The position numbers and the translations under genes were made by a program. From a virus: a DNA stretch of 44,004 nt. The notes beneath the pieces were generated by a model. The model had not been told where the DNA came from and ran no database searches. It saw only the letters and a list, made by a program, of their open reading frames with translations. Where the stretch lies: positions 1 through 44,004 of the IMG/VR virus record IMGVR_UViG_3300036980_000478; one strand, written 5' to 3'. Positions 1 through 44,004 of this stretch are shown in pieces (the stretch's first letter is position 1; each line of letters begins with the position of its first letter).

Positions 1-1
1 T

Positions 2-1243
2 TCGCCCTGGCTGCCGGCTGACATCCGTCAATCCAGCGGGCTTATCACTCTGAAAGGTAATGACACAAAGATCTTCCTCTTGGGACAGCACTATCAATCA
101 GCCGCCGGATCCAGGCATGGCCTGACGGCGTGGGATGAGCTGTGGACCTACGAAACAGAACTGCATTACAGGATGTGGGATGAGCTGACGCCTATCCCGA
201 CTGAGGACAACTCGATACGCCTCATCGTCACCTATGCCGGCTTCATGCCCGGCTCGCGCGGACGCGTCGACGAACGCAACCTTCTGTGGGATCTGTACTC
301 GGACAACGTTGGTAGATTGCCCAACGGAGAAATGGAATGGCCGGAAGGCAAAGGCCAGCCCATCCCCGGGCTCGAGGATCTTCCCTGCTGGAGCAACGGA
401 TCCGTGTTCGTGTGCTGGATGCACGAACCCTGCCAACCCTGGCAGACACCGGAATACTACGCCGCCGAGAGACGCGAGCAGCGCGCAAGCGCCTATGTCC
501 GCCAGCACGATAACCGATGGGTGTCCTCAACTGAGGAGTTCATCGACATGCACTGGTGGGACGCCGCTTGCTTGCTGCCAAGCCCGAAACAGCCCGACCG
601 ATCGGTGAGCCTGTCTATCGGGGTTGACTTCGCTCCGAAGGTTGACCGGGCCGCCGTCGTCGCAACCTACATGGACAAGCACGAGAATGTCTGCCAGGCG
701 TTCCACAAGATCTGGCACGGCTCTCCCAACGAGCCTCTACATCCCGGGATCGTCGGCAACTACCTCATCGAGATCTTCACGCTCCACAAGATCAGGAACA
801 TGCGCTACGACCCGTATCAGTTCCTGGGGACGGCAATGAGCCTGACTGCCCTGGGCCTGCCTATGGAGGAGTGGACCTCCGGCGACCCGAACTACGTCGC
901 AATGACCGAGGAGCTATACCGGCTCTTGAAGTATCATAGATTCAGGACTTACGCAGACGATGAGTGCCGCGAGCACATCGTCGCTACGGTCGTCGAACAT
1001 AAGCCGACCGGAATGCGTATCTCTAAGGCCAAGGGTGGCAAAAATGACTTCGCTGTGGCGCTGGCGATGGCTGCCCACTACACCGTCATATCCGGCGGGG
1101 AGACCGTCAGAGAGCCGATGTTCATTGAGTCTCCGTTCGCTGATCTTACGGAGCTTCCCATGAGTGTCGAGCAGGCTGAAATGCAGCGGATCCTCCCGCG
1201 CGAACTGCGTGATCCTGGCATGGAAGAAATGTGGAGAGATTAG
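2..1243 (+). CDS. terL: Terminase large subunit (5' truncated by window edge)
   Basis: The reading frame is open from base 2, so the N-terminal part with the Walker A motif lies outside the window. What remains starts just before the ATPase Walker B-like segment (LTAWDELW, about nt 119-145) followed by a coupling-motif-like VTYAGF. The C-terminal nuclease domain has an RNase H-fold pattern with three spaced acidic motifs: GVDFAP (near 620), YDPYQF (near 808) and NDFAVALAMAAH (near 1043). In the family this protein cuts concatemeric DNA and powers packaging through the portal. The portal gene follows two bases after the stop. A TTG inside the frame at 80 is not a credible start because the coding frame continues upstream of it. 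Identification is secure at family level; the subfamily is not resolved. Confidence 0.88.
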   Translation, partial: SPWLPADIRQSSGLITLKGNDTKIFLLGQHYQSAAGSRHGLTAWDELWTYETELHYRMWDELTPIPTEDNSIRLIVTYAGFMPGSRGRVDERNLLWDLYSDNVGRLPNGEMEWPEGKGQPIPGLEDLPCWSNGSVFVCWMHEPCQPWQTPEYYAAERREQRASAYVRQHDNRWVSSTEEFIDMHWWDAACLLPSPKQPDRSVSLSIGVDFAPKVDRAAVVATYMDKHENVCQAFHKIWHGSPNEPLHPGIVGNYLIEIFTLHKIRNMRYDPYQFLGTAMSLTALGLPMEEWTSGDPNYVAMTEELYRLLKYHRFRTYADDECREHIVATVVEHKPTGMRISKAKGGKNDFAVALAMAAHYTVISGGETVREPMFIESPFADLTELPMSVEQAEMQRILPRELRDPGMEEMWRD

Positions 1244-1245
1244 CG

Positions 1246-3117
1246 ATGGAAGATGAGGGGAAGGCTCCCGAGATCACCGTCGATGGTATGCAGCGGGCGC
1301 CGGAGTACATCATGGCTCGCTGGAAACGTGCCAAGGAGGACTGCCAGCCGTGGCACAACAAGATCGCCATGTATCGGAAGCTCTACGACAACAAGCACTA
1401 CAGCAGTGAACCCAAGGCCGGCGAGCGCAGGATCAACCTGCCGGAGTATCAGAACGTCGTCGACCTGGCAGTCGGCATCCTGGGATCCAAGCCGGTAGAG
1501 TTCCGCGCCTATGGGTTCACGCCGGGCGAAGCGGAGCAGAACCAGGGGAGCCGCGTTGAGAAGCTGCTCCAGGCGTGCATGTACGTCAACGGCGTCCGCC
1601 AGGAAATCGACATCCAAAAGACCCTGCTCAAGATGTTCGTCCGCGACACTGTTGGCTGCCTGCGGACTGTGTGGGACAACGAGTACGCCGATGAGTACAT
1701 GGAGGAACAGGGCTACTCGGACGTTCCCATCCGGTGGCAGGTCGTCGATGCGATGAATGTCTATCCGGTGCCCGGTGGCAAGAATCGCTGGCTGTGCATA
1801 TTCCACGCTGTCGAGAGATCTATCGCTGATGTGGAAGCAGCAGAGAACATCAGCATTCCTGCGTTCAACAAGATGTCGAAAGAGGAGAAGGAGCGCACCA
1901 AGCATCAGTGGCTGGACTATTGGGAGTTCGCCAAGGCCAAGGTCGAGGAGCTTGACGACGACGACAATGTCTTGAGTGAGCATGATAGCGTCGTTGTTCG
2001 TAACGCAACTATTTACGCTGACTACTTGATTGACCCTCTTGAAGTGAAGGAGGGCTATCACGACTTGACCTACACCATCTTCTTCTATGACCCGACACCA
2101 GAGAATGATCCCAAGTTGTGGGGCAAGGGGATCCTGACTGCACTCATGGAGCTGGTGCCGCATTTGGAGACGCGCTTCAACCGGCAGACGCGGCTGGTGG
2201 ATCTCTACGCCTCGCAGAACATGGTGTCCAAGACTGCTGATGCGCGCAAGATCAGGACAGACCCGGCCTTGGGCAAGATTGTTCCGTTGGGGCTCAACGA
2301 GGATCTCGGATGGCCTCAGTGGCCAGGAACGCCTCCTGACGTGACACAGCAGATTGCCTTCCTGCAGGGTGCGATCCAACAGTCGAGCTTCCCCCAGGCG
2401 CTCTATGGGCAAGGCGTTTCGACAATGGCCGGTTACGCGATCTCGCAGCTTGTGTCGACAGGACAGATCAGGCTGGTCACGCCAGGCGCACAGTTGGGGC
2501 TGGCGTGGACGATCGTTGCTAACAAGACGATGGCCCTTCTGCGCGAGTTCGCTGAGGCACCGATCATATGCTACGGCGTCCATGAGGGAAACCGCTTCCA
2601 GGAAACAGTGTCGGTAGAGGATGCGGTCGGCCTGCGCGTGGACGCTGATGTCATGTCCACTTTCCCCGGCGAGGATGTGCAGTCTGTGGCGATGGCTACC
2701 CAGGCTACGCCACACCTGTCGCATTCGACGATCCTCGAGCGGTACTATCATATCCAGCAGCCGAATGACGAAATCCGGCGTATGGAGATTGAGCAGGTTC
2801 GCAAGAACCCGGCGATGCTGGAGATCGTGATGATGGAGTACCTCAAGGAATTGGCAGCCGAAGAGGCCGAAAATAAGGATAGTTCTCCGAAGATCTATGG
2901 TGCTCTCCTGCAACGCTACATGAGCCAGGGGATGCCAGGCAAGCCTGGCCGCCCGGGAGAACCACCCAACCCGATGCAGCCAATGGGTCTGCAGTCGCCC
3001 ACCGGACAGCCGGTTCCGGGCGCCACTGGCGAGGAGCCTTACGGCCAGGAGCAGACACAGGGCCTTGAGGATCTTGTGACGTATACTCCATCACTGACGG
3101 GAGGCTTTGGCGGATGA
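1246..3117 (+). CDS. Portal protein
   Basis: A 623-residue protein directly after terminase, as expected for the dodecameric portal through which DNA enters the head. An in-frame GTG exists at 1231 inside terminase, but the ATG at 1246 has a GGAGAG ribosome-binding site 8 nt upstream and is preferred. The N-terminus is a helical region with W/Y-rich segments (MARWKRAKEDCQPWHNKI), the centre contains a long alpha/beta stretch, and residues around 390-410 carry a Gly/Ser-rich segment (GQGVSTMAGYAISQL) of the kind seen in portal stem/tunnel regions. The last 60 residues are Pro/Gly/Gln-rich (GMPGKPGRPGEPPNP) and probably disordered. The call rests on position, size and general character. No single diagnostic motif is visible, so a remote structural match would be the best confirmation. 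Confidence 0.78.
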   Translation: MEDEGKAPEITVDGMQRAPEYIMARWKRAKEDCQPWHNKIAMYRKLYDNKHYSSEPKAGERRINLPEYQNVVDLAVGILGSKPVEFRAYGFTPGEAEQNQGSRVEKLLQACMYVNGVRQEIDIQKTLLKMFVRDTVGCLRTVWDNEYADEYMEEQGYSDVPIRWQVVDAMNVYPVPGGKNRWLCIFHAVERSIADVEAAENISIPAFNKMSKEEKERTKHQWLDYWEFAKAKVEELDDDDNVLSEHDSVVVRNATIYADYLIDPLEVKEGYHDLTYTIFFYDPTPENDPKLWGKGILTALMELVPHLETRFNRQTRLVDLYASQNMVSKTADARKIRTDPALGKIVPLGLNEDLGWPQWPGTPPDVTQQIAFLQGAIQQSSFPQALYGQGVSTMAGYAISQLVSTGQIRLVTPGAQLGLAWTIVANKTMALLREFAEAPIICYGVHEGNRFQETVSVEDAVGLRVDADVMSTFPGEDVQSVAMATQATPHLSHSTILERYYHIQQPNDEIRRMEIEQVRKNPAMLEIVMMEYLKELAAEEAENKDSSPKIYGALLQRYMSQGMPGKPGRPGEPPNPMQPMGLQSPTGQPVPGATGEEPYGQEQTQGLEDLVTYTPSLTGGFGG

Positions 3118-3335
3118 GCGGAAAGTCACGCACCAGCGTCAAGGAAGCCATGACGGATATGCGCGAGTCGGTTCGCATGGCACACAAGGGTCTTAGCCAG
3201 AGTGTCATGGGTCCAGCGAAGGATCCTGATAAGCAGTTCTTCGAAGGTTTGTCGGATGACGACCTGGGTCGTCTTCGCAGGGTTTTCGGGGAGGCCGAAG
3301 TCGATCGTTACATTCAGGCGATGACGGGAGGCTGA
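3114..3335 (+). CDS. Small hypothetical head-region protein
   Basis: A 73-residue, mostly helical protein whose ATG overlaps the portal stop (ATGA at 3114-3117), implying translational coupling. A GGGAGG ribosome-binding site lies 7 nt upstream. The second half (SDDDLGRLRRVFGEAEVDRYIQ) looks like a helix-turn-helix-sized amphipathic pair, but there is no recognisable DNA-binding signature. The location between portal and further head proteins suggests a minor head or assembly role. I do not recognise the family. Confidence 0.7.
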   Translation: MSGKSRTSVKEAMTDMRESVRMAHKGLSQSVMGPAKDPDKQFFEGLSDDDLGRLRRVFGEAEVDRYIQAMTGG

Positions 3336-3336
3336 T

Positions 3337-4623
3337 ATGAAGGACCAAGGCGGCGGCGGCAAGACATCCACCAAGAAGGCTGGTGGGACGGCTTCTGTCA
3401 ATGCAGGGCGAAGTCGATCGGCGGGGTCAACTTCCGCGGCCACTACCAAGACTACGACGACCAAGTCGTCTCTGACTGGCGGCCTTGGCGTTGCCGGCGC
3501 CGGTGGAGCGAACAAGCCTGGCGTCGACCGGGGCACTTTGACGCCGGAAAAGTCGAAGCCGCCGAAAACCGCAACGGAGATGCTCGCCGGACGCTCCGGC
3601 GGAACTGATAGCTTCCTGGGCACAGCCGGATCCGACTACCGCAACATGATGGACTGGGCTGTTAGCCGGGGCAACTTCCCTGGCCAGATTACCAACCAGG
3701 AGCTTCCCTATCTGCTCAGTCGTGGCACGCCAAGCACGCTGGACAAGCTGGCCGGCAAGTACGTCGAGACGGAGTGGGGTCTCATCCTTCCGGGATCCGG
3801 CATCGGGAACAAGCTCGGCGTCACCATGCCTGGGGCCGGCGGCGCACCGCTGCTTGTGCCGCCGACGCTGCCTTCATCGGGTGGTGGAGAAACGAAGTAC
3901 GAGTGGTCCGAGGGCAAGTACCAACTCGCCGGAGGCAAGCCTCCCGAGTGGTGGGTAGCCATGACGCCGGACAAGGTCGACGAGAAATCGTCCTACGCCA
4001 TGATGATGAACTCCATGATCCCCTACATGTCTCCAGAGGATCAGGTGCGTGCAGCTCATTCGCTGTACATGTTCGATCCCAATGGCTTCTCGAGGTATAA
4101 GAGCGGCAAGATCCCCGAGGCGCGCACGCGCAGCGAGGAGGAGCAGTTCTACCGCGGCCTCATGGGCCTCGGCGTAGCGGGCGCAGCGCCAGGCGGCGGC
4201 GCCGGGCGATCGCCTAACTACGTCGGCATGAACGAGTACGATCTCAACGCCGAAATGCGCAAGTACATGACCTCGCAGCAGCGAGCGACGGATGCTATCC
4301 AGACTCTCAGCAACATGCGCGAAGCAACGACCAAGGCCAGGGAACCGCTTGGCCCTGGGTACACGATGCTGCAGACGCTTCTTGGATCCTTCGAGGGCGC
4401 CGGAGCGAAGGAGCAGTCCCAGGGCGTCACCCGGCGTGACTATTCCAGTCTTCTTGGTTCTCTGGATCCAACCCTGGCAGCCACACAGGGCGGTGAGCTT
4501 GCCGGCTATGGCGGACTGGCGCAGATGCTGTCGCAGCCCTACGCCTCCGCCGGGCAGATCACGCCGATGTCTCAACTGGCTGGCCGGAACATCTTTGGCC
4601 AACAGAATCAAAGGTTCTTCTAA
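3337..4623 (+). CDS. Hypothetical virion-region protein with low-complexity N-terminus
   Basis: A 428-residue protein beginning one base after the previous stop, with GGGAGG placed 5 nt before the ATG. The first ~85 residues are low-complexity Gly/Ser/Thr/Lys (for example SAATTKTTTTKSS), probably disordered. Residues ~95-190 and ~200-300 are more globular, with Met-rich helices (YAMMMNSMIPYMS). A Gly/Ala-rich linker (GVAGAAPGGGAG) sits near 280, and the C-terminus is Gln/Gly-rich. There are no catalytic motifs, signal peptide or membrane segments. Position suggests a minor head or ejection protein, but the function is unknown. Confidence 0.75.
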   Translation: MKDQGGGGKTSTKKAGGTASVNAGRSRSAGSTSAATTKTTTTKSSLTGGLGVAGAGGANKPGVDRGTLTPEKSKPPKTATEMLAGRSGGTDSFLGTAGSDYRNMMDWAVSRGNFPGQITNQELPYLLSRGTPSTLDKLAGKYVETEWGLILPGSGIGNKLGVTMPGAGGAPLLVPPTLPSSGGGETKYEWSEGKYQLAGGKPPEWWVAMTPDKVDEKSSYAMMMNSMIPYMSPEDQVRAAHSLYMFDPNGFSRYKSGKIPEARTRSEEEQFYRGLMGLGVAGAAPGGGAGRSPNYVGMNEYDLNAEMRKYMTSQQRATDAIQTLSNMREATTKAREPLGPGYTMLQTLLGSFEGAGAKEQSQGVTRRDYSSLLGSLDPTLAATQGGELAGYGGLAQMLSQPYASAGQITPMSQLAGRNIFGQQNQRFF

Positions 4624-4636
4624 GCGGGAGGATGCA

Positions 4637-4885
4637 ATGCGGTTATATGAGTTTGTGCACTTGTCCAATGCTTCGCCACGCGATGCGATCGAACTCAACA
4701 AGCACATGGCCGGCGGAGCCAGCGACATCAGGATCGAGACGGCATTCCAGTACGGCCCAAGGATCGTGGTGATCACGTCGAAGGAAGTCGACGAAATGCC
4801 GGATGACGTTCTGAATGCGATGGGTGTTCCTCGAGCAACCGTCGCCCTCGAGCTGGCTCCTGAGGTTCTACCCGACGAGGCCTGA
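4637..4885 (+). CDS. Small hypothetical protein (82 aa)
   Basis: The ATG at 4637 follows a GGGAGG box at 4625-4630. The product is 82 residues with an alternating beta/alpha pattern (RLYEFVHLSN, PRIVVITSKEV) and an acidic C-terminus (LELAPEVLPDEA). It ends three bases before the GTG of the giant gene, so the two are probably translated together. The same frame is open further upstream inside the preceding gene, but that extension is a frame shadow. No family recognised. Confidence 0.65.
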   Translation: MRLYEFVHLSNASPRDAIELNKHMAGGASDIRIETAFQYGPRIVVITSKEVDEMPDDVLNAMGVPRATVALELAPEVLPDEA

Positions 4886-4888
4886 CCT

Positions 4889-7800
4889 GTGCCTGATTTC
4901 TGGAAAGACGACGCCTACAAGAAGCTGTTGGCGGAGCCTGATTCGCCTAAGACATCGAAGAAGTCGGGCTCTGTGTCGAAGGCTGCCCTGCCCTATGCGC
5001 CGCCGGCGAACGATACGCTGGCGAACGCGTTGACCATCAGGGCCAACCCGACGATCGAACAGAAGTACAAGAAGCTGCTCGTTCCTTTCAGTTCTCAAGC
5101 CAGTCAGCAACGCTTCGCTGCAGACGATCTTGTTGTCCCAGGGACGCCGCCGCCCCAACCGGCATCACCGGCGCAACCGTTTCCTTTGCGGAACCTGGGC
5201 GCTGTCGGCGCCCCTGGGAGTCTGCGGGCTCCTTCACCGTTCGCCCCCTATGGAACCTATGAGGATACCGAGCTTGGCATGACCGTCGCCAAGGAGCCGG
5301 ATCCTTTCGCTTTACTGCTCAGCCGGCCAGCGCCGCGACCGGGACCACACATCACCGGCTATGACTTCGGGATCGGTGAGTGGATGGCTGGCGTACAGGA
5401 GTTTTTCAATCAGGAGGGGAAGGCCCTCGATCGCTTCAACGAGCGCGTGGCAGCCGGACAGCCCGGCCTGGCGCTTGGCGGCCTAATGCGCCCGCTCGAG
5501 GAGTTTTATGTAAGCATGTATGGCAAGGGTAAGCAGGACAAGCGTGTGTGGGGCGTTGAAGCGGATCCAGATACCGGCGCCATGCTTGTTGTTCCACGCG
5601 ACATCCGCGAGTCATCCGTCGCAGGCAAGCTATTCAGCACGTCCTGGCTGTATCCAAAGGGCAAGTGGGGCAAGTGGCGCCAGGACAACCCGGCGCTGGA
5701 CCTGTTCTCTGGCAGCCTGTCCTTCCTCAAGATGATCCTCGACAGCGGATGGAACATCACTGTCAATGGCTTCTGGCCTTCTCTCGTATGGCGCGATGCT
5801 CCCTATCTGACACCCTATCGGGCATGGAGAGCCAACCTCGCGTACATCGCTGACAAGTATCCCACCGGGAACAAGTGGGGCAGGACCGGAGTCAACACGA
5901 GCCTTCACACGCTCGGGACGGAGCAGAAGGAACTCATCACTCCTGGCCGGATGATTGCGATGACCTTCCAGGATATGTGGAAGCCTTACCTCGCAGCGAT
6001 CGAAGCCGGGAAGTATTCCTACGAGGAGGAGCTTGTTCCTGCCTGGCAGAAGCTCTTGTCTGCTGGCGAAGATGTCCGCCAGAAAATGAAGGCCGACGCA
6101 ATCCTGGAATACGGCGTGGGGCCTGAGGCGGATGCGGCTAGGGAAGCGTTCATATCCGCGGCTGTCGCAAGACGCCGCATCGACCCGCTCATCGCCCGTG
6201 GCGTCGGCAAGATGACTGAGGCTGCCCTGGCGCCGATGTTCTCTGCCCGCGGACCTCACCCGTATGACGATCAGGTCGCCTACGCCGATTCGGTTCGTGA
6301 CGTTGATCGTCGGTCGGTGCAGCGTGGTGCAGAGACATACACGAGTGGCTGGAAAGACCTGATGACCGGCCTTTCCAGGGAGTTCGTGACCTCGACGGGC
6401 ATTGATCCAAGCTACTCGTATACCTGGTCGATTGACCCGGTAGCGGAACAAGCCTACTACCGCGAGCGAGATCTCATCGCGGCGCAGATGGGCCGCTTGC
6501 TGACGCCGAGCGAAGAGTACCGCTTGAAGATGGGCTTCGAGGATCCAGCGATCGAAATGCTCGGTGAGGTCTTTCTTGATCTGTCCTGGGCAGTCCCTCA
6601 GAAGATTTGGGACACAGCCTTCCGTGTGGCGATGATCCCACTGCGCGGACTAGCCAAGGTCGGTTGGCGCGGAGCCCGGGCCGTTGGCATGGGGTCATTC
6701 GTGAGTTGGCTCGGCAGGGAAACGACGATGTCTACTGCTCGTCGGTTTAGCTTCCGCGCGGCTGAGGTCTTTGGCGTTATCAGCCAGAACGTCGACAACG
6801 TTGACGGCGTGATCCAGGCGACAGAGAGATATGTCGAGGGAGCATTCAGGTCGATCCCTGCCGTGGGCCAGCGTCAGATCCGCATGGGCGCAGAACTAGC
6901 GGACGTTGTCGATATGAAGCAGTGGGCCACGATGGTCGACGACTCCATCGAGGAAGTGACAGAGATCATCCAGAAGCAAGCTCTCGATGCAGGTATGCCT
7001 GCCGCAGAAGCCGTCAAGCTGAGGCCGACCAAGGGGCAGGTCGTCAATGAGGTTGCGGACAAGTTCCAGGCTGCTTATCTGCGCGCGGTTGAGGAGAAGC
7101 TCGGAACACGCGTGGAGACGGTTCTTGCAACGAAGGTCGGGCCTGCGGTGGATACCTTGCGTGGCGCGTGGATCGAGAGTGTCCTGGCTGCCCGGCCTGC
7201 GTGGACAGCGATCAACGCGATGGATACCTGGTTCCGGGCTATGCTCTACGGGGTCAATCCACTCATGTCTGTGGATGAGATCCTCGCCACGACCAGAATC
7301 CCTCGGTCTATCTTTGAGCGGTTCCCGGTCGTTGAAGCGAAGGGAGAAATGGCCCTCGGCTCGAAGATGCCGAGGTTCGGGCCGTTCGGCTTCATGTGGC
7401 AGCGCCACAAGGGATCTGTGTTTCAGCAGATGCCGTGGCCGATCGGGGAGCAGGGATGGTCTAAGTTCCCGAAGGCGTATGCCGAGAATCACCCAATGGC
7501 CTCGGCGTTCGCAGATGGTCTTGGCTGGAAGCATTGGGGCGTCAGAACTCGCGAGACGCTCAACCTCGGGAATTGGGCTGCCGGCTGGAAGATGTACAAC
7601 ACGCAGCTCGAGTTCGCTGTCGCTGTCAGGTTGTATGCGACCCGCTACTGGAAGAACTACAGTGCCCTGTCCAAGCTCGGCGCAGCGAATCTCGTTGACG
7701 TGATCGACGATCCGGCCATGCGTGGGCTTGCCAGCATGATTTGGAATATGTCGGGCGATAACCCGGCTGTGCTGGAGACCCTGGCTGCCGAGGCGCTTCT

Positions 7801-10800
7801 CGGAGAAGGGATCCGTAGCAGGCCGTTCGCAACGCTGTTCGGCGGAGCAGACCTCAATCGGATGTTCCGCAACTTCACGCCGGAGCAGCGCGAGGTCCTG
7901 CGCGTCAAGCTCTACGAGGGGATGCGCGAGCGGATCAAGAGAGACAGGGGCCTGACGCCGGATAGTGCGGCTGAGGTTGTACAGTCGCTGCGCGATGACT
8001 TCGTGGCTGATTGGGCTGCTCATAACAAGGGCATCAACGCCGACGACTACATCCGTGGCAAGGGAACTGTCGAGCCGGCTGCCGGCCCGCCGGCTGCGGC
8101 TGGCCTGACCGACATCGGTGGTGGCGAGCTTGATCAGGTTGCGCATCAGACGGAAGTAGATATAGACAAACTCAGATCCAAACTGCGCAAGTCATGGAGC
8201 AACCTGACAGACGAAGACATCGAGCAGGTGATCGCGGAAGCCATTGAAAGGGAGGTAAAGCCAGGAGCTGCATTCGATGATGCTGACGTTCTCGCCGCCA
8301 AGAGATCCAAGGATAAGGCGATGAGGGCAGAGATCGAGAAAGGCCACGCTGAGGAAACGGCGAAGCTGACGCAACGCTTCGGGTCGCTTCCTACTGAGGT
8401 AAACGGCAGGCCGGTCGCTGGCTACTGGATCATCGAAGAAACAGATGCTGGTGTCGTTGTCGGGGTGTCGTGGTCTCCAACAAAGGACTACGAGTGGGGC
8501 TTCACGATCAAGCCTGGCGAGACCTTCGATGAGGCTCTGTCTCGGGCAAACGACGCGTACGCGGACATGATCGCCAAAACGAGATCAGGGGGTGTTGGCA
8601 CTGTAGAACCTACTGGAAGTCGCCTAACAACCACTGATGTCCGTATCTCAACGCAGGAGGGTGTGTTCGAGTACACCTACGAGGAAGCTGTTGCACGCCG
8701 GGACGATCTGAGCAGGTGGCTGACCGAGGGCGGAACAGAGGGACTGCCGGATGCAGAGAGGCATCTTGCTGCCGATGAGTTGAAGGCGTTGGACCGCGCG
8801 CTTGGCGCGCAGACCGTTGTCCCGCCGGCGAGCGCAATCAGTCCGCAGGCTGTGCCTGGCATTCCTGGGAACTTTGTCGCCGGCGGCGCCGGGAACACGG
8901 CTGCTGAGATCGCGTCGTGGACAAGCGATGAGTACATTGCCTCGCTTGTGGGGCGGACACGCCAGCTTGCCCATGAGTTGCAGGTTGTAGCCCCGGCTGA
9001 TGCCTCAGGGATCGAGCGCGAGCTCTATTGGCTTGGAGAGGAGATTGATTGGATCCGCACCCGGGCCGACGAGCTTGGCGTTCCGTGGGAACTGCGGCGC
9101 ACGTTCGAGGCAGGGCCTGATCCGGTTCTTCCGGGAGACCTTGTCTACTACATGGAGCCACTCGACGACGTTCTCGAAATCGGCGTTGTCGATAGCGTGA
9201 TGGGCAATACTGCCGTGATGAGCAACAACGACGTAGTGCCTGTGCATCGCATTGGCCCACACGTCACGGATCCATATAAGTTTTCCGACACGCCGGTTCT
9301 CGCGCCGCGTCCTGTCTCTCGCCCGGCACCCAGGCCGGCTGAGGCATCGCCTATCGACAACCTCATGGATCAGGGGATGTCCGAGGTCGACGCAACCAAG
9401 ACTGTCGCCCGGGAAGAAGCAGACGCTGTGCGCCCGCCCGATACTGCCCCGATCAGCGAGGCGGATCAGGTCGGCAAGGTGACAACGGACTATGGCGATC
9501 GGTCTGTTGAAGGTCCCAAGCCGAAGCCTGTCCGGGATCCAACGACCAGGGAAGGTCGCCAGAAGATCATCGACGATCTTGACGAGGAGATCGAAGCGAT
9601 CGAGAGGACCAAGAGCCCCGAAGCGCAGGAAGCATACCGCAAGGGCAAGGAAGCTCGCGCGGCGATGGCTGCCCTGCAGGAGGAGACATCCAAGCACGCG
9701 ATCGGCTTCGAGGCTTCGCCGGAATACTGGACGCTGTGGGATGACCTATCGCGAATGCGTGAGGCGCTCAACAAGTTCCGGGCGACTGTGTACCCGGGGC
9801 CAGCGCACATGCGCTCTGCTCCGATGGCCTGGAAGAAGTATTACCTGTGGAGCCAGGTCGTCTACGAGAACCAACTGGCCTACACCAATGAAATGCTCGC
9901 CGCGCTCAAGGACGGACGCGCGCGCTTCTACAAGCGCATGAGCCCTGACGAGTTCCTGCAGAAGATCGGCGGCCTGGATCTCGTCTACGACGAGCGAGGC
10001 ATCCTGATCTCGTGGACCGATCGTAGCGGCACGTTCCGCAGGACGCCGTACACTGTCCGCAAAGGCCTCGATGAGTTTCAAGCCATGATGGTCGGTCCCA
10101 ATGCTCCGACCGGGACCAAGATGGCGGATCCCTTCTTCGGCAGGCCGGCGCCGCCTATCCCTCCGGCTGCCGCTGCCCCGCCCCCGGCTGCAGCGCCGAC
10201 GCCTCCGCCGGCTGCTCCGCCACCTGCCGCTGCGCCACCGCCGGCTGCCGCTGCACCACCGCCTCCGGCTGCGCAAGCGCCTCCAGCTCGCCCGGCGGCG
10301 CCGGCACCCCTCGAGCCGGCTATCCCGCCTCCCGGCGGCCCACAGACGGCAGCGCCTCAGGCCCGACCGCCAAGCCCGCCGCCGCCCGAGGTCAGGGCTG
10401 GCGCGGGTGTACCGACGGACCTTCCTCTGACTGACATCCGAACGGATCCGAGGTTCCAGCCGCGCGATTCGTCAGGACAACTCATGCAGGTGAACGCGGC
10501 GCGCGTTGAGGTCATGGGAGACAACTGGGACTGGAAGATCTACGACCCAATCAAAGTCAATCGCATCGGCCCGGATGCTGCTTCCTATGGCAAGGGCTTT
10601 GAGCCAGGTCAGTACCTTATTCTCAGTGGACATCACCGCTTCGGTGCTGCGCACCGCGCCAATCTGCAGACACTTCCTGTCATGCTATTCGATCTTCCGT
10701 TCGCTGATGCCCTGCGCGTTGCCGAACTGTCCAACGTGATCAGCGCGGAAATGACACCCTGGGAGAAGGGGTCTATGCTTCTCCGCAGATTGAAGAATGG

Positions 10801-13800
10801 AGAGACAGAGACTGACCTAGCCCGCGGCATGTACCAGGATCCGAATAAGGCCGGCGTGGTAGCTCGCTACATCAGTCTCACCGATCTAGCCCCGGGCGTT
10901 GGCCGGCAGGTTGGCACTGCATCGTGGTTTGGCGAGAGCCACGGTTTCGTTCTGGCCGAAGCAGTGCGCAAGTTCGGGATCAATCCCGAGTTCCAGCAGC
11001 AGATCGTTACGAAGTACATGGCGGAGTACCAGCCGTCACCGCAGCAACTCAAGCAGTTCCTCGAGACGTTCGGGCCGAAGATCCAGCGCGATGTGCAGAT
11101 GGGCCTGTTCGCGATGGATGAGAGCTGGCTGTCTGAGTTTGCCAAGGCACAGCAGCAGGTCAAGGCACTCAAGAGCAAACAAACAACCGCCACGCGCGTT
11201 CTCAACGATCCCGAGCTTGCAAAGCAGATGGGTGTTAGCGACGAGACGCTCAAGGGGATTGTCAACGACCTCAAGGAACAGCAGGCAGAACTACGCCGCC
11301 TGTCCGGGCTGGATCCGCTCAAGCCGGCGCAGGTGCAAGAGGCTGATCTCGCCAAGGTTGCCACGCCGCCCGACGAGGCGGAGGTAGCGTTGCGCCAGCA
11401 GGCTTCCGATCGTAGAGTAGAACAGGAGATACGCCATGCCCCCGAACCGGATGCAGGCTTTGTTGAAGTTGCGCCCGCAGAGCCGCCCAAGCCCGTCGAC
11501 TCCGCCCCCTCCGTCGCGGCAAGTAGACCCGCCGGAGTGGAAGGGGCTGGACCTGAACCCGGCGTACTTCGGCCCGAGGGACGACCGCTACCTGGCGGAT
11601 CAACTCCCGCGAATGCCGGGGGTGGACACGCTCCGGCAGTCCGGTCCTCCGACGGGATTACCACGATCGCCGCGGACAATCTCCCAAATCCGGGCGAGTA
11701 TGTCACACCTTCCTACCTATCCGAAGCCCGAAAGCGAGCCGTCTCCGCCCAAGCCCGAAGAGGACTGAAAGGCGCCGAAGCCGAAGAAAAGGCGATCGCC
11801 TTCTTCGAACATCAGGTCGACAACGCCAACCGCGCTATGACGGCGTTCGACTCGCGCAAAGCCTTCTTCATCGGTGACGCTCCGGGTACAGGCAAGACCT
11901 ACAGTGGCGCGCTGGTCATTGATCAGATGATCGAGCGCGGGGCAAAGCGGATCCTTCTCGTCGCTCCAAGCGATACGCTCCTGCGCCAGTGGACTGACGT
12001 ACTGGAGCAGCTTGGCTTGTCTGTTCGCGTATTCAAGCAGAGCGGCGGGATCCCGGCAGTTGCCGAGCTTCCGGGCAAGCGCGGAGCTGTTTGGGCAACC
12101 ACCTACAGCAGCATGAACCATTGGTCCAGCAAGAGCAGTCTCGGAGCCATGCTTGGGAATCAACCGCTTGATCTTCTGATCCTCGATGAGGCGCAGGCTC
12201 TCAAGAACGCCTACAGTGGCGTGTCAACGGCGCTTGCTGGCGTCGATCTGCAGCGCCAGGCCAACAAGGTTCTATTCACGTCAGCGACGGGAATGGAGTC
12301 CCCGCTTCACTATGCGTACATGGCGGAGTCTCTCGGCATTGCTACTTTCGATGAAGCCATGCAGTCGTTGGACATCTACAGCGAAATGGTCACGCGTGAC
12401 TTCGGTGGCCGCCAGGTGAAGCGAGAGGAATGGCGTGGTGTTACGCCAGGCAAGCTGGCTGAACTGAACGAAATGCTCATCGAGAACGGCGCCTATATCC
12501 GCCACGAAATGTCCTACCTCGGCAACTACAACAAGGAGACGGGCCAGCTCCTGCAGGCTTACGTTGCTGCTGTTCCTGTCCCCGTCCAGGGCAGCTACTC
12601 GGAAATGTACGACAAGTTCAATGCCTTGGTGCGCGAGCTCAAGAAGCGGTACAAGAAGAATCCGAACGCAGTGATGGTGCTCGAGGCGCAACGTGTTGGG
12701 GTAGGGCGGTCGATCCTTGAGCAGATGAAGGTAGATCAGGCAATCGACATCGCCAAGGCAAAGCTGGCCGAAGGCGAGAGCGTGGCTATCTTCTCGTGGC
12801 GCAGAGAGGGCACCGAGATCGAGGATCTCCAGCAGGCTCTCAAGGACTACAGGAGCGGCAAGCGTGAGTTGGCCAAGGGATCAGTTATGCCGGTGCTGGC
12901 GCAAGGCATGATTGACCAAAACATCGCCTTCACCGGGCCTGTCGCAAGACTGGTCGAGGCGTTCCCGGATGCAGCCGTCATTACTGGAGCCGTTGCCGGT
13001 CCTGAGCGCGAGCGGATGATCAAGCTGTTCCAGACCGGCAAGGCGCGCGTGGCCATCATCACAACCGGCGCCGGAGGCGTTGGCCTTTCCCTGCATGACA
13101 TCATCGGCCAGTTCCCCAGGACACAAATCATCCTGACCATGCCTTACTCGGCTATGTCGATGGATCAGGTGGCCGGGCGCTGCTTCCGCATGGGAAGCCA
13201 GTCGAACGCGCAGGTGTTCTGGCTGTATGCCGACGCTCCGATGGAGCAAAAGTACGTTTCGCAAACGCTGCGCAGATCACAGGACATGGGTGCGCTCATC
13301 GGCGGGCCGGAGAAGGTGGCCGACGACACAGCCATGATCGACTTCAACTTCGCCATCGAGGGCGAAGGCAAGGCGACGGACTGGCTTCCCTTTACCCTGG
13401 GCGAAGTGGATCCGCTCGCTCCGCAGAAGTACGACTACTCGCAGTGGACCACGCCGCCGTGGAAGAAGCCCGGTTGGGAACCGCAGTACCGACCGGAGTT
13501 CCAGGAGCCCAAGCCGACCGGCCTTCCGCCGGAGCAGCCTGTGATCGTGCCTCCGCCGGCGGCGCCTGGCGGCCTGACGCCGGAGGGCGGGATTGTCTTT
13601 GGCAAGGCGCAAATCGACATCACCAAGCTGCAGGAGAACCTCGACGCCGGGCTGCCGATGGCAGAAGCCAGGGAGGCGGCACGCGTTGCTGCTGAGGCTC
13701 CGGTTCCTCAAGTCGCGGCCATTCCTCTTGAGAGCGAGATCAAGTGGACTCCGTCGACCAAGAGCGGCAGGCAGTACGGATCCTATCGCGGCAGGCAGGT

Positions 13801-16800
13801 CATCAGACAGCCGGCGGAGCCGGGCGGCACAAGCTACCTCCAGATTGGCGACGGTGGAGGCGCGACGGTTGCCGGCAAGTTCGAGGATGATGCCGAGGCC
13901 ATGCGTGCGATCGACCGCATGATCGGCGGCAAGGCTCCTGTTGTCGAGAGCTACTTCGACCTTGAGGAGGATGTTCGTCTCGTGTGGCAGTCGAAGGTTA
14001 GGGCGGACAAGCAGCTTCGCGAGGCACAGGCGACGAATGCTCTCGGCTCAACGCTGCAGGATCTCAACCGCAACGCCAAGGCTTCCGGCATGAGGCTGTC
14101 TGCCATACTCAAGCGGGAGGGCATGACCGCCGACGAAATGCGCCAGCTCATGGCCAGAAGCGTCAAGGTTGGCGACGTTGTCGAGATCCGCGATCCGCTT
14201 GCAACTGTGAGTAAGGGCGCTGGTGGCGGGGTGTGGCAGGAAGGAACGGTCGTTCAGATCACGGACGACTTCATCGTTGTCGAGTCTCCTGGCCAGAGAC
14301 TCAGTTTCAGCCGCGACGATGTCCATGTTCGGTCGATCTATCGAGCCGAGGTACCGCCGGCGGCGCCTGGTCCTGTCGCTGCTTCTGCAACGGCAGTCGA
14401 TGATCTGTCGAGTGAGTTCTTGGGCAAAGGCGACGACTATTGGGGTGTGAACTACAGCCCCGAGGGAGAAAGCTCATTCAGCGGCACGTCGTACAGCGGC
14501 ACACAATGCACTGGCTTTGCGTGCGAAGTGCGAAAGAGAGTCGGCCCTGAGCGTGGCAAGATCTACGGCTTCTCCGCAGAGGACAATCCGAAAGCTGGTG
14601 TCATCAGTCTTGGCGTGACCGGCCACGACTTTGCAGTGGTCGACGATCGCTACATTGTGGATCCCTGGCTGGTGGAGGTTGAGACAGGGAACATCACGAC
14701 CAGCACAGGACAGAAGATCGAGCTTGGCGGTAAGGGCGTGTTCGACATGGAGACTGAGGCCGAGCTTGTTGAGCAGATCTATGGGCCTCGCGAGAACTGG
14801 ACGCGCAACGTGCAGGCGGAGCAGGCGGGCATTCCGCCAGAGCCTTTGCCCATCGCCGGCCCGCACCCGACGATCGTCAAGACGCCGGCGGGAGATCAGT
14901 TCGACATGTTCGGGCAGTCGATCCCGGCAGATGCGGGAGTGGATCTAACTCTCTCTGAGGACCAGGTGTGGCGCTGGCAGGCCGAGGCCAAGCGCGCCGG
15001 CTGGAGAGACAAGTACGGGGACCTGGCTGACGATCCTGCAGCTCTCTACCGCGAGCTCAGGAAGGACCGGGACAACATCGTCCGGGCTCTCAAGAACGCC
15101 GGCGTCTCCGACACTGCAGCGGCACAGCAGGCATCCGAGACGGTCGACGCAGTGCTGCTCAAGATCGAGAGCATCGTTGGCGACATCCGCAGGACAACGT
15201 GGGCGCAGGGCGGGATCTTCGGCGCCGGGGTCATCCCATTCACAGTACCCGACTGGATGAAGCCGCGTGGCCGCCGCACGATCAACGAGGCCAACGAACG
15301 GATCCTGGCACAGTTCCACGACGCCATGCGCGCCTTCGATGAGCTTGAGGTTGCTGTCCGTGTGAGCCCGGCCACCGTCACGCTGACGGAGGAACAGCGG
15401 AAGATCCTGACTGATTGGGCTGTGCGCGCCCGCGAGGCCAAGGCAGAGATCCGTGATGTGGCGCAGTCCGGCGGCGAATACCTCGGCATGAAGATGCGAG
15501 GCGCCGAAGACGAGACCCTCGAGATCGCCCTAGACTACTCGAAGGAAACCAATCTCGACGCTCTCATGCGCGTTCCGATCCCGTTCTGGAAGTTCCCGGC
15601 GCGCAGCATCCCCTTCTGGCTCAAGGCGACAGCGACCCATCCTGAGATCCTCGCCTTCTGGATGAAGTACAACGCGATGAGCAACCGCTACGCGATCCAG
15701 AACCGGGCGGTCAACTCCAAGGGCATTCCGCTATCCAGGCTCGAGGGCTTCATCCCGATCGCGGGCAGCGATCTGTGGTGGAACCCGCTGGCGCCGCTCT
15801 CGGTGCGCTATGCCCTGCCGGACGAGGACATCGACTTCGGTGATGAGCCGGAATGGACTCCGTTGCAGCAGGTGACGAACCATGTCTACAAGGCTGTCCA
15901 GGATCTCAGCTTCGGCATGGGTCCGTGGACGATGGAAGTGCTCTACCAAACGAAGCTGATCGACGAGACCCGCTTTCCGCGCAAGTCTCTGATCCCGTTT
16001 GCTGATCTTGTTCCGCCGTGGACGCAGCGGGCGCTGCTGCAGGCGATGCGCAAGGTCGGCTTCCCTGTTGCCAGAGACATGTGGACACCTGAGGTTAGCT
16101 GGAAGGACTTTCTCGTCGAGCGCCAGGTGCTGGAGGATTGTGTTGAGACTGTGACCAATGCTCCTGGGCACGAGAAGGTCCCTGTTGCCCTGGCTTGTCG
16201 GGAAGCGATTGAGCAGCGCGAGGAGAGCCAGCTCTACCGGGATGCAAGGCAGAAGGTTGAGGCCGGCGAATACTGGCCTCGCGTGATGGGTTTCATCACA
16301 GGCTTCTACGCCAAGCCGTTCACCGACGGGGAAGCAGAACTCTATCGCGTGCGGAACCAAAGCAACTTCCTGTATGACATGATCAACGACGAGGTCGGAG
16401 CGGAGATCTTCAAGCAGAAGCCGGATCCGCAGGCCCGGGAGCAGGATTACTACGACTATCGCTACGACACTGGCGAAGGCAACATCTACGGATCCTACGG
16501 CATCATCGGATGGACGCGCACGCCGACCGAGGGCCAACTGAACGGCGAGGAGCGACGGCAGTACATCGCCAAGCAGTTCGATATCGACAAGCAGAGCGAT
16601 GCCAAGTTCGCGGCGCGGGAGAAGGCGCGCATGGAAGGCGAGCTTGCCCTCGGCGCGCTTCCAATCGGGACGCCGTGGGAACTCAAGGAAGCGATCTTTG
16701 CCAAGTGGCATACGGCGAACTCGATTGCTGACCAGCAGTACCCGATGGCCCGCACGCCTTGGACCTCCGTCGGCGCCAAGTCTCAGGAGACGCTGACGGA

Positions 16801-18256
16801 ACACCTGTACGACCTGTGGTGGTCAGCGATCAAGGGCAGCCGGCCACGCTACGATCCTGACACGGAGACCTACGTCGAGTACAAGAAGCGCCTGGCGGAG
16901 TGGGAGAAGGATCTGCCCAACATTGCCGGCACCGCGATGGCGCCGTTCATGCGTGAGATCGCCATTGTTCCTAAGCCGACGCTCATCCCTGACCTGGTCA
17001 GCATGACCACGCCGGAGAACCTGCGCAAGTGGGACATGGCCAACGACACCATCCTCGATGCGATGGAACGCGTGTGGGAGGAGCAGTATTGGGGCAAGTA
17101 TTGGGAGAGCATCGAAGGCCTCGAGGGCTACGAGCGAGACCTGGCAGATATGAAGTTCAAGATGCAGTGGCCTTACGCACCAAGCGAGGAAACGGTTGTG
17201 CGTTGGGTCATCGCTGAGTACGGCAACAAGTGGACGACGGAGCAGATCCGTGCCGAGTACAAGAGAGGCAACGGCGCGCTGACTGTCAAGGAGCGCCTGA
17301 GTGTTGGTGACACTGATCTGGATAAGCAGGCAGATCATGTATTCAACTGGCTGGCATGGGTCGGGCCAAGCAAGAAGGCGCTGCGCCAGGCGATCGAGGA
17401 TCAGGGTGGGGATCCCGACTGGATCGACATGTGGTACGGGACCAACGGGAAGCCGGCTGCCTGGCGTGAGGAGGAGTGGGCCGCGTTCTACAGCGCGATG
17501 GCATCGGCGGCGGCGACGCTCAATCTCAAGCAGCCGAGCATCGCAACGCTCGAGGAGTGGACGGTCGTCCAGAAGATCAACGATGAGTACACCACGACCG
17601 CCGAGACGATGTTCGGAGAGAACATTTGGAACATCAGCGCGATCTACTCGGGTCTGCCGATGTCGAAGCGCAGTGAGTATCGGGTCGAGCATCCTGAGCT
17701 TCCGGCCTTTTGGGACTTCCGTGAGGTTTGGGCATCCGGGCATCCGCTGTGGGCGAAATACTACATGGCCGAGGGAGCCAAGACCTCGTCGGGTGGCGGC
17801 GGCAGCGGCGGGTACGGTGGTGGAAGCCGGTCGACGGGCGGATCCAGCGCGGCTGCAGCCAAGCAAGCTGTCGGCTACGCGGGCATGGGTCCGCCGGCGG
17901 CGGAGCGATCGACCTTGGACGTGCGTCAACTCATGGCGCCTGGGAAGCTCGGCAGAGGACGCTACGGCAAGCTGGCATCCTGGCCTACGGGCCTGATGAA
18001 GAAGGTATCGCCCAAGACGGCGGCAGATGTGGCCAAGTCGCTGACCAAGGGAACTACAGTTTCGCCAGCGAGTTTCAGTGAGCTCGCGCCGGTGGCCAAG
18101 GGGAACAAGGCGTACATGCAATTCGTCGGCTCGCTCAGGGGAGCAGAGCGCGAACAAGCCCTGTTCGAGGAAGTGTGGAAGGAGGCTCATCCACCAGCAA
18201 AGCCCAAGAAGATCGTTCCCGTCAAGAGTCAGGTTGGGGGCAAGTTCGGTCCCTAA
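4889..18256 (+). CDS. Giant polyvalent virion protein: ParB-like, SF2 helicase and papain-like modules
   Basis: A single 4455-codon frame starting at GTG with GAGG 8 nt upstream. Visible modules in order: Pro-rich N-terminus (1-115); long helical aromatic-rich region (about 120-1055, including GVNPLMSVDE near 785); small domains separated by Pro/Ala linkers (1060-1310); a possible SH3-like segment (about 1410-1460); Pro/Ala linker (about 1750-1836); ParB/Srx-like domain (about 1845-1990, GHHRF at 1914-1918); linker; SF2 helicase (about 2250-2800) with GxGKT at K2336, DEAQ 2433-2436, SAT 2465-2467 and QVAGRCFR 2760-2767, resembling Strawberry-notch/DarB helicases; SH3-like (3091-3154); candidate peptidase/transglutaminase-like C3207, H3246, D3258; second aromatic-rich region (3300-4290, PFWKFPARSIPFW near 3566); Gly-rich linker near 4300. 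No membrane segments or NPPY methylase motif were seen. A virion-packaged, possibly injected role is inferred from its position between portal and capsid genes. Confidence 0.85.
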   Translation: MPDFWKDDAYKKLLAEPDSPKTSKKSGSVSKAALPYAPPANDTLANALTIRANPTIEQKYKKLLVPFSSQASQQRFAADDLVVPGTPPPQPASPAQPFPLRNLGAVGAPGSLRAPSPFAPYGTYEDTELGMTVAKEPDPFALLLSRPAPRPGPHITGYDFGIGEWMAGVQEFFNQEGKALDRFNERVAAGQPGLALGGLMRPLEEFYVSMYGKGKQDKRVWGVEADPDTGAMLVVPRDIRESSVAGKLFSTSWLYPKGKWGKWRQDNPALDLFSGSLSFLKMILDSGWNITVNGFWPSLVWRDAPYLTPYRAWRANLAYIADKYPTGNKWGRTGVNTSLHTLGTEQKELITPGRMIAMTFQDMWKPYLAAIEAGKYSYEEELVPAWQKLLSAGEDVRQKMKADAILEYGVGPEADAAREAFISAAVARRRIDPLIARGVGKMTEAALAPMFSARGPHPYDDQVAYADSVRDVDRRSVQRGAETYTSGWKDLMTGLSREFVTSTGIDPSYSYTWSIDPVAEQAYYRERDLIAAQMGRLLTPSEEYRLKMGFEDPAIEMLGEVFLDLSWAVPQKIWDTAFRVAMIPLRGLAKVGWRGARAVGMGSFVSWLGRETTMSTARRFSFRAAEVFGVISQNVDNVDGVIQATERYVEGAFRSIPAVGQRQIRMGAELADVVDMKQWATMVDDSIEEVTEIIQKQALDAGMPAAEAVKLRPTKGQVVNEVADKFQAAYLRAVEEKLGTRVETVLATKVGPAVDTLRGAWIESVLAARPAWTAINAMDTWFRAMLYGVNPLMSVDEILATTRIPRSIFERFPVVEAKGEMALGSKMPRFGPFGFMWQRHKGSVFQQMPWPIGEQGWSKFPKAYAENHPMASAFADGLGWKHWGVRTRETLNLGNWAAGWKMYNTQLEFAVAVRLYATRYWKNYSALSKLGAANLVDVIDDPAMRGLASMIWNMSGDNPAVLETLAAEALLGEGIRSRPFATLFGGADLNRMFRNFTPEQREVLRVKLYEGMRERIKRDRGLTPDSAAEVVQSLRDDFVADWAAHNKGINADDYIRGKGTVEPAAGPPAAAGLTDIGGGELDQVAHQTEVDIDKLRSKLRKSWSNLTDEDIEQVIAEAIEREVKPGAAFDDADVLAAKRSKDKAMRAEIEKGHAEETAKLTQRFGSLPTEVNGRPVAGYWIIEETDAGVVVGVSWSPTKDYEWGFTIKPGETFDEALSRANDAYADMIAKTRSGGVGTVEPTGSRLTTTDVRISTQEGVFEYTYEEAVARRDDLSRWLTEGGTEGLPDAERHLAADELKALDRALGAQTVVPPASAISPQAVPGIPGNFVAGGAGNTAAEIASWTSDEYIASLVGRTRQLAHELQVVAPADASGIERELYWLGEEIDWIRTRADELGVPWELRRTFEAGPDPVLPGDLVYYMEPLDDVLEIGVVDSVMGNTAVMSNNDVVPVHRIGPHVTDPYKFSDTPVLAPRPVSRPAPRPAEASPIDNLMDQGMSEVDATKTVAREEADAVRPPDTAPISEADQVGKVTTDYGDRSVEGPKPKPVRDPTTREGRQKIIDDLDEEIEAIERTKSPEAQEAYRKGKEARAAMAALQEETSKHAIGFEASPEYWTLWDDLSRMREALNKFRATVYPGPAHMRSAPMAWKKYYLWSQVVYENQLAYTNEMLAALKDGRARFYKRMSPDEFLQKIGGLDLVYDERGILISWTDRSGTFRRTPYTVRKGLDEFQAMMVGPNAPTGTKMADPFFGRPAPPIPPAAAAPPPAAAPTPPPAAPPPAAAPPPAAAAPPPPAAQAPPARPAAPAPLEPAIPPPGGPQTAAPQARPPSPPPPEVRAGAGVPTDLPLTDIRTDPRFQPRDSSGQLMQVNAARVEVMGDNWDWKIYDPIKVNRIGPDAASYGKGFEPGQYLILSGHHRFGAAHRANLQTLPVMLFDLPFADALRVAELSNVISAEMTPWEKGSMLLRRLKNGETETDLARGMYQDPNKAGVVARYISLTDLAPGVGRQVGTASWFGESHGFVLAEAVRKFGINPEFQQQIVTKYMAEYQPSPQQLKQFLETFGPKIQRDVQMGLFAMDESWLSEFAKAQQQVKALKSKQTTATRVLNDPELAKQMGVSDETLKGIVNDLKEQQAELRRLSGLDPLKPAQVQEADLAKVATPPDEAEVALRQQASDRRVEQEIRHAPEPDAGFVEVAPAEPPKPVDSAPSVAASRPAGVEGAGPEPGVLRPEGRPLPGGSTPANAGGGHAPAVRSSDGITTIAADNLPNPGEYVTPSYLSEARKRAVSAQARRGLKGAEAEEKAIAFFEHQVDNANRAMTAFDSRKAFFIGDAPGTGKTYSGALVIDQMIERGAKRILLVAPSDTLLRQWTDVLEQLGLSVRVFKQSGGIPAVAELPGKRGAVWATTYSSMNHWSSKSSLGAMLGNQPLDLLILDEAQALKNAYSGVSTALAGVDLQRQANKVLFTSATGMESPLHYAYMAESLGIATFDEAMQSLDIYSEMVTRDFGGRQVKREEWRGVTPGKLAELNEMLIENGAYIRHEMSYLGNYNKETGQLLQAYVAAVPVPVQGSYSEMYDKFNALVRELKKRYKKNPNAVMVLEAQRVGVGRSILEQMKVDQAIDIAKAKLAEGESVAIFSWRREGTEIEDLQQALKDYRSGKRELAKGSVMPVLAQGMIDQNIAFTGPVARLVEAFPDAAVITGAVAGPERERMIKLFQTGKARVAIITTGAGGVGLSLHDIIGQFPRTQIILTMPYSAMSMDQVAGRCFRMGSQSNAQVFWLYADAPMEQKYVSQTLRRSQDMGALIGGPEKVADDTAMIDFNFAIEGEGKATDWLPFTLGEVDPLAPQKYDYSQWTTPPWKKPGWEPQYRPEFQEPKPTGLPPEQPVIVPPPAAPGGLTPEGGIVFGKAQIDITKLQENLDAGLPMAEAREAARVAAEAPVPQVAAIPLESEIKWTPSTKSGRQYGSYRGRQVIRQPAEPGGTSYLQIGDGGGATVAGKFEDDAEAMRAIDRMIGGKAPVVESYFDLEEDVRLVWQSKVRADKQLREAQATNALGSTLQDLNRNAKASGMRLSAILKREGMTADEMRQLMARSVKVGDVVEIRDPLATVSKGAGGGVWQEGTVVQITDDFIVVESPGQRLSFSRDDVHVRSIYRAEVPPAAPGPVAASATAVDDLSSEFLGKGDDYWGVNYSPEGESSFSGTSYSGTQCTGFACEVRKRVGPERGKIYGFSAEDNPKAGVISLGVTGHDFAVVDDRYIVDPWLVEVETGNITTSTGQKIELGGKGVFDMETEAELVEQIYGPRENWTRNVQAEQAGIPPEPLPIAGPHPTIVKTPAGDQFDMFGQSIPADAGVDLTLSEDQVWRWQAEAKRAGWRDKYGDLADDPAALYRELRKDRDNIVRALKNAGVSDTAAAQQASETVDAVLLKIESIVGDIRRTTWAQGGIFGAGVIPFTVPDWMKPRGRRTINEANERILAQFHDAMRAFDELEVAVRVSPATVTLTEEQRKILTDWAVRAREAKAEIRDVAQSGGEYLGMKMRGAEDETLEIALDYSKETNLDALMRVPIPFWKFPARSIPFWLKATATHPEILAFWMKYNAMSNRYAIQNRAVNSKGIPLSRLEGFIPIAGSDLWWNPLAPLSVRYALPDEDIDFGDEPEWTPLQQVTNHVYKAVQDLSFGMGPWTMEVLYQTKLIDETRFPRKSLIPFADLVPPWTQRALLQAMRKVGFPVARDMWTPEVSWKDFLVERQVLEDCVETVTNAPGHEKVPVALACREAIEQREESQLYRDARQKVEAGEYWPRVMGFITGFYAKPFTDGEAELYRVRNQSNFLYDMINDEVGAEIFKQKPDPQAREQDYYDYRYDTGEGNIYGSYGIIGWTRTPTEGQLNGEERRQYIAKQFDIDKQSDAKFAAREKARMEGELALGALPIGTPWELKEAIFAKWHTANSIADQQYPMARTPWTSVGAKSQETLTEHLYDLWWSAIKGSRPRYDPDTETYVEYKKRLAEWEKDLPNIAGTAMAPFMREIAIVPKPTLIPDLVSMTTPENLRKWDMANDTILDAMERVWEEQYWGKYWESIEGLEGYERDLADMKFKMQWPYAPSEETVVRWVIAEYGNKWTTEQIRAEYKRGNGALTVKERLSVGDTDLDKQADHVFNWLAWVGPSKKALRQAIEDQGGDPDWIDMWYGTNGKPAAWREEEWAAFYSAMASAAATLNLKQPSIATLEEWTVVQKINDEYTTTAETMFGENIWNISAIYSGLPMSKRSEYRVEHPELPAFWDFREVWASGHPLWAKYYMAEGAKTSSGGGGSGGYGGGSRSTGGSSAAAAKQAVGYAGMGPPAAERSTLDVRQLMAPGKLGRGRYGKLASWPTGLMKKVSPKTAADVAKSLTKGTTVSPASFSELAPVAKGNKAYMQFVGSLRGAEREQALFEEVWKEAHPPAKPKKIVPVKSQVGGKFGP
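11436..11768 (+). CDS. Possible overprinted 110-aa Pro-rich protein inside the giant gene
   Basis: This ORF lies in a different frame from the giant gene, exactly where the latter encodes a low-complexity linker between the ParB-like and helicase domains. It has an excellent start: AGGAG at 11424-11428, 7 nt before ATG. Third codon positions in the alternative frame are mostly G/C, as in neighbouring genes, while the giant frame over the same stretch uses many A/T-ending and rare codons (AGA, CTA, GTA, GGA). The product is Pro-rich with one more ordered segment (LDLNPAYFGPRDDRYLADQL). The upstream bases resemble those before the gene at 18290. It could be a real overlapping gene, or the relic of a gene captured into the linker. 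Expression is unproven. Confidence 0.4.
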   Translation: MPPNRMQALLKLRPQSRPSPSTPPPPSRQVDPPEWKGLDLNPAYFGPRDDRYLADQLPRMPGVDTLRQSGPPTGLPRSPRTISQIRASMSHLPTYPKPESEPSPPKPEED

Positions 18257-18267
18257 CTATCTCGTAG

Positions 18268-18273
18268 TAGAAT
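18268..18273 (+). promoter_or_regulatory. Candidate -10 box before the scaffold/capsid unit
   Basis: TAGAAT (5 of 6 matches to TATAAT) ends 17 nt before the ATG at 18290, in a 33-nt gap after the giant gene. The 7-mer GTAGAAT recurs at nearly the same distance before 29247 and 43852. No good -35 is visible 17 nt upstream (TTCGGT), so it may need an activator or a phage factor. Confidence 0.4.
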
Positions 18274-18289
18274 AGGAGAAGGAGCAGTT

Positions 18290-19051
18290 ATGCTACCTCA
18301 GGATCAGTCTACGCAGGTTGAGCCAGGCGACGCGACCGAAGTTCCCAATGAGGGGATGCTCGGTCAGGAAGAAGGCGTCGATACATTCGACGACCAGGAC
18401 TCCGGCCTGGACTACGATGCTGCGCAACAGGCGATCCAAGCTGCCGAGACCCTGCGCCAGGACGTGAACCGAATGCGCAGTGTCTACGATCAGAACTTCG
18501 CTCAGTTCCAGTCGGAAGCCCAAAGGCGGGAAGAGGAGCTGATGGATCAGCTTGCTTCCTTCCAGACCGCCGACATGAGCGAAGAGGACCGCGCCGCGTT
18601 CTATGCGGAGCGAGGCCAGGAGAAACTGTCGCGCAGAGAACAAGCAATTCAGCAGAGGGAGGACGCCCTACAGTCTCGCGAACAGCAGACGCAGTGGCGG
18701 GGATTCTTCTCCGACCGCTTGGGCGTTCCGACTGAGGAGCTTGTCACCGACCAGGGTCTTGCAGAGTTCTACACTTCTGGATGGGCGGGAGTTGAGCGCA
18801 TGGTCGACGCGCAGACCTCGTACATCGAGGAGCTGGAATCGGTGCTGGCGACAAACAATCTTCCGATCCCCCGGGAACAACCGATCACCCGACAGCCGCA
18901 GGGCAGACGAGCCCCCAACGTGAGGACGCGTGTCGAGGATGGTCCTCCTCCGAAGAGAGGGTCGTTCTACAGTCTGCCTTGGAACGAGCGTGCTGAGATC
19001 ATCCGTCGGATAGAGGCGGGGGAAATGAAGGCCGAGGACGTTCAGATCTAG
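18290..19051 (+). CDS. Putative capsid scaffolding protein
   Basis: A 253-residue, highly charged, coiled-coil protein directly upstream of the major capsid gene, the classic scaffold position. The N-terminus is acidic and low in hydrophobics. Residues ~40-130 form heptad-like Glu/Gln/Arg-rich helices (REQAIQQREDALQSREQQ). The C-terminal ~50 residues are basic and Pro/Arg-rich and end in a short helix (WNERAEIIRRIEAGEM), which in known scaffolds contacts the coat protein. The start has a strong purine-rich ribosome-binding site (AGGAGAAGGAG). No protease domain is fused to it. The role is inferred from architecture and neighbours, not from a sequence signature. Confidence 0.68.
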   Translation: MLPQDQSTQVEPGDATEVPNEGMLGQEEGVDTFDDQDSGLDYDAAQQAIQAAETLRQDVNRMRSVYDQNFAQFQSEAQRREEELMDQLASFQTADMSEEDRAAFYAERGQEKLSRREQAIQQREDALQSREQQTQWRGFFSDRLGVPTEELVTDQGLAEFYTSGWAGVERMVDAQTSYIEELESVLATNNLPIPREQPITRQPQGRRAPNVRTRVEDGPPPKRGSFYSLPWNERAEIIRRIEAGEMKAEDVQI

Positions 19052-19082
19052 CCGTCGGGCCAGGCTGCTTGAGGGATAACTC

Positions 19083-20096
19083 ATGGCAGACATCAGTCAG
19101 ACCAGTTTTGCAGGGTCCGTCAAGACGTTCTACAACACCACCCTGCTCATGCGCGCTCAGCCGCGCCTGCTTCACACTCGTTGGGGGATCAAGGCCAAGA
19201 TCAACAAGTTTGGCTCCCTTGAGTGGCGGCGCTACGGTCAGTACGCCGCCATCACCAACCCGCTGACTGAGGGCACCACGCCGGCAGAACAGGCCGCGCC
19301 GAGCCTGCAGCAGATCACGTCGACGCCACTGTTCTACGGCGCCTGGGTTGGGTTCTCCGACGAGATCGAAATGACCTCGATCGACGCGTTCGTGACGGAA
19401 GTCACCGGGATCCTGGGAGACCAGGCCGGCCTGTCCGTCGACACGATCATCCGGGACGTGATCACCGCCGGTGTGTCCAAGATGTACTCGAACGGCAAGG
19501 GCTCGCGCGTTGCCCTGGACGCCCCCGGCGACGATGTCACCTACCGGGACATCGTGATGGCGATTGCCACGCTCTATGCGGCAAACGCCTTGCCGATGGA
19601 AGGCGGGGTGTTCCCCGTTTCCATCCACCCGCACAGCATTGCCACGCTGATGCAGGATCCGCAGTTCACCAACGTCTTCGTTGCAGAGGCCTCGCGTGAG
19701 GCAAACAGCCCGATCCGCAGTGGCTACATCGGGCGGTTCCTCATGTGCGACTTCTTCATGTCCTCGAACGTCCGCGAGTACACGAACCTCGGGTACGGCG
19801 GCACGACCGACGTGTATTCGATGACCTTCTATGGGCAGCAGTGCTATGGCGTGTCGGGCATCGGCGCCATCATGCCGAAGGACGTTGACAATCAGGGGCC
19901 GGAGGGTCTGCCCGGAACGGGCGGCAAGTTCCCGAGCCCCGTCGAAGTGATCCCGAAGCAGCTTGGATCCGCCGGATCCGACGATGCCCTCAATCAGCGT
20001 GCCACCCTGGGTTGGAAGGCGTCCCTCGATGGCGAAGTGCTGCAGCCGGTGTTTGCTCTCGATCTTGAGCACACCAACGCCTTCTCCGATCTGTAA
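19083..20096 (+). CDS. Major capsid protein, N4-gp56 family
   Basis: A 337-residue HK97-fold type coat protein. The pattern matches the N4-gp56 major capsid family: an N-terminal YNTTLLMRAQPRL segment, the strand-rich EWRRYGQYAAITNPLTEG, then FYGAWVGFSDEIEMTSID, followed by the helix ILGDQAGLSVDTIIRDVI. The C-terminal half is beta-rich with Gly turns (YGVSGIGAIMPKDV). GAGGG precedes the ATG by 7 nt. It would assemble the icosahedral head together with the upstream scaffold-like protein. A stable hairpin follows the stop codon. This is one of the firmest calls in the window. Confidence 0.88.
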   Translation: MADISQTSFAGSVKTFYNTTLLMRAQPRLLHTRWGIKAKINKFGSLEWRRYGQYAAITNPLTEGTTPAEQAAPSLQQITSTPLFYGAWVGFSDEIEMTSIDAFVTEVTGILGDQAGLSVDTIIRDVITAGVSKMYSNGKGSRVALDAPGDDVTYRDIVMAIATLYAANALPMEGGVFPVSIHPHSIATLMQDPQFTNVFVAEASREANSPIRSGYIGRFLMCDFFMSSNVREYTNLGYGGTTDVYSMTFYGQQCYGVSGIGAIMPKDVDNQGPEGLPGTGGKFPSPVEVIPKQLGSAGSDDALNQRATLGWKASLDGEVLQPVFALDLEHTNAFSDL

Positions 20097-20109
20097 GGTC
20101 AAGCCGTGA

Positions 20110-20158
20110 GGGGGCGGCGCAAGCCGCCCCCTGTAGACAGATCTCAGAAGGAGGATCT
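20110..20158 (+). promoter_or_regulatory. Hairpin with GCAA loop after the capsid gene
   Basis: GGGGGCGGC (20110-20118), GCAA loop, GCCGCCCCC (20123-20131): a perfect 9-bp stem with a GNRA-type tetraloop. No T-run follows, so it is not a standard intrinsic terminator. It may limit read-through or protect the 3' end of capsid mRNA. A second small stem, AGATC/GATCT (20139-20143 with 20154-20158), would place part of the AGGAGG ribosome-binding site of the next gene in its loop. Confidence 0.5.
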
Positions 20159-20163
20159 ATCCA

Positions 20164-20625
20164 ATGGCACTTTTCGTTCCACCCGAAGGTCAGTCTGGCG
20201 GCGGCGTGAACGAGTACGGCGTCGCGCGCTTGACCGCTGGCGTTATCGCTTCGATGCCAGCGGGGTACAACCCCAACAAGCACGTCGTTCTCGGCGCGCC
20301 GACGACGGTTGCGCTGGCGACGGTTGAAGCCAACACCCTCATCCCGTTCGTCCTGTCGCGGGTGAAGGTGGCCTTCACTGCCTCCTACACCATCACCATC
20401 GGTGATGGCACGTCGGCGGCAGGCTTCTTGGCGTCAGCGGACATCGCTCCGCAGTCCGCCGTCACGACCGGGATCATGGTCTCGTCCCTCGGCGCGGCAG
20501 AAGCCTTCGCCGGCGGCAAGACCTACGAGGCGTCAGACACCATCGACGCTGTCGTGGCAGCCGCAACCGCGGTCGTCGGATACTTGGAGCTGTTCATCTT
20601 CTTCACCACCTCGCCGCGGCTTTAG
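20164..20625 (+). CDS. Small beta-rich virion protein (paralog 1 of 4), decoration candidate
   Basis: A 153-residue, Ala/Gly/Thr-rich, beta-predicted protein immediately after the capsid gene, with AGGAGG 9 nt before the ATG. The central stretch (VKVAFTASYTITIGDG, then LASADI) has the same pattern as proteins encoded at 20652, 21952 and 22300: hydrophobic strand, T/S-rich strand, an IGD or IGDG-type turn, then DI. No signal peptide or catalytic motif is visible. Position directly after the coat gene suggests a head decoration or fibre protein. This is inference: I know no named family with this exact signature. Confidence 0.7.
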   Translation: MALFVPPEGQSGGGVNEYGVARLTAGVIASMPAGYNPNKHVVLGAPTTVALATVEANTLIPFVLSRVKVAFTASYTITIGDGTSAAGFLASADIAPQSAVTTGIMVSSLGAAEAFAGGKTYEASDTIDAVVAAATAVVGYLELFIFFTTSPRL

Positions 20626-20651
20626 GCGCAGGCGTAGAGGGAGGATGATCT

Positions 20652-21083
20652 ATGGCTCCTGTGCCCGAGACCCTCGTTCGAGGCCCACGGTACGTTCCCG
20701 GCGGAAAGGACGTTCGCCGGACCCTTGATCGTTCGATGTTCCGAGCCAAGTCAGGCAAGTGCCTGTGGTCGGACCCGACGACTGATCCGGTGTTTCTCGC
20801 TCCGGCGGGGACGCTTATCTTCATGGCCCTGTTCGAGCTGACGGTGGCTTGGACGGGCGGCACCCCGAGCGTTCTCCTGGGCGATGCCGGAAACACGAGC
20901 CGGTTGCTGGCTGCCGGCGACATCACGGAGGCCACGCCAGCCTGGTACGGTAAAGCGGTGTTCTACGAGTATGCAGCCGAGACGTACATCAACGCCACGC
21001 TCAATGCCTCACTGGCCGCTGGTGAAGGGTACTTCTGGCTCGTGTACGCTCCGTCGAACATCGAAGTCGGGAAGTTCCTGTAA
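20652..21083 (+). CDS. Small beta-rich virion protein (paralog 2 of 4)
   Basis: A 143-residue protein with GGGAGGATGATCT before the ATG. The first ~45 residues are basic and Pro-rich (RGPRYVPGGKDVRRTLDR). From about 55 on it aligns by eye with the preceding protein (TLIFMALFELTVAWT, then LLGDAG, LLAAGDI), so a duplicated beta-sandwich is likely. It ends ahead of a second GCAA-loop hairpin. A minor head or decoration protein is the likely role, inferred from position only. Confidence 0.68.
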   Translation: MAPVPETLVRGPRYVPGGKDVRRTLDRSMFRAKSGKCLWSDPTTDPVFLAPAGTLIFMALFELTVAWTGGTPSVLLGDAGNTSRLLAAGDITEATPAWYGKAVFYEYAAETYINATLNASLAAGEGYFWLVYAPSNIEVGKFL

Positions 21084-21090
21084 CCGAATA

Positions 21091-21129
21091 GGGGAGGGGC
21101 GCAAGCCCCTCCCCATGCAACAAGGGGAG
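21091..21129 (+). promoter_or_regulatory. GCAA-loop hairpin with competing ribosome-binding-site stem
   Basis: GGGGAGGGGC (21091-21100), GCAA, GCCCCTCCCC (21105-21114) forms a perfect 10-bp stem. The same 3' arm contains CTCCCC (21109-21114), which is also fully complementary to GGGGAG (21124-21129), the ribosome-binding site of the gene at 21134. The two structures exclude each other, so the element could act as a translation switch. No T-run follows. Regulation is inferred. Confidence 0.5.
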
Positions 21130-21133
21130 ACGC

Positions 21134-21943
21134 ATGACTGATCAAGACAACGCTCCGATGGTCTTTCCCGAACGGCAGCCGGAGGTTTCGACGCCCGGTG
21201 TCGTTGTGTCAGGCATGGAGGAGCAGGCCGTTCAGGCAATCAAGACCTTGGATCCCGGGAAAGTGGATCCCAAGGAGAAGCTGGACATCGCTCTGCGCCT
21301 CGAGCATATCGTCAACGGCATGGGCTCGATCCTGTCGAAGATGGATGGATACGATCAGACCGCCGTTCAGTTGCGGGATGATCTGAGGAACGCATACGCC
21401 AAGATCGACCGCCTGGAAGCGGCGATGGATTCCTGGCAGAACAAGGAACAGGAGTGGCGCGTAGGAATGGTTGAGGCTACGGCCAAGGTGGATCCTGCCA
21501 CTCGCCAGCAGGCTACCGCCAAGGCCATGCAGGAACTCTCTGCCACTACCGCTGCGGTCAAAGCCAACGCCGATCTGCAGCGAGTTAGCTTTGCTCAGCA
21601 AATCAAGGATGAGCCACAGGTCACGGTGACTGCTCCTGGAAAGATCCTGATGATCCGTTCTCAGGGACAGCCAGGCTCACATCCTGTCAGAATGCCAACC
21701 ATCATTTCGATCAACGGCTTGACCTGGAGACTTCCAGCAGGCCGTCCCGTGAAGGTTCCTATGACTGTGGCTAAGCGCCTCGAGGACATGATGATCGAGG
21801 AGGAGTGCCTTGAGGCTCGCAAGAGCTTGCTCAGCCCCAATGCAAAGGGCCGCTATGGAGAGGACGTTGACATCGCTGTCCAGTGGCAGGCAATCGGTGA
21901 CAAATACGGCTCTCCGGCAGAGCCATTCATTCCAGCCGGGTAG
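21134..21943 (+). CDS. Hypothetical coiled-coil structural protein
   Basis: A 269-residue protein with GGGGAG before the ATG. Residues 1-40 are Pro-rich and acidic. Residues ~50-165 are helical with heptad-like spacing (RLEHIVNGMGSILSKMDG, LRNAYAKIDRLEAAMDSW). The last ~90 form a compact domain containing INGLTWRLPAGRPVKVP followed by a helix (VAKRLEDMMIEEECLEA), a strand-turn-strand-helix plan I have seen in phage structural proteins without a named function. There is no transmembrane segment. Surrounding genes suggest a head or connector component. Confidence 0.7.
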   Translation: MTDQDNAPMVFPERQPEVSTPGVVVSGMEEQAVQAIKTLDPGKVDPKEKLDIALRLEHIVNGMGSILSKMDGYDQTAVQLRDDLRNAYAKIDRLEAAMDSWQNKEQEWRVGMVEATAKVDPATRQQATAKAMQELSATTAAVKANADLQRVSFAQQIKDEPQVTVTAPGKILMIRSQGQPGSHPVRMPTIISINGLTWRLPAGRPVKVPMTVAKRLEDMMIEEECLEARKSLLSPNAKGRYGEDVDIAVQWQAIGDKYGSPAEPFIPAG

Positions 21944-21951
21944 GAGGATCT

Positions 21952-22290
21952 GTGGCAACTTCCGATCGGTCCAATGGGTTCATGCCAGCCGATCTTGTTA
22001 TCAGTGGCGCCGGCACTGCCGCGGTCATTACCCTTGGTGCTATCCCGGGCCGGGCGCATGTGATCCATCAGGTTCACCTTTCCTACTCGGCTGCTCCGAC
22101 AGGTGGGGCCCTGACCATTGGCGATGGCGTGGACACGCTGTATAGCCAGGATGTCATTGGGAGCGGCCCACTGGAAGTCACCTTCGATCCCCCGAGACGC
22201 GTGACGACAGGCATGCAGTGCATCATCACTGTCGCAGCCGGTGGTGGCGCTGTGGTGGCGAAGAACAACGTCAACCACACGCTAGACTAG
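21952..22290 (+). CDS. Small beta-rich virion protein (paralog 3 of 4)
   Basis: A 112-residue protein starting at GTG after GGAGGATCT. It shares VIHQV, SYSAAPTGG, IGDG-type turn, GP, TF and PPRR in the same order with the next gene product, and both end in N-V-N-x-T-I/L-D. The pair is therefore a recent tandem duplication. Predicted all-beta, about the size of a single jelly-roll or Ig-like unit. Likely surface-exposed on the particle; function unknown. Confidence 0.7.
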   Translation: MATSDRSNGFMPADLVISGAGTAAVITLGAIPGRAHVIHQVHLSYSAAPTGGALTIGDGVDTLYSQDVIGSGPLEVTFDPPRRVTTGMQCIITVAAGGGAVVAKNNVNHTLD

Positions 22291-22299
22291 GGGAACACG

Positions 22300-22635
22300 A
22301 TGGGAACAGATCAGTTTGCAACGGGGTGGGTTCCAGGGTGGTACGAGGCTCCAGCGGCCAACACCCTCGCTGACATCGCCATCAACCCAGGTTCGAGATC
22401 TGTCGTCATTCATCAGGTCCAGTGGTCCTACAGTGCCGCGCCCACTGGCGGTCGTCTGCGCATCCAGGACGGAGCCACTGACGTATTCGACATCGACATC
22501 ACCGCTGGTGGCCCAGGATCCATCACTTTCAGTCCGCCCAGGCGTTGCTCGGCTCTGTCTGTCGTAACATCTGTCTTGGCGGCTGGCGGCGCAGGAATCA
22601 CCGGGAAGATCAACGTCAATGCCACGATCGACTAG
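22300..22635 (+). CDS. Small beta-rich virion protein (paralog 4 of 4)
   Basis: A 111-residue tandem paralog of the preceding protein, with identical blocks VIHQV, SYSAAPTGG and PPRR at equivalent positions but a diverged N-terminus (GWVPGWYEAPAANTLADI). The start ATG follows GGGGAACACG. The IGDG turn of the other copies is replaced by IQDG here. No signal peptide or catalytic motif. Probably a particle-surface protein; retention of two copies suggests each has a separate site on the virion. Confidence 0.7.
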   Translation: MGTDQFATGWVPGWYEAPAANTLADIAINPGSRSVVIHQVQWSYSAAPTGGRLRIQDGATDVFDIDITAGGPGSITFSPPRRCSALSVVTSVLAAGGAGITGKINVNATID

Positions 22636-22643
22636 GGGGCGTC

Positions 22644-23783
22644 ATGCCTGAACCGACAACGACGCGCCTGTATCTCCGCCGGGACATCTGCCGCATGGTG
22701 GGCATGAAGTTTCCGCGCTACTCATCGCTTGGCTATCAGGCAATCAGCTCCCAGGCGCTTGAGTACATCTACGACACAACCTTCCTCAAGCAGCCGGATG
22801 ACTACTGGAACATGTCCTGGTTCTATGCCGTCACGGGCGCCGCCGCCGGCCAGACGCGCATGATCGTCGACAACGATCAGATCGTCAACCGGATCAAGAC
22901 TGAGTATCCTGTGTCTCCGGCGATGTCTGCCGCCGATCAGTACGAACTGCTGGATATTTGGTCGCCAGAAGAAATCCACATGGCGATCAACGATGCGATC
23001 CGAAGTGCTCATCCAGAGTTCTTCGACACCTCTGAGTCGGTAAGCCTGTGCATCTGCCAGTGGACGAAGGAGTACGATCTGTCCAGTATCTCTCCGGCGC
23101 CGTGGATCATTGCAGCGATCGACATTGAGCGCCCGGGCAGGGTTATCCGTGACGAGGTTGCCAGCGCGACAGTCAGTACGGTTGTGCTGGAGACGGCTGA
23201 TCTGAGCGAGGTCAACAGTACCTGGTGGGTCAGCATCTACCACGGAACAGGGAAGGGTCAGGCCGTACAGGTCGGATCCGTCAATGTCGGCGCGAAAGAG
23301 ATCACGGTCACGGCATGGCCGCTTGGGACGCCAGGCGCAGATAGCCGGGCGATGGTGTTCGATCCCCTGCAGCAGTACAACACCTGGTATCCCATGCTGG
23401 CTGCCGACTTCGACGCGGCGCAGTGGCCCGGGAAACTACGGTTCCTGTCGTCCTACGAAAACCGCTTCCCCGGAAACCGCATGAGGATCCGCTACATCGC
23501 GCAGCCCCAGGAACTGGCGACCGATGCTGCTACCACCTTTGTTCCCAGGGAATACATCAGCAAGATGGCTAGGGCAATTCTCTATGGGATGAAGATGGAT
23601 GACGTTCGCTTCGACCGCAACCTGTTCGCCCGCAAGCACGGTGAGCTGATGGCCGAAGCGATGGCGTACAAACAGCAGCACGCATACTCGATGCCGGCGA
23701 CGACCATGTGGATCGAGGACGATCCGGTGGTTGGGAATGTCGGAGGGTCTGTCGTTCCTGAGGGCAACCCTCTGGATTGGTAG
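22644..23783 (+). CDS. Hypothetical connector/adaptor-like virion protein
   Basis: A 379-residue protein. The frame is open further upstream in the previous gene, but the ATG at 22644, after GGGGGCGTC, is the natural start. The N-terminus has a helical region rich in Tyr/Met (RDICRMVGMKFPRYSSLGY), followed by a beta-rich centre and a C-terminal helical segment (KMARAILYGMKMDD, KHGELMAEAMAYKQQHA). This N-terminal helix, beta core and C-terminal helix layout, and the location between head and tail genes, fit a head-tail connector or adaptor. No direct family motif is seen, so this is inference from context. Confidence 0.62.
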   Translation: MPEPTTTRLYLRRDICRMVGMKFPRYSSLGYQAISSQALEYIYDTTFLKQPDDYWNMSWFYAVTGAAAGQTRMIVDNDQIVNRIKTEYPVSPAMSAADQYELLDIWSPEEIHMAINDAIRSAHPEFFDTSESVSLCICQWTKEYDLSSISPAPWIIAAIDIERPGRVIRDEVASATVSTVVLETADLSEVNSTWWVSIYHGTGKGQAVQVGSVNVGAKEITVTAWPLGTPGADSRAMVFDPLQQYNTWYPMLAADFDAAQWPGKLRFLSSYENRFPGNRMRIRYIAQPQELATDAATTFVPREYISKMARAILYGMKMDDVRFDRNLFARKHGELMAEAMAYKQQHAYSMPATTMWIEDDPVVGNVGGSVVPEGNPLDW

Positions 23784-23786
23784 CCC

Positions 23787-26012
23787 ATGAGCCCACAGAT
23801 CGGCGTTGACGGCGACATCATCCTGGATGGTGTCGCCTATCGTATCGAGCCAGGAAGCTACGGGATCGTCGATGCCTCGGATTGGGCGCCTCGAGGCGAC
23901 ACGCCTGGATCCTCCAAGTCGTTCTCTGATCTCGGACTCTATCAGCCAGACAGTCAGGAGTCATGGACGCGTGGCCTCGGCTACGTTTGGTACGAGGACG
24001 TTCTTGGCTACCTCAAGACCGAGGGCAAGGTCGATGCCAGCCAGGCTGGAATGGTTCAGCTTGGAACTGCTCACACCTACTCGGATGGCGATGCTCAAGC
24101 GAAGAAGGGCGGCTTCACCTTTGGAACGGCTTTCTATGCCTGGACGTACAACGGTCTGCGCAAGTTTTCCGGCGGATCATGGGCCGATGTCTGGACTGAT
24201 GGGGAGTTGCTCGGCGCTTTCCAGAACGGGCAGTACATCTTCATCCTTCCAACCAACACGGTGCGCAATGGCCGGATCCTGAAATCCACGACTGGCGCCG
24301 CCGAGACCGGCGCCGTGGCCAGCTATACAACGGCTATGACCGGCGCCGACAACGACATCAAGCTCACGGCGATGGAGTACGGCACGGCAGGGAACTCGAT
24401 CACTTTCGCCTACACCATCGGGGCTCCTACAAGTACGCCCATTGTCACAGTCACGGTGAATGCAATCTCTGTTCAGGTCCAGGCCGGCGTGAGCACGGCC
24501 AATCAGGTAATCACGGCTCTCAATGCGTCGACGGCAGCCATGAACCTCGTGACTGTCGCCCTGGCTGCCGGGAACAACGGTACTGGAACGATCCCAGGTG
24601 TTCTGACTGCAACGAACCTAGCCGGCGGATCCGGCACTGCAGTCTGGACGAAGGCCGGCGTCGATGCCAACGCCAGAAACTTCTACAAGTTCGCACTGCA
24701 CAACGGCTTCCACTACCTGTCTGAGTACGGCACGAACTACGTTCACCGAGCATCGCAGACAGACCTATCTGACCTGGAAGGCGGAGGCGCACTGGATGCC
24801 GACGTGATCATCGTAGGGCCAGGCACCATGCCCGCGCTCCACCTGATGCCATTCGGGGAACAACTGTACGCACCGAGACCCGACGCTCTCTACGCCATCG
24901 GCCAGGATCAGATCGCTCGCCGTGTGCTAGACTTCTCGGGAGAAATCTCATACAACAACTTCAAGTCAATTGCTGTATTCAACAGCCGGCTGATCTTCCC
25001 TATCCAGGGGCAAATCTATGCCTGGAGCGGATCCAAGCTCGAGGACATCACCCCCGGAGCGAACGCCGACATGTCGGCCTACGCCCTGACGGACACCTTC
25101 CCCTACACTGACATCGGTGACTTCAACAACTTCATGCCGAAGGGGAAGTTCCTCTACATGACGGCTTCGACGACCTATCAGATCAATCCCATCACTGGCT
25201 TGCCTGCGCTGCAGCAGCTCCTGCTGAAATGGAACGAGTCGGGCTGGCACATCGTCGCAGAAATTGCATGGGATTTTCCGATCACTTTCCTGGCCAACGA
25301 TAGCTACAACAAGAGGATTTGGTATCACGTTTGGGGATCCGTTGCCCACGCGACGTGGTACATGCAATATGACGCTCTGACAGAAAGGCCCTATCCGGCC
25401 TTCCCGACAACGGGCACTCACCGACTGTACTTCTCCCGCAGGCATGAGGGCTACAAGTGGGTCAGAAAGTCTGCTCCTGCAATCAAGATCACTGGAGAGA
25501 ACCTGACGACGAGACGCTACATTCTCGTTGAGTATGCCCTGGATGGGGAGACGACCTACCACGAGCTAGGGCGCGTGGTGTCTAATGGATCTACTGAATT
25601 GCGTTTCCCGAGCAAGACGGGAACGGTCGAGTTCTTCTGGATTGGCATTCGTGTGCAGCTTGTCACGGACGACGCTGCGCAATCGCCCATCCTGACTGAC
25701 CTAACCCTGCGCTACATCATGCGGCCTGAGTTCGTTCCTGGGTGGTCCTTCCAGATTCCGGCAGCCAGCTTCATGCGCTATGGAGATCGGCAGAGTTCAT
25801 TGCGCTCGTCTGAAATCAAGGAGAAGCTGATCGGAGTGCGTTCCAGCGCCGCGCCCGTGACGTTCATTGACGTGGATGGCTCTGAGCACCTGGTCAATAT
25901 CACTTCCATTCGAGGTCAGCTTGCGGAGCGAAGCGCCACGGGCGGCGTGGAAGGCGATGCCCTGCAGTACGTCTTCTCTGTCAGCCTGGTCGACGTTGGG
26001 GATACCCTCTGA
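23787..26012 (+). CDS. Large tail or neck structural protein with an inserted beta domain
   Basis: A 741-residue, Tyr/Trp-rich, beta-dominated protein. Residues ~185-292 form a distinct Ala/Thr/Val-rich module (GADNDIKLTAMEYGTAGNSI, then VSTANQVITALNAS, LAGGSGTAVWTKAG) of a type that recurs in phage tail proteins as a mobile insertion. The flanking parts read as repeated beta blades (LYAPRPDALYAIGQDQIARR, PITGLPALQQLLLKW), so a propeller-like body is possible. No membrane segment or enzyme motif. No clear ribosome-binding site precedes the ATG, which lies three bases after the previous stop. The exact tail role is unknown. Confidence 0.68.
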   Translation: MSPQIGVDGDIILDGVAYRIEPGSYGIVDASDWAPRGDTPGSSKSFSDLGLYQPDSQESWTRGLGYVWYEDVLGYLKTEGKVDASQAGMVQLGTAHTYSDGDAQAKKGGFTFGTAFYAWTYNGLRKFSGGSWADVWTDGELLGAFQNGQYIFILPTNTVRNGRILKSTTGAAETGAVASYTTAMTGADNDIKLTAMEYGTAGNSITFAYTIGAPTSTPIVTVTVNAISVQVQAGVSTANQVITALNASTAAMNLVTVALAAGNNGTGTIPGVLTATNLAGGSGTAVWTKAGVDANARNFYKFALHNGFHYLSEYGTNYVHRASQTDLSDLEGGGALDADVIIVGPGTMPALHLMPFGEQLYAPRPDALYAIGQDQIARRVLDFSGEISYNNFKSIAVFNSRLIFPIQGQIYAWSGSKLEDITPGANADMSAYALTDTFPYTDIGDFNNFMPKGKFLYMTASTTYQINPITGLPALQQLLLKWNESGWHIVAEIAWDFPITFLANDSYNKRIWYHVWGSVAHATWYMQYDALTERPYPAFPTTGTHRLYFSRRHEGYKWVRKSAPAIKITGENLTTRRYILVEYALDGETTYHELGRVVSNGSTELRFPSKTGTVEFFWIGIRVQLVTDDAAQSPILTDLTLRYIMRPEFVPGWSFQIPAASFMRYGDRQSSLRSSEIKEKLIGVRSSAAPVTFIDVDGSEHLVNITSIRGQLAERSATGGVEGDALQYVFSVSLVDVGDTL

Positions 26013-26254
26013 TGCCTAAGCGCCGGCCACGAACGACGACGATCGGCGGGATCAAGCCCCTGGGAATGACCCGGGCGCCTATCAGAGCTCCGCGCGCCGG
26101 CTACAGACCTTTCCGCGTTTCCAGTCGCAAGGATGTCCGCCCTCCGGTGATCGACAAGGGCGAGTTTGTCAAGCATCGCAAAGGTCCAGAGAGACCGAAC
26201 GTGGGTGCGGATCCACGCGATGGCGACACAGTCCGTCAAGGGATCTCTACCTGA
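26012..26254 (+). CDS. Small highly basic hypothetical protein
   Basis: An 80-residue protein whose ATG overlaps the previous stop (TGATG) and whose end overlaps the tail-fibre start by 35 nt. It is strongly basic and Pro/Arg-rich (PKRRPRTTTIGGIKP, APIRAPRAGYRPFRV), with no predicted globular core. Such peptides may bind DNA, RNA or acidic partners in the particle, but nothing proves it here. Coupled start and clean coding overlap support it as a real gene. Confidence 0.55.
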   Translation: MPKRRPRTTTIGGIKPLGMTRAPIRAPRAGYRPFRVSSRKDVRPPVIDKGEFVKHRKGPERPNVGADPRDGDTVRQGIST

Positions 26255-29213
26255 GCGGATCTTCTACAAGAAGAATCTCAGCTTCGGTCTGCGCCCTGAT
26301 GTCGACTTTGATTTCCAGACCTCTCAGGAAGGTGGCCGCCTAGAGCTTGGCGGCATGGTAGCTGACTTCGTCTACTGGTACTGGAAGATCATCGTCAGGA
26401 TCCAGGGGCCTACCCACACGCAGCCCAGGCAGATCGACGTTGACGCCGAGCAGGGCCGCCGAATGGCGGACATGGGCTTCCAGGTCTACGACGTTGAGGA
26501 GGAGCTGGTCTACAGTCCGATCCGGCTGGATGAGTGGTTCCGCAAGGTGATCCTATTCAACCCTGGCAAGAACGGTCGGGACGTGATCGCCGGCAACACG
26601 CTCTACGACATGCCAACAGGACGCGCATCGTACATGTCTGTCCCGGCCATGAACTTCGCCATGTCTACCGACGAGAAGAAGTGGGTCAACGACATCGAGG
26701 ATCGCGTCGAGAACGCCGAAGGCGCGCTCGAACGCATCTTCGGCAAGCAGATCCACGTTATCGGCGGGATCTCCGACATCAGCGAGAACCTTGGGCTGAT
26801 CCAGGCTGGCGAGTTCCGTTCGGGGAATCGCAAGGAGCCCGGATCCGGCTTCACTGGTGTCAGGATCGCCTATCCCCCGGTTGTATATAGCGGCGCTGAA
26901 TGGAACATCGCCGGGGTCAACAATGACGTGCTGCAGTTTGGCCTGCGTGCTTCTGACGGCAAGGCTTTGGCAGGTGGCGGCGCCGTCATCCTCGACTCCA
27001 CTGGTGTCACTGCAACTGCTGGAGTGATCGGCGGTTGGACAATTGGAGCTACCTCCCTAAAGGCTGGTACAGGTGCATCGACAGTCGGGTTGGATAGCGG
27101 AGGAACAAACCCGGCGATCTATGCAGGCAGCGCAACTCCTGCGTCGGCTCCGTTCAGGGTAACGAAAGCAGGAGCTGTCACCGCGACTTCGGGGACGATT
27201 GGAGGCTGGACGATCAGTTCAGCGACAATCCAATCGAATGTGGGCGGGGCAGGGATCATTCTCAATACCACTGGCGGGGCGAGTATCAAAGTCGGCTACG
27301 TCAACGAGAACTTCATTATGATCGACGGATGGAACCGCCGCATCTTTAGCGCCAACTTTGTTGCTGGAGCTAGCGGCTTCAACATCGACGCTGACAGCGG
27401 GGATGCGGAGTTCGGACATCTAACGGCGCGCGGCCTGATCCGCTGTGCCGTTTTCGAGAAAGATCAGATCAGCTCGATTGGTGGCTGGATGGCCGTTCTT
27501 GACTCCGACGAGCTCGCGGTCTCCATGACTGCTGCTGATGCGCAGTCAGTGTCTATCGCTGGCAATACGACCTTCGCTACCAACGACATCCTGCGGATGA
27601 AGGACGGAACCAACGATGAGTGGCTCACCGTAACAGGGTCTGGAACGAATGTCCTGCCACTACTCAACGTCGGATTTGAGACTGCGGGCGGTGGCGGGGC
27701 TGACGTTTTTGCTAATTGGACCGAGGATCCACAGGACGGCTCAATCTCCAGGGACTCGACCACGCCGCATGGCGGAAGCTACTCCTGCAGGTTCACGAAT
27801 GGAACGACCTATCCAACGGTATCTCAGACAATCCCGGTGGTCGCGGGAAAGAGCTATACCCTGTCGTACTGGACCCGAGGCGACAACACCTACGACGGCT
27901 CCTTCTCGATCTACGACAACGACAATGGCATCTATCCCTACGGGGCAAATCATTGGTTCACCAACGTTTTTGCGTACACATGGACGTACAAGACGTTTAC
28001 CTGGAAGCCGATGGCGAGATGCGCATCCATCACGCTGATGTTCCACGGCTACGGAGGTAACCAGCCCGGCGCACAGTCATGGTTCGATGACATTCAGATC
28101 ACCGCCAACGAATACGTTACCTATCCCGTCACTAGGGATGCCGCGGGGGCTTATTCAGCAAATGCCAACCCCGCTTGGAAGTCCGGCCAGGCTGTTGTGA
28201 ACTATGGCGCCTCGGGTGAGGGCGGGGTAATGATGTACGGGAGCGGCGTCCCATCATTCAGCATCTTCACCCATGCCGGATCCCCCTGGTCAACCCTAAC
28301 AAATCATGTCAGCATGACGCCGACGCTAACCAAGTTCGGGGATAATGTCGGAGCAGCAGCATCGACCGCTATCGCGATCATGCACAGCGCACAAACCTAC
28401 AACTCCGAGTCGATGGGCTCTGGAGACGTTCTGTTCGGAGACAACTCCACCAGCAAAGCGAACATGCTGTGGGACAAGTCCGCCGGCACGATCTTGTTCC
28501 GCGGCGGGACCACAACGCAAGGCTCCATCGACGTGAGCGGCGCCGCCATGTTCGGAGGCGGAGCGGTTGTCCTCAATGCTAACGGAGTCAATATCATCCA
28601 GGGATCCGATCAGTTCAACTATGTGAACTGGTGGCTGGATGATGGCCTAGATCTGATGTATGGGTCTATCGGATGCTTCCTGACACTTGAGGGATCCAGC
28701 GAAAGCTGCACGGCTCTTATTCTTGGCGGTGGTGCGCGCAGTGGGTCGGCAAGCCTGGCATACGCCAGTGTCTACATGGAGGCGCGTGGAGAGGATACTG
28801 CTGGCACAGGATACGCCAAGTCAAAGCTGCGCCTGCTTAGTGCCAAGGGGACAACGGATGAATTGCTGACGCTGTGGTGGGCAGCAAACGCCGGTTACGC
28901 AAATACATGGTTGAAGATCACAAAAGCGGCGTTCATTTGGAACGACGACTCTCAGGATCTCGACATGCGCTTCGAGTCCGACGGCAACGCGGATATGTTT
29001 GTGCTTGACGGTGGACTGAACTGCATTGGCATTGGGGCGACTCCTGCGACAAACGTCATCCTTGATGTTGTTAGCACCACCAAGGCATTCAGGCCTCCGG
29101 TGATGACCACGACGCAGCGAAACGCTATTGGCACTCCCCTGGCAGGCATGATTATCTGGAACTCGACAACTACACAGCTTGAGGACTACAACGGCGGCTG
29201 GGCCGCCGTATGA
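26220..29213 (+). CDS. Tail fibre / receptor-binding protein with carbohydrate-binding module
   Basis: About 997 residues from ATG 26220; alternative in-frame starts exist at 26166 (TTG), and no strong ribosome-binding site decides between them. The N-terminal ~250 residues may anchor it to the tail. Next come repeats of the GGWTI type (VIGGWTIGATSL, TIGGWTISSATI), known from phage tail-tip and fibre proteins. Residues ~480-640 read as a CBM4/9-like jelly roll (NVGFE, WTED, SQTIPVVAGKSYTLSYWTRG, SWFDDIQI). The C-terminus (RPPVMTTTQRNAI, LAGMIIWNSTTTQLEDYNGG) matches the end segment of many fibre proteins. It probably recognises a host glycan. It is followed by a candidate promoter and the lysis cassette. 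Confidence 0.8.
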   Translation: MATQSVKGSLPERIFYKKNLSFGLRPDVDFDFQTSQEGGRLELGGMVADFVYWYWKIIVRIQGPTHTQPRQIDVDAEQGRRMADMGFQVYDVEEELVYSPIRLDEWFRKVILFNPGKNGRDVIAGNTLYDMPTGRASYMSVPAMNFAMSTDEKKWVNDIEDRVENAEGALERIFGKQIHVIGGISDISENLGLIQAGEFRSGNRKEPGSGFTGVRIAYPPVVYSGAEWNIAGVNNDVLQFGLRASDGKALAGGGAVILDSTGVTATAGVIGGWTIGATSLKAGTGASTVGLDSGGTNPAIYAGSATPASAPFRVTKAGAVTATSGTIGGWTISSATIQSNVGGAGIILNTTGGASIKVGYVNENFIMIDGWNRRIFSANFVAGASGFNIDADSGDAEFGHLTARGLIRCAVFEKDQISSIGGWMAVLDSDELAVSMTAADAQSVSIAGNTTFATNDILRMKDGTNDEWLTVTGSGTNVLPLLNVGFETAGGGGADVFANWTEDPQDGSISRDSTTPHGGSYSCRFTNGTTYPTVSQTIPVVAGKSYTLSYWTRGDNTYDGSFSIYDNDNGIYPYGANHWFTNVFAYTWTYKTFTWKPMARCASITLMFHGYGGNQPGAQSWFDDIQITANEYVTYPVTRDAAGAYSANANPAWKSGQAVVNYGASGEGGVMMYGSGVPSFSIFTHAGSPWSTLTNHVSMTPTLTKFGDNVGAAASTAIAIMHSAQTYNSESMGSGDVLFGDNSTSKANMLWDKSAGTILFRGGTTTQGSIDVSGAAMFGGGAVVLNANGVNIIQGSDQFNYVNWWLDDGLDLMYGSIGCFLTLEGSSESCTALILGGGARSGSASLAYASVYMEARGEDTAGTGYAKSKLRLLSAKGTTDELLTLWWAANAGYANTWLKITKAAFIWNDDSQDLDMRFESDGNADMFVLDGGLNCIGIGATPATNVILDVVSTTKAFRPPVMTTTQRNAIGTPLAGMIIWNSTTTQLEDYNGGWAAV

Positions 29214-29223
29214 CGGATCGTTG

Positions 29224-29229
29224 TAGAAT
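29224..29229 (+). promoter_or_regulatory. Candidate -10 box before the lysis cassette
   Basis: TAGAAT within GTAGAAT ends 18 nt before the ATG at 29247, in the 33-nt gap after the fibre gene. The same 7-mer occurs before 18290 and 43852 at a similar distance. No -35 consensus is seen (GGCCGC at the expected place). Confidence 0.4.
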
Positions 29230-29246
29230 TGAAGGGGAGGAACAAC

Positions 29247-29615
29247 ATGGCAGGCAAGGTAGACTTCTCGGATTGGGAGCACAAACCGATGGAGCTTGAG
29301 CTTTCAGAGCGTGCGGTGATCGTGTGGATGATCGCGGAACTCGGCAACGCAGGCAGGACGGCAGCCAGGATGATCACGCGGATCTACGACAACCTCATCC
29401 TGGAGACTGCCCAGGGTTTCTCGCCGGCCACCGCTCACGAGGTCGGCGTGTACGACATTTCTGGCATCGAGCTTGAGTGGATCCGCGATCAGCTCAACAA
29501 GCACCTGGACGATCAGAACCCGACGATGCCCGTCAGCCTGGCGCGACATGCCGTGAGGCTGTCCGACAAGGTCTCTGCCCGGCTTGAGGATGGAACAAAT
29601 GCGCCCCTGGGTTGA
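29247..29615 (+). CDS. Hypothetical protein at head of lysis cassette
   Basis: A 122-residue, helical, moderately acidic protein. ATG 29247 has GGGGAGG 6 nt upstream; an in-frame ATG at 29229 lacks one. Segments such as RAVIVWMIAELGNAGRTAARMI could form amphipathic helices but are too polar to be membrane-spanning. The last codons overlap the start of the muramidase gene, implying coupled translation. No family recognised; a lysis-regulating or structural role is possible. Confidence 0.68.
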   Translation: MAGKVDFSDWEHKPMELELSERAVIVWMIAELGNAGRTAARMITRIYDNLILETAQGFSPATAHEVGVYDISGIELEWIRDQLNKHLDDQNPTMPVSLARHAVRLSDKVSARLEDGTNAPLG

Positions 29616-30279
29616 CACCAGCCGGCACAACGGCAAGCTGGATGTCAAGAAGATCAAGGCCCGCGGCTTCGCTGGCATCATCGCCCGCTGCACGATCGGC
29701 GTGGCGCCGGTCGATGAGCAGTATCACCGCACCCAGGAGATCTGCGCCGGCGAGGGCATGGGGTTCGCTGCCTACGGCGTGAACTGGCCAGCCAACAAGA
29801 ACCCCAGGCTCGAGGCGAGATACTTCGTCGATCATCTTGGCAATCCGATGCCGGATTTCGTTGTTGGCGACTTCGAGGTCGGGCTCAAGGACAAGAATCT
29901 ATCCGGCGCCAACCTCGTCGATCAGGCTCTCAAGTGGATGGACATGCTCGACTCGCTTGTCACTCTGTCGTGCTTGTTCTACACAGCGACGTGGTACTGG
30001 AACAGCAAGAAGCTCGGGCCGTATACGAACCGGGGCGAGCTACGCTGGAAGGTGCTGCCGGCGCACTATCCCTATGATCCCAGGCAGATCCCGGCGCTGC
30101 CGCCGCGCTACTCCAAGGATGTGCTCAGCCCATTCGAGATTGGAACCGTGAAGCCCTCCATTCCCTACCCCTGGAAGGCGTCGTCGATGGCCGGTTGGCA
30201 GTGGACTAGCAAGGGACGGGGCAAGGTGGACGGCTATCAGGAATCCCGCTTCATGGACCGGATCGTACTTTTGCCTTGA
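29599..30279 (+). CDS. GH25-family muramidase (endolysin)
   Basis: A 226-residue protein from ATG 29599; ATG 29590 and TTG 29584 are alternatives, and the 9-nt spacing from GAGG favours 29599. The GH25 lysozyme signature is clear: N-terminal PWVDTSRHNG (D6), the strand motif VVGDFEVG with D91 and E93 as the catalytic pair, FYTATWYW (127-134), and AGWQWTSKGRGKVDG near 198-212, the usual C-terminal substrate-groove strand. The family hydrolyses the beta-1,4 bond between MurNAc and GlcNAc. There is no signal peptide, so release needs a holin; a single-TM protein follows 12 nt downstream and a multi-TM candidate lies at 35728. No separate cell-wall-binding domain is present. Confidence 0.88.
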   Translation: MRPWVDTSRHNGKLDVKKIKARGFAGIIARCTIGVAPVDEQYHRTQEICAGEGMGFAAYGVNWPANKNPRLEARYFVDHLGNPMPDFVVGDFEVGLKDKNLSGANLVDQALKWMDMLDSLVTLSCLFYTATWYWNSKKLGPYTNRGELRWKVLPAHYPYDPRQIPALPPRYSKDVLSPFEIGTVKPSIPYPWKASSMAGWQWTSKGRGKVDGYQESRFMDRIVLLP

Positions 30280-30290
30280 GAGGGAACGTG

Positions 30291-30590
30291 ATGGTGGAAC
30301 GCAAGCAAGTTGCGAACGGGTGGGAACGATGGAGGGGTGCCACGGACGAGCGACTGAAAAACATCGAGTCGAGGCAGGAGAGCATGGCCATTGATCTGAC
30401 GGAGGTCAAGACTACCTCTCATGCCAACAACGTCTTGCTCCAGCAGCTCGTCGGGAATAGTGCTCCTGAGGAGAAGTCTTCCTCCGTGAGCTTCCGATGG
30501 CTGGCCGAGAAGGTTGGCATCCCACTTCTGTTGGGGCTCAACACAATCATCTTGGGCCTTGTGCTGGCCCATGTTCTAGGAGGGAGCTGA
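30291..30590 (+). CDS. Single-pass membrane protein, XhlA-like holin accessory candidate
   Basis: A 99-residue protein from ATG 30291 (GGGAACGTG upstream). The N-terminal ~50 residues are charged and coiled-coil-like (RLKNIESRQESMAIDLTEV), and the C-terminus has one clear transmembrane helix (GIPLLLGLNTIILGLVLAHV). This layout is that of XhlA-type (hemolysin XhlA) proteins, which assist holins in Bacillus phages. Its place directly after the muramidase supports a lysis role. Whether it acts alone as a holin or with the four-TM protein at 35728 cannot be told from sequence. Confidence 0.65.
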   Translation: MVERKQVANGWERWRGATDERLKNIESRQESMAIDLTEVKTTSHANNVLLQQLVGNSAPEEKSSSVSFRWLAEKVGIPLLLGLNTIILGLVLAHVLGGS

Positions 30591-30591
30591 C

Positions 30592-30816
30592 TTGGACAAT
30601 TCGCTTGCGTCTGTTTCGGATGGAGAGCTGCAGCTTCGCCTGGCTATCCTACGCAAGATTGAGCAGGAGGAAGCGGATGATGAGCGGGTGTGGCGTGTGA
30701 AGGAACAGATCGCCACGCTAGAGGCCGAGGTATTGCGTCGAGGCCGACCGCCGGCGCAGGTCGTCGGCCTGAAACCATTGATCATACAGGCCACTCGAGG
30801 AGGCAGAAATGGCTGA
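30592..30816 (+). CDS. Small coiled-coil hypothetical protein with TTG start
   Basis: A 74-residue protein starting at TTG one base after the preceding stop. AGGAGGGAG sits about 6 nt upstream, which makes the TTG start convincing. Most of the protein is one long charged helix (LQLRLAILRKIEQEEADDER, KEQIATLEAEVLRRG), followed by a short basic tail. It overlaps the next gene by 8 nt. Possibly a lysis accessory (spanin-like size, but no signal peptide or lipobox), or structural; unknown. Confidence 0.6.
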   Translation: MDNSLASVSDGELQLRLAILRKIEQEEADDERVWRVKEQIATLEAEVLRRGRPPAQVVGLKPLIIQATRGGRNG

Positions 30817-31252
30817 GGGCGATGGAGCGATCTACAACAATTTCAAGGAACGGGTCATGGAGGGGGTGTTCAACCTGGCAACCGGCGGAGACACTCTCCA
30901 ACTTACTTTGCACACTGGCTACACCCCCAACGTCGATACGCATGACGAATGGGCGGATGTCAGCGCGACGGAGTATGGAACAGCCTCTGGCTACACTGCT
31001 GGAGGCAAGGTGGTCGCCGGGCAGGATGTGACCCAGGACGATCCCAACAACCGCGGAGTGTTCGACGCCACGGATGTTGTATGGACTACCCTTGGTCCGT
31101 TGAGTCCGGCAACGCCGTCGCACTGCATTCTGTGGGACAACACGCCAGCCGGGGATCCGCTGATCTGCTATTGGGAGCTTGGAACAACGGCGACCAATGG
31201 CGGAGACTACACGATCCAGTTCGGCGCCCTTGGTATCATTCTGCTCACTTGA
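30809..31252 (+). CDS. Phage structural protein of a common small-virion-protein family
   Basis: A 147-residue protein with the ordered motifs LTLHTGYTPNVDTHDEWADV, ATEYGTASGYTAGG, DATDVVWTTLG and a C-terminal FGALGIILLT. This pattern recurs in many tailed-phage genomes in small proteins near fibre genes, where it is annotated as a structural or tail-associated protein. All-beta character, no signal peptide. The ATG overlaps the previous gene by 8 nt. A specific role (fibre base, decoration) is not known to me. Confidence 0.72.
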   Translation: MAEGDGAIYNNFKERVMEGVFNLATGGDTLQLTLHTGYTPNVDTHDEWADVSATEYGTASGYTAGGKVVAGQDVTQDDPNNRGVFDATDVVWTTLGPLSPATPSHCILWDNTPAGDPLICYWELGTTATNGGDYTIQFGALGIILLT

Positions 31253-31280
31253 CCTTGGCCTACTAGGAGGGGCTTAGATC

Positions 31281-31709
31281 ATGGCTATCTACAGTTTGGC
31301 GAACAGAACGGGTATTACGACCACGACCGCGGCGAGCTTGGAGATCCGAGCGGCTGCGGCCAACCGCCCTCGGATGCTGGAAATGGGCATCTGGCTCAAC
31401 GCGGCCACGCAGTCGCCCATCGGCATCGGACGACCGCAGGCAATCGGTATCACGCCGACCTCGCCCGTGACGGTTCTGCAAGAGGACCCGGGCGACAGCA
31501 ACGGTCTGACGCAGACCGCGCTGGCTTGGGGCACGGCTCCGACGGTGCCGCTCAATTTCTTCCGTCGGCTCAACATCGCTGCAGCTATCGGTGCGGGTGT
31601 GCTGTTGACCTTCCCGCGTGGCATCGTCATCGCTGCGTCCTTCTCGCTGGTCAACTGGAACATTGCGGCAGTCAGCCTGTACGACTGCCACATCGTCGTT
31701 GACGAGTAG
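31281..31709 (+). CDS. Small virion-type protein
   Basis: A 142-residue, Ala/Thr/Ile-rich, beta-predicted protein with AGGAGGGG 9 nt before the ATG. It reads like a single beta-sandwich (PRMLEMGIWLNAATQSPIGI, NFFRRLNIAAAIGAGVLL) without catalytic residues or membrane helices. It sits among small structural-type genes and ends with a Cys-His pair and an acidic tail (YDCHIVVDE). Likely particle surface or tail-associated; function unknown. Confidence 0.65.
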   Translation: MAIYSLANRTGITTTTAASLEIRAAAANRPRMLEMGIWLNAATQSPIGIGRPQAIGITPTSPVTVLQEDPGDSNGLTQTALAWGTAPTVPLNFFRRLNIAAAIGAGVLLTFPRGIVIAASFSLVNWNIAAVSLYDCHIVVDE

Positions 31710-31714
31710 CGGTC

Positions 31715-31885
31715 ATGGCCACCGACTATCAGGTGGTGAAGGCCAAAGTCATCGCCGTTCTCGAAACGCGCGTCCTGGCACAGATCGCCCTCGGATGGGA
31801 ACCTGTCGGTGGCGTCTGCTACGGCATCAACGAACTCGAAGCCGATGCTGAGGCCTATCTGTTGCAGGCGATGGTGAAGCCATAG
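31715..31885 (+). CDS. DUF1737-like small protein (56 aa)
   Basis: A short gene between two longer ones. The product fits the DUF1737 pattern: N-terminal YQVVKAKVI, a helix (LETRVLAQIA), the hallmark GWEPVGGV, and a terminal LQAMVK. Family members occur in phages and bacteria and their biochemical role is not established. The start ATG follows the previous stop by 5 nt with only a weak purine run. It is the best-conserved-looking short ORF in this part of the window. Confidence 0.65.
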   Translation: MATDYQVVKAKVIAVLETRVLAQIALGWEPVGGVCYGINELEADAEAYLLQAMVKP

Positions 31886-31895
31886 GAGAAACAAC

Positions 31896-32147
31896 GTGGG
31901 GACGACCGTCTACATCAACAAGATGCCTACCCTGCACTCGGGCGGGCGTCAGACTGCCGGACCATCCGAGCGGGACATGGTGTGCTGCGCCTGCTACCGC
32001 TTCTTCGTCGTGACGACGCGGACGTGGGCGGAAGCAGAGCGCCAGCCATGTCCCTACTGCCATAGCCACGAGACGACCGCCATGCTTGGCGAGTACCACA
32101 ACGCCGAGCCGGTGCTTGTCTCTGACGGCAAGGGAGGGTATCGCTGA
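31896..32147 (+). CDS. Small zinc-ribbon-like protein
   Basis: An 83-residue protein with GTG start after TAGGAGAAAC. Two CxxC pairs (VCCACYRFF and PCPYCHSHET) about 30 residues apart make a single zinc ribbon likely; the second pair is followed by histidines. The rest is short and hydrophilic. It ends in the ATG of the next gene (shared A at 32147), implying coupling. Zinc ribbons of this size in phages may bind nucleic acid or stabilise a structural protein; no choice is possible here. Confidence 0.65.
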   Translation: MGTTVYINKMPTLHSGGRQTAGPSERDMVCCACYRFFVVTTRTWAEAERQPCPYCHSHETTAMLGEYHNAEPVLVSDGKGGYR

Positions 32148-32653
32148 TGCCTGGTCAAGTTCTCGGAACGGGAGCACAAGTCAGCGTAGGCGGGTATCGC
32201 AGGCCCGACCGCTGGCTCAACTTCCGCTACGCTTTCCCTCCCGAGCGGGACATCCGAGATCGCGAGGACTCTCCGGGAGGGCGCAACCCCTACAATCTGT
32301 GGCCTCCGAGCGACCTGATGGGCGGCGAAGAAACCGGCATGACGGTGATGAAGATTCTTTCCTACGACGATGATGTGAAGTTCGGAGGGCGGAAGGGGCC
32401 GATCGTGGTGGCCGGTCAGACAGTGGACAGCGGGGGCGCTCCCCTGGCTGGAATGACCGTCGAGCTGTGGCTGGTTGCCCCGCTGAATGTTGGCGATGCC
32501 GTGCAGAAGCAACCGCAGTTCGTCGCTGCTCTCTACTCGGATGCCAACGGCCTGTTCGCTTTCACTGTGCCGGATACGACGAGTCTCTACAAGGTCGAAG
32601 CCTACGATGGCAGCCGAAGTGGAGTGACCGTGAGGAACCTGACAGGTGCCTAA
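32147..32653 (+). CDS. Virion protein with Ig-like carboxypeptidase-regulatory-type domain
   Basis: A 168-residue protein. The N-terminal ~85 residues are Pro/Arg/Asp-rich and unrecognised (FRYAFPPERDIRDREDS). The C-terminal ~80 form a CarboxypepD_reg/CNA-B-like beta-sandwich: IVVAGQTVDSGGAPLAGMTV, LYSDANGLFAFTVP, YKVEAYDG. In phages such domains are accessory modules on virion proteins that often bind cell surfaces or mucus glycans. The start ATG overlaps the preceding stop, and the gene ends overlapping the next by 8 nt. Confidence 0.65.
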   Translation: MPGQVLGTGAQVSVGGYRRPDRWLNFRYAFPPERDIRDREDSPGGRNPYNLWPPSDLMGGEETGMTVMKILSYDDDVKFGGRKGPIVVAGQTVDSGGAPLAGMTVELWLVAPLNVGDAVQKQPQFVAALYSDANGLFAFTVPDTTSLYKVEAYDGSRSGVTVRNLTGA

Positions 32654-32903
32654 GCTACAGAAGCTCACCTGCCTGGCCTACGCTGGCGCGCCGAAGAATG
32701 TAGTGCTGGCGCTGAACCACGCTCCCGACATCACGAAGGAGCTTGTCAGGCGCACCGTGTTCCTCATCAACGCTCCGAGGACGGTGCCTGCACCGGCGGA
32801 TGTCATTGAGGGCGTGCAATATGGAAACAACGGCACCGAGTTCACGGGAACATACGAGCTGCTAGAAGAAGCCGAATCGTCCTATCAAATGGGGTTGGTC
32901 TAA
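32646..32903 (+). CDS. Small hypothetical protein (85 aa)
   Basis: Starts at GTG 32646, overlapping the previous gene, and ends at the first base of the next ATG (TAATG), so it is locked into the operon by overlaps on both sides. The product has a strand-rich middle (RRTVFLINAPRTVPAPADVI) and a Tyr/Glu-rich end (TGTYELLEEAESSYQ). No motifs recognised. The tight packing with virion-type genes suggests a structural or assembly role. Confidence 0.55.
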   Translation: MPKLQKLTCLAYAGAPKNVVLALNHAPDITKELVRRTVFLINAPRTVPAPADVIEGVQYGNNGTEFTGTYELLEEAESSYQMGLV

Positions 32904-33217
32904 TGGCTGCTCCCTACAATCCACCTGTCAAGGGCGAGGAGTTCAAGGTGCGCATCGGACTGCGCCTGAGATCCACGACCTATAGGCTGGCCGCCAGCCC
33001 AACGATCGCTGCCGGAGACTTCAAGATCGACAAAGACGGAGCTGGCTTCAACGATCTAGCCACGCTACCTACCGTCAGCCCGGCGGGAGGGAAGGCTGTC
33101 TTGATTGAGCTTTCGGCAACGGAAATGAACTGCGACGTTGCGACGATCCTCTGCTCAGATCAGACCGATCCGCCCGAGTGGTCTGACTTCATGTTTTCTA
33201 TCCCTACTACGAGTTAG
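32903..33217 (+). CDS. Small phage structural protein
   Basis: A 104-residue protein with a pattern common in tailed phages: TYRLAASPTIAAGDFKIDKD, then LATLPTVSPAGGKAVLIELS, then ATEMNC. These form a compact beta-sandwich, typically encoded beside fibre or tail-tip genes. Two cysteines near the C-terminus (MNCDVATILC) could pair but are unlikely to in the cytoplasm. Start by TAATG overlap with the previous gene. Functional detail unknown. Confidence 0.68.
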   Translation: MAAPYNPPVKGEEFKVRIGLRLRSTTYRLAASPTIAAGDFKIDKDGAGFNDLATLPTVSPAGGKAVLIELSATEMNCDVATILCSDQTDPPEWSDFMFSIPTTS

Positions 33218-33221
33218 GTAA

Positions 33222-35342
33222 ATGTTCCGGCTATTCCTTGGGTCGAAGCCGAGCGGAGTTGGTCCCGTCACGGTCTCTGTTGACGCGCTAACGCTCGCCT
33301 CCTCTCTGCCGGACATTAAACCTGACACCTACGCTCTTTCGACAACGATTGCCGACTATCGGTTTGGTGGAAACTACGGCTACTTTTGCTCGCAGCTTGG
33401 GCCACTTGGGACTGCATCGGCTCAGTACCTCGTGGGAGTTGACCATGTCGTTTCCCGTAGATTCAATGTCTGGAAATGCACTGGCGATCCGACGGTTCTA
33501 ACAAATTGGGACACGCTTGCCGGATGGTCAATCGACCACCTCAGGCAGATCTATCAGATGGCAGCCGTGTTGGTTGGCACGAAGATTCACGTTGTCACCG
33601 GATACGAAAACGGCTACGAGTATACCTACAGCGTCTATGACACAGCCACAGACACTTGGGAGATCAAAGAGGAGTTCATCGCAAGCGGGGTTGGACTCTA
33701 TCCTAGCTCCTACGGCGCTTGCGCAATCGGCGTTCGCTCAGACGGGGATGTTGTCGTTGCTTATCAAAAGAGAAGAGTCGTCGGCGGACGCGATATTCTC
33801 CTCGCCATCCGAGAAGGCGGAACGTGGACAACCGACATTCTAATTGAATCGACAGGTCCAACGCAGGATCGGGTTTGGATCATCCCCGGATCCTCAGACA
33901 GAATGCACATTGTCTACTCGGCATTCTATCCACGGCACAGGACACTCAAATCAGACAACTCACTCGCGGTGGCCTCGCAAGTCAACGCCTACGGCGACAT
34001 CAGCACATACGGCGGAGGATCTTGGTCATACGAGTACAGCGGATCGACCTACTGCGGTCTTGGTCAGACGCAAACCCTCGACGGCGTCTACGCAACTACA
34101 TGGGTATCAGCAGATGAGCCTACTTTCTCAACGAGTCTTTTCCTATCCGGCGGGTATGCCACTTATGGCAACGGCTTTGCCGCGGTCGTTCCTGGCTCGA
34201 CAACGGTGTGGATCCAGGTGGTGGACCAATACAGTCCGCACTCCATCTATCGCGTATTCAAGAAGCACGGAGAGACGCCATCTCCGAAGATGACCGTAGA
34301 CGCAACCGCAGACCACAGCGCCCCAAGGTACCCAGGATGCTACGTTAGATCTGGCACGAACCGCTATGGCGTCATCGCTGAATACTTCACTGGCTCGGTG
34401 AAGGCCTTTTACGAGCTTTCAGCAGACCCGCCCGTCATCCTCGATACACTGACTCTTGCTTCCTCACTGCCGGACATCATCCTCCCTCGCACAATTTCCG
34501 TCGACACATTGACGTTGGCGTCATCTGCCCAGGGCATCAGTGTTGCTGTTCCTGTCACTGTCATCCTCGACGATCTGACCCTCGCTTCCTCACTCGAGGA
34601 TGTCAAGGTTCTGTTCCCCATCATCGTCGACGCCTTGACCCTGGCTTCATCGCTCGAGGACATCGACGCCGTTCCTGGAACAGTATCAGTCCTGCTTGAC
34701 GTACTTATCCTGGCCTCTTCGCTCGAGGACATCTTCCTCGCAAGAAAGGTGGTCCTCGACGATCTGACCCTCGCTTCATCCATCGAGGACATCGACGCCG
34801 TCCCGGGCGTTGCGACAGTCGTTGTCGACACGCTAGACCTAGTCGCCTCGGTTCAAGCAAGCAGGGTTCTGCCCAGGATCATTCTCGATGTTCTGATCTT
34901 GGCGTCCTCGCTCGAGGACATCGACGCTGTGCCAGGGCCAGTGAGCGCGACGATGGACGTGCTGACCCTGGCGGGATCTGTCCTGGACATCACCGTCAAG
35001 ATCAGCCCGGTTGCGGATACGCTCACGCTTGCGGCAACCCTTGTCGATGTCACTGTCGTTCGCAAGGCTGCCGCCGTTGAGTGCTCCTTCGAGCTTTCTC
35101 CGGTTGTCATGGGTGAGGAGATCTCCGAGTGGACGGTAGAGCCTGCTCTGTCTTCTCCCGTGATGGGCACTGCAATCTCTGCCTGGACGGTAGTTCCAGC
35201 TCTCTCTGCGCCGGGCTGCTCATTCGCCCTGGCCGGCGAGACTGAGGTCATTCCAGGTCCATTCGTGGTAGAACTATTCAGGGCGGTTCCTCTGGATTCT
35301 CTTGTCCTTGCTGGATCGCTTGCTGACGCGGATGTTGTGTAG
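33222..35342 (+). CDS. Adhesin-like virion protein: repeat array interrupted by a propeller-like domain
   Basis: A 706-residue protein. One copy of the repeat VDALTLASSLPDI is at the N-terminus (residues ~18-32). A ~370-residue Tyr/Gly-rich domain follows with BNR/propeller-like strands (VRSDGDVVVAYQKRR, GGTWTTDIL, SDRMHIVYSAFYP). From residue ~404 ten further copies of about 20-25 residues run to ~625, then a short duplicated WTV segment (ISEWTVEPALSSPVM, ISAWTVVPALSAP) and a last diverged copy (PLDSLVLAGSLAD) at the end. The repeats alternate a beta strand and a short acidic turn. It is probably a surface fibre or adhesin with a substrate-binding head; the role is inferred. No signal peptide or cell-wall anchor. 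Confidence 0.68.
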   Translation: MFRLFLGSKPSGVGPVTVSVDALTLASSLPDIKPDTYALSTTIADYRFGGNYGYFCSQLGPLGTASAQYLVGVDHVVSRRFNVWKCTGDPTVLTNWDTLAGWSIDHLRQIYQMAAVLVGTKIHVVTGYENGYEYTYSVYDTATDTWEIKEEFIASGVGLYPSSYGACAIGVRSDGDVVVAYQKRRVVGGRDILLAIREGGTWTTDILIESTGPTQDRVWIIPGSSDRMHIVYSAFYPRHRTLKSDNSLAVASQVNAYGDISTYGGGSWSYEYSGSTYCGLGQTQTLDGVYATTWVSADEPTFSTSLFLSGGYATYGNGFAAVVPGSTTVWIQVVDQYSPHSIYRVFKKHGETPSPKMTVDATADHSAPRYPGCYVRSGTNRYGVIAEYFTGSVKAFYELSADPPVILDTLTLASSLPDIILPRTISVDTLTLASSAQGISVAVPVTVILDDLTLASSLEDVKVLFPIIVDALTLASSLEDIDAVPGTVSVLLDVLILASSLEDIFLARKVVLDDLTLASSIEDIDAVPGVATVVVDTLDLVASVQASRVLPRIILDVLILASSLEDIDAVPGPVSATMDVLTLAGSVLDITVKISPVADTLTLAATLVDVTVVRKAAAVECSFELSPVVMGEEISEWTVEPALSSPVMGTAISAWTVVPALSAPGCSFALAGETEVIPGPFVVELFRAVPLDSLVLAGSLADADVV
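34432..35070 (+). repeat. In-frame array of ~63-75-bp repeats (LDxLTLASSLEDI)
   Basis: Ten consecutive units within the 706-residue protein, each encoding a variant of L/V-D-x-L-T-L-A-S-S-L-E-D-I. Nucleotide identity is high in places: CTCGAGGACATC occurs at about 34654, 34714 and 34913, with a near copy at 34790. Outer units are more diverged. This suggests expansion by recombination among central units. Confidence 0.7.
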
Positions 35343-35350
35343 GAGGAGAC

Positions 35351-35668
35351 ATGGACAAGATCAACGAGAAATCAGTAGGCTTCTTGACGGTCAAGTTCTA
35401 CGATCGGTACGGGATCCTGACTGCCCCGACAACTCTCTCGTGGAGAATCGACGACTACACATCTGGCACGCAGATCCTTGGAGACACCTCTGTTCCCACC
35501 CCTACGGATACTGTTGTACTCAAGCTGATCGCCAGCTACAACGCAATCCTGGACTCGGCCAAAGCCGAGGAGACCCATCGCGTCACAATCAAGGCGAATG
35601 CTGGAACGGACGACGCTTTCAATTCAGAGTACCTGCTGGCAGTCGTCAACCTCAACAAGATCACATAG
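35351..35668 (+). CDS. Small phage structural protein
   Basis: A 105-residue protein with GGAGGAGAC directly before the ATG. The order NEKSVGFLTVKFYDRYG, APTTLSWRIDDYTSGTQI, ETHRVTIKA, EYLLAVVNL matches a family of single Ig-like domain proteins found next to fibre genes in many tailed phages. Predicted all-beta, no membrane segment. It is the last clearly structural gene before the membrane protein and the convergent boundary. Exact function unknown. Confidence 0.68.
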   Translation: MDKINEKSVGFLTVKFYDRYGILTAPTTLSWRIDDYTSGTQILGDTSVPTPTDTVVLKLIASYNAILDSAKAEETHRVTIKANAGTDDAFNSEYLLAVVNLNKIT

Positions 35669-35727
35669 GAGGCACGCATGACATGACGGTGGCTTGGGAC
35701 CGACACCTAATCCTGTTTGGAGGAACA

Positions 35728-36144
35728 ATGAAGCGTATCACTCTGATCTTCGTAAGCCTGGCGCTGCTGCTCGTGTGGGCGATGCTGTCTGCTTTCTCGT
35801 TCATGGGGCAGACTGTCGACTGGACCGACCTGGGCGCAGTGCTGACATGGGTCGCCGCCGGCCCGGGCGCCATCTATCTCGCGGGGTTGGCCTTCGCCTA
35901 CTTCCTCGAGATCTTCCCTGTATGGGGATCCAAGATCCCGTCCAAGTTCAGGCCGTGGATCGTATTCGCGCTCATGTTGGCTCTGTCCTATGGCGCGACG
36001 CTACTGCTTGGACAGGCGGGGCTTGTCGCAAAGATCTCACCCCAATACACCTACTTCGTGATGCTGGTCTTTGCGTGGCTAGGATCCCAGGTCGGCTATG
36101 CCTCCGTGAAGGCGAATGGAATGAGGGCCGATCGCTCTGTCTGA
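35728..36144 (+). CDS. Four-helix membrane protein, holin candidate
   Basis: 138 residues from ATG 35728, after GGAGG 4 nt upstream. An in-frame ATG at 35683 would add 15 residues without improving the ribosome-binding site. Four hydrophobic helices are visible: IFVSLALLLVWAMLSAF, VAAGPGAIYLAGLAFAYF, WIVFALMLALSYGATLLL and YFVMLVFAWLGSQVGYA, with a charged C-terminus (KANGMRADRSV). Size, helix number and position after the late genes fit a holin that would release the cytoplasmic muramidase. It is 5 kb from the muramidase gene, so the assignment is inference. The ATG at 35678 just upstream opens a two-codon reading frame (ATG ACA TGA). Confidence 0.6.
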   Translation: MKRITLIFVSLALLLVWAMLSAFSFMGQTVDWTDLGAVLTWVAAGPGAIYLAGLAFAYFLEIFPVWGSKIPSKFRPWIVFALMLALSYGATLLLGQAGLVAKISPQYTYFVMLVFAWLGSQVGYASVKANGMRADRSV

Positions 36145-36148
36145 GAAT

Positions 36149-36166
36149 GGCCGCTTGACAGCGGCC
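36149..36166. terminator. Hairpin after the last plus-strand late gene
   Basis: GGCCGC (36149-36154), loop TTGACA, GCGGCC (36161-36166), four bases after the stop of the membrane protein. No T-run follows, so termination would be inefficient or factor-dependent. The loop TTGACA also matches a perfect -35 box. Confidence 0.4.
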
Positions 36167-36182
36167 CGCCTTGCGTGCTACA

Positions 36183-36240
36183 GTGGGACTGCGGTCCCAC
36201 ACGCCGCAGCAGCGCCTCCCGGTGGCCACCAGGAGGCGCT
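36183..36240. terminator. Double hairpin in the convergent intergenic region
   Basis: Stem 1: GTGGGAC (36183-36189), loop TGCG, GTCCCAC (36194-36200). Stem 2: AGCGCCTCC (36211-36219) with GGAGGCGCT (36232-36240), whose loop contains the palindrome GGTGGCCACC (36221-36230). The pair sits between plus-strand late genes and the minus-strand block that ends at 36318, so it could stop transcription from both sides. No T-runs are present. A possible small RNA from the TTGACA/TACAGT pair (36155-36184) is an alternative. Confidence 0.45.
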
Positions 36241-36317
36241 TGCTCCTACATCCAGCCTGAATGACCTGTATGCCCTGAAAACCCCGCTCCGCAAGCCTAC
36301 GCAAGCCTGCTGGCCGG

Positions 36318-36899
36318 CTAGACGATGTCGGCCCGCTCTCTGGCGTCCGGGAAGGGCTCTGTGCCCCGGTACTTGGAGGCGTCCAGTCCGAATAGGAACA
36401 ACAGTTCCTCGGGGGGTTGCAATTTCGCCTGCGGCACGATCCACCGGCGGCCCTGCCCGGGCAGGTGGGTCTCCTGGACGTTGGCCAGGACACGCTTGCG
36501 ATCGGCCCACCCGATGATCTTGAGGTCGGCCAGGGTGCCAGTCACGAGCACGAAGAAGTCGGCCTTGGGCAGCTTGGGCTTCTCGAAGCGCAGATCCCCC
36601 CACCACAGGCTGTTGTACTCGACCGAGATCCGAGCGTTGGTCACTGGCCCCCGGAGTACCCGGAGGCTCAGGCTCTTGTTCCCCTTCGGTCCCAGGCGGA
36701 TGTCCGGCGGGATCTCCAGGAACTTCGCAACCGCGAGCTCTGCAGCGAAGCCTAGCCGGTGGACTTCGAGCGACGTTTTCGTGTGATCGAGGCGTTTGTC
36801 GGGGACGCCGGCGGCGTCCTTTGTGTGCTGGCGTCCAGCCCCAACTTGTTCGACAAGCCGGAGATCGTCGGCTGATAGTCTAACGGTAATCCAACCCAT
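36318..36899 (-). CDS. Hypothetical protein, possible PD-(D/E)XK nuclease-fold
   Basis: 193 residues, the last gene of the minus-strand unit. Its ATG has a strong GGAGG 4-5 nt upstream on the minus strand, which supports the start although it overlaps the preceding gene by 148 nt. The layout resembles restriction-endonuclease-like phage proteins: a helix with conserved Glu (LGFAAELAVAKFLEI, E54), a strand ISVEYNSLWWGDLRF, then LPKADFFVLVTG and LKIIGWADRKRVL. In active enzymes the strand would read E-x-K. Here it is E94-Y-N96, so the catalytic Lys may be missing. It might be an inactive fold, or the call may be wrong. Confidence 0.62.
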   Translation of the reverse strand: MGWITVRLSADDLRLVEQVGAGRQHTKDAAGVPDKRLDHTKTSLEVHRLGFAAELAVAKFLEIPPDIRLGPKGNKSLSLRVLRGPVTNARISVEYNSLWWGDLRFEKPKLPKADFFVLVTGTLADLKIIGWADRKRVLANVQETHLPGQGRRWIVPQAKLQPPEELLFLFGLDASKYRGTEPFPDARERADIV

Positions 36900-37141
36900 G
36901 CGTTCCTCCCTGGATCAAAGGTTAGGGCGACTGCCTCGTCGATCGAACTGTCGACGCAGACTATCGCTACGATGTTCAGATCGAAGAAGTCCATGCCCTT
37001 GCGGTTCAGCTTGAAGGTGAGCGCGAGCAGCGCATTCTCTGGCGTCTGAGCCTGGAAGGTCTCAACGTACAGGCGCTTCACTTTGGACCCGGTCACTGTC
37101 AGGTAGTGCCGGCGGAACGCGATGATGTAGGTTCCCTTCAC
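36752..37141 (-). CDS. Hypothetical protein with basic tail, deeply overlapping its downstream neighbour
   Basis: 129 residues, GTG start at 37141 with GAGGG upstream and a GTGA overlap with the previous stop. The N-terminal ~90 residues look globular (TYIIAFRRHYLTVTGSKVKR, LNIVAIVCVDSSIDEAVAL). The C-terminal ~45 residues are Pro/Ser/Lys/Arg-rich (SITRKRRSKSTG) and coincide with the region overprinted by the next gene in another frame, so they may be non-essential. No family recognised. Confidence 0.55.
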   Translation of the reverse strand: MKGTYIIAFRRHYLTVTGSKVKRLYVETFQAQTPENALLALTFKLNRKGMDFFDLNIVAIVCVDSSIDEAVALTFDPGRNAWVGLPLDYQPTISGLSNKLGLDASTQRTPPASPTNASITRKRRSKSTG

Positions 37142-37881
37142 TTGGTTTCCCTCGCTGCCATGTCCCGGAAGAAGTCGTTGTCGTCAGGGCTCTCGTCCAT
37201 CCAGACGTTGGCGCCCACCCAGGGCTGGATGCTCTTGAGGCCACCCTCTCTGTACCGCCTGCCGACGCCGGCGACGGATGGAGAACGGAAGCCGTCGTAG
37301 CCACGCAACTTGATAGGGAAGTTAGTCATAGGCGCCGCCAGGATCTGCTGTGCTGCCAGGTAGGTCAGGTAGAAGTCGCCAAGCTCGTCGTCGCTCGGGC
37401 AGAGCATCGACCTGAGGTTGCCTGCCTTGGCGAAGCAGGGGAAGTAGATGTTCTGCGCCGCCCTGACCGGGCTGAACTGGCAGCCACCGTCGCACATGGC
37501 CTCGCGCTTGATCGTCGTGGCCGGCCCCCATCGCCCGGCTATGTCCCGGTAGCCAGCATGGAAGCCCGCCTCTTTGTAGCCGAGGTAGGCCCGCAGCCGG
37601 ATGAGCCACATGACGTAGATGCGATCGTTGAGGGAGGATGGCGACTCGCCAAAGGCCACCCTGGTCAGCACCAGGGCGTCGGGCTCCTGCTGCATACAGG
37701 TGGCGGCGTTTCCCTTGCAGTCCCACGCGTTCTCGATCCGAAACAGATCGACGAGATCCCGCCCGAGAACTTCTGTCGCTGGCGTGATCTGCCAGGGCTC
37801 GGGTGGATCCTCCTGCCGCCGGGACGGAACGGGGCTGACGACAAGGATCACCGCCAGCACCGCGCTCAGGACGTTTCGCAT
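37138..37881 (-). CDS. Exported SleB-like cell-wall hydrolase candidate
   Basis: 247 residues with a signal peptide (MRNVLSAVLAVILVVSPVPS), so it would be exported. Residues ~70-150 fit the Hydrolase_2/SleB pattern: LTRVAFGESPSSLNDRIYVM (the Glu in FGE is the expected catalytic residue), a long helix with Arg, and GGCQFSPV matching the family's conserved QF segment. Several Cys in pairs (C-K-G-N-A-A-T-C; C-D-G-G-C; C-F..C-P) may form disulfides outside the cytoplasm. SleB enzymes are lytic transglycosylases of the cortex or cell wall. It is separate from the GH25 muramidase and lies in the integrase unit, so it may act in entry or as a host-altering gene. The start has no strong ribosome-binding site. 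Confidence 0.58.
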   Translation of the reverse strand: MRNVLSAVLAVILVVSPVPSRRQEDPPEPWQITPATEVLGRDLVDLFRIENAWDCKGNAATCMQQEPDALVLTRVAFGESPSSLNDRIYVMWLIRLRAYLGYKEAGFHAGYRDIAGRWGPATTIKREAMCDGGCQFSPVRAAQNIYFPCFAKAGNLRSMLCPSDDELGDFYLTYLAAQQILAAPMTNFPIKLRGYDGFRSPSVAGVGRRYREGGLKSIQPWVGANVWMDESPDDNDFFRDMAARETK

Positions 37882-37890
37882 CCATATCCA

Positions 37891-38118
37891 TTATCCCATG
37901 CCCGCGCAGTCGGTACACACGATAGGCGCCAAAGGTGCTCGGGTGATGAGCACGGTCGGAGCCACGACTGCCGTGCCGCACAGGGCACAGACAGCCATAG
38001 ATGTAGGCACCTTGCTCTTGTGTTCCTTCGAGATCGGCCATCCGAGCACCACATTCGCCGTCTTGACCACGACGAATGTGGCATCCGGGAACAGAGGGTA
38101 CTGCTGTTCCTCGCTCAC
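37891..38118 (-). CDS. Small zinc-ribbon protein (75 aa)
   Basis: GTG start at 38118 overlapping the upstream stop (GTGA). The frame is open further upstream, but that part looks like a shadow of the neighbouring genes. The product has two CxxC pairs (AVCALCG and IVCTDCAGMG) about 22 residues apart, a typical rubredoxin-like or zinc-ribbon fold, after an N-terminal ~40 residues with a FVVVKTANVVL strand. Might bind DNA or RNA, or be a protein-interaction module. Translational coupling supports it. Confidence 0.6.
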   Translation of the reverse strand: MSEEQQYPLFPDATFVVVKTANVVLGWPISKEHKSKVPTSMAVCALCGTAVVAPTVLITRAPLAPIVCTDCAGMG

Positions 38119-38351
38119 AGGAGAGCGCCCTGCGTGGTATCGAAGATTGTTTCGAGTGCGAGGAAAGCCTTGGTGTTCTCCAACCACGTCGGATTGAGCA
38201 GATCCGCAGTCCCGAGCAGGATCCTGGCCGAAGACAGCCGGCGCCGCAGTTGGACGTTGTCGTTCTCCAGTGATTTGACCAGTCCATAGGCGTCGTTGAG
38301 TTCGCGCTCGAGGCTCATTCGACCTGTGGTGGCGTAGGCAGTCTTGGTCAT
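38115..38351 (-). CDS. Small coiled-coil hypothetical protein
   Basis: 78 residues; ATG overlaps the integrase stop (ATGA). The middle is one heptad-rich helix (SLERELNDAYGLVKSLENDN, VQLRRRLSSARILL) likely to dimerise. Gene order integrase, coiled coil, zinc ribbon, with 4-nt overlaps throughout, suggests one regulated unit. It could be an excisionase-like or accessory partner of the integrase, but there is no winged-helix signature; unknown. Confidence 0.6.
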   Translation of the reverse strand: MTKTAYATTGRMSLERELNDAYGLVKSLENDNVQLRRRLSSARILLGTADLLNPTWLENTKAFLALETIFDTTQGALL

Positions 38352-39220
38352 AGCAGATCTCCCGGTCCAGTCTTGCGGTGGACTTCCCGCAGCCTGCTCT
38401 CATCGGCCACAACGTAGCGGCGCGTGGTGGACACCGAGGCGTGCCCCATCAGTTCCTGCAGGGCGAACACGTCCCCGCCGTGCCGCACCATCAGGGTAGC
38501 GAACGTGCGGCGCAGCATGTGTGGGTGGACGTGGATCCTGGCCCGATCGCCAGCCTGGTAGAGCGCCTTGCGATAGGTAGCGGTGCGGATCCGCTCGCCG
38601 CTCGAGGTCAGCCACAGGGCCTGCTCGTGGCCGGGCGCCGGCACTGGCCGGTCCTTGGTGACGTACCGCTCGATCGCTTCCTGTGCCCTGAACCCCATGA
38701 ATACGACCCTTGGCTTGGCTCCCTTGCCCTGGCGCACCAGGATCCGCTCGGCGTCAATGTCTGCCAGGTTCAGGGCGACAAGCTCGCCCACCCGAAGGCC
38801 GGTGTCGATCGCCAGCAGGCTCATGGCCCGGAACTTCCGGCCCGCCCGGGTGTCCCGGAAGGCAGCCAGGACGGCTCCAGCCTGCTCAGGCTGCAGCGCA
38901 GGCCGCTCGGTGCGCCGATTGGATGGCAGGGGCAGCGTTGCAATCGGGCTTGCAGACATGATGCCTTCGCTGCAAGCGAAATTGAATAGGCGCTTGACGG
39001 CTACCATCGTGCCCCTGGCTGTCTCGGGCGTGTAGCGGGCAGGCAGCGTGGCCATGAAGGCACGCACATCCTCCCGTTTCACGTCCTCGAGCTGGCCGTC
39101 CGGCCCAACGAACCGGGCAAACTGGACGAGCCGACCCGTGTAAAACTGGACTGTTTCTGGAGACTTCATCTGTCCCTGGTTGTAGGCGGCCAGGGCCTCG
39201 ATCGCTTGCGAGATCTTCAT
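38348..39220 (-). CDS. int: Tyrosine recombinase (phage integrase, XerC/D-like)
   Basis: 290 residues from ATG 39220, which has GGGGAGGACAC upstream; an earlier in-frame ATG at 39295 has no ribosome-binding site and lies in the control region. The N-terminal SAM-like domain (ISQAIEALAAYNQGQMKSPE, YTGRLVQFARFVG) is followed by the catalytic domain with R143 (DTGLRVGEL), K166 (RQGKGAKPR), H234 and R237 (HPHMLRRTF), H260 (LMGHASVSTTRRY) and nucleophile Y269: the complete set. The sequence is closer to XerC/D than to lambda Int, with no arm-type N-terminus. It may integrate the phage at a host site or resolve multimers. The unit is transcribed away from the RHH-like regulator gene. Confidence 0.88.
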   Translation of the reverse strand: MKISQAIEALAAYNQGQMKSPETVQFYTGRLVQFARFVGPDGQLEDVKREDVRAFMATLPARYTPETARGTMVAVKRLFNFACSEGIMSASPIATLPLPSNRRTERPALQPEQAGAVLAAFRDTRAGRKFRAMSLLAIDTGLRVGELVALNLADIDAERILVRQGKGAKPRVVFMGFRAQEAIERYVTKDRPVPAPGHEQALWLTSSGERIRTATYRKALYQAGDRARIHVHPHMLRRTFATLMVRHGGDVFALQELMGHASVSTTRRYVVADESRLREVHRKTGPGDLL

Positions 39221-39233
39221 GTGTCCTCCCCTG

Positions 39234-39295
39234 TTGACATCACCACTGGCCCGTGGTAACGTAGTGGTGCTAATGTAGACCCACTTTAGCACCAC
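39234..39295. promoter_or_regulatory. Divergent promoter/operator region with 11-bp-spaced half-sites
   Basis: Between integrase and the RHH-like gene. TTGACA (39234-39239) and TAACGT (39257-39262) with a 17-bp spacer form a plus-strand promoter. A perfect inverted repeat GTGGTGCTAA (39264-39273) / TTAGCACCAC (39286-39295) overlaps the expected transcription start. The 5-mer GTGGT or its complement ACCAC begins at 39242, 39253, 39264 and 39291; the first three are spaced 11 bp apart, on one face of the helix. This is typical operator architecture. Confidence 0.6.
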
Positions 39296-39304
39296 GAGGT
39301 AGGG

Positions 39305-39649
39305 ATGTCAAGCTACAATGTTCCGCTGGAACCGATCGTAGTCGAAGAGGCGAAGCGATACTTGGCAGACCTGCAGGCGAGTCAGGGCATCAACAAGTCC
39401 ATGCGTCAGATGATTGCCGAGGCGGTCGTTGAGTACCTGAACGTGCGCGGCTACCTGGGTGGGAACCTCACCTACGCTGACTTCATCCGCACGATAAAGC
39501 AACTGGAGAAGAACTATCAGCCAGAGTTCCTGAAATACCCCTACGCAACTCCAGCAGAAAAAGCGCCAGGACAGCATCGCGGGGGGAGGTCCGCAAAAGC
39601 TGTCCTGACGTGGGCCAAATCCATTGTAGCACGGAGGCGAACAGAATGA
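39305..39649 (+). CDS. Ribbon-helix-helix-like transcriptional regulator candidate
   Basis: 114 residues. The N-terminal ~50 follow the RHH plan: a short strand (YNVPLEPIV), helix A (EEAKRYLADLQASQG), turn, helix B (SMRQMIAEAVVEYLN). The remainder is helical with a basic tail (SAKAVLTWAKSIVARRRTE). The operator-like repeats immediately upstream favour autoregulation, and the divergent integrase gene could be under the same control. The RHH assignment is from pattern only; the basic N-terminal strand typical of Arc/MetJ is weak here. The gene ends overlapping the next start (ATGA). Confidence 0.55.
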   Translation: MSSYNVPLEPIVVEEAKRYLADLQASQGINKSMRQMIAEAVVEYLNVRGYLGGNLTYADFIRTIKQLEKNYQPEFLKYPYATPAEKAPGQHRGGRSAKAVLTWAKSIVARRRTE

Positions 39650-40125
39650 GCAGTGAAGAAGGTATCGAGCAGAGCATTGTTGCCGGCGCCCTGGAGATCA
39701 TGCAACGCATCGAGACCCAGGTTTCGATGCTGGCGACGTTCCGCCAAGTAGAGGTTGAAGCTCGGCTGAACAAGCAGGCACGCGAGAAGGATCTCAAGGA
39801 CGTGCTCAACATGGCCACGATCGAGACGATGGCCATGATTGGCCCGGCGGTGGATCCAATGACAGGCCGGAGCAACGCCGACTACGGCAAGCTGCTGGTC
39901 GAGCGCGAACTGAGATCTCATGGCCAGTACCAAGATGCACTTCGAGCCTACGATCAGGCAGACATGACGTGGACCCGGGCGCAGGTGGAGCTTAACCAAG
40001 CCGTCGACAGCTTGGCGGCCAGCCGAACCATCGGTAGAATCGCAACCGGGATCCTGGTGTTCGTGGGGGACGACAGCCCCTACCGAGGATCGACCGCAAC
40101 TTCGAAGGAGGAGACAAGTGACTGA
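39646..40125 (+). CDS. Hypothetical helical protein
   Basis: 159 residues from ATG 39646 (GGAGG 9 nt upstream, ATGA overlap). Largely helical and Glu/Gln/Ala-rich with heptad-like stretches (EQSIVAGALEIMQRIETQ, FRQVEVEARLNKQAREKD), a more ordered centre (IETMAMIGPAVDPMTG) and a disordered C-terminus. It is encoded immediately before, and overlapping, the SSB-like gene, so it may be a partner in phage DNA replication or recombination. No family recognised. Confidence 0.65.
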   Translation: MSSEEGIEQSIVAGALEIMQRIETQVSMLATFRQVEVEARLNKQAREKDLKDVLNMATIETMAMIGPAVDPMTGRSNADYGKLLVERELRSHGQYQDALRAYDQADMTWTRAQVELNQAVDSLAASRTIGRIATGILVFVGDDSPYRGSTATSKEETSD

Positions 40126-40885
40126 CCATTCGGTAGTCCCGTACATCCCACCCGGCGAGCTAGATCACGTCGAAGGCGTGAACGCGATGAGCCGGGAGGA
40201 CTTCAAGCTGCCGATCCTGCGCATCGTGCAGCAGCAGTCCCACAACGCGCCGGAAGGATCCGCCGGCCACTTCCTGAACAGCATCACCAACACGGCCAGT
40301 CAGTACCTGCTCGCCGTTGTCCTGCGGGTGAACAAGACCCGCATCCTGTGGCCGCGCGACTTCGGCGCAGACTCACAGCCGCTGTGTGCCTCGGACGACA
40401 GCCTTATCCCTCGGCCTCAGTTCGTTGCCACAGCGATCACGGACTGGCTCGGCTTCAAGATGGGGGGCGTTCAGATCCCGAGCAAGTGCGAAGCCTGTCC
40501 CCTCAAGGAGTGGCCGGAAGACATCGACAAGCCACCCTGCGCGCTATCGTACAAGTACGTCATCGTCGACCTCGAGAGCGGGATGCCAGGATTGCTCAAC
40601 CTTTCCCGCACAGCAGTCGGCATGGCGCGAGCTCTCAACACCTTGCTGGTGACGGGTGGCCTCAAGAAGCTGCGTCTCGGAACGGAGCTTGTCGAGAGCG
40701 ACAAGGGCCGATGGTACGCCTTCCGGTACTCGGTCGTTGGCCGGCCAGAGCCTGAGGATTGGGAAGTGATCAAGGCTGTGGCGCCAATGGCGCGCGACGT
40801 GGTGATCAGCGCCGAGGTCGGCGCCGAGGATCTCGAGGAACAACCGTACCGTGGACCTGGGCCGGGCGACGAGATCCCTTTCTAG
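40118..40885 (+). CDS. Putative ssDNA-binding protein with SSB-type C-terminal tail
   Basis: 255 residues, GTG start at 40118 overlapping the previous stop. The core (KLPILRIVQQQSHNAPEGSA, LAVVLRVNKTRILWPRDF) is strand-rich and matches a phage protein pattern seen near recombination genes. C90, C124, C127 and C141 (KCEACPLKEWPEDIDKPPC) probably bind zinc. The last residues are acidic and end DEIPF, close to the DDDIPF tip by which bacterial SSBs recruit replication and repair partners. ssDNA binding is therefore inferred from tail and context; the fold itself is not diagnosed. Confidence 0.6.
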   Translation: MTDHSVVPYIPPGELDHVEGVNAMSREDFKLPILRIVQQQSHNAPEGSAGHFLNSITNTASQYLLAVVLRVNKTRILWPRDFGADSQPLCASDDSLIPRPQFVATAITDWLGFKMGGVQIPSKCEACPLKEWPEDIDKPPCALSYKYVIVDLESGMPGLLNLSRTAVGMARALNTLLVTGGLKKLRLGTELVESDKGRWYAFRYSVVGRPEPEDWEVIKAVAPMARDVVISAEVGAEDLEEQPYRGPGPGDEIPF

Positions 40886-40909
40886 CCGGCAGGACGTGGG
40901 ACTAGCGAC

Positions 40910-41458
40910 ATGACCAACGTCATAGATGTCCACCCGGAGTTCTCCGAACGGGAGGCCATCCTGCAGGACATGGCAGACGACGCCGAAACCGATCGGCGTC
41001 GTCTGTTCGCTCGAGGCGAGAAGGTGCTGGCGCTGGTCAAGCATGACGGCAACCGCAAGGCTGCGCTCAACGATGCGGCGCAGATCTACGGGGTGACATC
41101 CAGGTACTGCGGCCAGCTTGCCCAGGTATTCAAGGTGTTCGGGTGGGAAGGCTTCGCCCCGGACGTTGCCTGGGGGCTGTACCGAGCCTGTGCTGCCACG
41201 GAGAAGCCGCACTACTGGCTTGGCCGGGCGCTGCAGAAGGGCTGGAGCCCCCGGGATCTGACCATCGCCTATAAGCAGGAGACGGGCAAGGAGTTGGATC
41301 CCGACGCAGTAGGGGTGACGCTGCTGGTGAAGGCTGAGGGCGAGATCACGGTGCTCGAGGACGGCATCCACATCAAGACGAGCGGGACCCCGTCGACAGC
41401 GCCGTCCTTCCGCCAGGGCATGAGCGCCAAAGTCAGGATCGAAGGCCGCCCGAAATAG
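40910..41458 (+). CDS. Hypothetical protein with possible HTH segment
   Basis: 182 residues. The centre (DAAQIYGVTSRYCGQLAQVF) has the length and hydrophobic spacing of a helix-turn-helix, and the next part (WSPRDLTIAYKQETGKEL) is a second helical unit. The C-terminus is beta-rich (VTLLVKAEGEITVLEDGI) with a basic end. It might bind DNA in the early or replication region. No catalytic motif; the ribosome-binding site before ATG 40910 is weak (AGGACGTGGGAC). Confidence 0.6.
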   Translation: MTNVIDVHPEFSEREAILQDMADDAETDRRRLFARGEKVLALVKHDGNRKAALNDAAQIYGVTSRYCGQLAQVFKVFGWEGFAPDVAWGLYRACAATEKPHYWLGRALQKGWSPRDLTIAYKQETGKELDPDAVGVTLLVKAEGEITVLEDGIHIKTSGTPSTAPSFRQGMSAKVRIEGRPK

Positions 41459-41581
41459 CCACACCTGGCAGTTGGGGTAGGTTACACGCCACAATCTGGA
41501 CGTTGTGCTGGTGCAGATCTTCGGCTAGATTGACAGCGTGGGTAGGTTGAAGTCCTCCGGTATCAGTGTTGGCTCGGTGCA

Positions 41582-41618
41582 GCAACGCGCGATGAGCGCC
41601 CACCTCATCGCGCGTTGC
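41582..41618. promoter_or_regulatory. Perfect 15-bp inverted repeat
   Basis: GCAACGCGCGATGAG (41582-41596) and CTCATCGCGCGTTGC (41604-41618) are exact complements around a 7-nt loop (CGCCCAC). No T-run follows, so intrinsic termination is unlikely. It may be a protein-binding site, an RNA stability element or part of an origin. Confidence 0.55.
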
Positions 41619-41936
41619 GATTCATGTGGCGTGTGGAGGCTGCCTGGCGAACCTCCGTTACAAAACAGGCGGTACAACATAGGGCCCTCATATCCTGCCC
41701 CTCGGACGATTGGCAGACCGGCCCAATAAAGCCAGAGGCGCGTGGGCTGATAACCTGCGCACTCCCGCAAGGGAGACCGCCCCCTCATGGGTGGCTTGAC
41801 GGTGGGTAAATCTAGGGGCCTGGCCCTCAGCTTCGAGCTGTAGCCGTCTTGCTGTGGCGCTAACCGGATAGCCGTAAGCCGGTGCTTTCCACAACCCGAT
41901 GCTTCCGAGGGCATCATCGCGCTTCCCGAACAACAG

Positions 41937-41942
41937 TACAAT
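41937..41942 (+). promoter_or_regulatory. Candidate -10 box before the 41961 gene
   Basis: TACAAT matches the -10 consensus at 5 of 6 positions and lies 19 nt before ATG 41961, much like the TAGAAT boxes before 18290, 29247 and 43852. No clear -35 at the right distance. Confidence 0.35.
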
Positions 41943-41960
41943 CAAGATCAGGAGGAACCC

Positions 41961-42236
41961 ATGACAGAAGATCCGAAGCTCGAGGAAAATGCAGGGGAAG
42001 GTAGGTCGGATGAGACTGCGGAAGTCCAGGCTCCCGAAGTCAAAGCCAAGGTCGAAGCGGCACCGTCTCGGAAAGCGCCGGAAGCAGCCAAGCCGAACCT
42101 GGAAGCCGAGAACGCTGCCCTCAAGGGACGAATGAATGACATCGGCAAGATCTGCGACGCGAACCGAGGCCAGAGCCTGACCGTGCGGCAGGTCATCATC
42201 ATGTGCGATCAGATCAAGGCCATCGCAACCGCGTGA
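41961..42236 (+). CDS. Small acidic/alanine-rich hypothetical protein
   Basis: 91 residues, AGGAGG 6 nt before the ATG. The first ~50 residues are Glu/Ala/Pro/Lys-rich and disordered (ETAEVQAPEVKAKVEAAP). The rest is a helical segment (AENAALKGRMNDIGKICDAN) and a short Val/Ile-rich end. The last bases overlap the next gene (GTGA). Possibly an interaction adaptor; no family recognised. Confidence 0.62.
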   Translation: MTEDPKLEENAGEGRSDETAEVQAPEVKAKVEAAPSRKAPEAAKPNLEAENAALKGRMNDIGKICDANRGQSLTVRQVIIMCDQIKAIATA

Positions 42237-42646
42237 ACCCCCTCGTCGCTCGGTACGCCGCCATGTGGTGGCTTCACGACATGGCGGCGCCCGAGTTCCA
42301 ACACAAGTTCGACGACAGCCAGGCGTCTCTGTCTGAGTCCATCGCCCGCCGGCGGCCAAGGCCGCAGAAGGCGCTGGCAATCGGCTTCTGCCTGAGGTTG
42401 GAGAGCCTGCTGGTAGCTGACCCAGGGCCTTCGGTGCGCCTCGAGGTCGAGCTTGTTCCTATGGGCCTGCTCGATGAGGCTTGCAAGGTTGTGCCAGGGC
42501 TGGCCCGCAGCAATCTGTTGTCCTGGTTCACGGTCATGGACGTGGGGGAGGATCTCATTGTTGTCCGAGTTGGACCTCGAGGCAATCGGAGAGTGGTATG
42601 GGAGAACCCGAGTACGTCGAAGGCGTCCGACTCGTCACCCGCGTAG
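42233..42646 (+). CDS. Hypothetical protein (137 aa)
   Basis: GTG at 42233 in a GTGA overlap with the previous stop; an in-frame ATG at 42203 would extend it by ten residues into the preceding gene. The N-terminus is Trp/Met-rich (ARYAAMWWLHDMAAPEF), the middle basic (IARRRPRPQKALAIGF), then two strands and a helix (VRLEVELVPMGLLDEACKVV). The C-terminus overlaps RNase H. No catalytic signature. Small, coupled gene between early proteins; function unknown. Confidence 0.58.
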   Translation: MNPLVARYAAMWWLHDMAAPEFQHKFDDSQASLSESIARRRPRPQKALAIGFCLRLESLLVADPGPSVRLEVELVPMGLLDEACKVVPGLARSNLLSWFTVMDVGEDLIVVRVGPRGNRRVVWENPSTSKASDSSPA

Positions 42647-43137
42647 CGGAGGACTTTGACTGGCAGCGGGACGGAGTGATCTACGTCTGGACGGACGGAT
42701 CCTGCGCACCCAATCCCGGGAACGCCGGCGGGTGGGCCTACCGCATGGAGTTCCTCAAGTACATCGACGAACAGCGCCTGCGCTACGAGACAACCTCCTT
42801 CGGATCGAGGCGTGAGCCCACGACCAACAACCGCATGGAGTTGATCGCCGTGATCGAGGCTATGTCCGCAATCAAGGGCACTGGCCGCAAGGTGGTTATC
42901 TTCTCCGACTCGCGGTACGTTGTCGGAGGCGCCAATCGCCTGTTCTCTTTCTGGAAGCGGGCCGGCTGGAGCAAGCCAAAGGTCAACGGCGATCTGTGGC
43001 TGCAGCTATTCGACCTGTGCGTGAAGCAGGACGTTGCCTTCCAGTGGATCCGCGGCCATAATGGTGACTGGCGCAACGAGCGCGTCGACAGGTTGGCGCA
43101 GACGTGCCGCGAAAGGTTGCAAGACAGGGCGAAGTAG
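42598..43137 (+). CDS. rnhA: Ribonuclease HI
   Basis: 179 residues from ATG 42598 (GGAGAG upstream, start inside the preceding gene). The type-1 RNase H signature is complete: VWTDGSCAPNPGNAGGWAY (D33), TTNNRMELIAVIEAM (E81), VIFSDSRYVVGG (D104), WIRGHNGDWRNERVDRLA (H154 and D164). It would remove RNA from RNA:DNA hybrids such as replication primers in phage DNA synthesis. The N-terminal ~25 residues are an extension relative to E. coli RNase HI. Genes on both sides are small and uncharacterised. Confidence 0.9.
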   Translation: MGEPEYVEGVRLVTRVAEDFDWQRDGVIYVWTDGSCAPNPGNAGGWAYRMEFLKYIDEQRLRYETTSFGSRREPTTNNRMELIAVIEAMSAIKGTGRKVVIFSDSRYVVGGANRLFSFWKRAGWSKPKVNGDLWLQLFDLCVKQDVAFQWIRGHNGDWRNERVDRLAQTCRERLQDRAK

Positions 43138-43138
43138 G

Positions 43139-43405
43139 GTGCAGGTTCCGATCAGCTTCGGCACAGAAATATGGTTCGCCGGCAATCCAATGCTGCAGGA
43201 AAAGATCTTCCAGGAAATGGCAGTGTGGATTGCCTCGTTCCACGGGAATCAAGTGAGCCTGGTTCAGTCGTTCGCCTACATCAACCTCAACTTCGAAGCC
43301 GGCAACGACTATGCCTACTTCCCTGACCTGACCGATCAGCCAAGGAAGAAGATCAAGCATCTGCCTCCGAACACCCACAATCTGCTCCAGTGCCGGATGA
43401 ACTGA
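43139..43405 (+). CDS. Small hypothetical protein (88 aa)
   Basis: GTG at 43139, directly after the RNase H stop. The frame is open further upstream, but that part is a shadow of RNase H. The product has an aromatic-rich core (SFGTEIWFAGNPMLQEKIFQ, VWIASFHGNQVSLV) and a Lys/His-rich end (RKKIKHLPPNTHN). It ends TGATG with the next start. No family recognised. The purine run before the start is weak. Confidence 0.55.
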   Translation: MQVPISFGTEIWFAGNPMLQEKIFQEMAVWIASFHGNQVSLVQSFAYINLNFEAGNDYAYFPDLTDQPRKKIKHLPPNTHNLLQCRMN

Positions 43406-43827
43406 TGGTACACATGTTCCGCGTCGGCCCACAGTGGTACAGGGTGGACGGATTGAGCAGGCAGAGCGCCTGTCGATCGCTGCTTGTTAGCTTGTGGGGT
43501 TCTACTTGCGCCGTGGCGGAGGCAACGCACGAGGACTGTCCGTTCTGCCTGGCCTCCATGAGCCTGCAGATGCACCATTCCCTGATCGACAAGGGTGAGT
43601 GGCGGGGGGTGCCGGAGGAAGACTACATCCACCACCCCGTCAACTGCGTGATGCTGTGCTCGGGCGCCCATGTGTACTTCGGAGACATGTCCGACTTCCG
43701 GCTGGCCATGTTCGATCTGCAGTGCAAGCGGTACGGCAGGGCCTATGTGATCGACTATCTCAAGGACGCTCCGGGCAAGCTCAAGCAGCCCGAGTGGTGG
43801 GGATCGGTGCATCTGGCCAGGTTCTGA
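43405..43827 (+). CDS. HNH-type endonuclease-like protein
   Basis: 140 residues from ATG 43405 in a TGATG overlap (in-frame GTG at 43390 is the alternative). A zinc/HNH arrangement is visible: EDCPFCLASMSLQMHHSLID (CxxC then His-His), then HHPVNCVMLCSGAHVYFGD, where the Asn and the C-x3-H half are in the expected order. A helical C-terminus follows (FDLQCKRYGRAYVIDYLKD). In phages HNH enzymes work in packaging, DNA repair or as homing elements. The spacing is looser than the classic H-N-H consensus, so activity is uncertain. Confidence 0.58.
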   Translation: MVHMFRVGPQWYRVDGLSRQSACRSLLVSLWGSTCAVAEATHEDCPFCLASMSLQMHHSLIDKGEWRGVPEEDYIHHPVNCVMLCSGAHVYFGDMSDFRLAMFDLQCKRYGRAYVIDYLKDAPGKLKQPEWWGSVHLARF

Positions 43828-43829
43828 GG

Positions 43830-43835
43830 TAGAAT
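43830..43835 (+). promoter_or_regulatory. Candidate -10 box before the last gene
   Basis: TAGAAT within GTAGAAT ends 17 nt before ATG 43852, the same spacing as before 18290. The -35 position (GTGCAT) is weak. Confidence 0.4.
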
Positions 43836-43851
43836 TGTAAGAGAGAGACCA

Positions 43852-44004
43852 ATGCTACCGATGCCTCCGGGTGGGCCGCCGATGGGAATGGATCAGGGGA
43901 CGGGTGCTCCGCCCCCTGGCATGGCACCGCCGCTCGAGGGCACCGCCGGCCAACCGCCGGCCATGCCAAGCCCCGCGCAGATGAAGAAAGAACTGGCAAC
44001 GCAG
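43852..44004 (+). CDS. Met/Pro-rich protein, truncated by window edge
   Basis: 51 codons to the window end without a stop. The visible N-terminus is Met/Pro/Gly-rich (LPMPPGGPPMGMDQG, APPPGMAPPLEG), then turns charged (QMKKELATQ). This disordered type of N-terminus occurs in phage structural proteins, and the promoter-like box in front suggests a new transcription unit, so a virion gene upstream of terminase is possible. AGAGAGAG before the ATG is the ribosome-binding site. Confidence 0.55.
   Translation, partial: MLPMPPGGPPMGMDQGTGAPPPGMAPPLEGTAGQPPAMPSPAQMKKELATQ

Follow-up and report, generated by a model that had tools for sequence, protein, structure and literature searches.

Genes and reading frame at the locus

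The window, that is, the whole 44-kb virus record analysed here (44,004 nucleotides), carries a 13.4-kb gene among virion genes. The gene and its neighbours are as follows.

2-1243: terminase large subunit, 5'-truncated, upstream of the portal-like gene
1231-3117, plus strand: portal-like protein (PHROG portal, E 8e-5), colinear with the portal of Bacillus phage Page
3337-4623, plus strand: conserved ORF between portal and giant, with 14 homologous ORF hits among relatives
4889-18256, plus strand: giant gene with a GTG start, encoding a candidate polyvalent protein of 4455 aa and 490 kDa (predicted)
18290-19051, plus strand: scaffold-like coiled-coil protein, 253 aa, also found 3' of the giant in relatives
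19083-20096, plus strand: N4-gp56 family major capsid protein (TIGR04387)

The capsid assignment is firm: the product of 19083-20096 scores 132.5 bits against TIGR04387, whose cut-off is 60. A sequence-only reading of this DNA had placed the giant between portal and capsid genes and assigned the capsid to the N4-gp56 type, and both statements agree with these flanking genes. Further downstream, a GH25 lysozyme gene at 29584-30279 argues for a bacterial host. A 1015-aa protein encoded at 26166-29213, conserved in the clade, carries a CBM_4_9 carbohydrate-binding domain (E 2.9e-10) and is probably receptor-binding. Positions 40118-40885 encode a Pam3 gp34-like protein (Pfam PF23977, above cut-off).

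From the GTG at 4889 to position 18256 the giant occupies a single frame of 4455 codons with no internal stop, while the other five frames hold 35-166 stops each. A GAGG lies 8 nt 5' of the start, GC by codon position is 0.64/0.47/0.73, and codon statistics are positive in each 300-codon block, so the frame is coding throughout, and the single uninterrupted frame seen in the sequence-only reading is real. Nor is the frame an assembly artefact, since a like frame lies at the same place in independent contigs. Two long ORFs on the opposite strand (15731-16804 and 16823-18190, minus strand, 357 and 455 aa) follow from the scarcity of stops in their frame (35) and are not counted as genes. The expected Pro/Ala/Gly-rich linkers are present, but the earlier figure of at least ten segments is not borne out: composition reveals about seven linkers, and hence about eight segments.

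Domains of the giant protein

The following features were located in the giant, all on the plus strand.

5744-8113, plus strand: N-terminal conserved module (N-module), residues 286-1075 (~790 aa), in 14 of 14 relatives with an intact 5' part, window included
9560-10129, plus strand: conserved segment, residues 1558-1747, in 9 of 20 giants
10076-10441, plus strand: Pro/Ala-rich linker, residues 1730-1851, by composition
10427-11191, plus strand: ParB/Spo0J-like domain, residues 1847-2101, with a GxxRxxA motif (GHHRFGAA), by profile searches
11759-13528, plus strand: Strawberry-notch (Sno)-type SF2 helicase, residues 2291-2880, by Pfam and visible motifs
14309-14818, plus strand: Cys/His/Asp thiol-enzyme-like segment, residues 3141-3310 (QCTGFAC ... 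GHDFAVVDDRYIVDPW), by eye only
15272-18136, plus strand: C-terminal conserved module (C-module), residues 3462-4416 (~950 aa), with an invariant PFWxFPxRS, in 20 of 20 giants

The helicase is the sole domain recognised by Pfam (AAA_34, E 9e-14, with Helicase_C_4 just under its cut-off), and motifs I (GTGKT), II (DEAQ), III (SAT), V and VI are visible. Searched as a two-sequence profile, the ParB domain was confirmed by a match to Spo0J (E 5e-6); against NCBIfam parB_part it reaches 9.5e-9, under the family cut-off. Judged by eye only, the Cys/His/Asp segment looks papain- or transglutaminase-like near residues 3207-3260. Database searches with it returned only unrelated proteins over ~23 residues or matches at E > 0.1, and it is absent from all other giants compared. 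Pfam recognises no protease, methylase or RNA polymerase domain in the window protein. The HExxH zincin-like metallopeptidase that is common, although not obligatory, in polyvalent proteins is likewise missing from it, and a simple hydropathy scan finds no transmembrane-like segment.

The description of the giant as a polyvalent protein, already offered from the sequence, is well supported. One chain combines at least two domains of disparate activity (ParB-type and SF2 helicase). Domains of the published polyvalent catalogue are represented by the Sno-type helicase and, in relatives at the same locus, by ART-PolyVal, ddrB-ParB and GGDEF. The phage type of polyvalent protein lies among virion genes, as this one does between its portal-like and capsid flanks, an arrangement repeated in the relatives.

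Conserved ends and a changing middle

As single-sequence queries against IMG/VR, neither the helicase nor the C-terminal part returned a match. The first relative was reached through a capsid search of IMG/VR, and its giant frame of 3734 codons has both ends in common with the window protein. A profile of the C-terminal end, built initially from two sequences, retrieved 9 IMG/VR loci, and an improved profile retrieved 25. About 20 non-redundant IMG/VR relatives occupy the same genomic place and span 2836-5544 codons where complete; with near-duplicates removed, the comparison set comprises 20 giants including the window's. The family has no match in GTDB genomes, where no host genome was found, or among 50,697 phage records of GenBank. 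In contigs that reach far enough, the giant is followed, directly or after ~0.5 kb, by a gene of ~230-305 codons and then by a capsid gene of ~330-347 codons, and portal homologues lie upstream where contigs extend that far. One genome (G003) has a 1608-codon Gln/Ala/Gly-rich, partly repetitive ORF between the portal region and the giant (L029:7419-12245, minus strand).

Conservation is concentrated at the two ends. Iterated profiles of the N- and C-modules gave the module counts listed above, and in BLAST comparisons among 14 giants the mean share of other giants aligning per residue is 86% in the C-module, 43% in the N-module and 11% in the middle. Each relative that retains its 5' part has a middle, of 678 to 3244 residues. 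The nearest relative (L036) shares the N-module, the ParB domain (50%), the helicase (43%) and the C-module with the window protein, yet its stretch from helicase to C-module cannot be aligned. In that interval the window protein has the Cys/His/Asp segment, whereas the relative has an ART-like segment (motif only, below Pfam thresholds).

Other middles carry other enzymes. Among the 13 other giants, ART-PolyVal is found in four and ddrB-ParB in one. A metallopeptidase-like domain occurs in nine giants, not all of which retain the HExxH residues. One giant (L017, genome G001) has both ART-PolyVal and GGDEF; its GGDEF diguanylate-cyclase domain (residues ~2283-2452) lies beside the ART-PolyVal and an HExxH metallopeptidase-like domain. 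The N-terminus of another (L011) is weakly lytic-transglycosylase-like (best E 0.057). Three giants, including the longest of all (5544 codons), contain a tyrosine recombinase mid-protein, in which the catalytic R, HxxR, H and Y can be made out.

L028:15095-15844: tyrosine recombinase, residues 2406-2655 of the giant (genome G005), catalytic residues visible
L048: tyrosine recombinase, residues 1385-1621 of the giant, catalytic residues visible
L043: tyrosine recombinase, residues 1320-1553 of the giant, catalytic residues visible

The main text, as distinct from the supplementary domain list, of the 2017 survey of polyvalent proteins (Iyer et al.) contains neither 'integrase' nor 'recombinase'. 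As far as these searches reach, the tyrosine recombinase appears to be a new kind of cargo.

Structure and remote homology of the end modules

Neither end module has a Pfam match. AlphaFold2 predicts a mostly helical C-module, and its model (mean pLDDT 73) hits nothing in BFVD or the PDB at E <= 0.001. The N-module model is helical but poor (pLDDT 55), and the N-module alignment is too diverged to serve as a search query. Profile comparison with hhalign, for which leave-one-out controls inside the family gave 99.7-100%, detects no kinship of the end modules with N4 vRNAP, P1 DarB, DdrB, DarA, Sit, Page gp20 or BcepIL02 gp70. The large Pagevirus protein gp20 had been a candidate relative and was set aside on this result.

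LPD38 was sought because it marks known phage giants. It is absent from the window protein at E <= 10, while the control BcepIL02 gp70 is assigned it by Pfam with E 6e-36. In a profile comparison addressed to a split-LPD38 origin, the N-part scored 26.7 (probability 5.6%), where the highest of 60 column-shuffled controls reached 22.4, and the C-part did not rise above shuffles. A very remote kinship of the N-module with the region before LPD38 is thereby hinted at, below significance. As a speculative lead, cargo inserted into an LPD38-like module could have split it in two and so given rise to the end modules.

Comparison with known systems

Proteins of this kind are already known, and several are larger. 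The window protein does exceed N4 vRNAP (3500 aa) and P1 DarB (2255 aa), as the sequence-only reading had stated, but its size is no record: a plasmid polyvalent protein of 12,242 aa has been described (PMC5512222). The DarB-like giants of Bcep22-like phages (Lessievirus), JC1 gp69 (4515 aa) and BcepIL02 gp70 (4667 aa), are both longer as well. They resemble the window protein in size, in the podovirus setting, in an SF2/SNF2-type helicase mid-protein and in a long C-terminal part. BcepIL02 gp70 differs in gene position and in its ends, which are not homologous to the window's by profile comparison. It further carries SLT, an Eco57I-type methylase, LPD3 and LPD38, none of which Pfam detects in the window protein. 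JC1 gp69, a podovirus polyvalent protein, was seen in purified virions through 51 unique peptides (PMC9144972).

In the LPD38-type giants, LPD38 forms the C-terminus; the window protein lacks it, and a very remote relation is possible. In two Bacteroides phages, BKO1-TP3 and BS-TP4 (records L079, PQ571269.1, and L081, PQ571277.1), the gene that adjoins the portal gene is itself a polyvalent giant, 16.7 and 16.2 kb long. These products (~5.5k aa) also exceed the window protein, and their LPD38-type C-terminus is not homologous to the window's C-module by profile comparison.

N4 vRNAP (gp50) is described as having a region for injection at its N-terminus, an enzyme in the middle and a region for encapsidation at its C-terminus (PMC5512222). 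By description it is like the window protein in its helical N-part, middle enzyme and large C-part (PMC5512222), and the two genomes share a capsid family. The four vRNAP Pfam families of gp50 are not found in the window protein, which by Pfam has no T7-like single-subunit RNA polymerase, and profile comparison detects no sequence homology between gp50 and the window's end modules. In P1, a helicase (DarB) and a ParB-type domain (DdrB) are carried in the head, darB adjoins the portal gene, and an N-terminal signal of DarB directs its packaging into the head (PMC9024508). DarB fuses an adenine methylase to a SWI2/SNF2 helicase, whereas Pfam finds no methylase in the window protein. The ParB domain of the window protein is recognised as Spo0J/ParB and not as ddrB-ParB, and the P1 Dar proteins are not homologous to the window's end modules by hhalign.

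Proposed role and alternatives

We consider it likely that the window giant is a polyvalent phage protein whose ends serve packaging and ejection and whose middle is exchangeable cargo. This division of labour is proposed by analogy with N4 vRNAP, JC1 gp69 and P1 DarB, and constant ends around exchanged enzymes would be expected if the virion packs the protein and delivers it to the host. Context and precedent are the grounds for inferring packaging and injection: the gene keeps a fixed place upstream of the scaffold-like and capsid genes, the ends are retained, and the cargo is of polyvalent-catalogue types. The C-module would anchor the giant inside the procapsid, close to the portal and the scaffold, with the N-module probably sharing this task, and the conserved modules would carry the protein out of the head along with the DNA. 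The exchangeable middle (0.7-3.2 thousand residues across the family) would then work in the host during the first minutes of infection. In the window phage, the ParB-type DNA/nucleotide-binding domain and the Sno-type DNA translocase would most likely act on the entering genome, in counter-restriction or remodelling, and the thiol-enzyme-like segment may be further cargo. Which end performs which delivery step, like the action of the cargo, is assigned here provisionally. Several observations count against delivery. Neither end module shows detectable homology to a module with a demonstrated part in packaging or injection, ordinary replication too makes use of ParB and helicase domains, and the window protein has no HExxH, no structure match for its C-module and no transmembrane-like segment.

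ParB and SF2 helicase domains occur in replication and partition proteins, and the giant could accordingly be a non-packaged intracellular multi-enzyme protein that lies in a late operon by chance. Such a protein is quite improbable here, given the linkage to scaffold-like and capsid genes in all contigs long enough, the exchange of enzymes while the ends are conserved, and cargo of the ART-PolyVal, GGDEF and metallopeptidase kind. Cleavage of a polyprotein before packaging, with only some products entering the virion, is unlikely too. Metallopeptidase-like domains in nine relatives and the processing of P1 DdrB (PMC5512222) would suit it, and the window's Cys/His/Asp segment could be a peptidase; against it, N4 vRNAP is packaged uncut despite its MPTase (PMC5512222), and the window protein has no recognised protease.

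Internal virion proteins of podoviruses are known to be helical. The predicted all-helical C-module and helical N-module, together with capsid and portal neighbours that resemble those of the podovirus Page, would fit a structural ejection or ruler-type protein that builds a DNA channel, its ends doing the work and its enzymes riding as passengers. We regard this as very unlikely. A middle of up to 3244 aa is found in all relatives that retain the 5' part, and the C-module model matches no known ejection protein in fold. A channel-building role is nonetheless partly compatible with the preferred explanation, packaging and ejection by the ends with cargo between them.

A bolder extension of that explanation is possible but doubtful: the N- and C-modules would form an undescribed protein-delivery chassis, and anything between them, as long as 3.2 thousand residues and tyrosine recombinases included, would be loaded into the head and translocated. 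The chassis would belong to a clade of uncultivated phages whose system appears, by sequence, unrelated to those of N4, P1 and Bcep22.

Implications for polyvalent phage proteins

As far as the searches reach, the two conserved modules and the clade that carries both appear to be new. With them, polyvalent phage proteins gain a family whose conserved ends lie outside Pfam's LPD domains, and, in the tyrosine recombinase, a kind of cargo that the founding survey (2017) leaves unmentioned in its main text. Constant ends and exchanged middles are seen across ~20 uncultivated relatives, and this contrast makes the distinction between a packaging and injecting part and its cargo directly testable by domain swaps.
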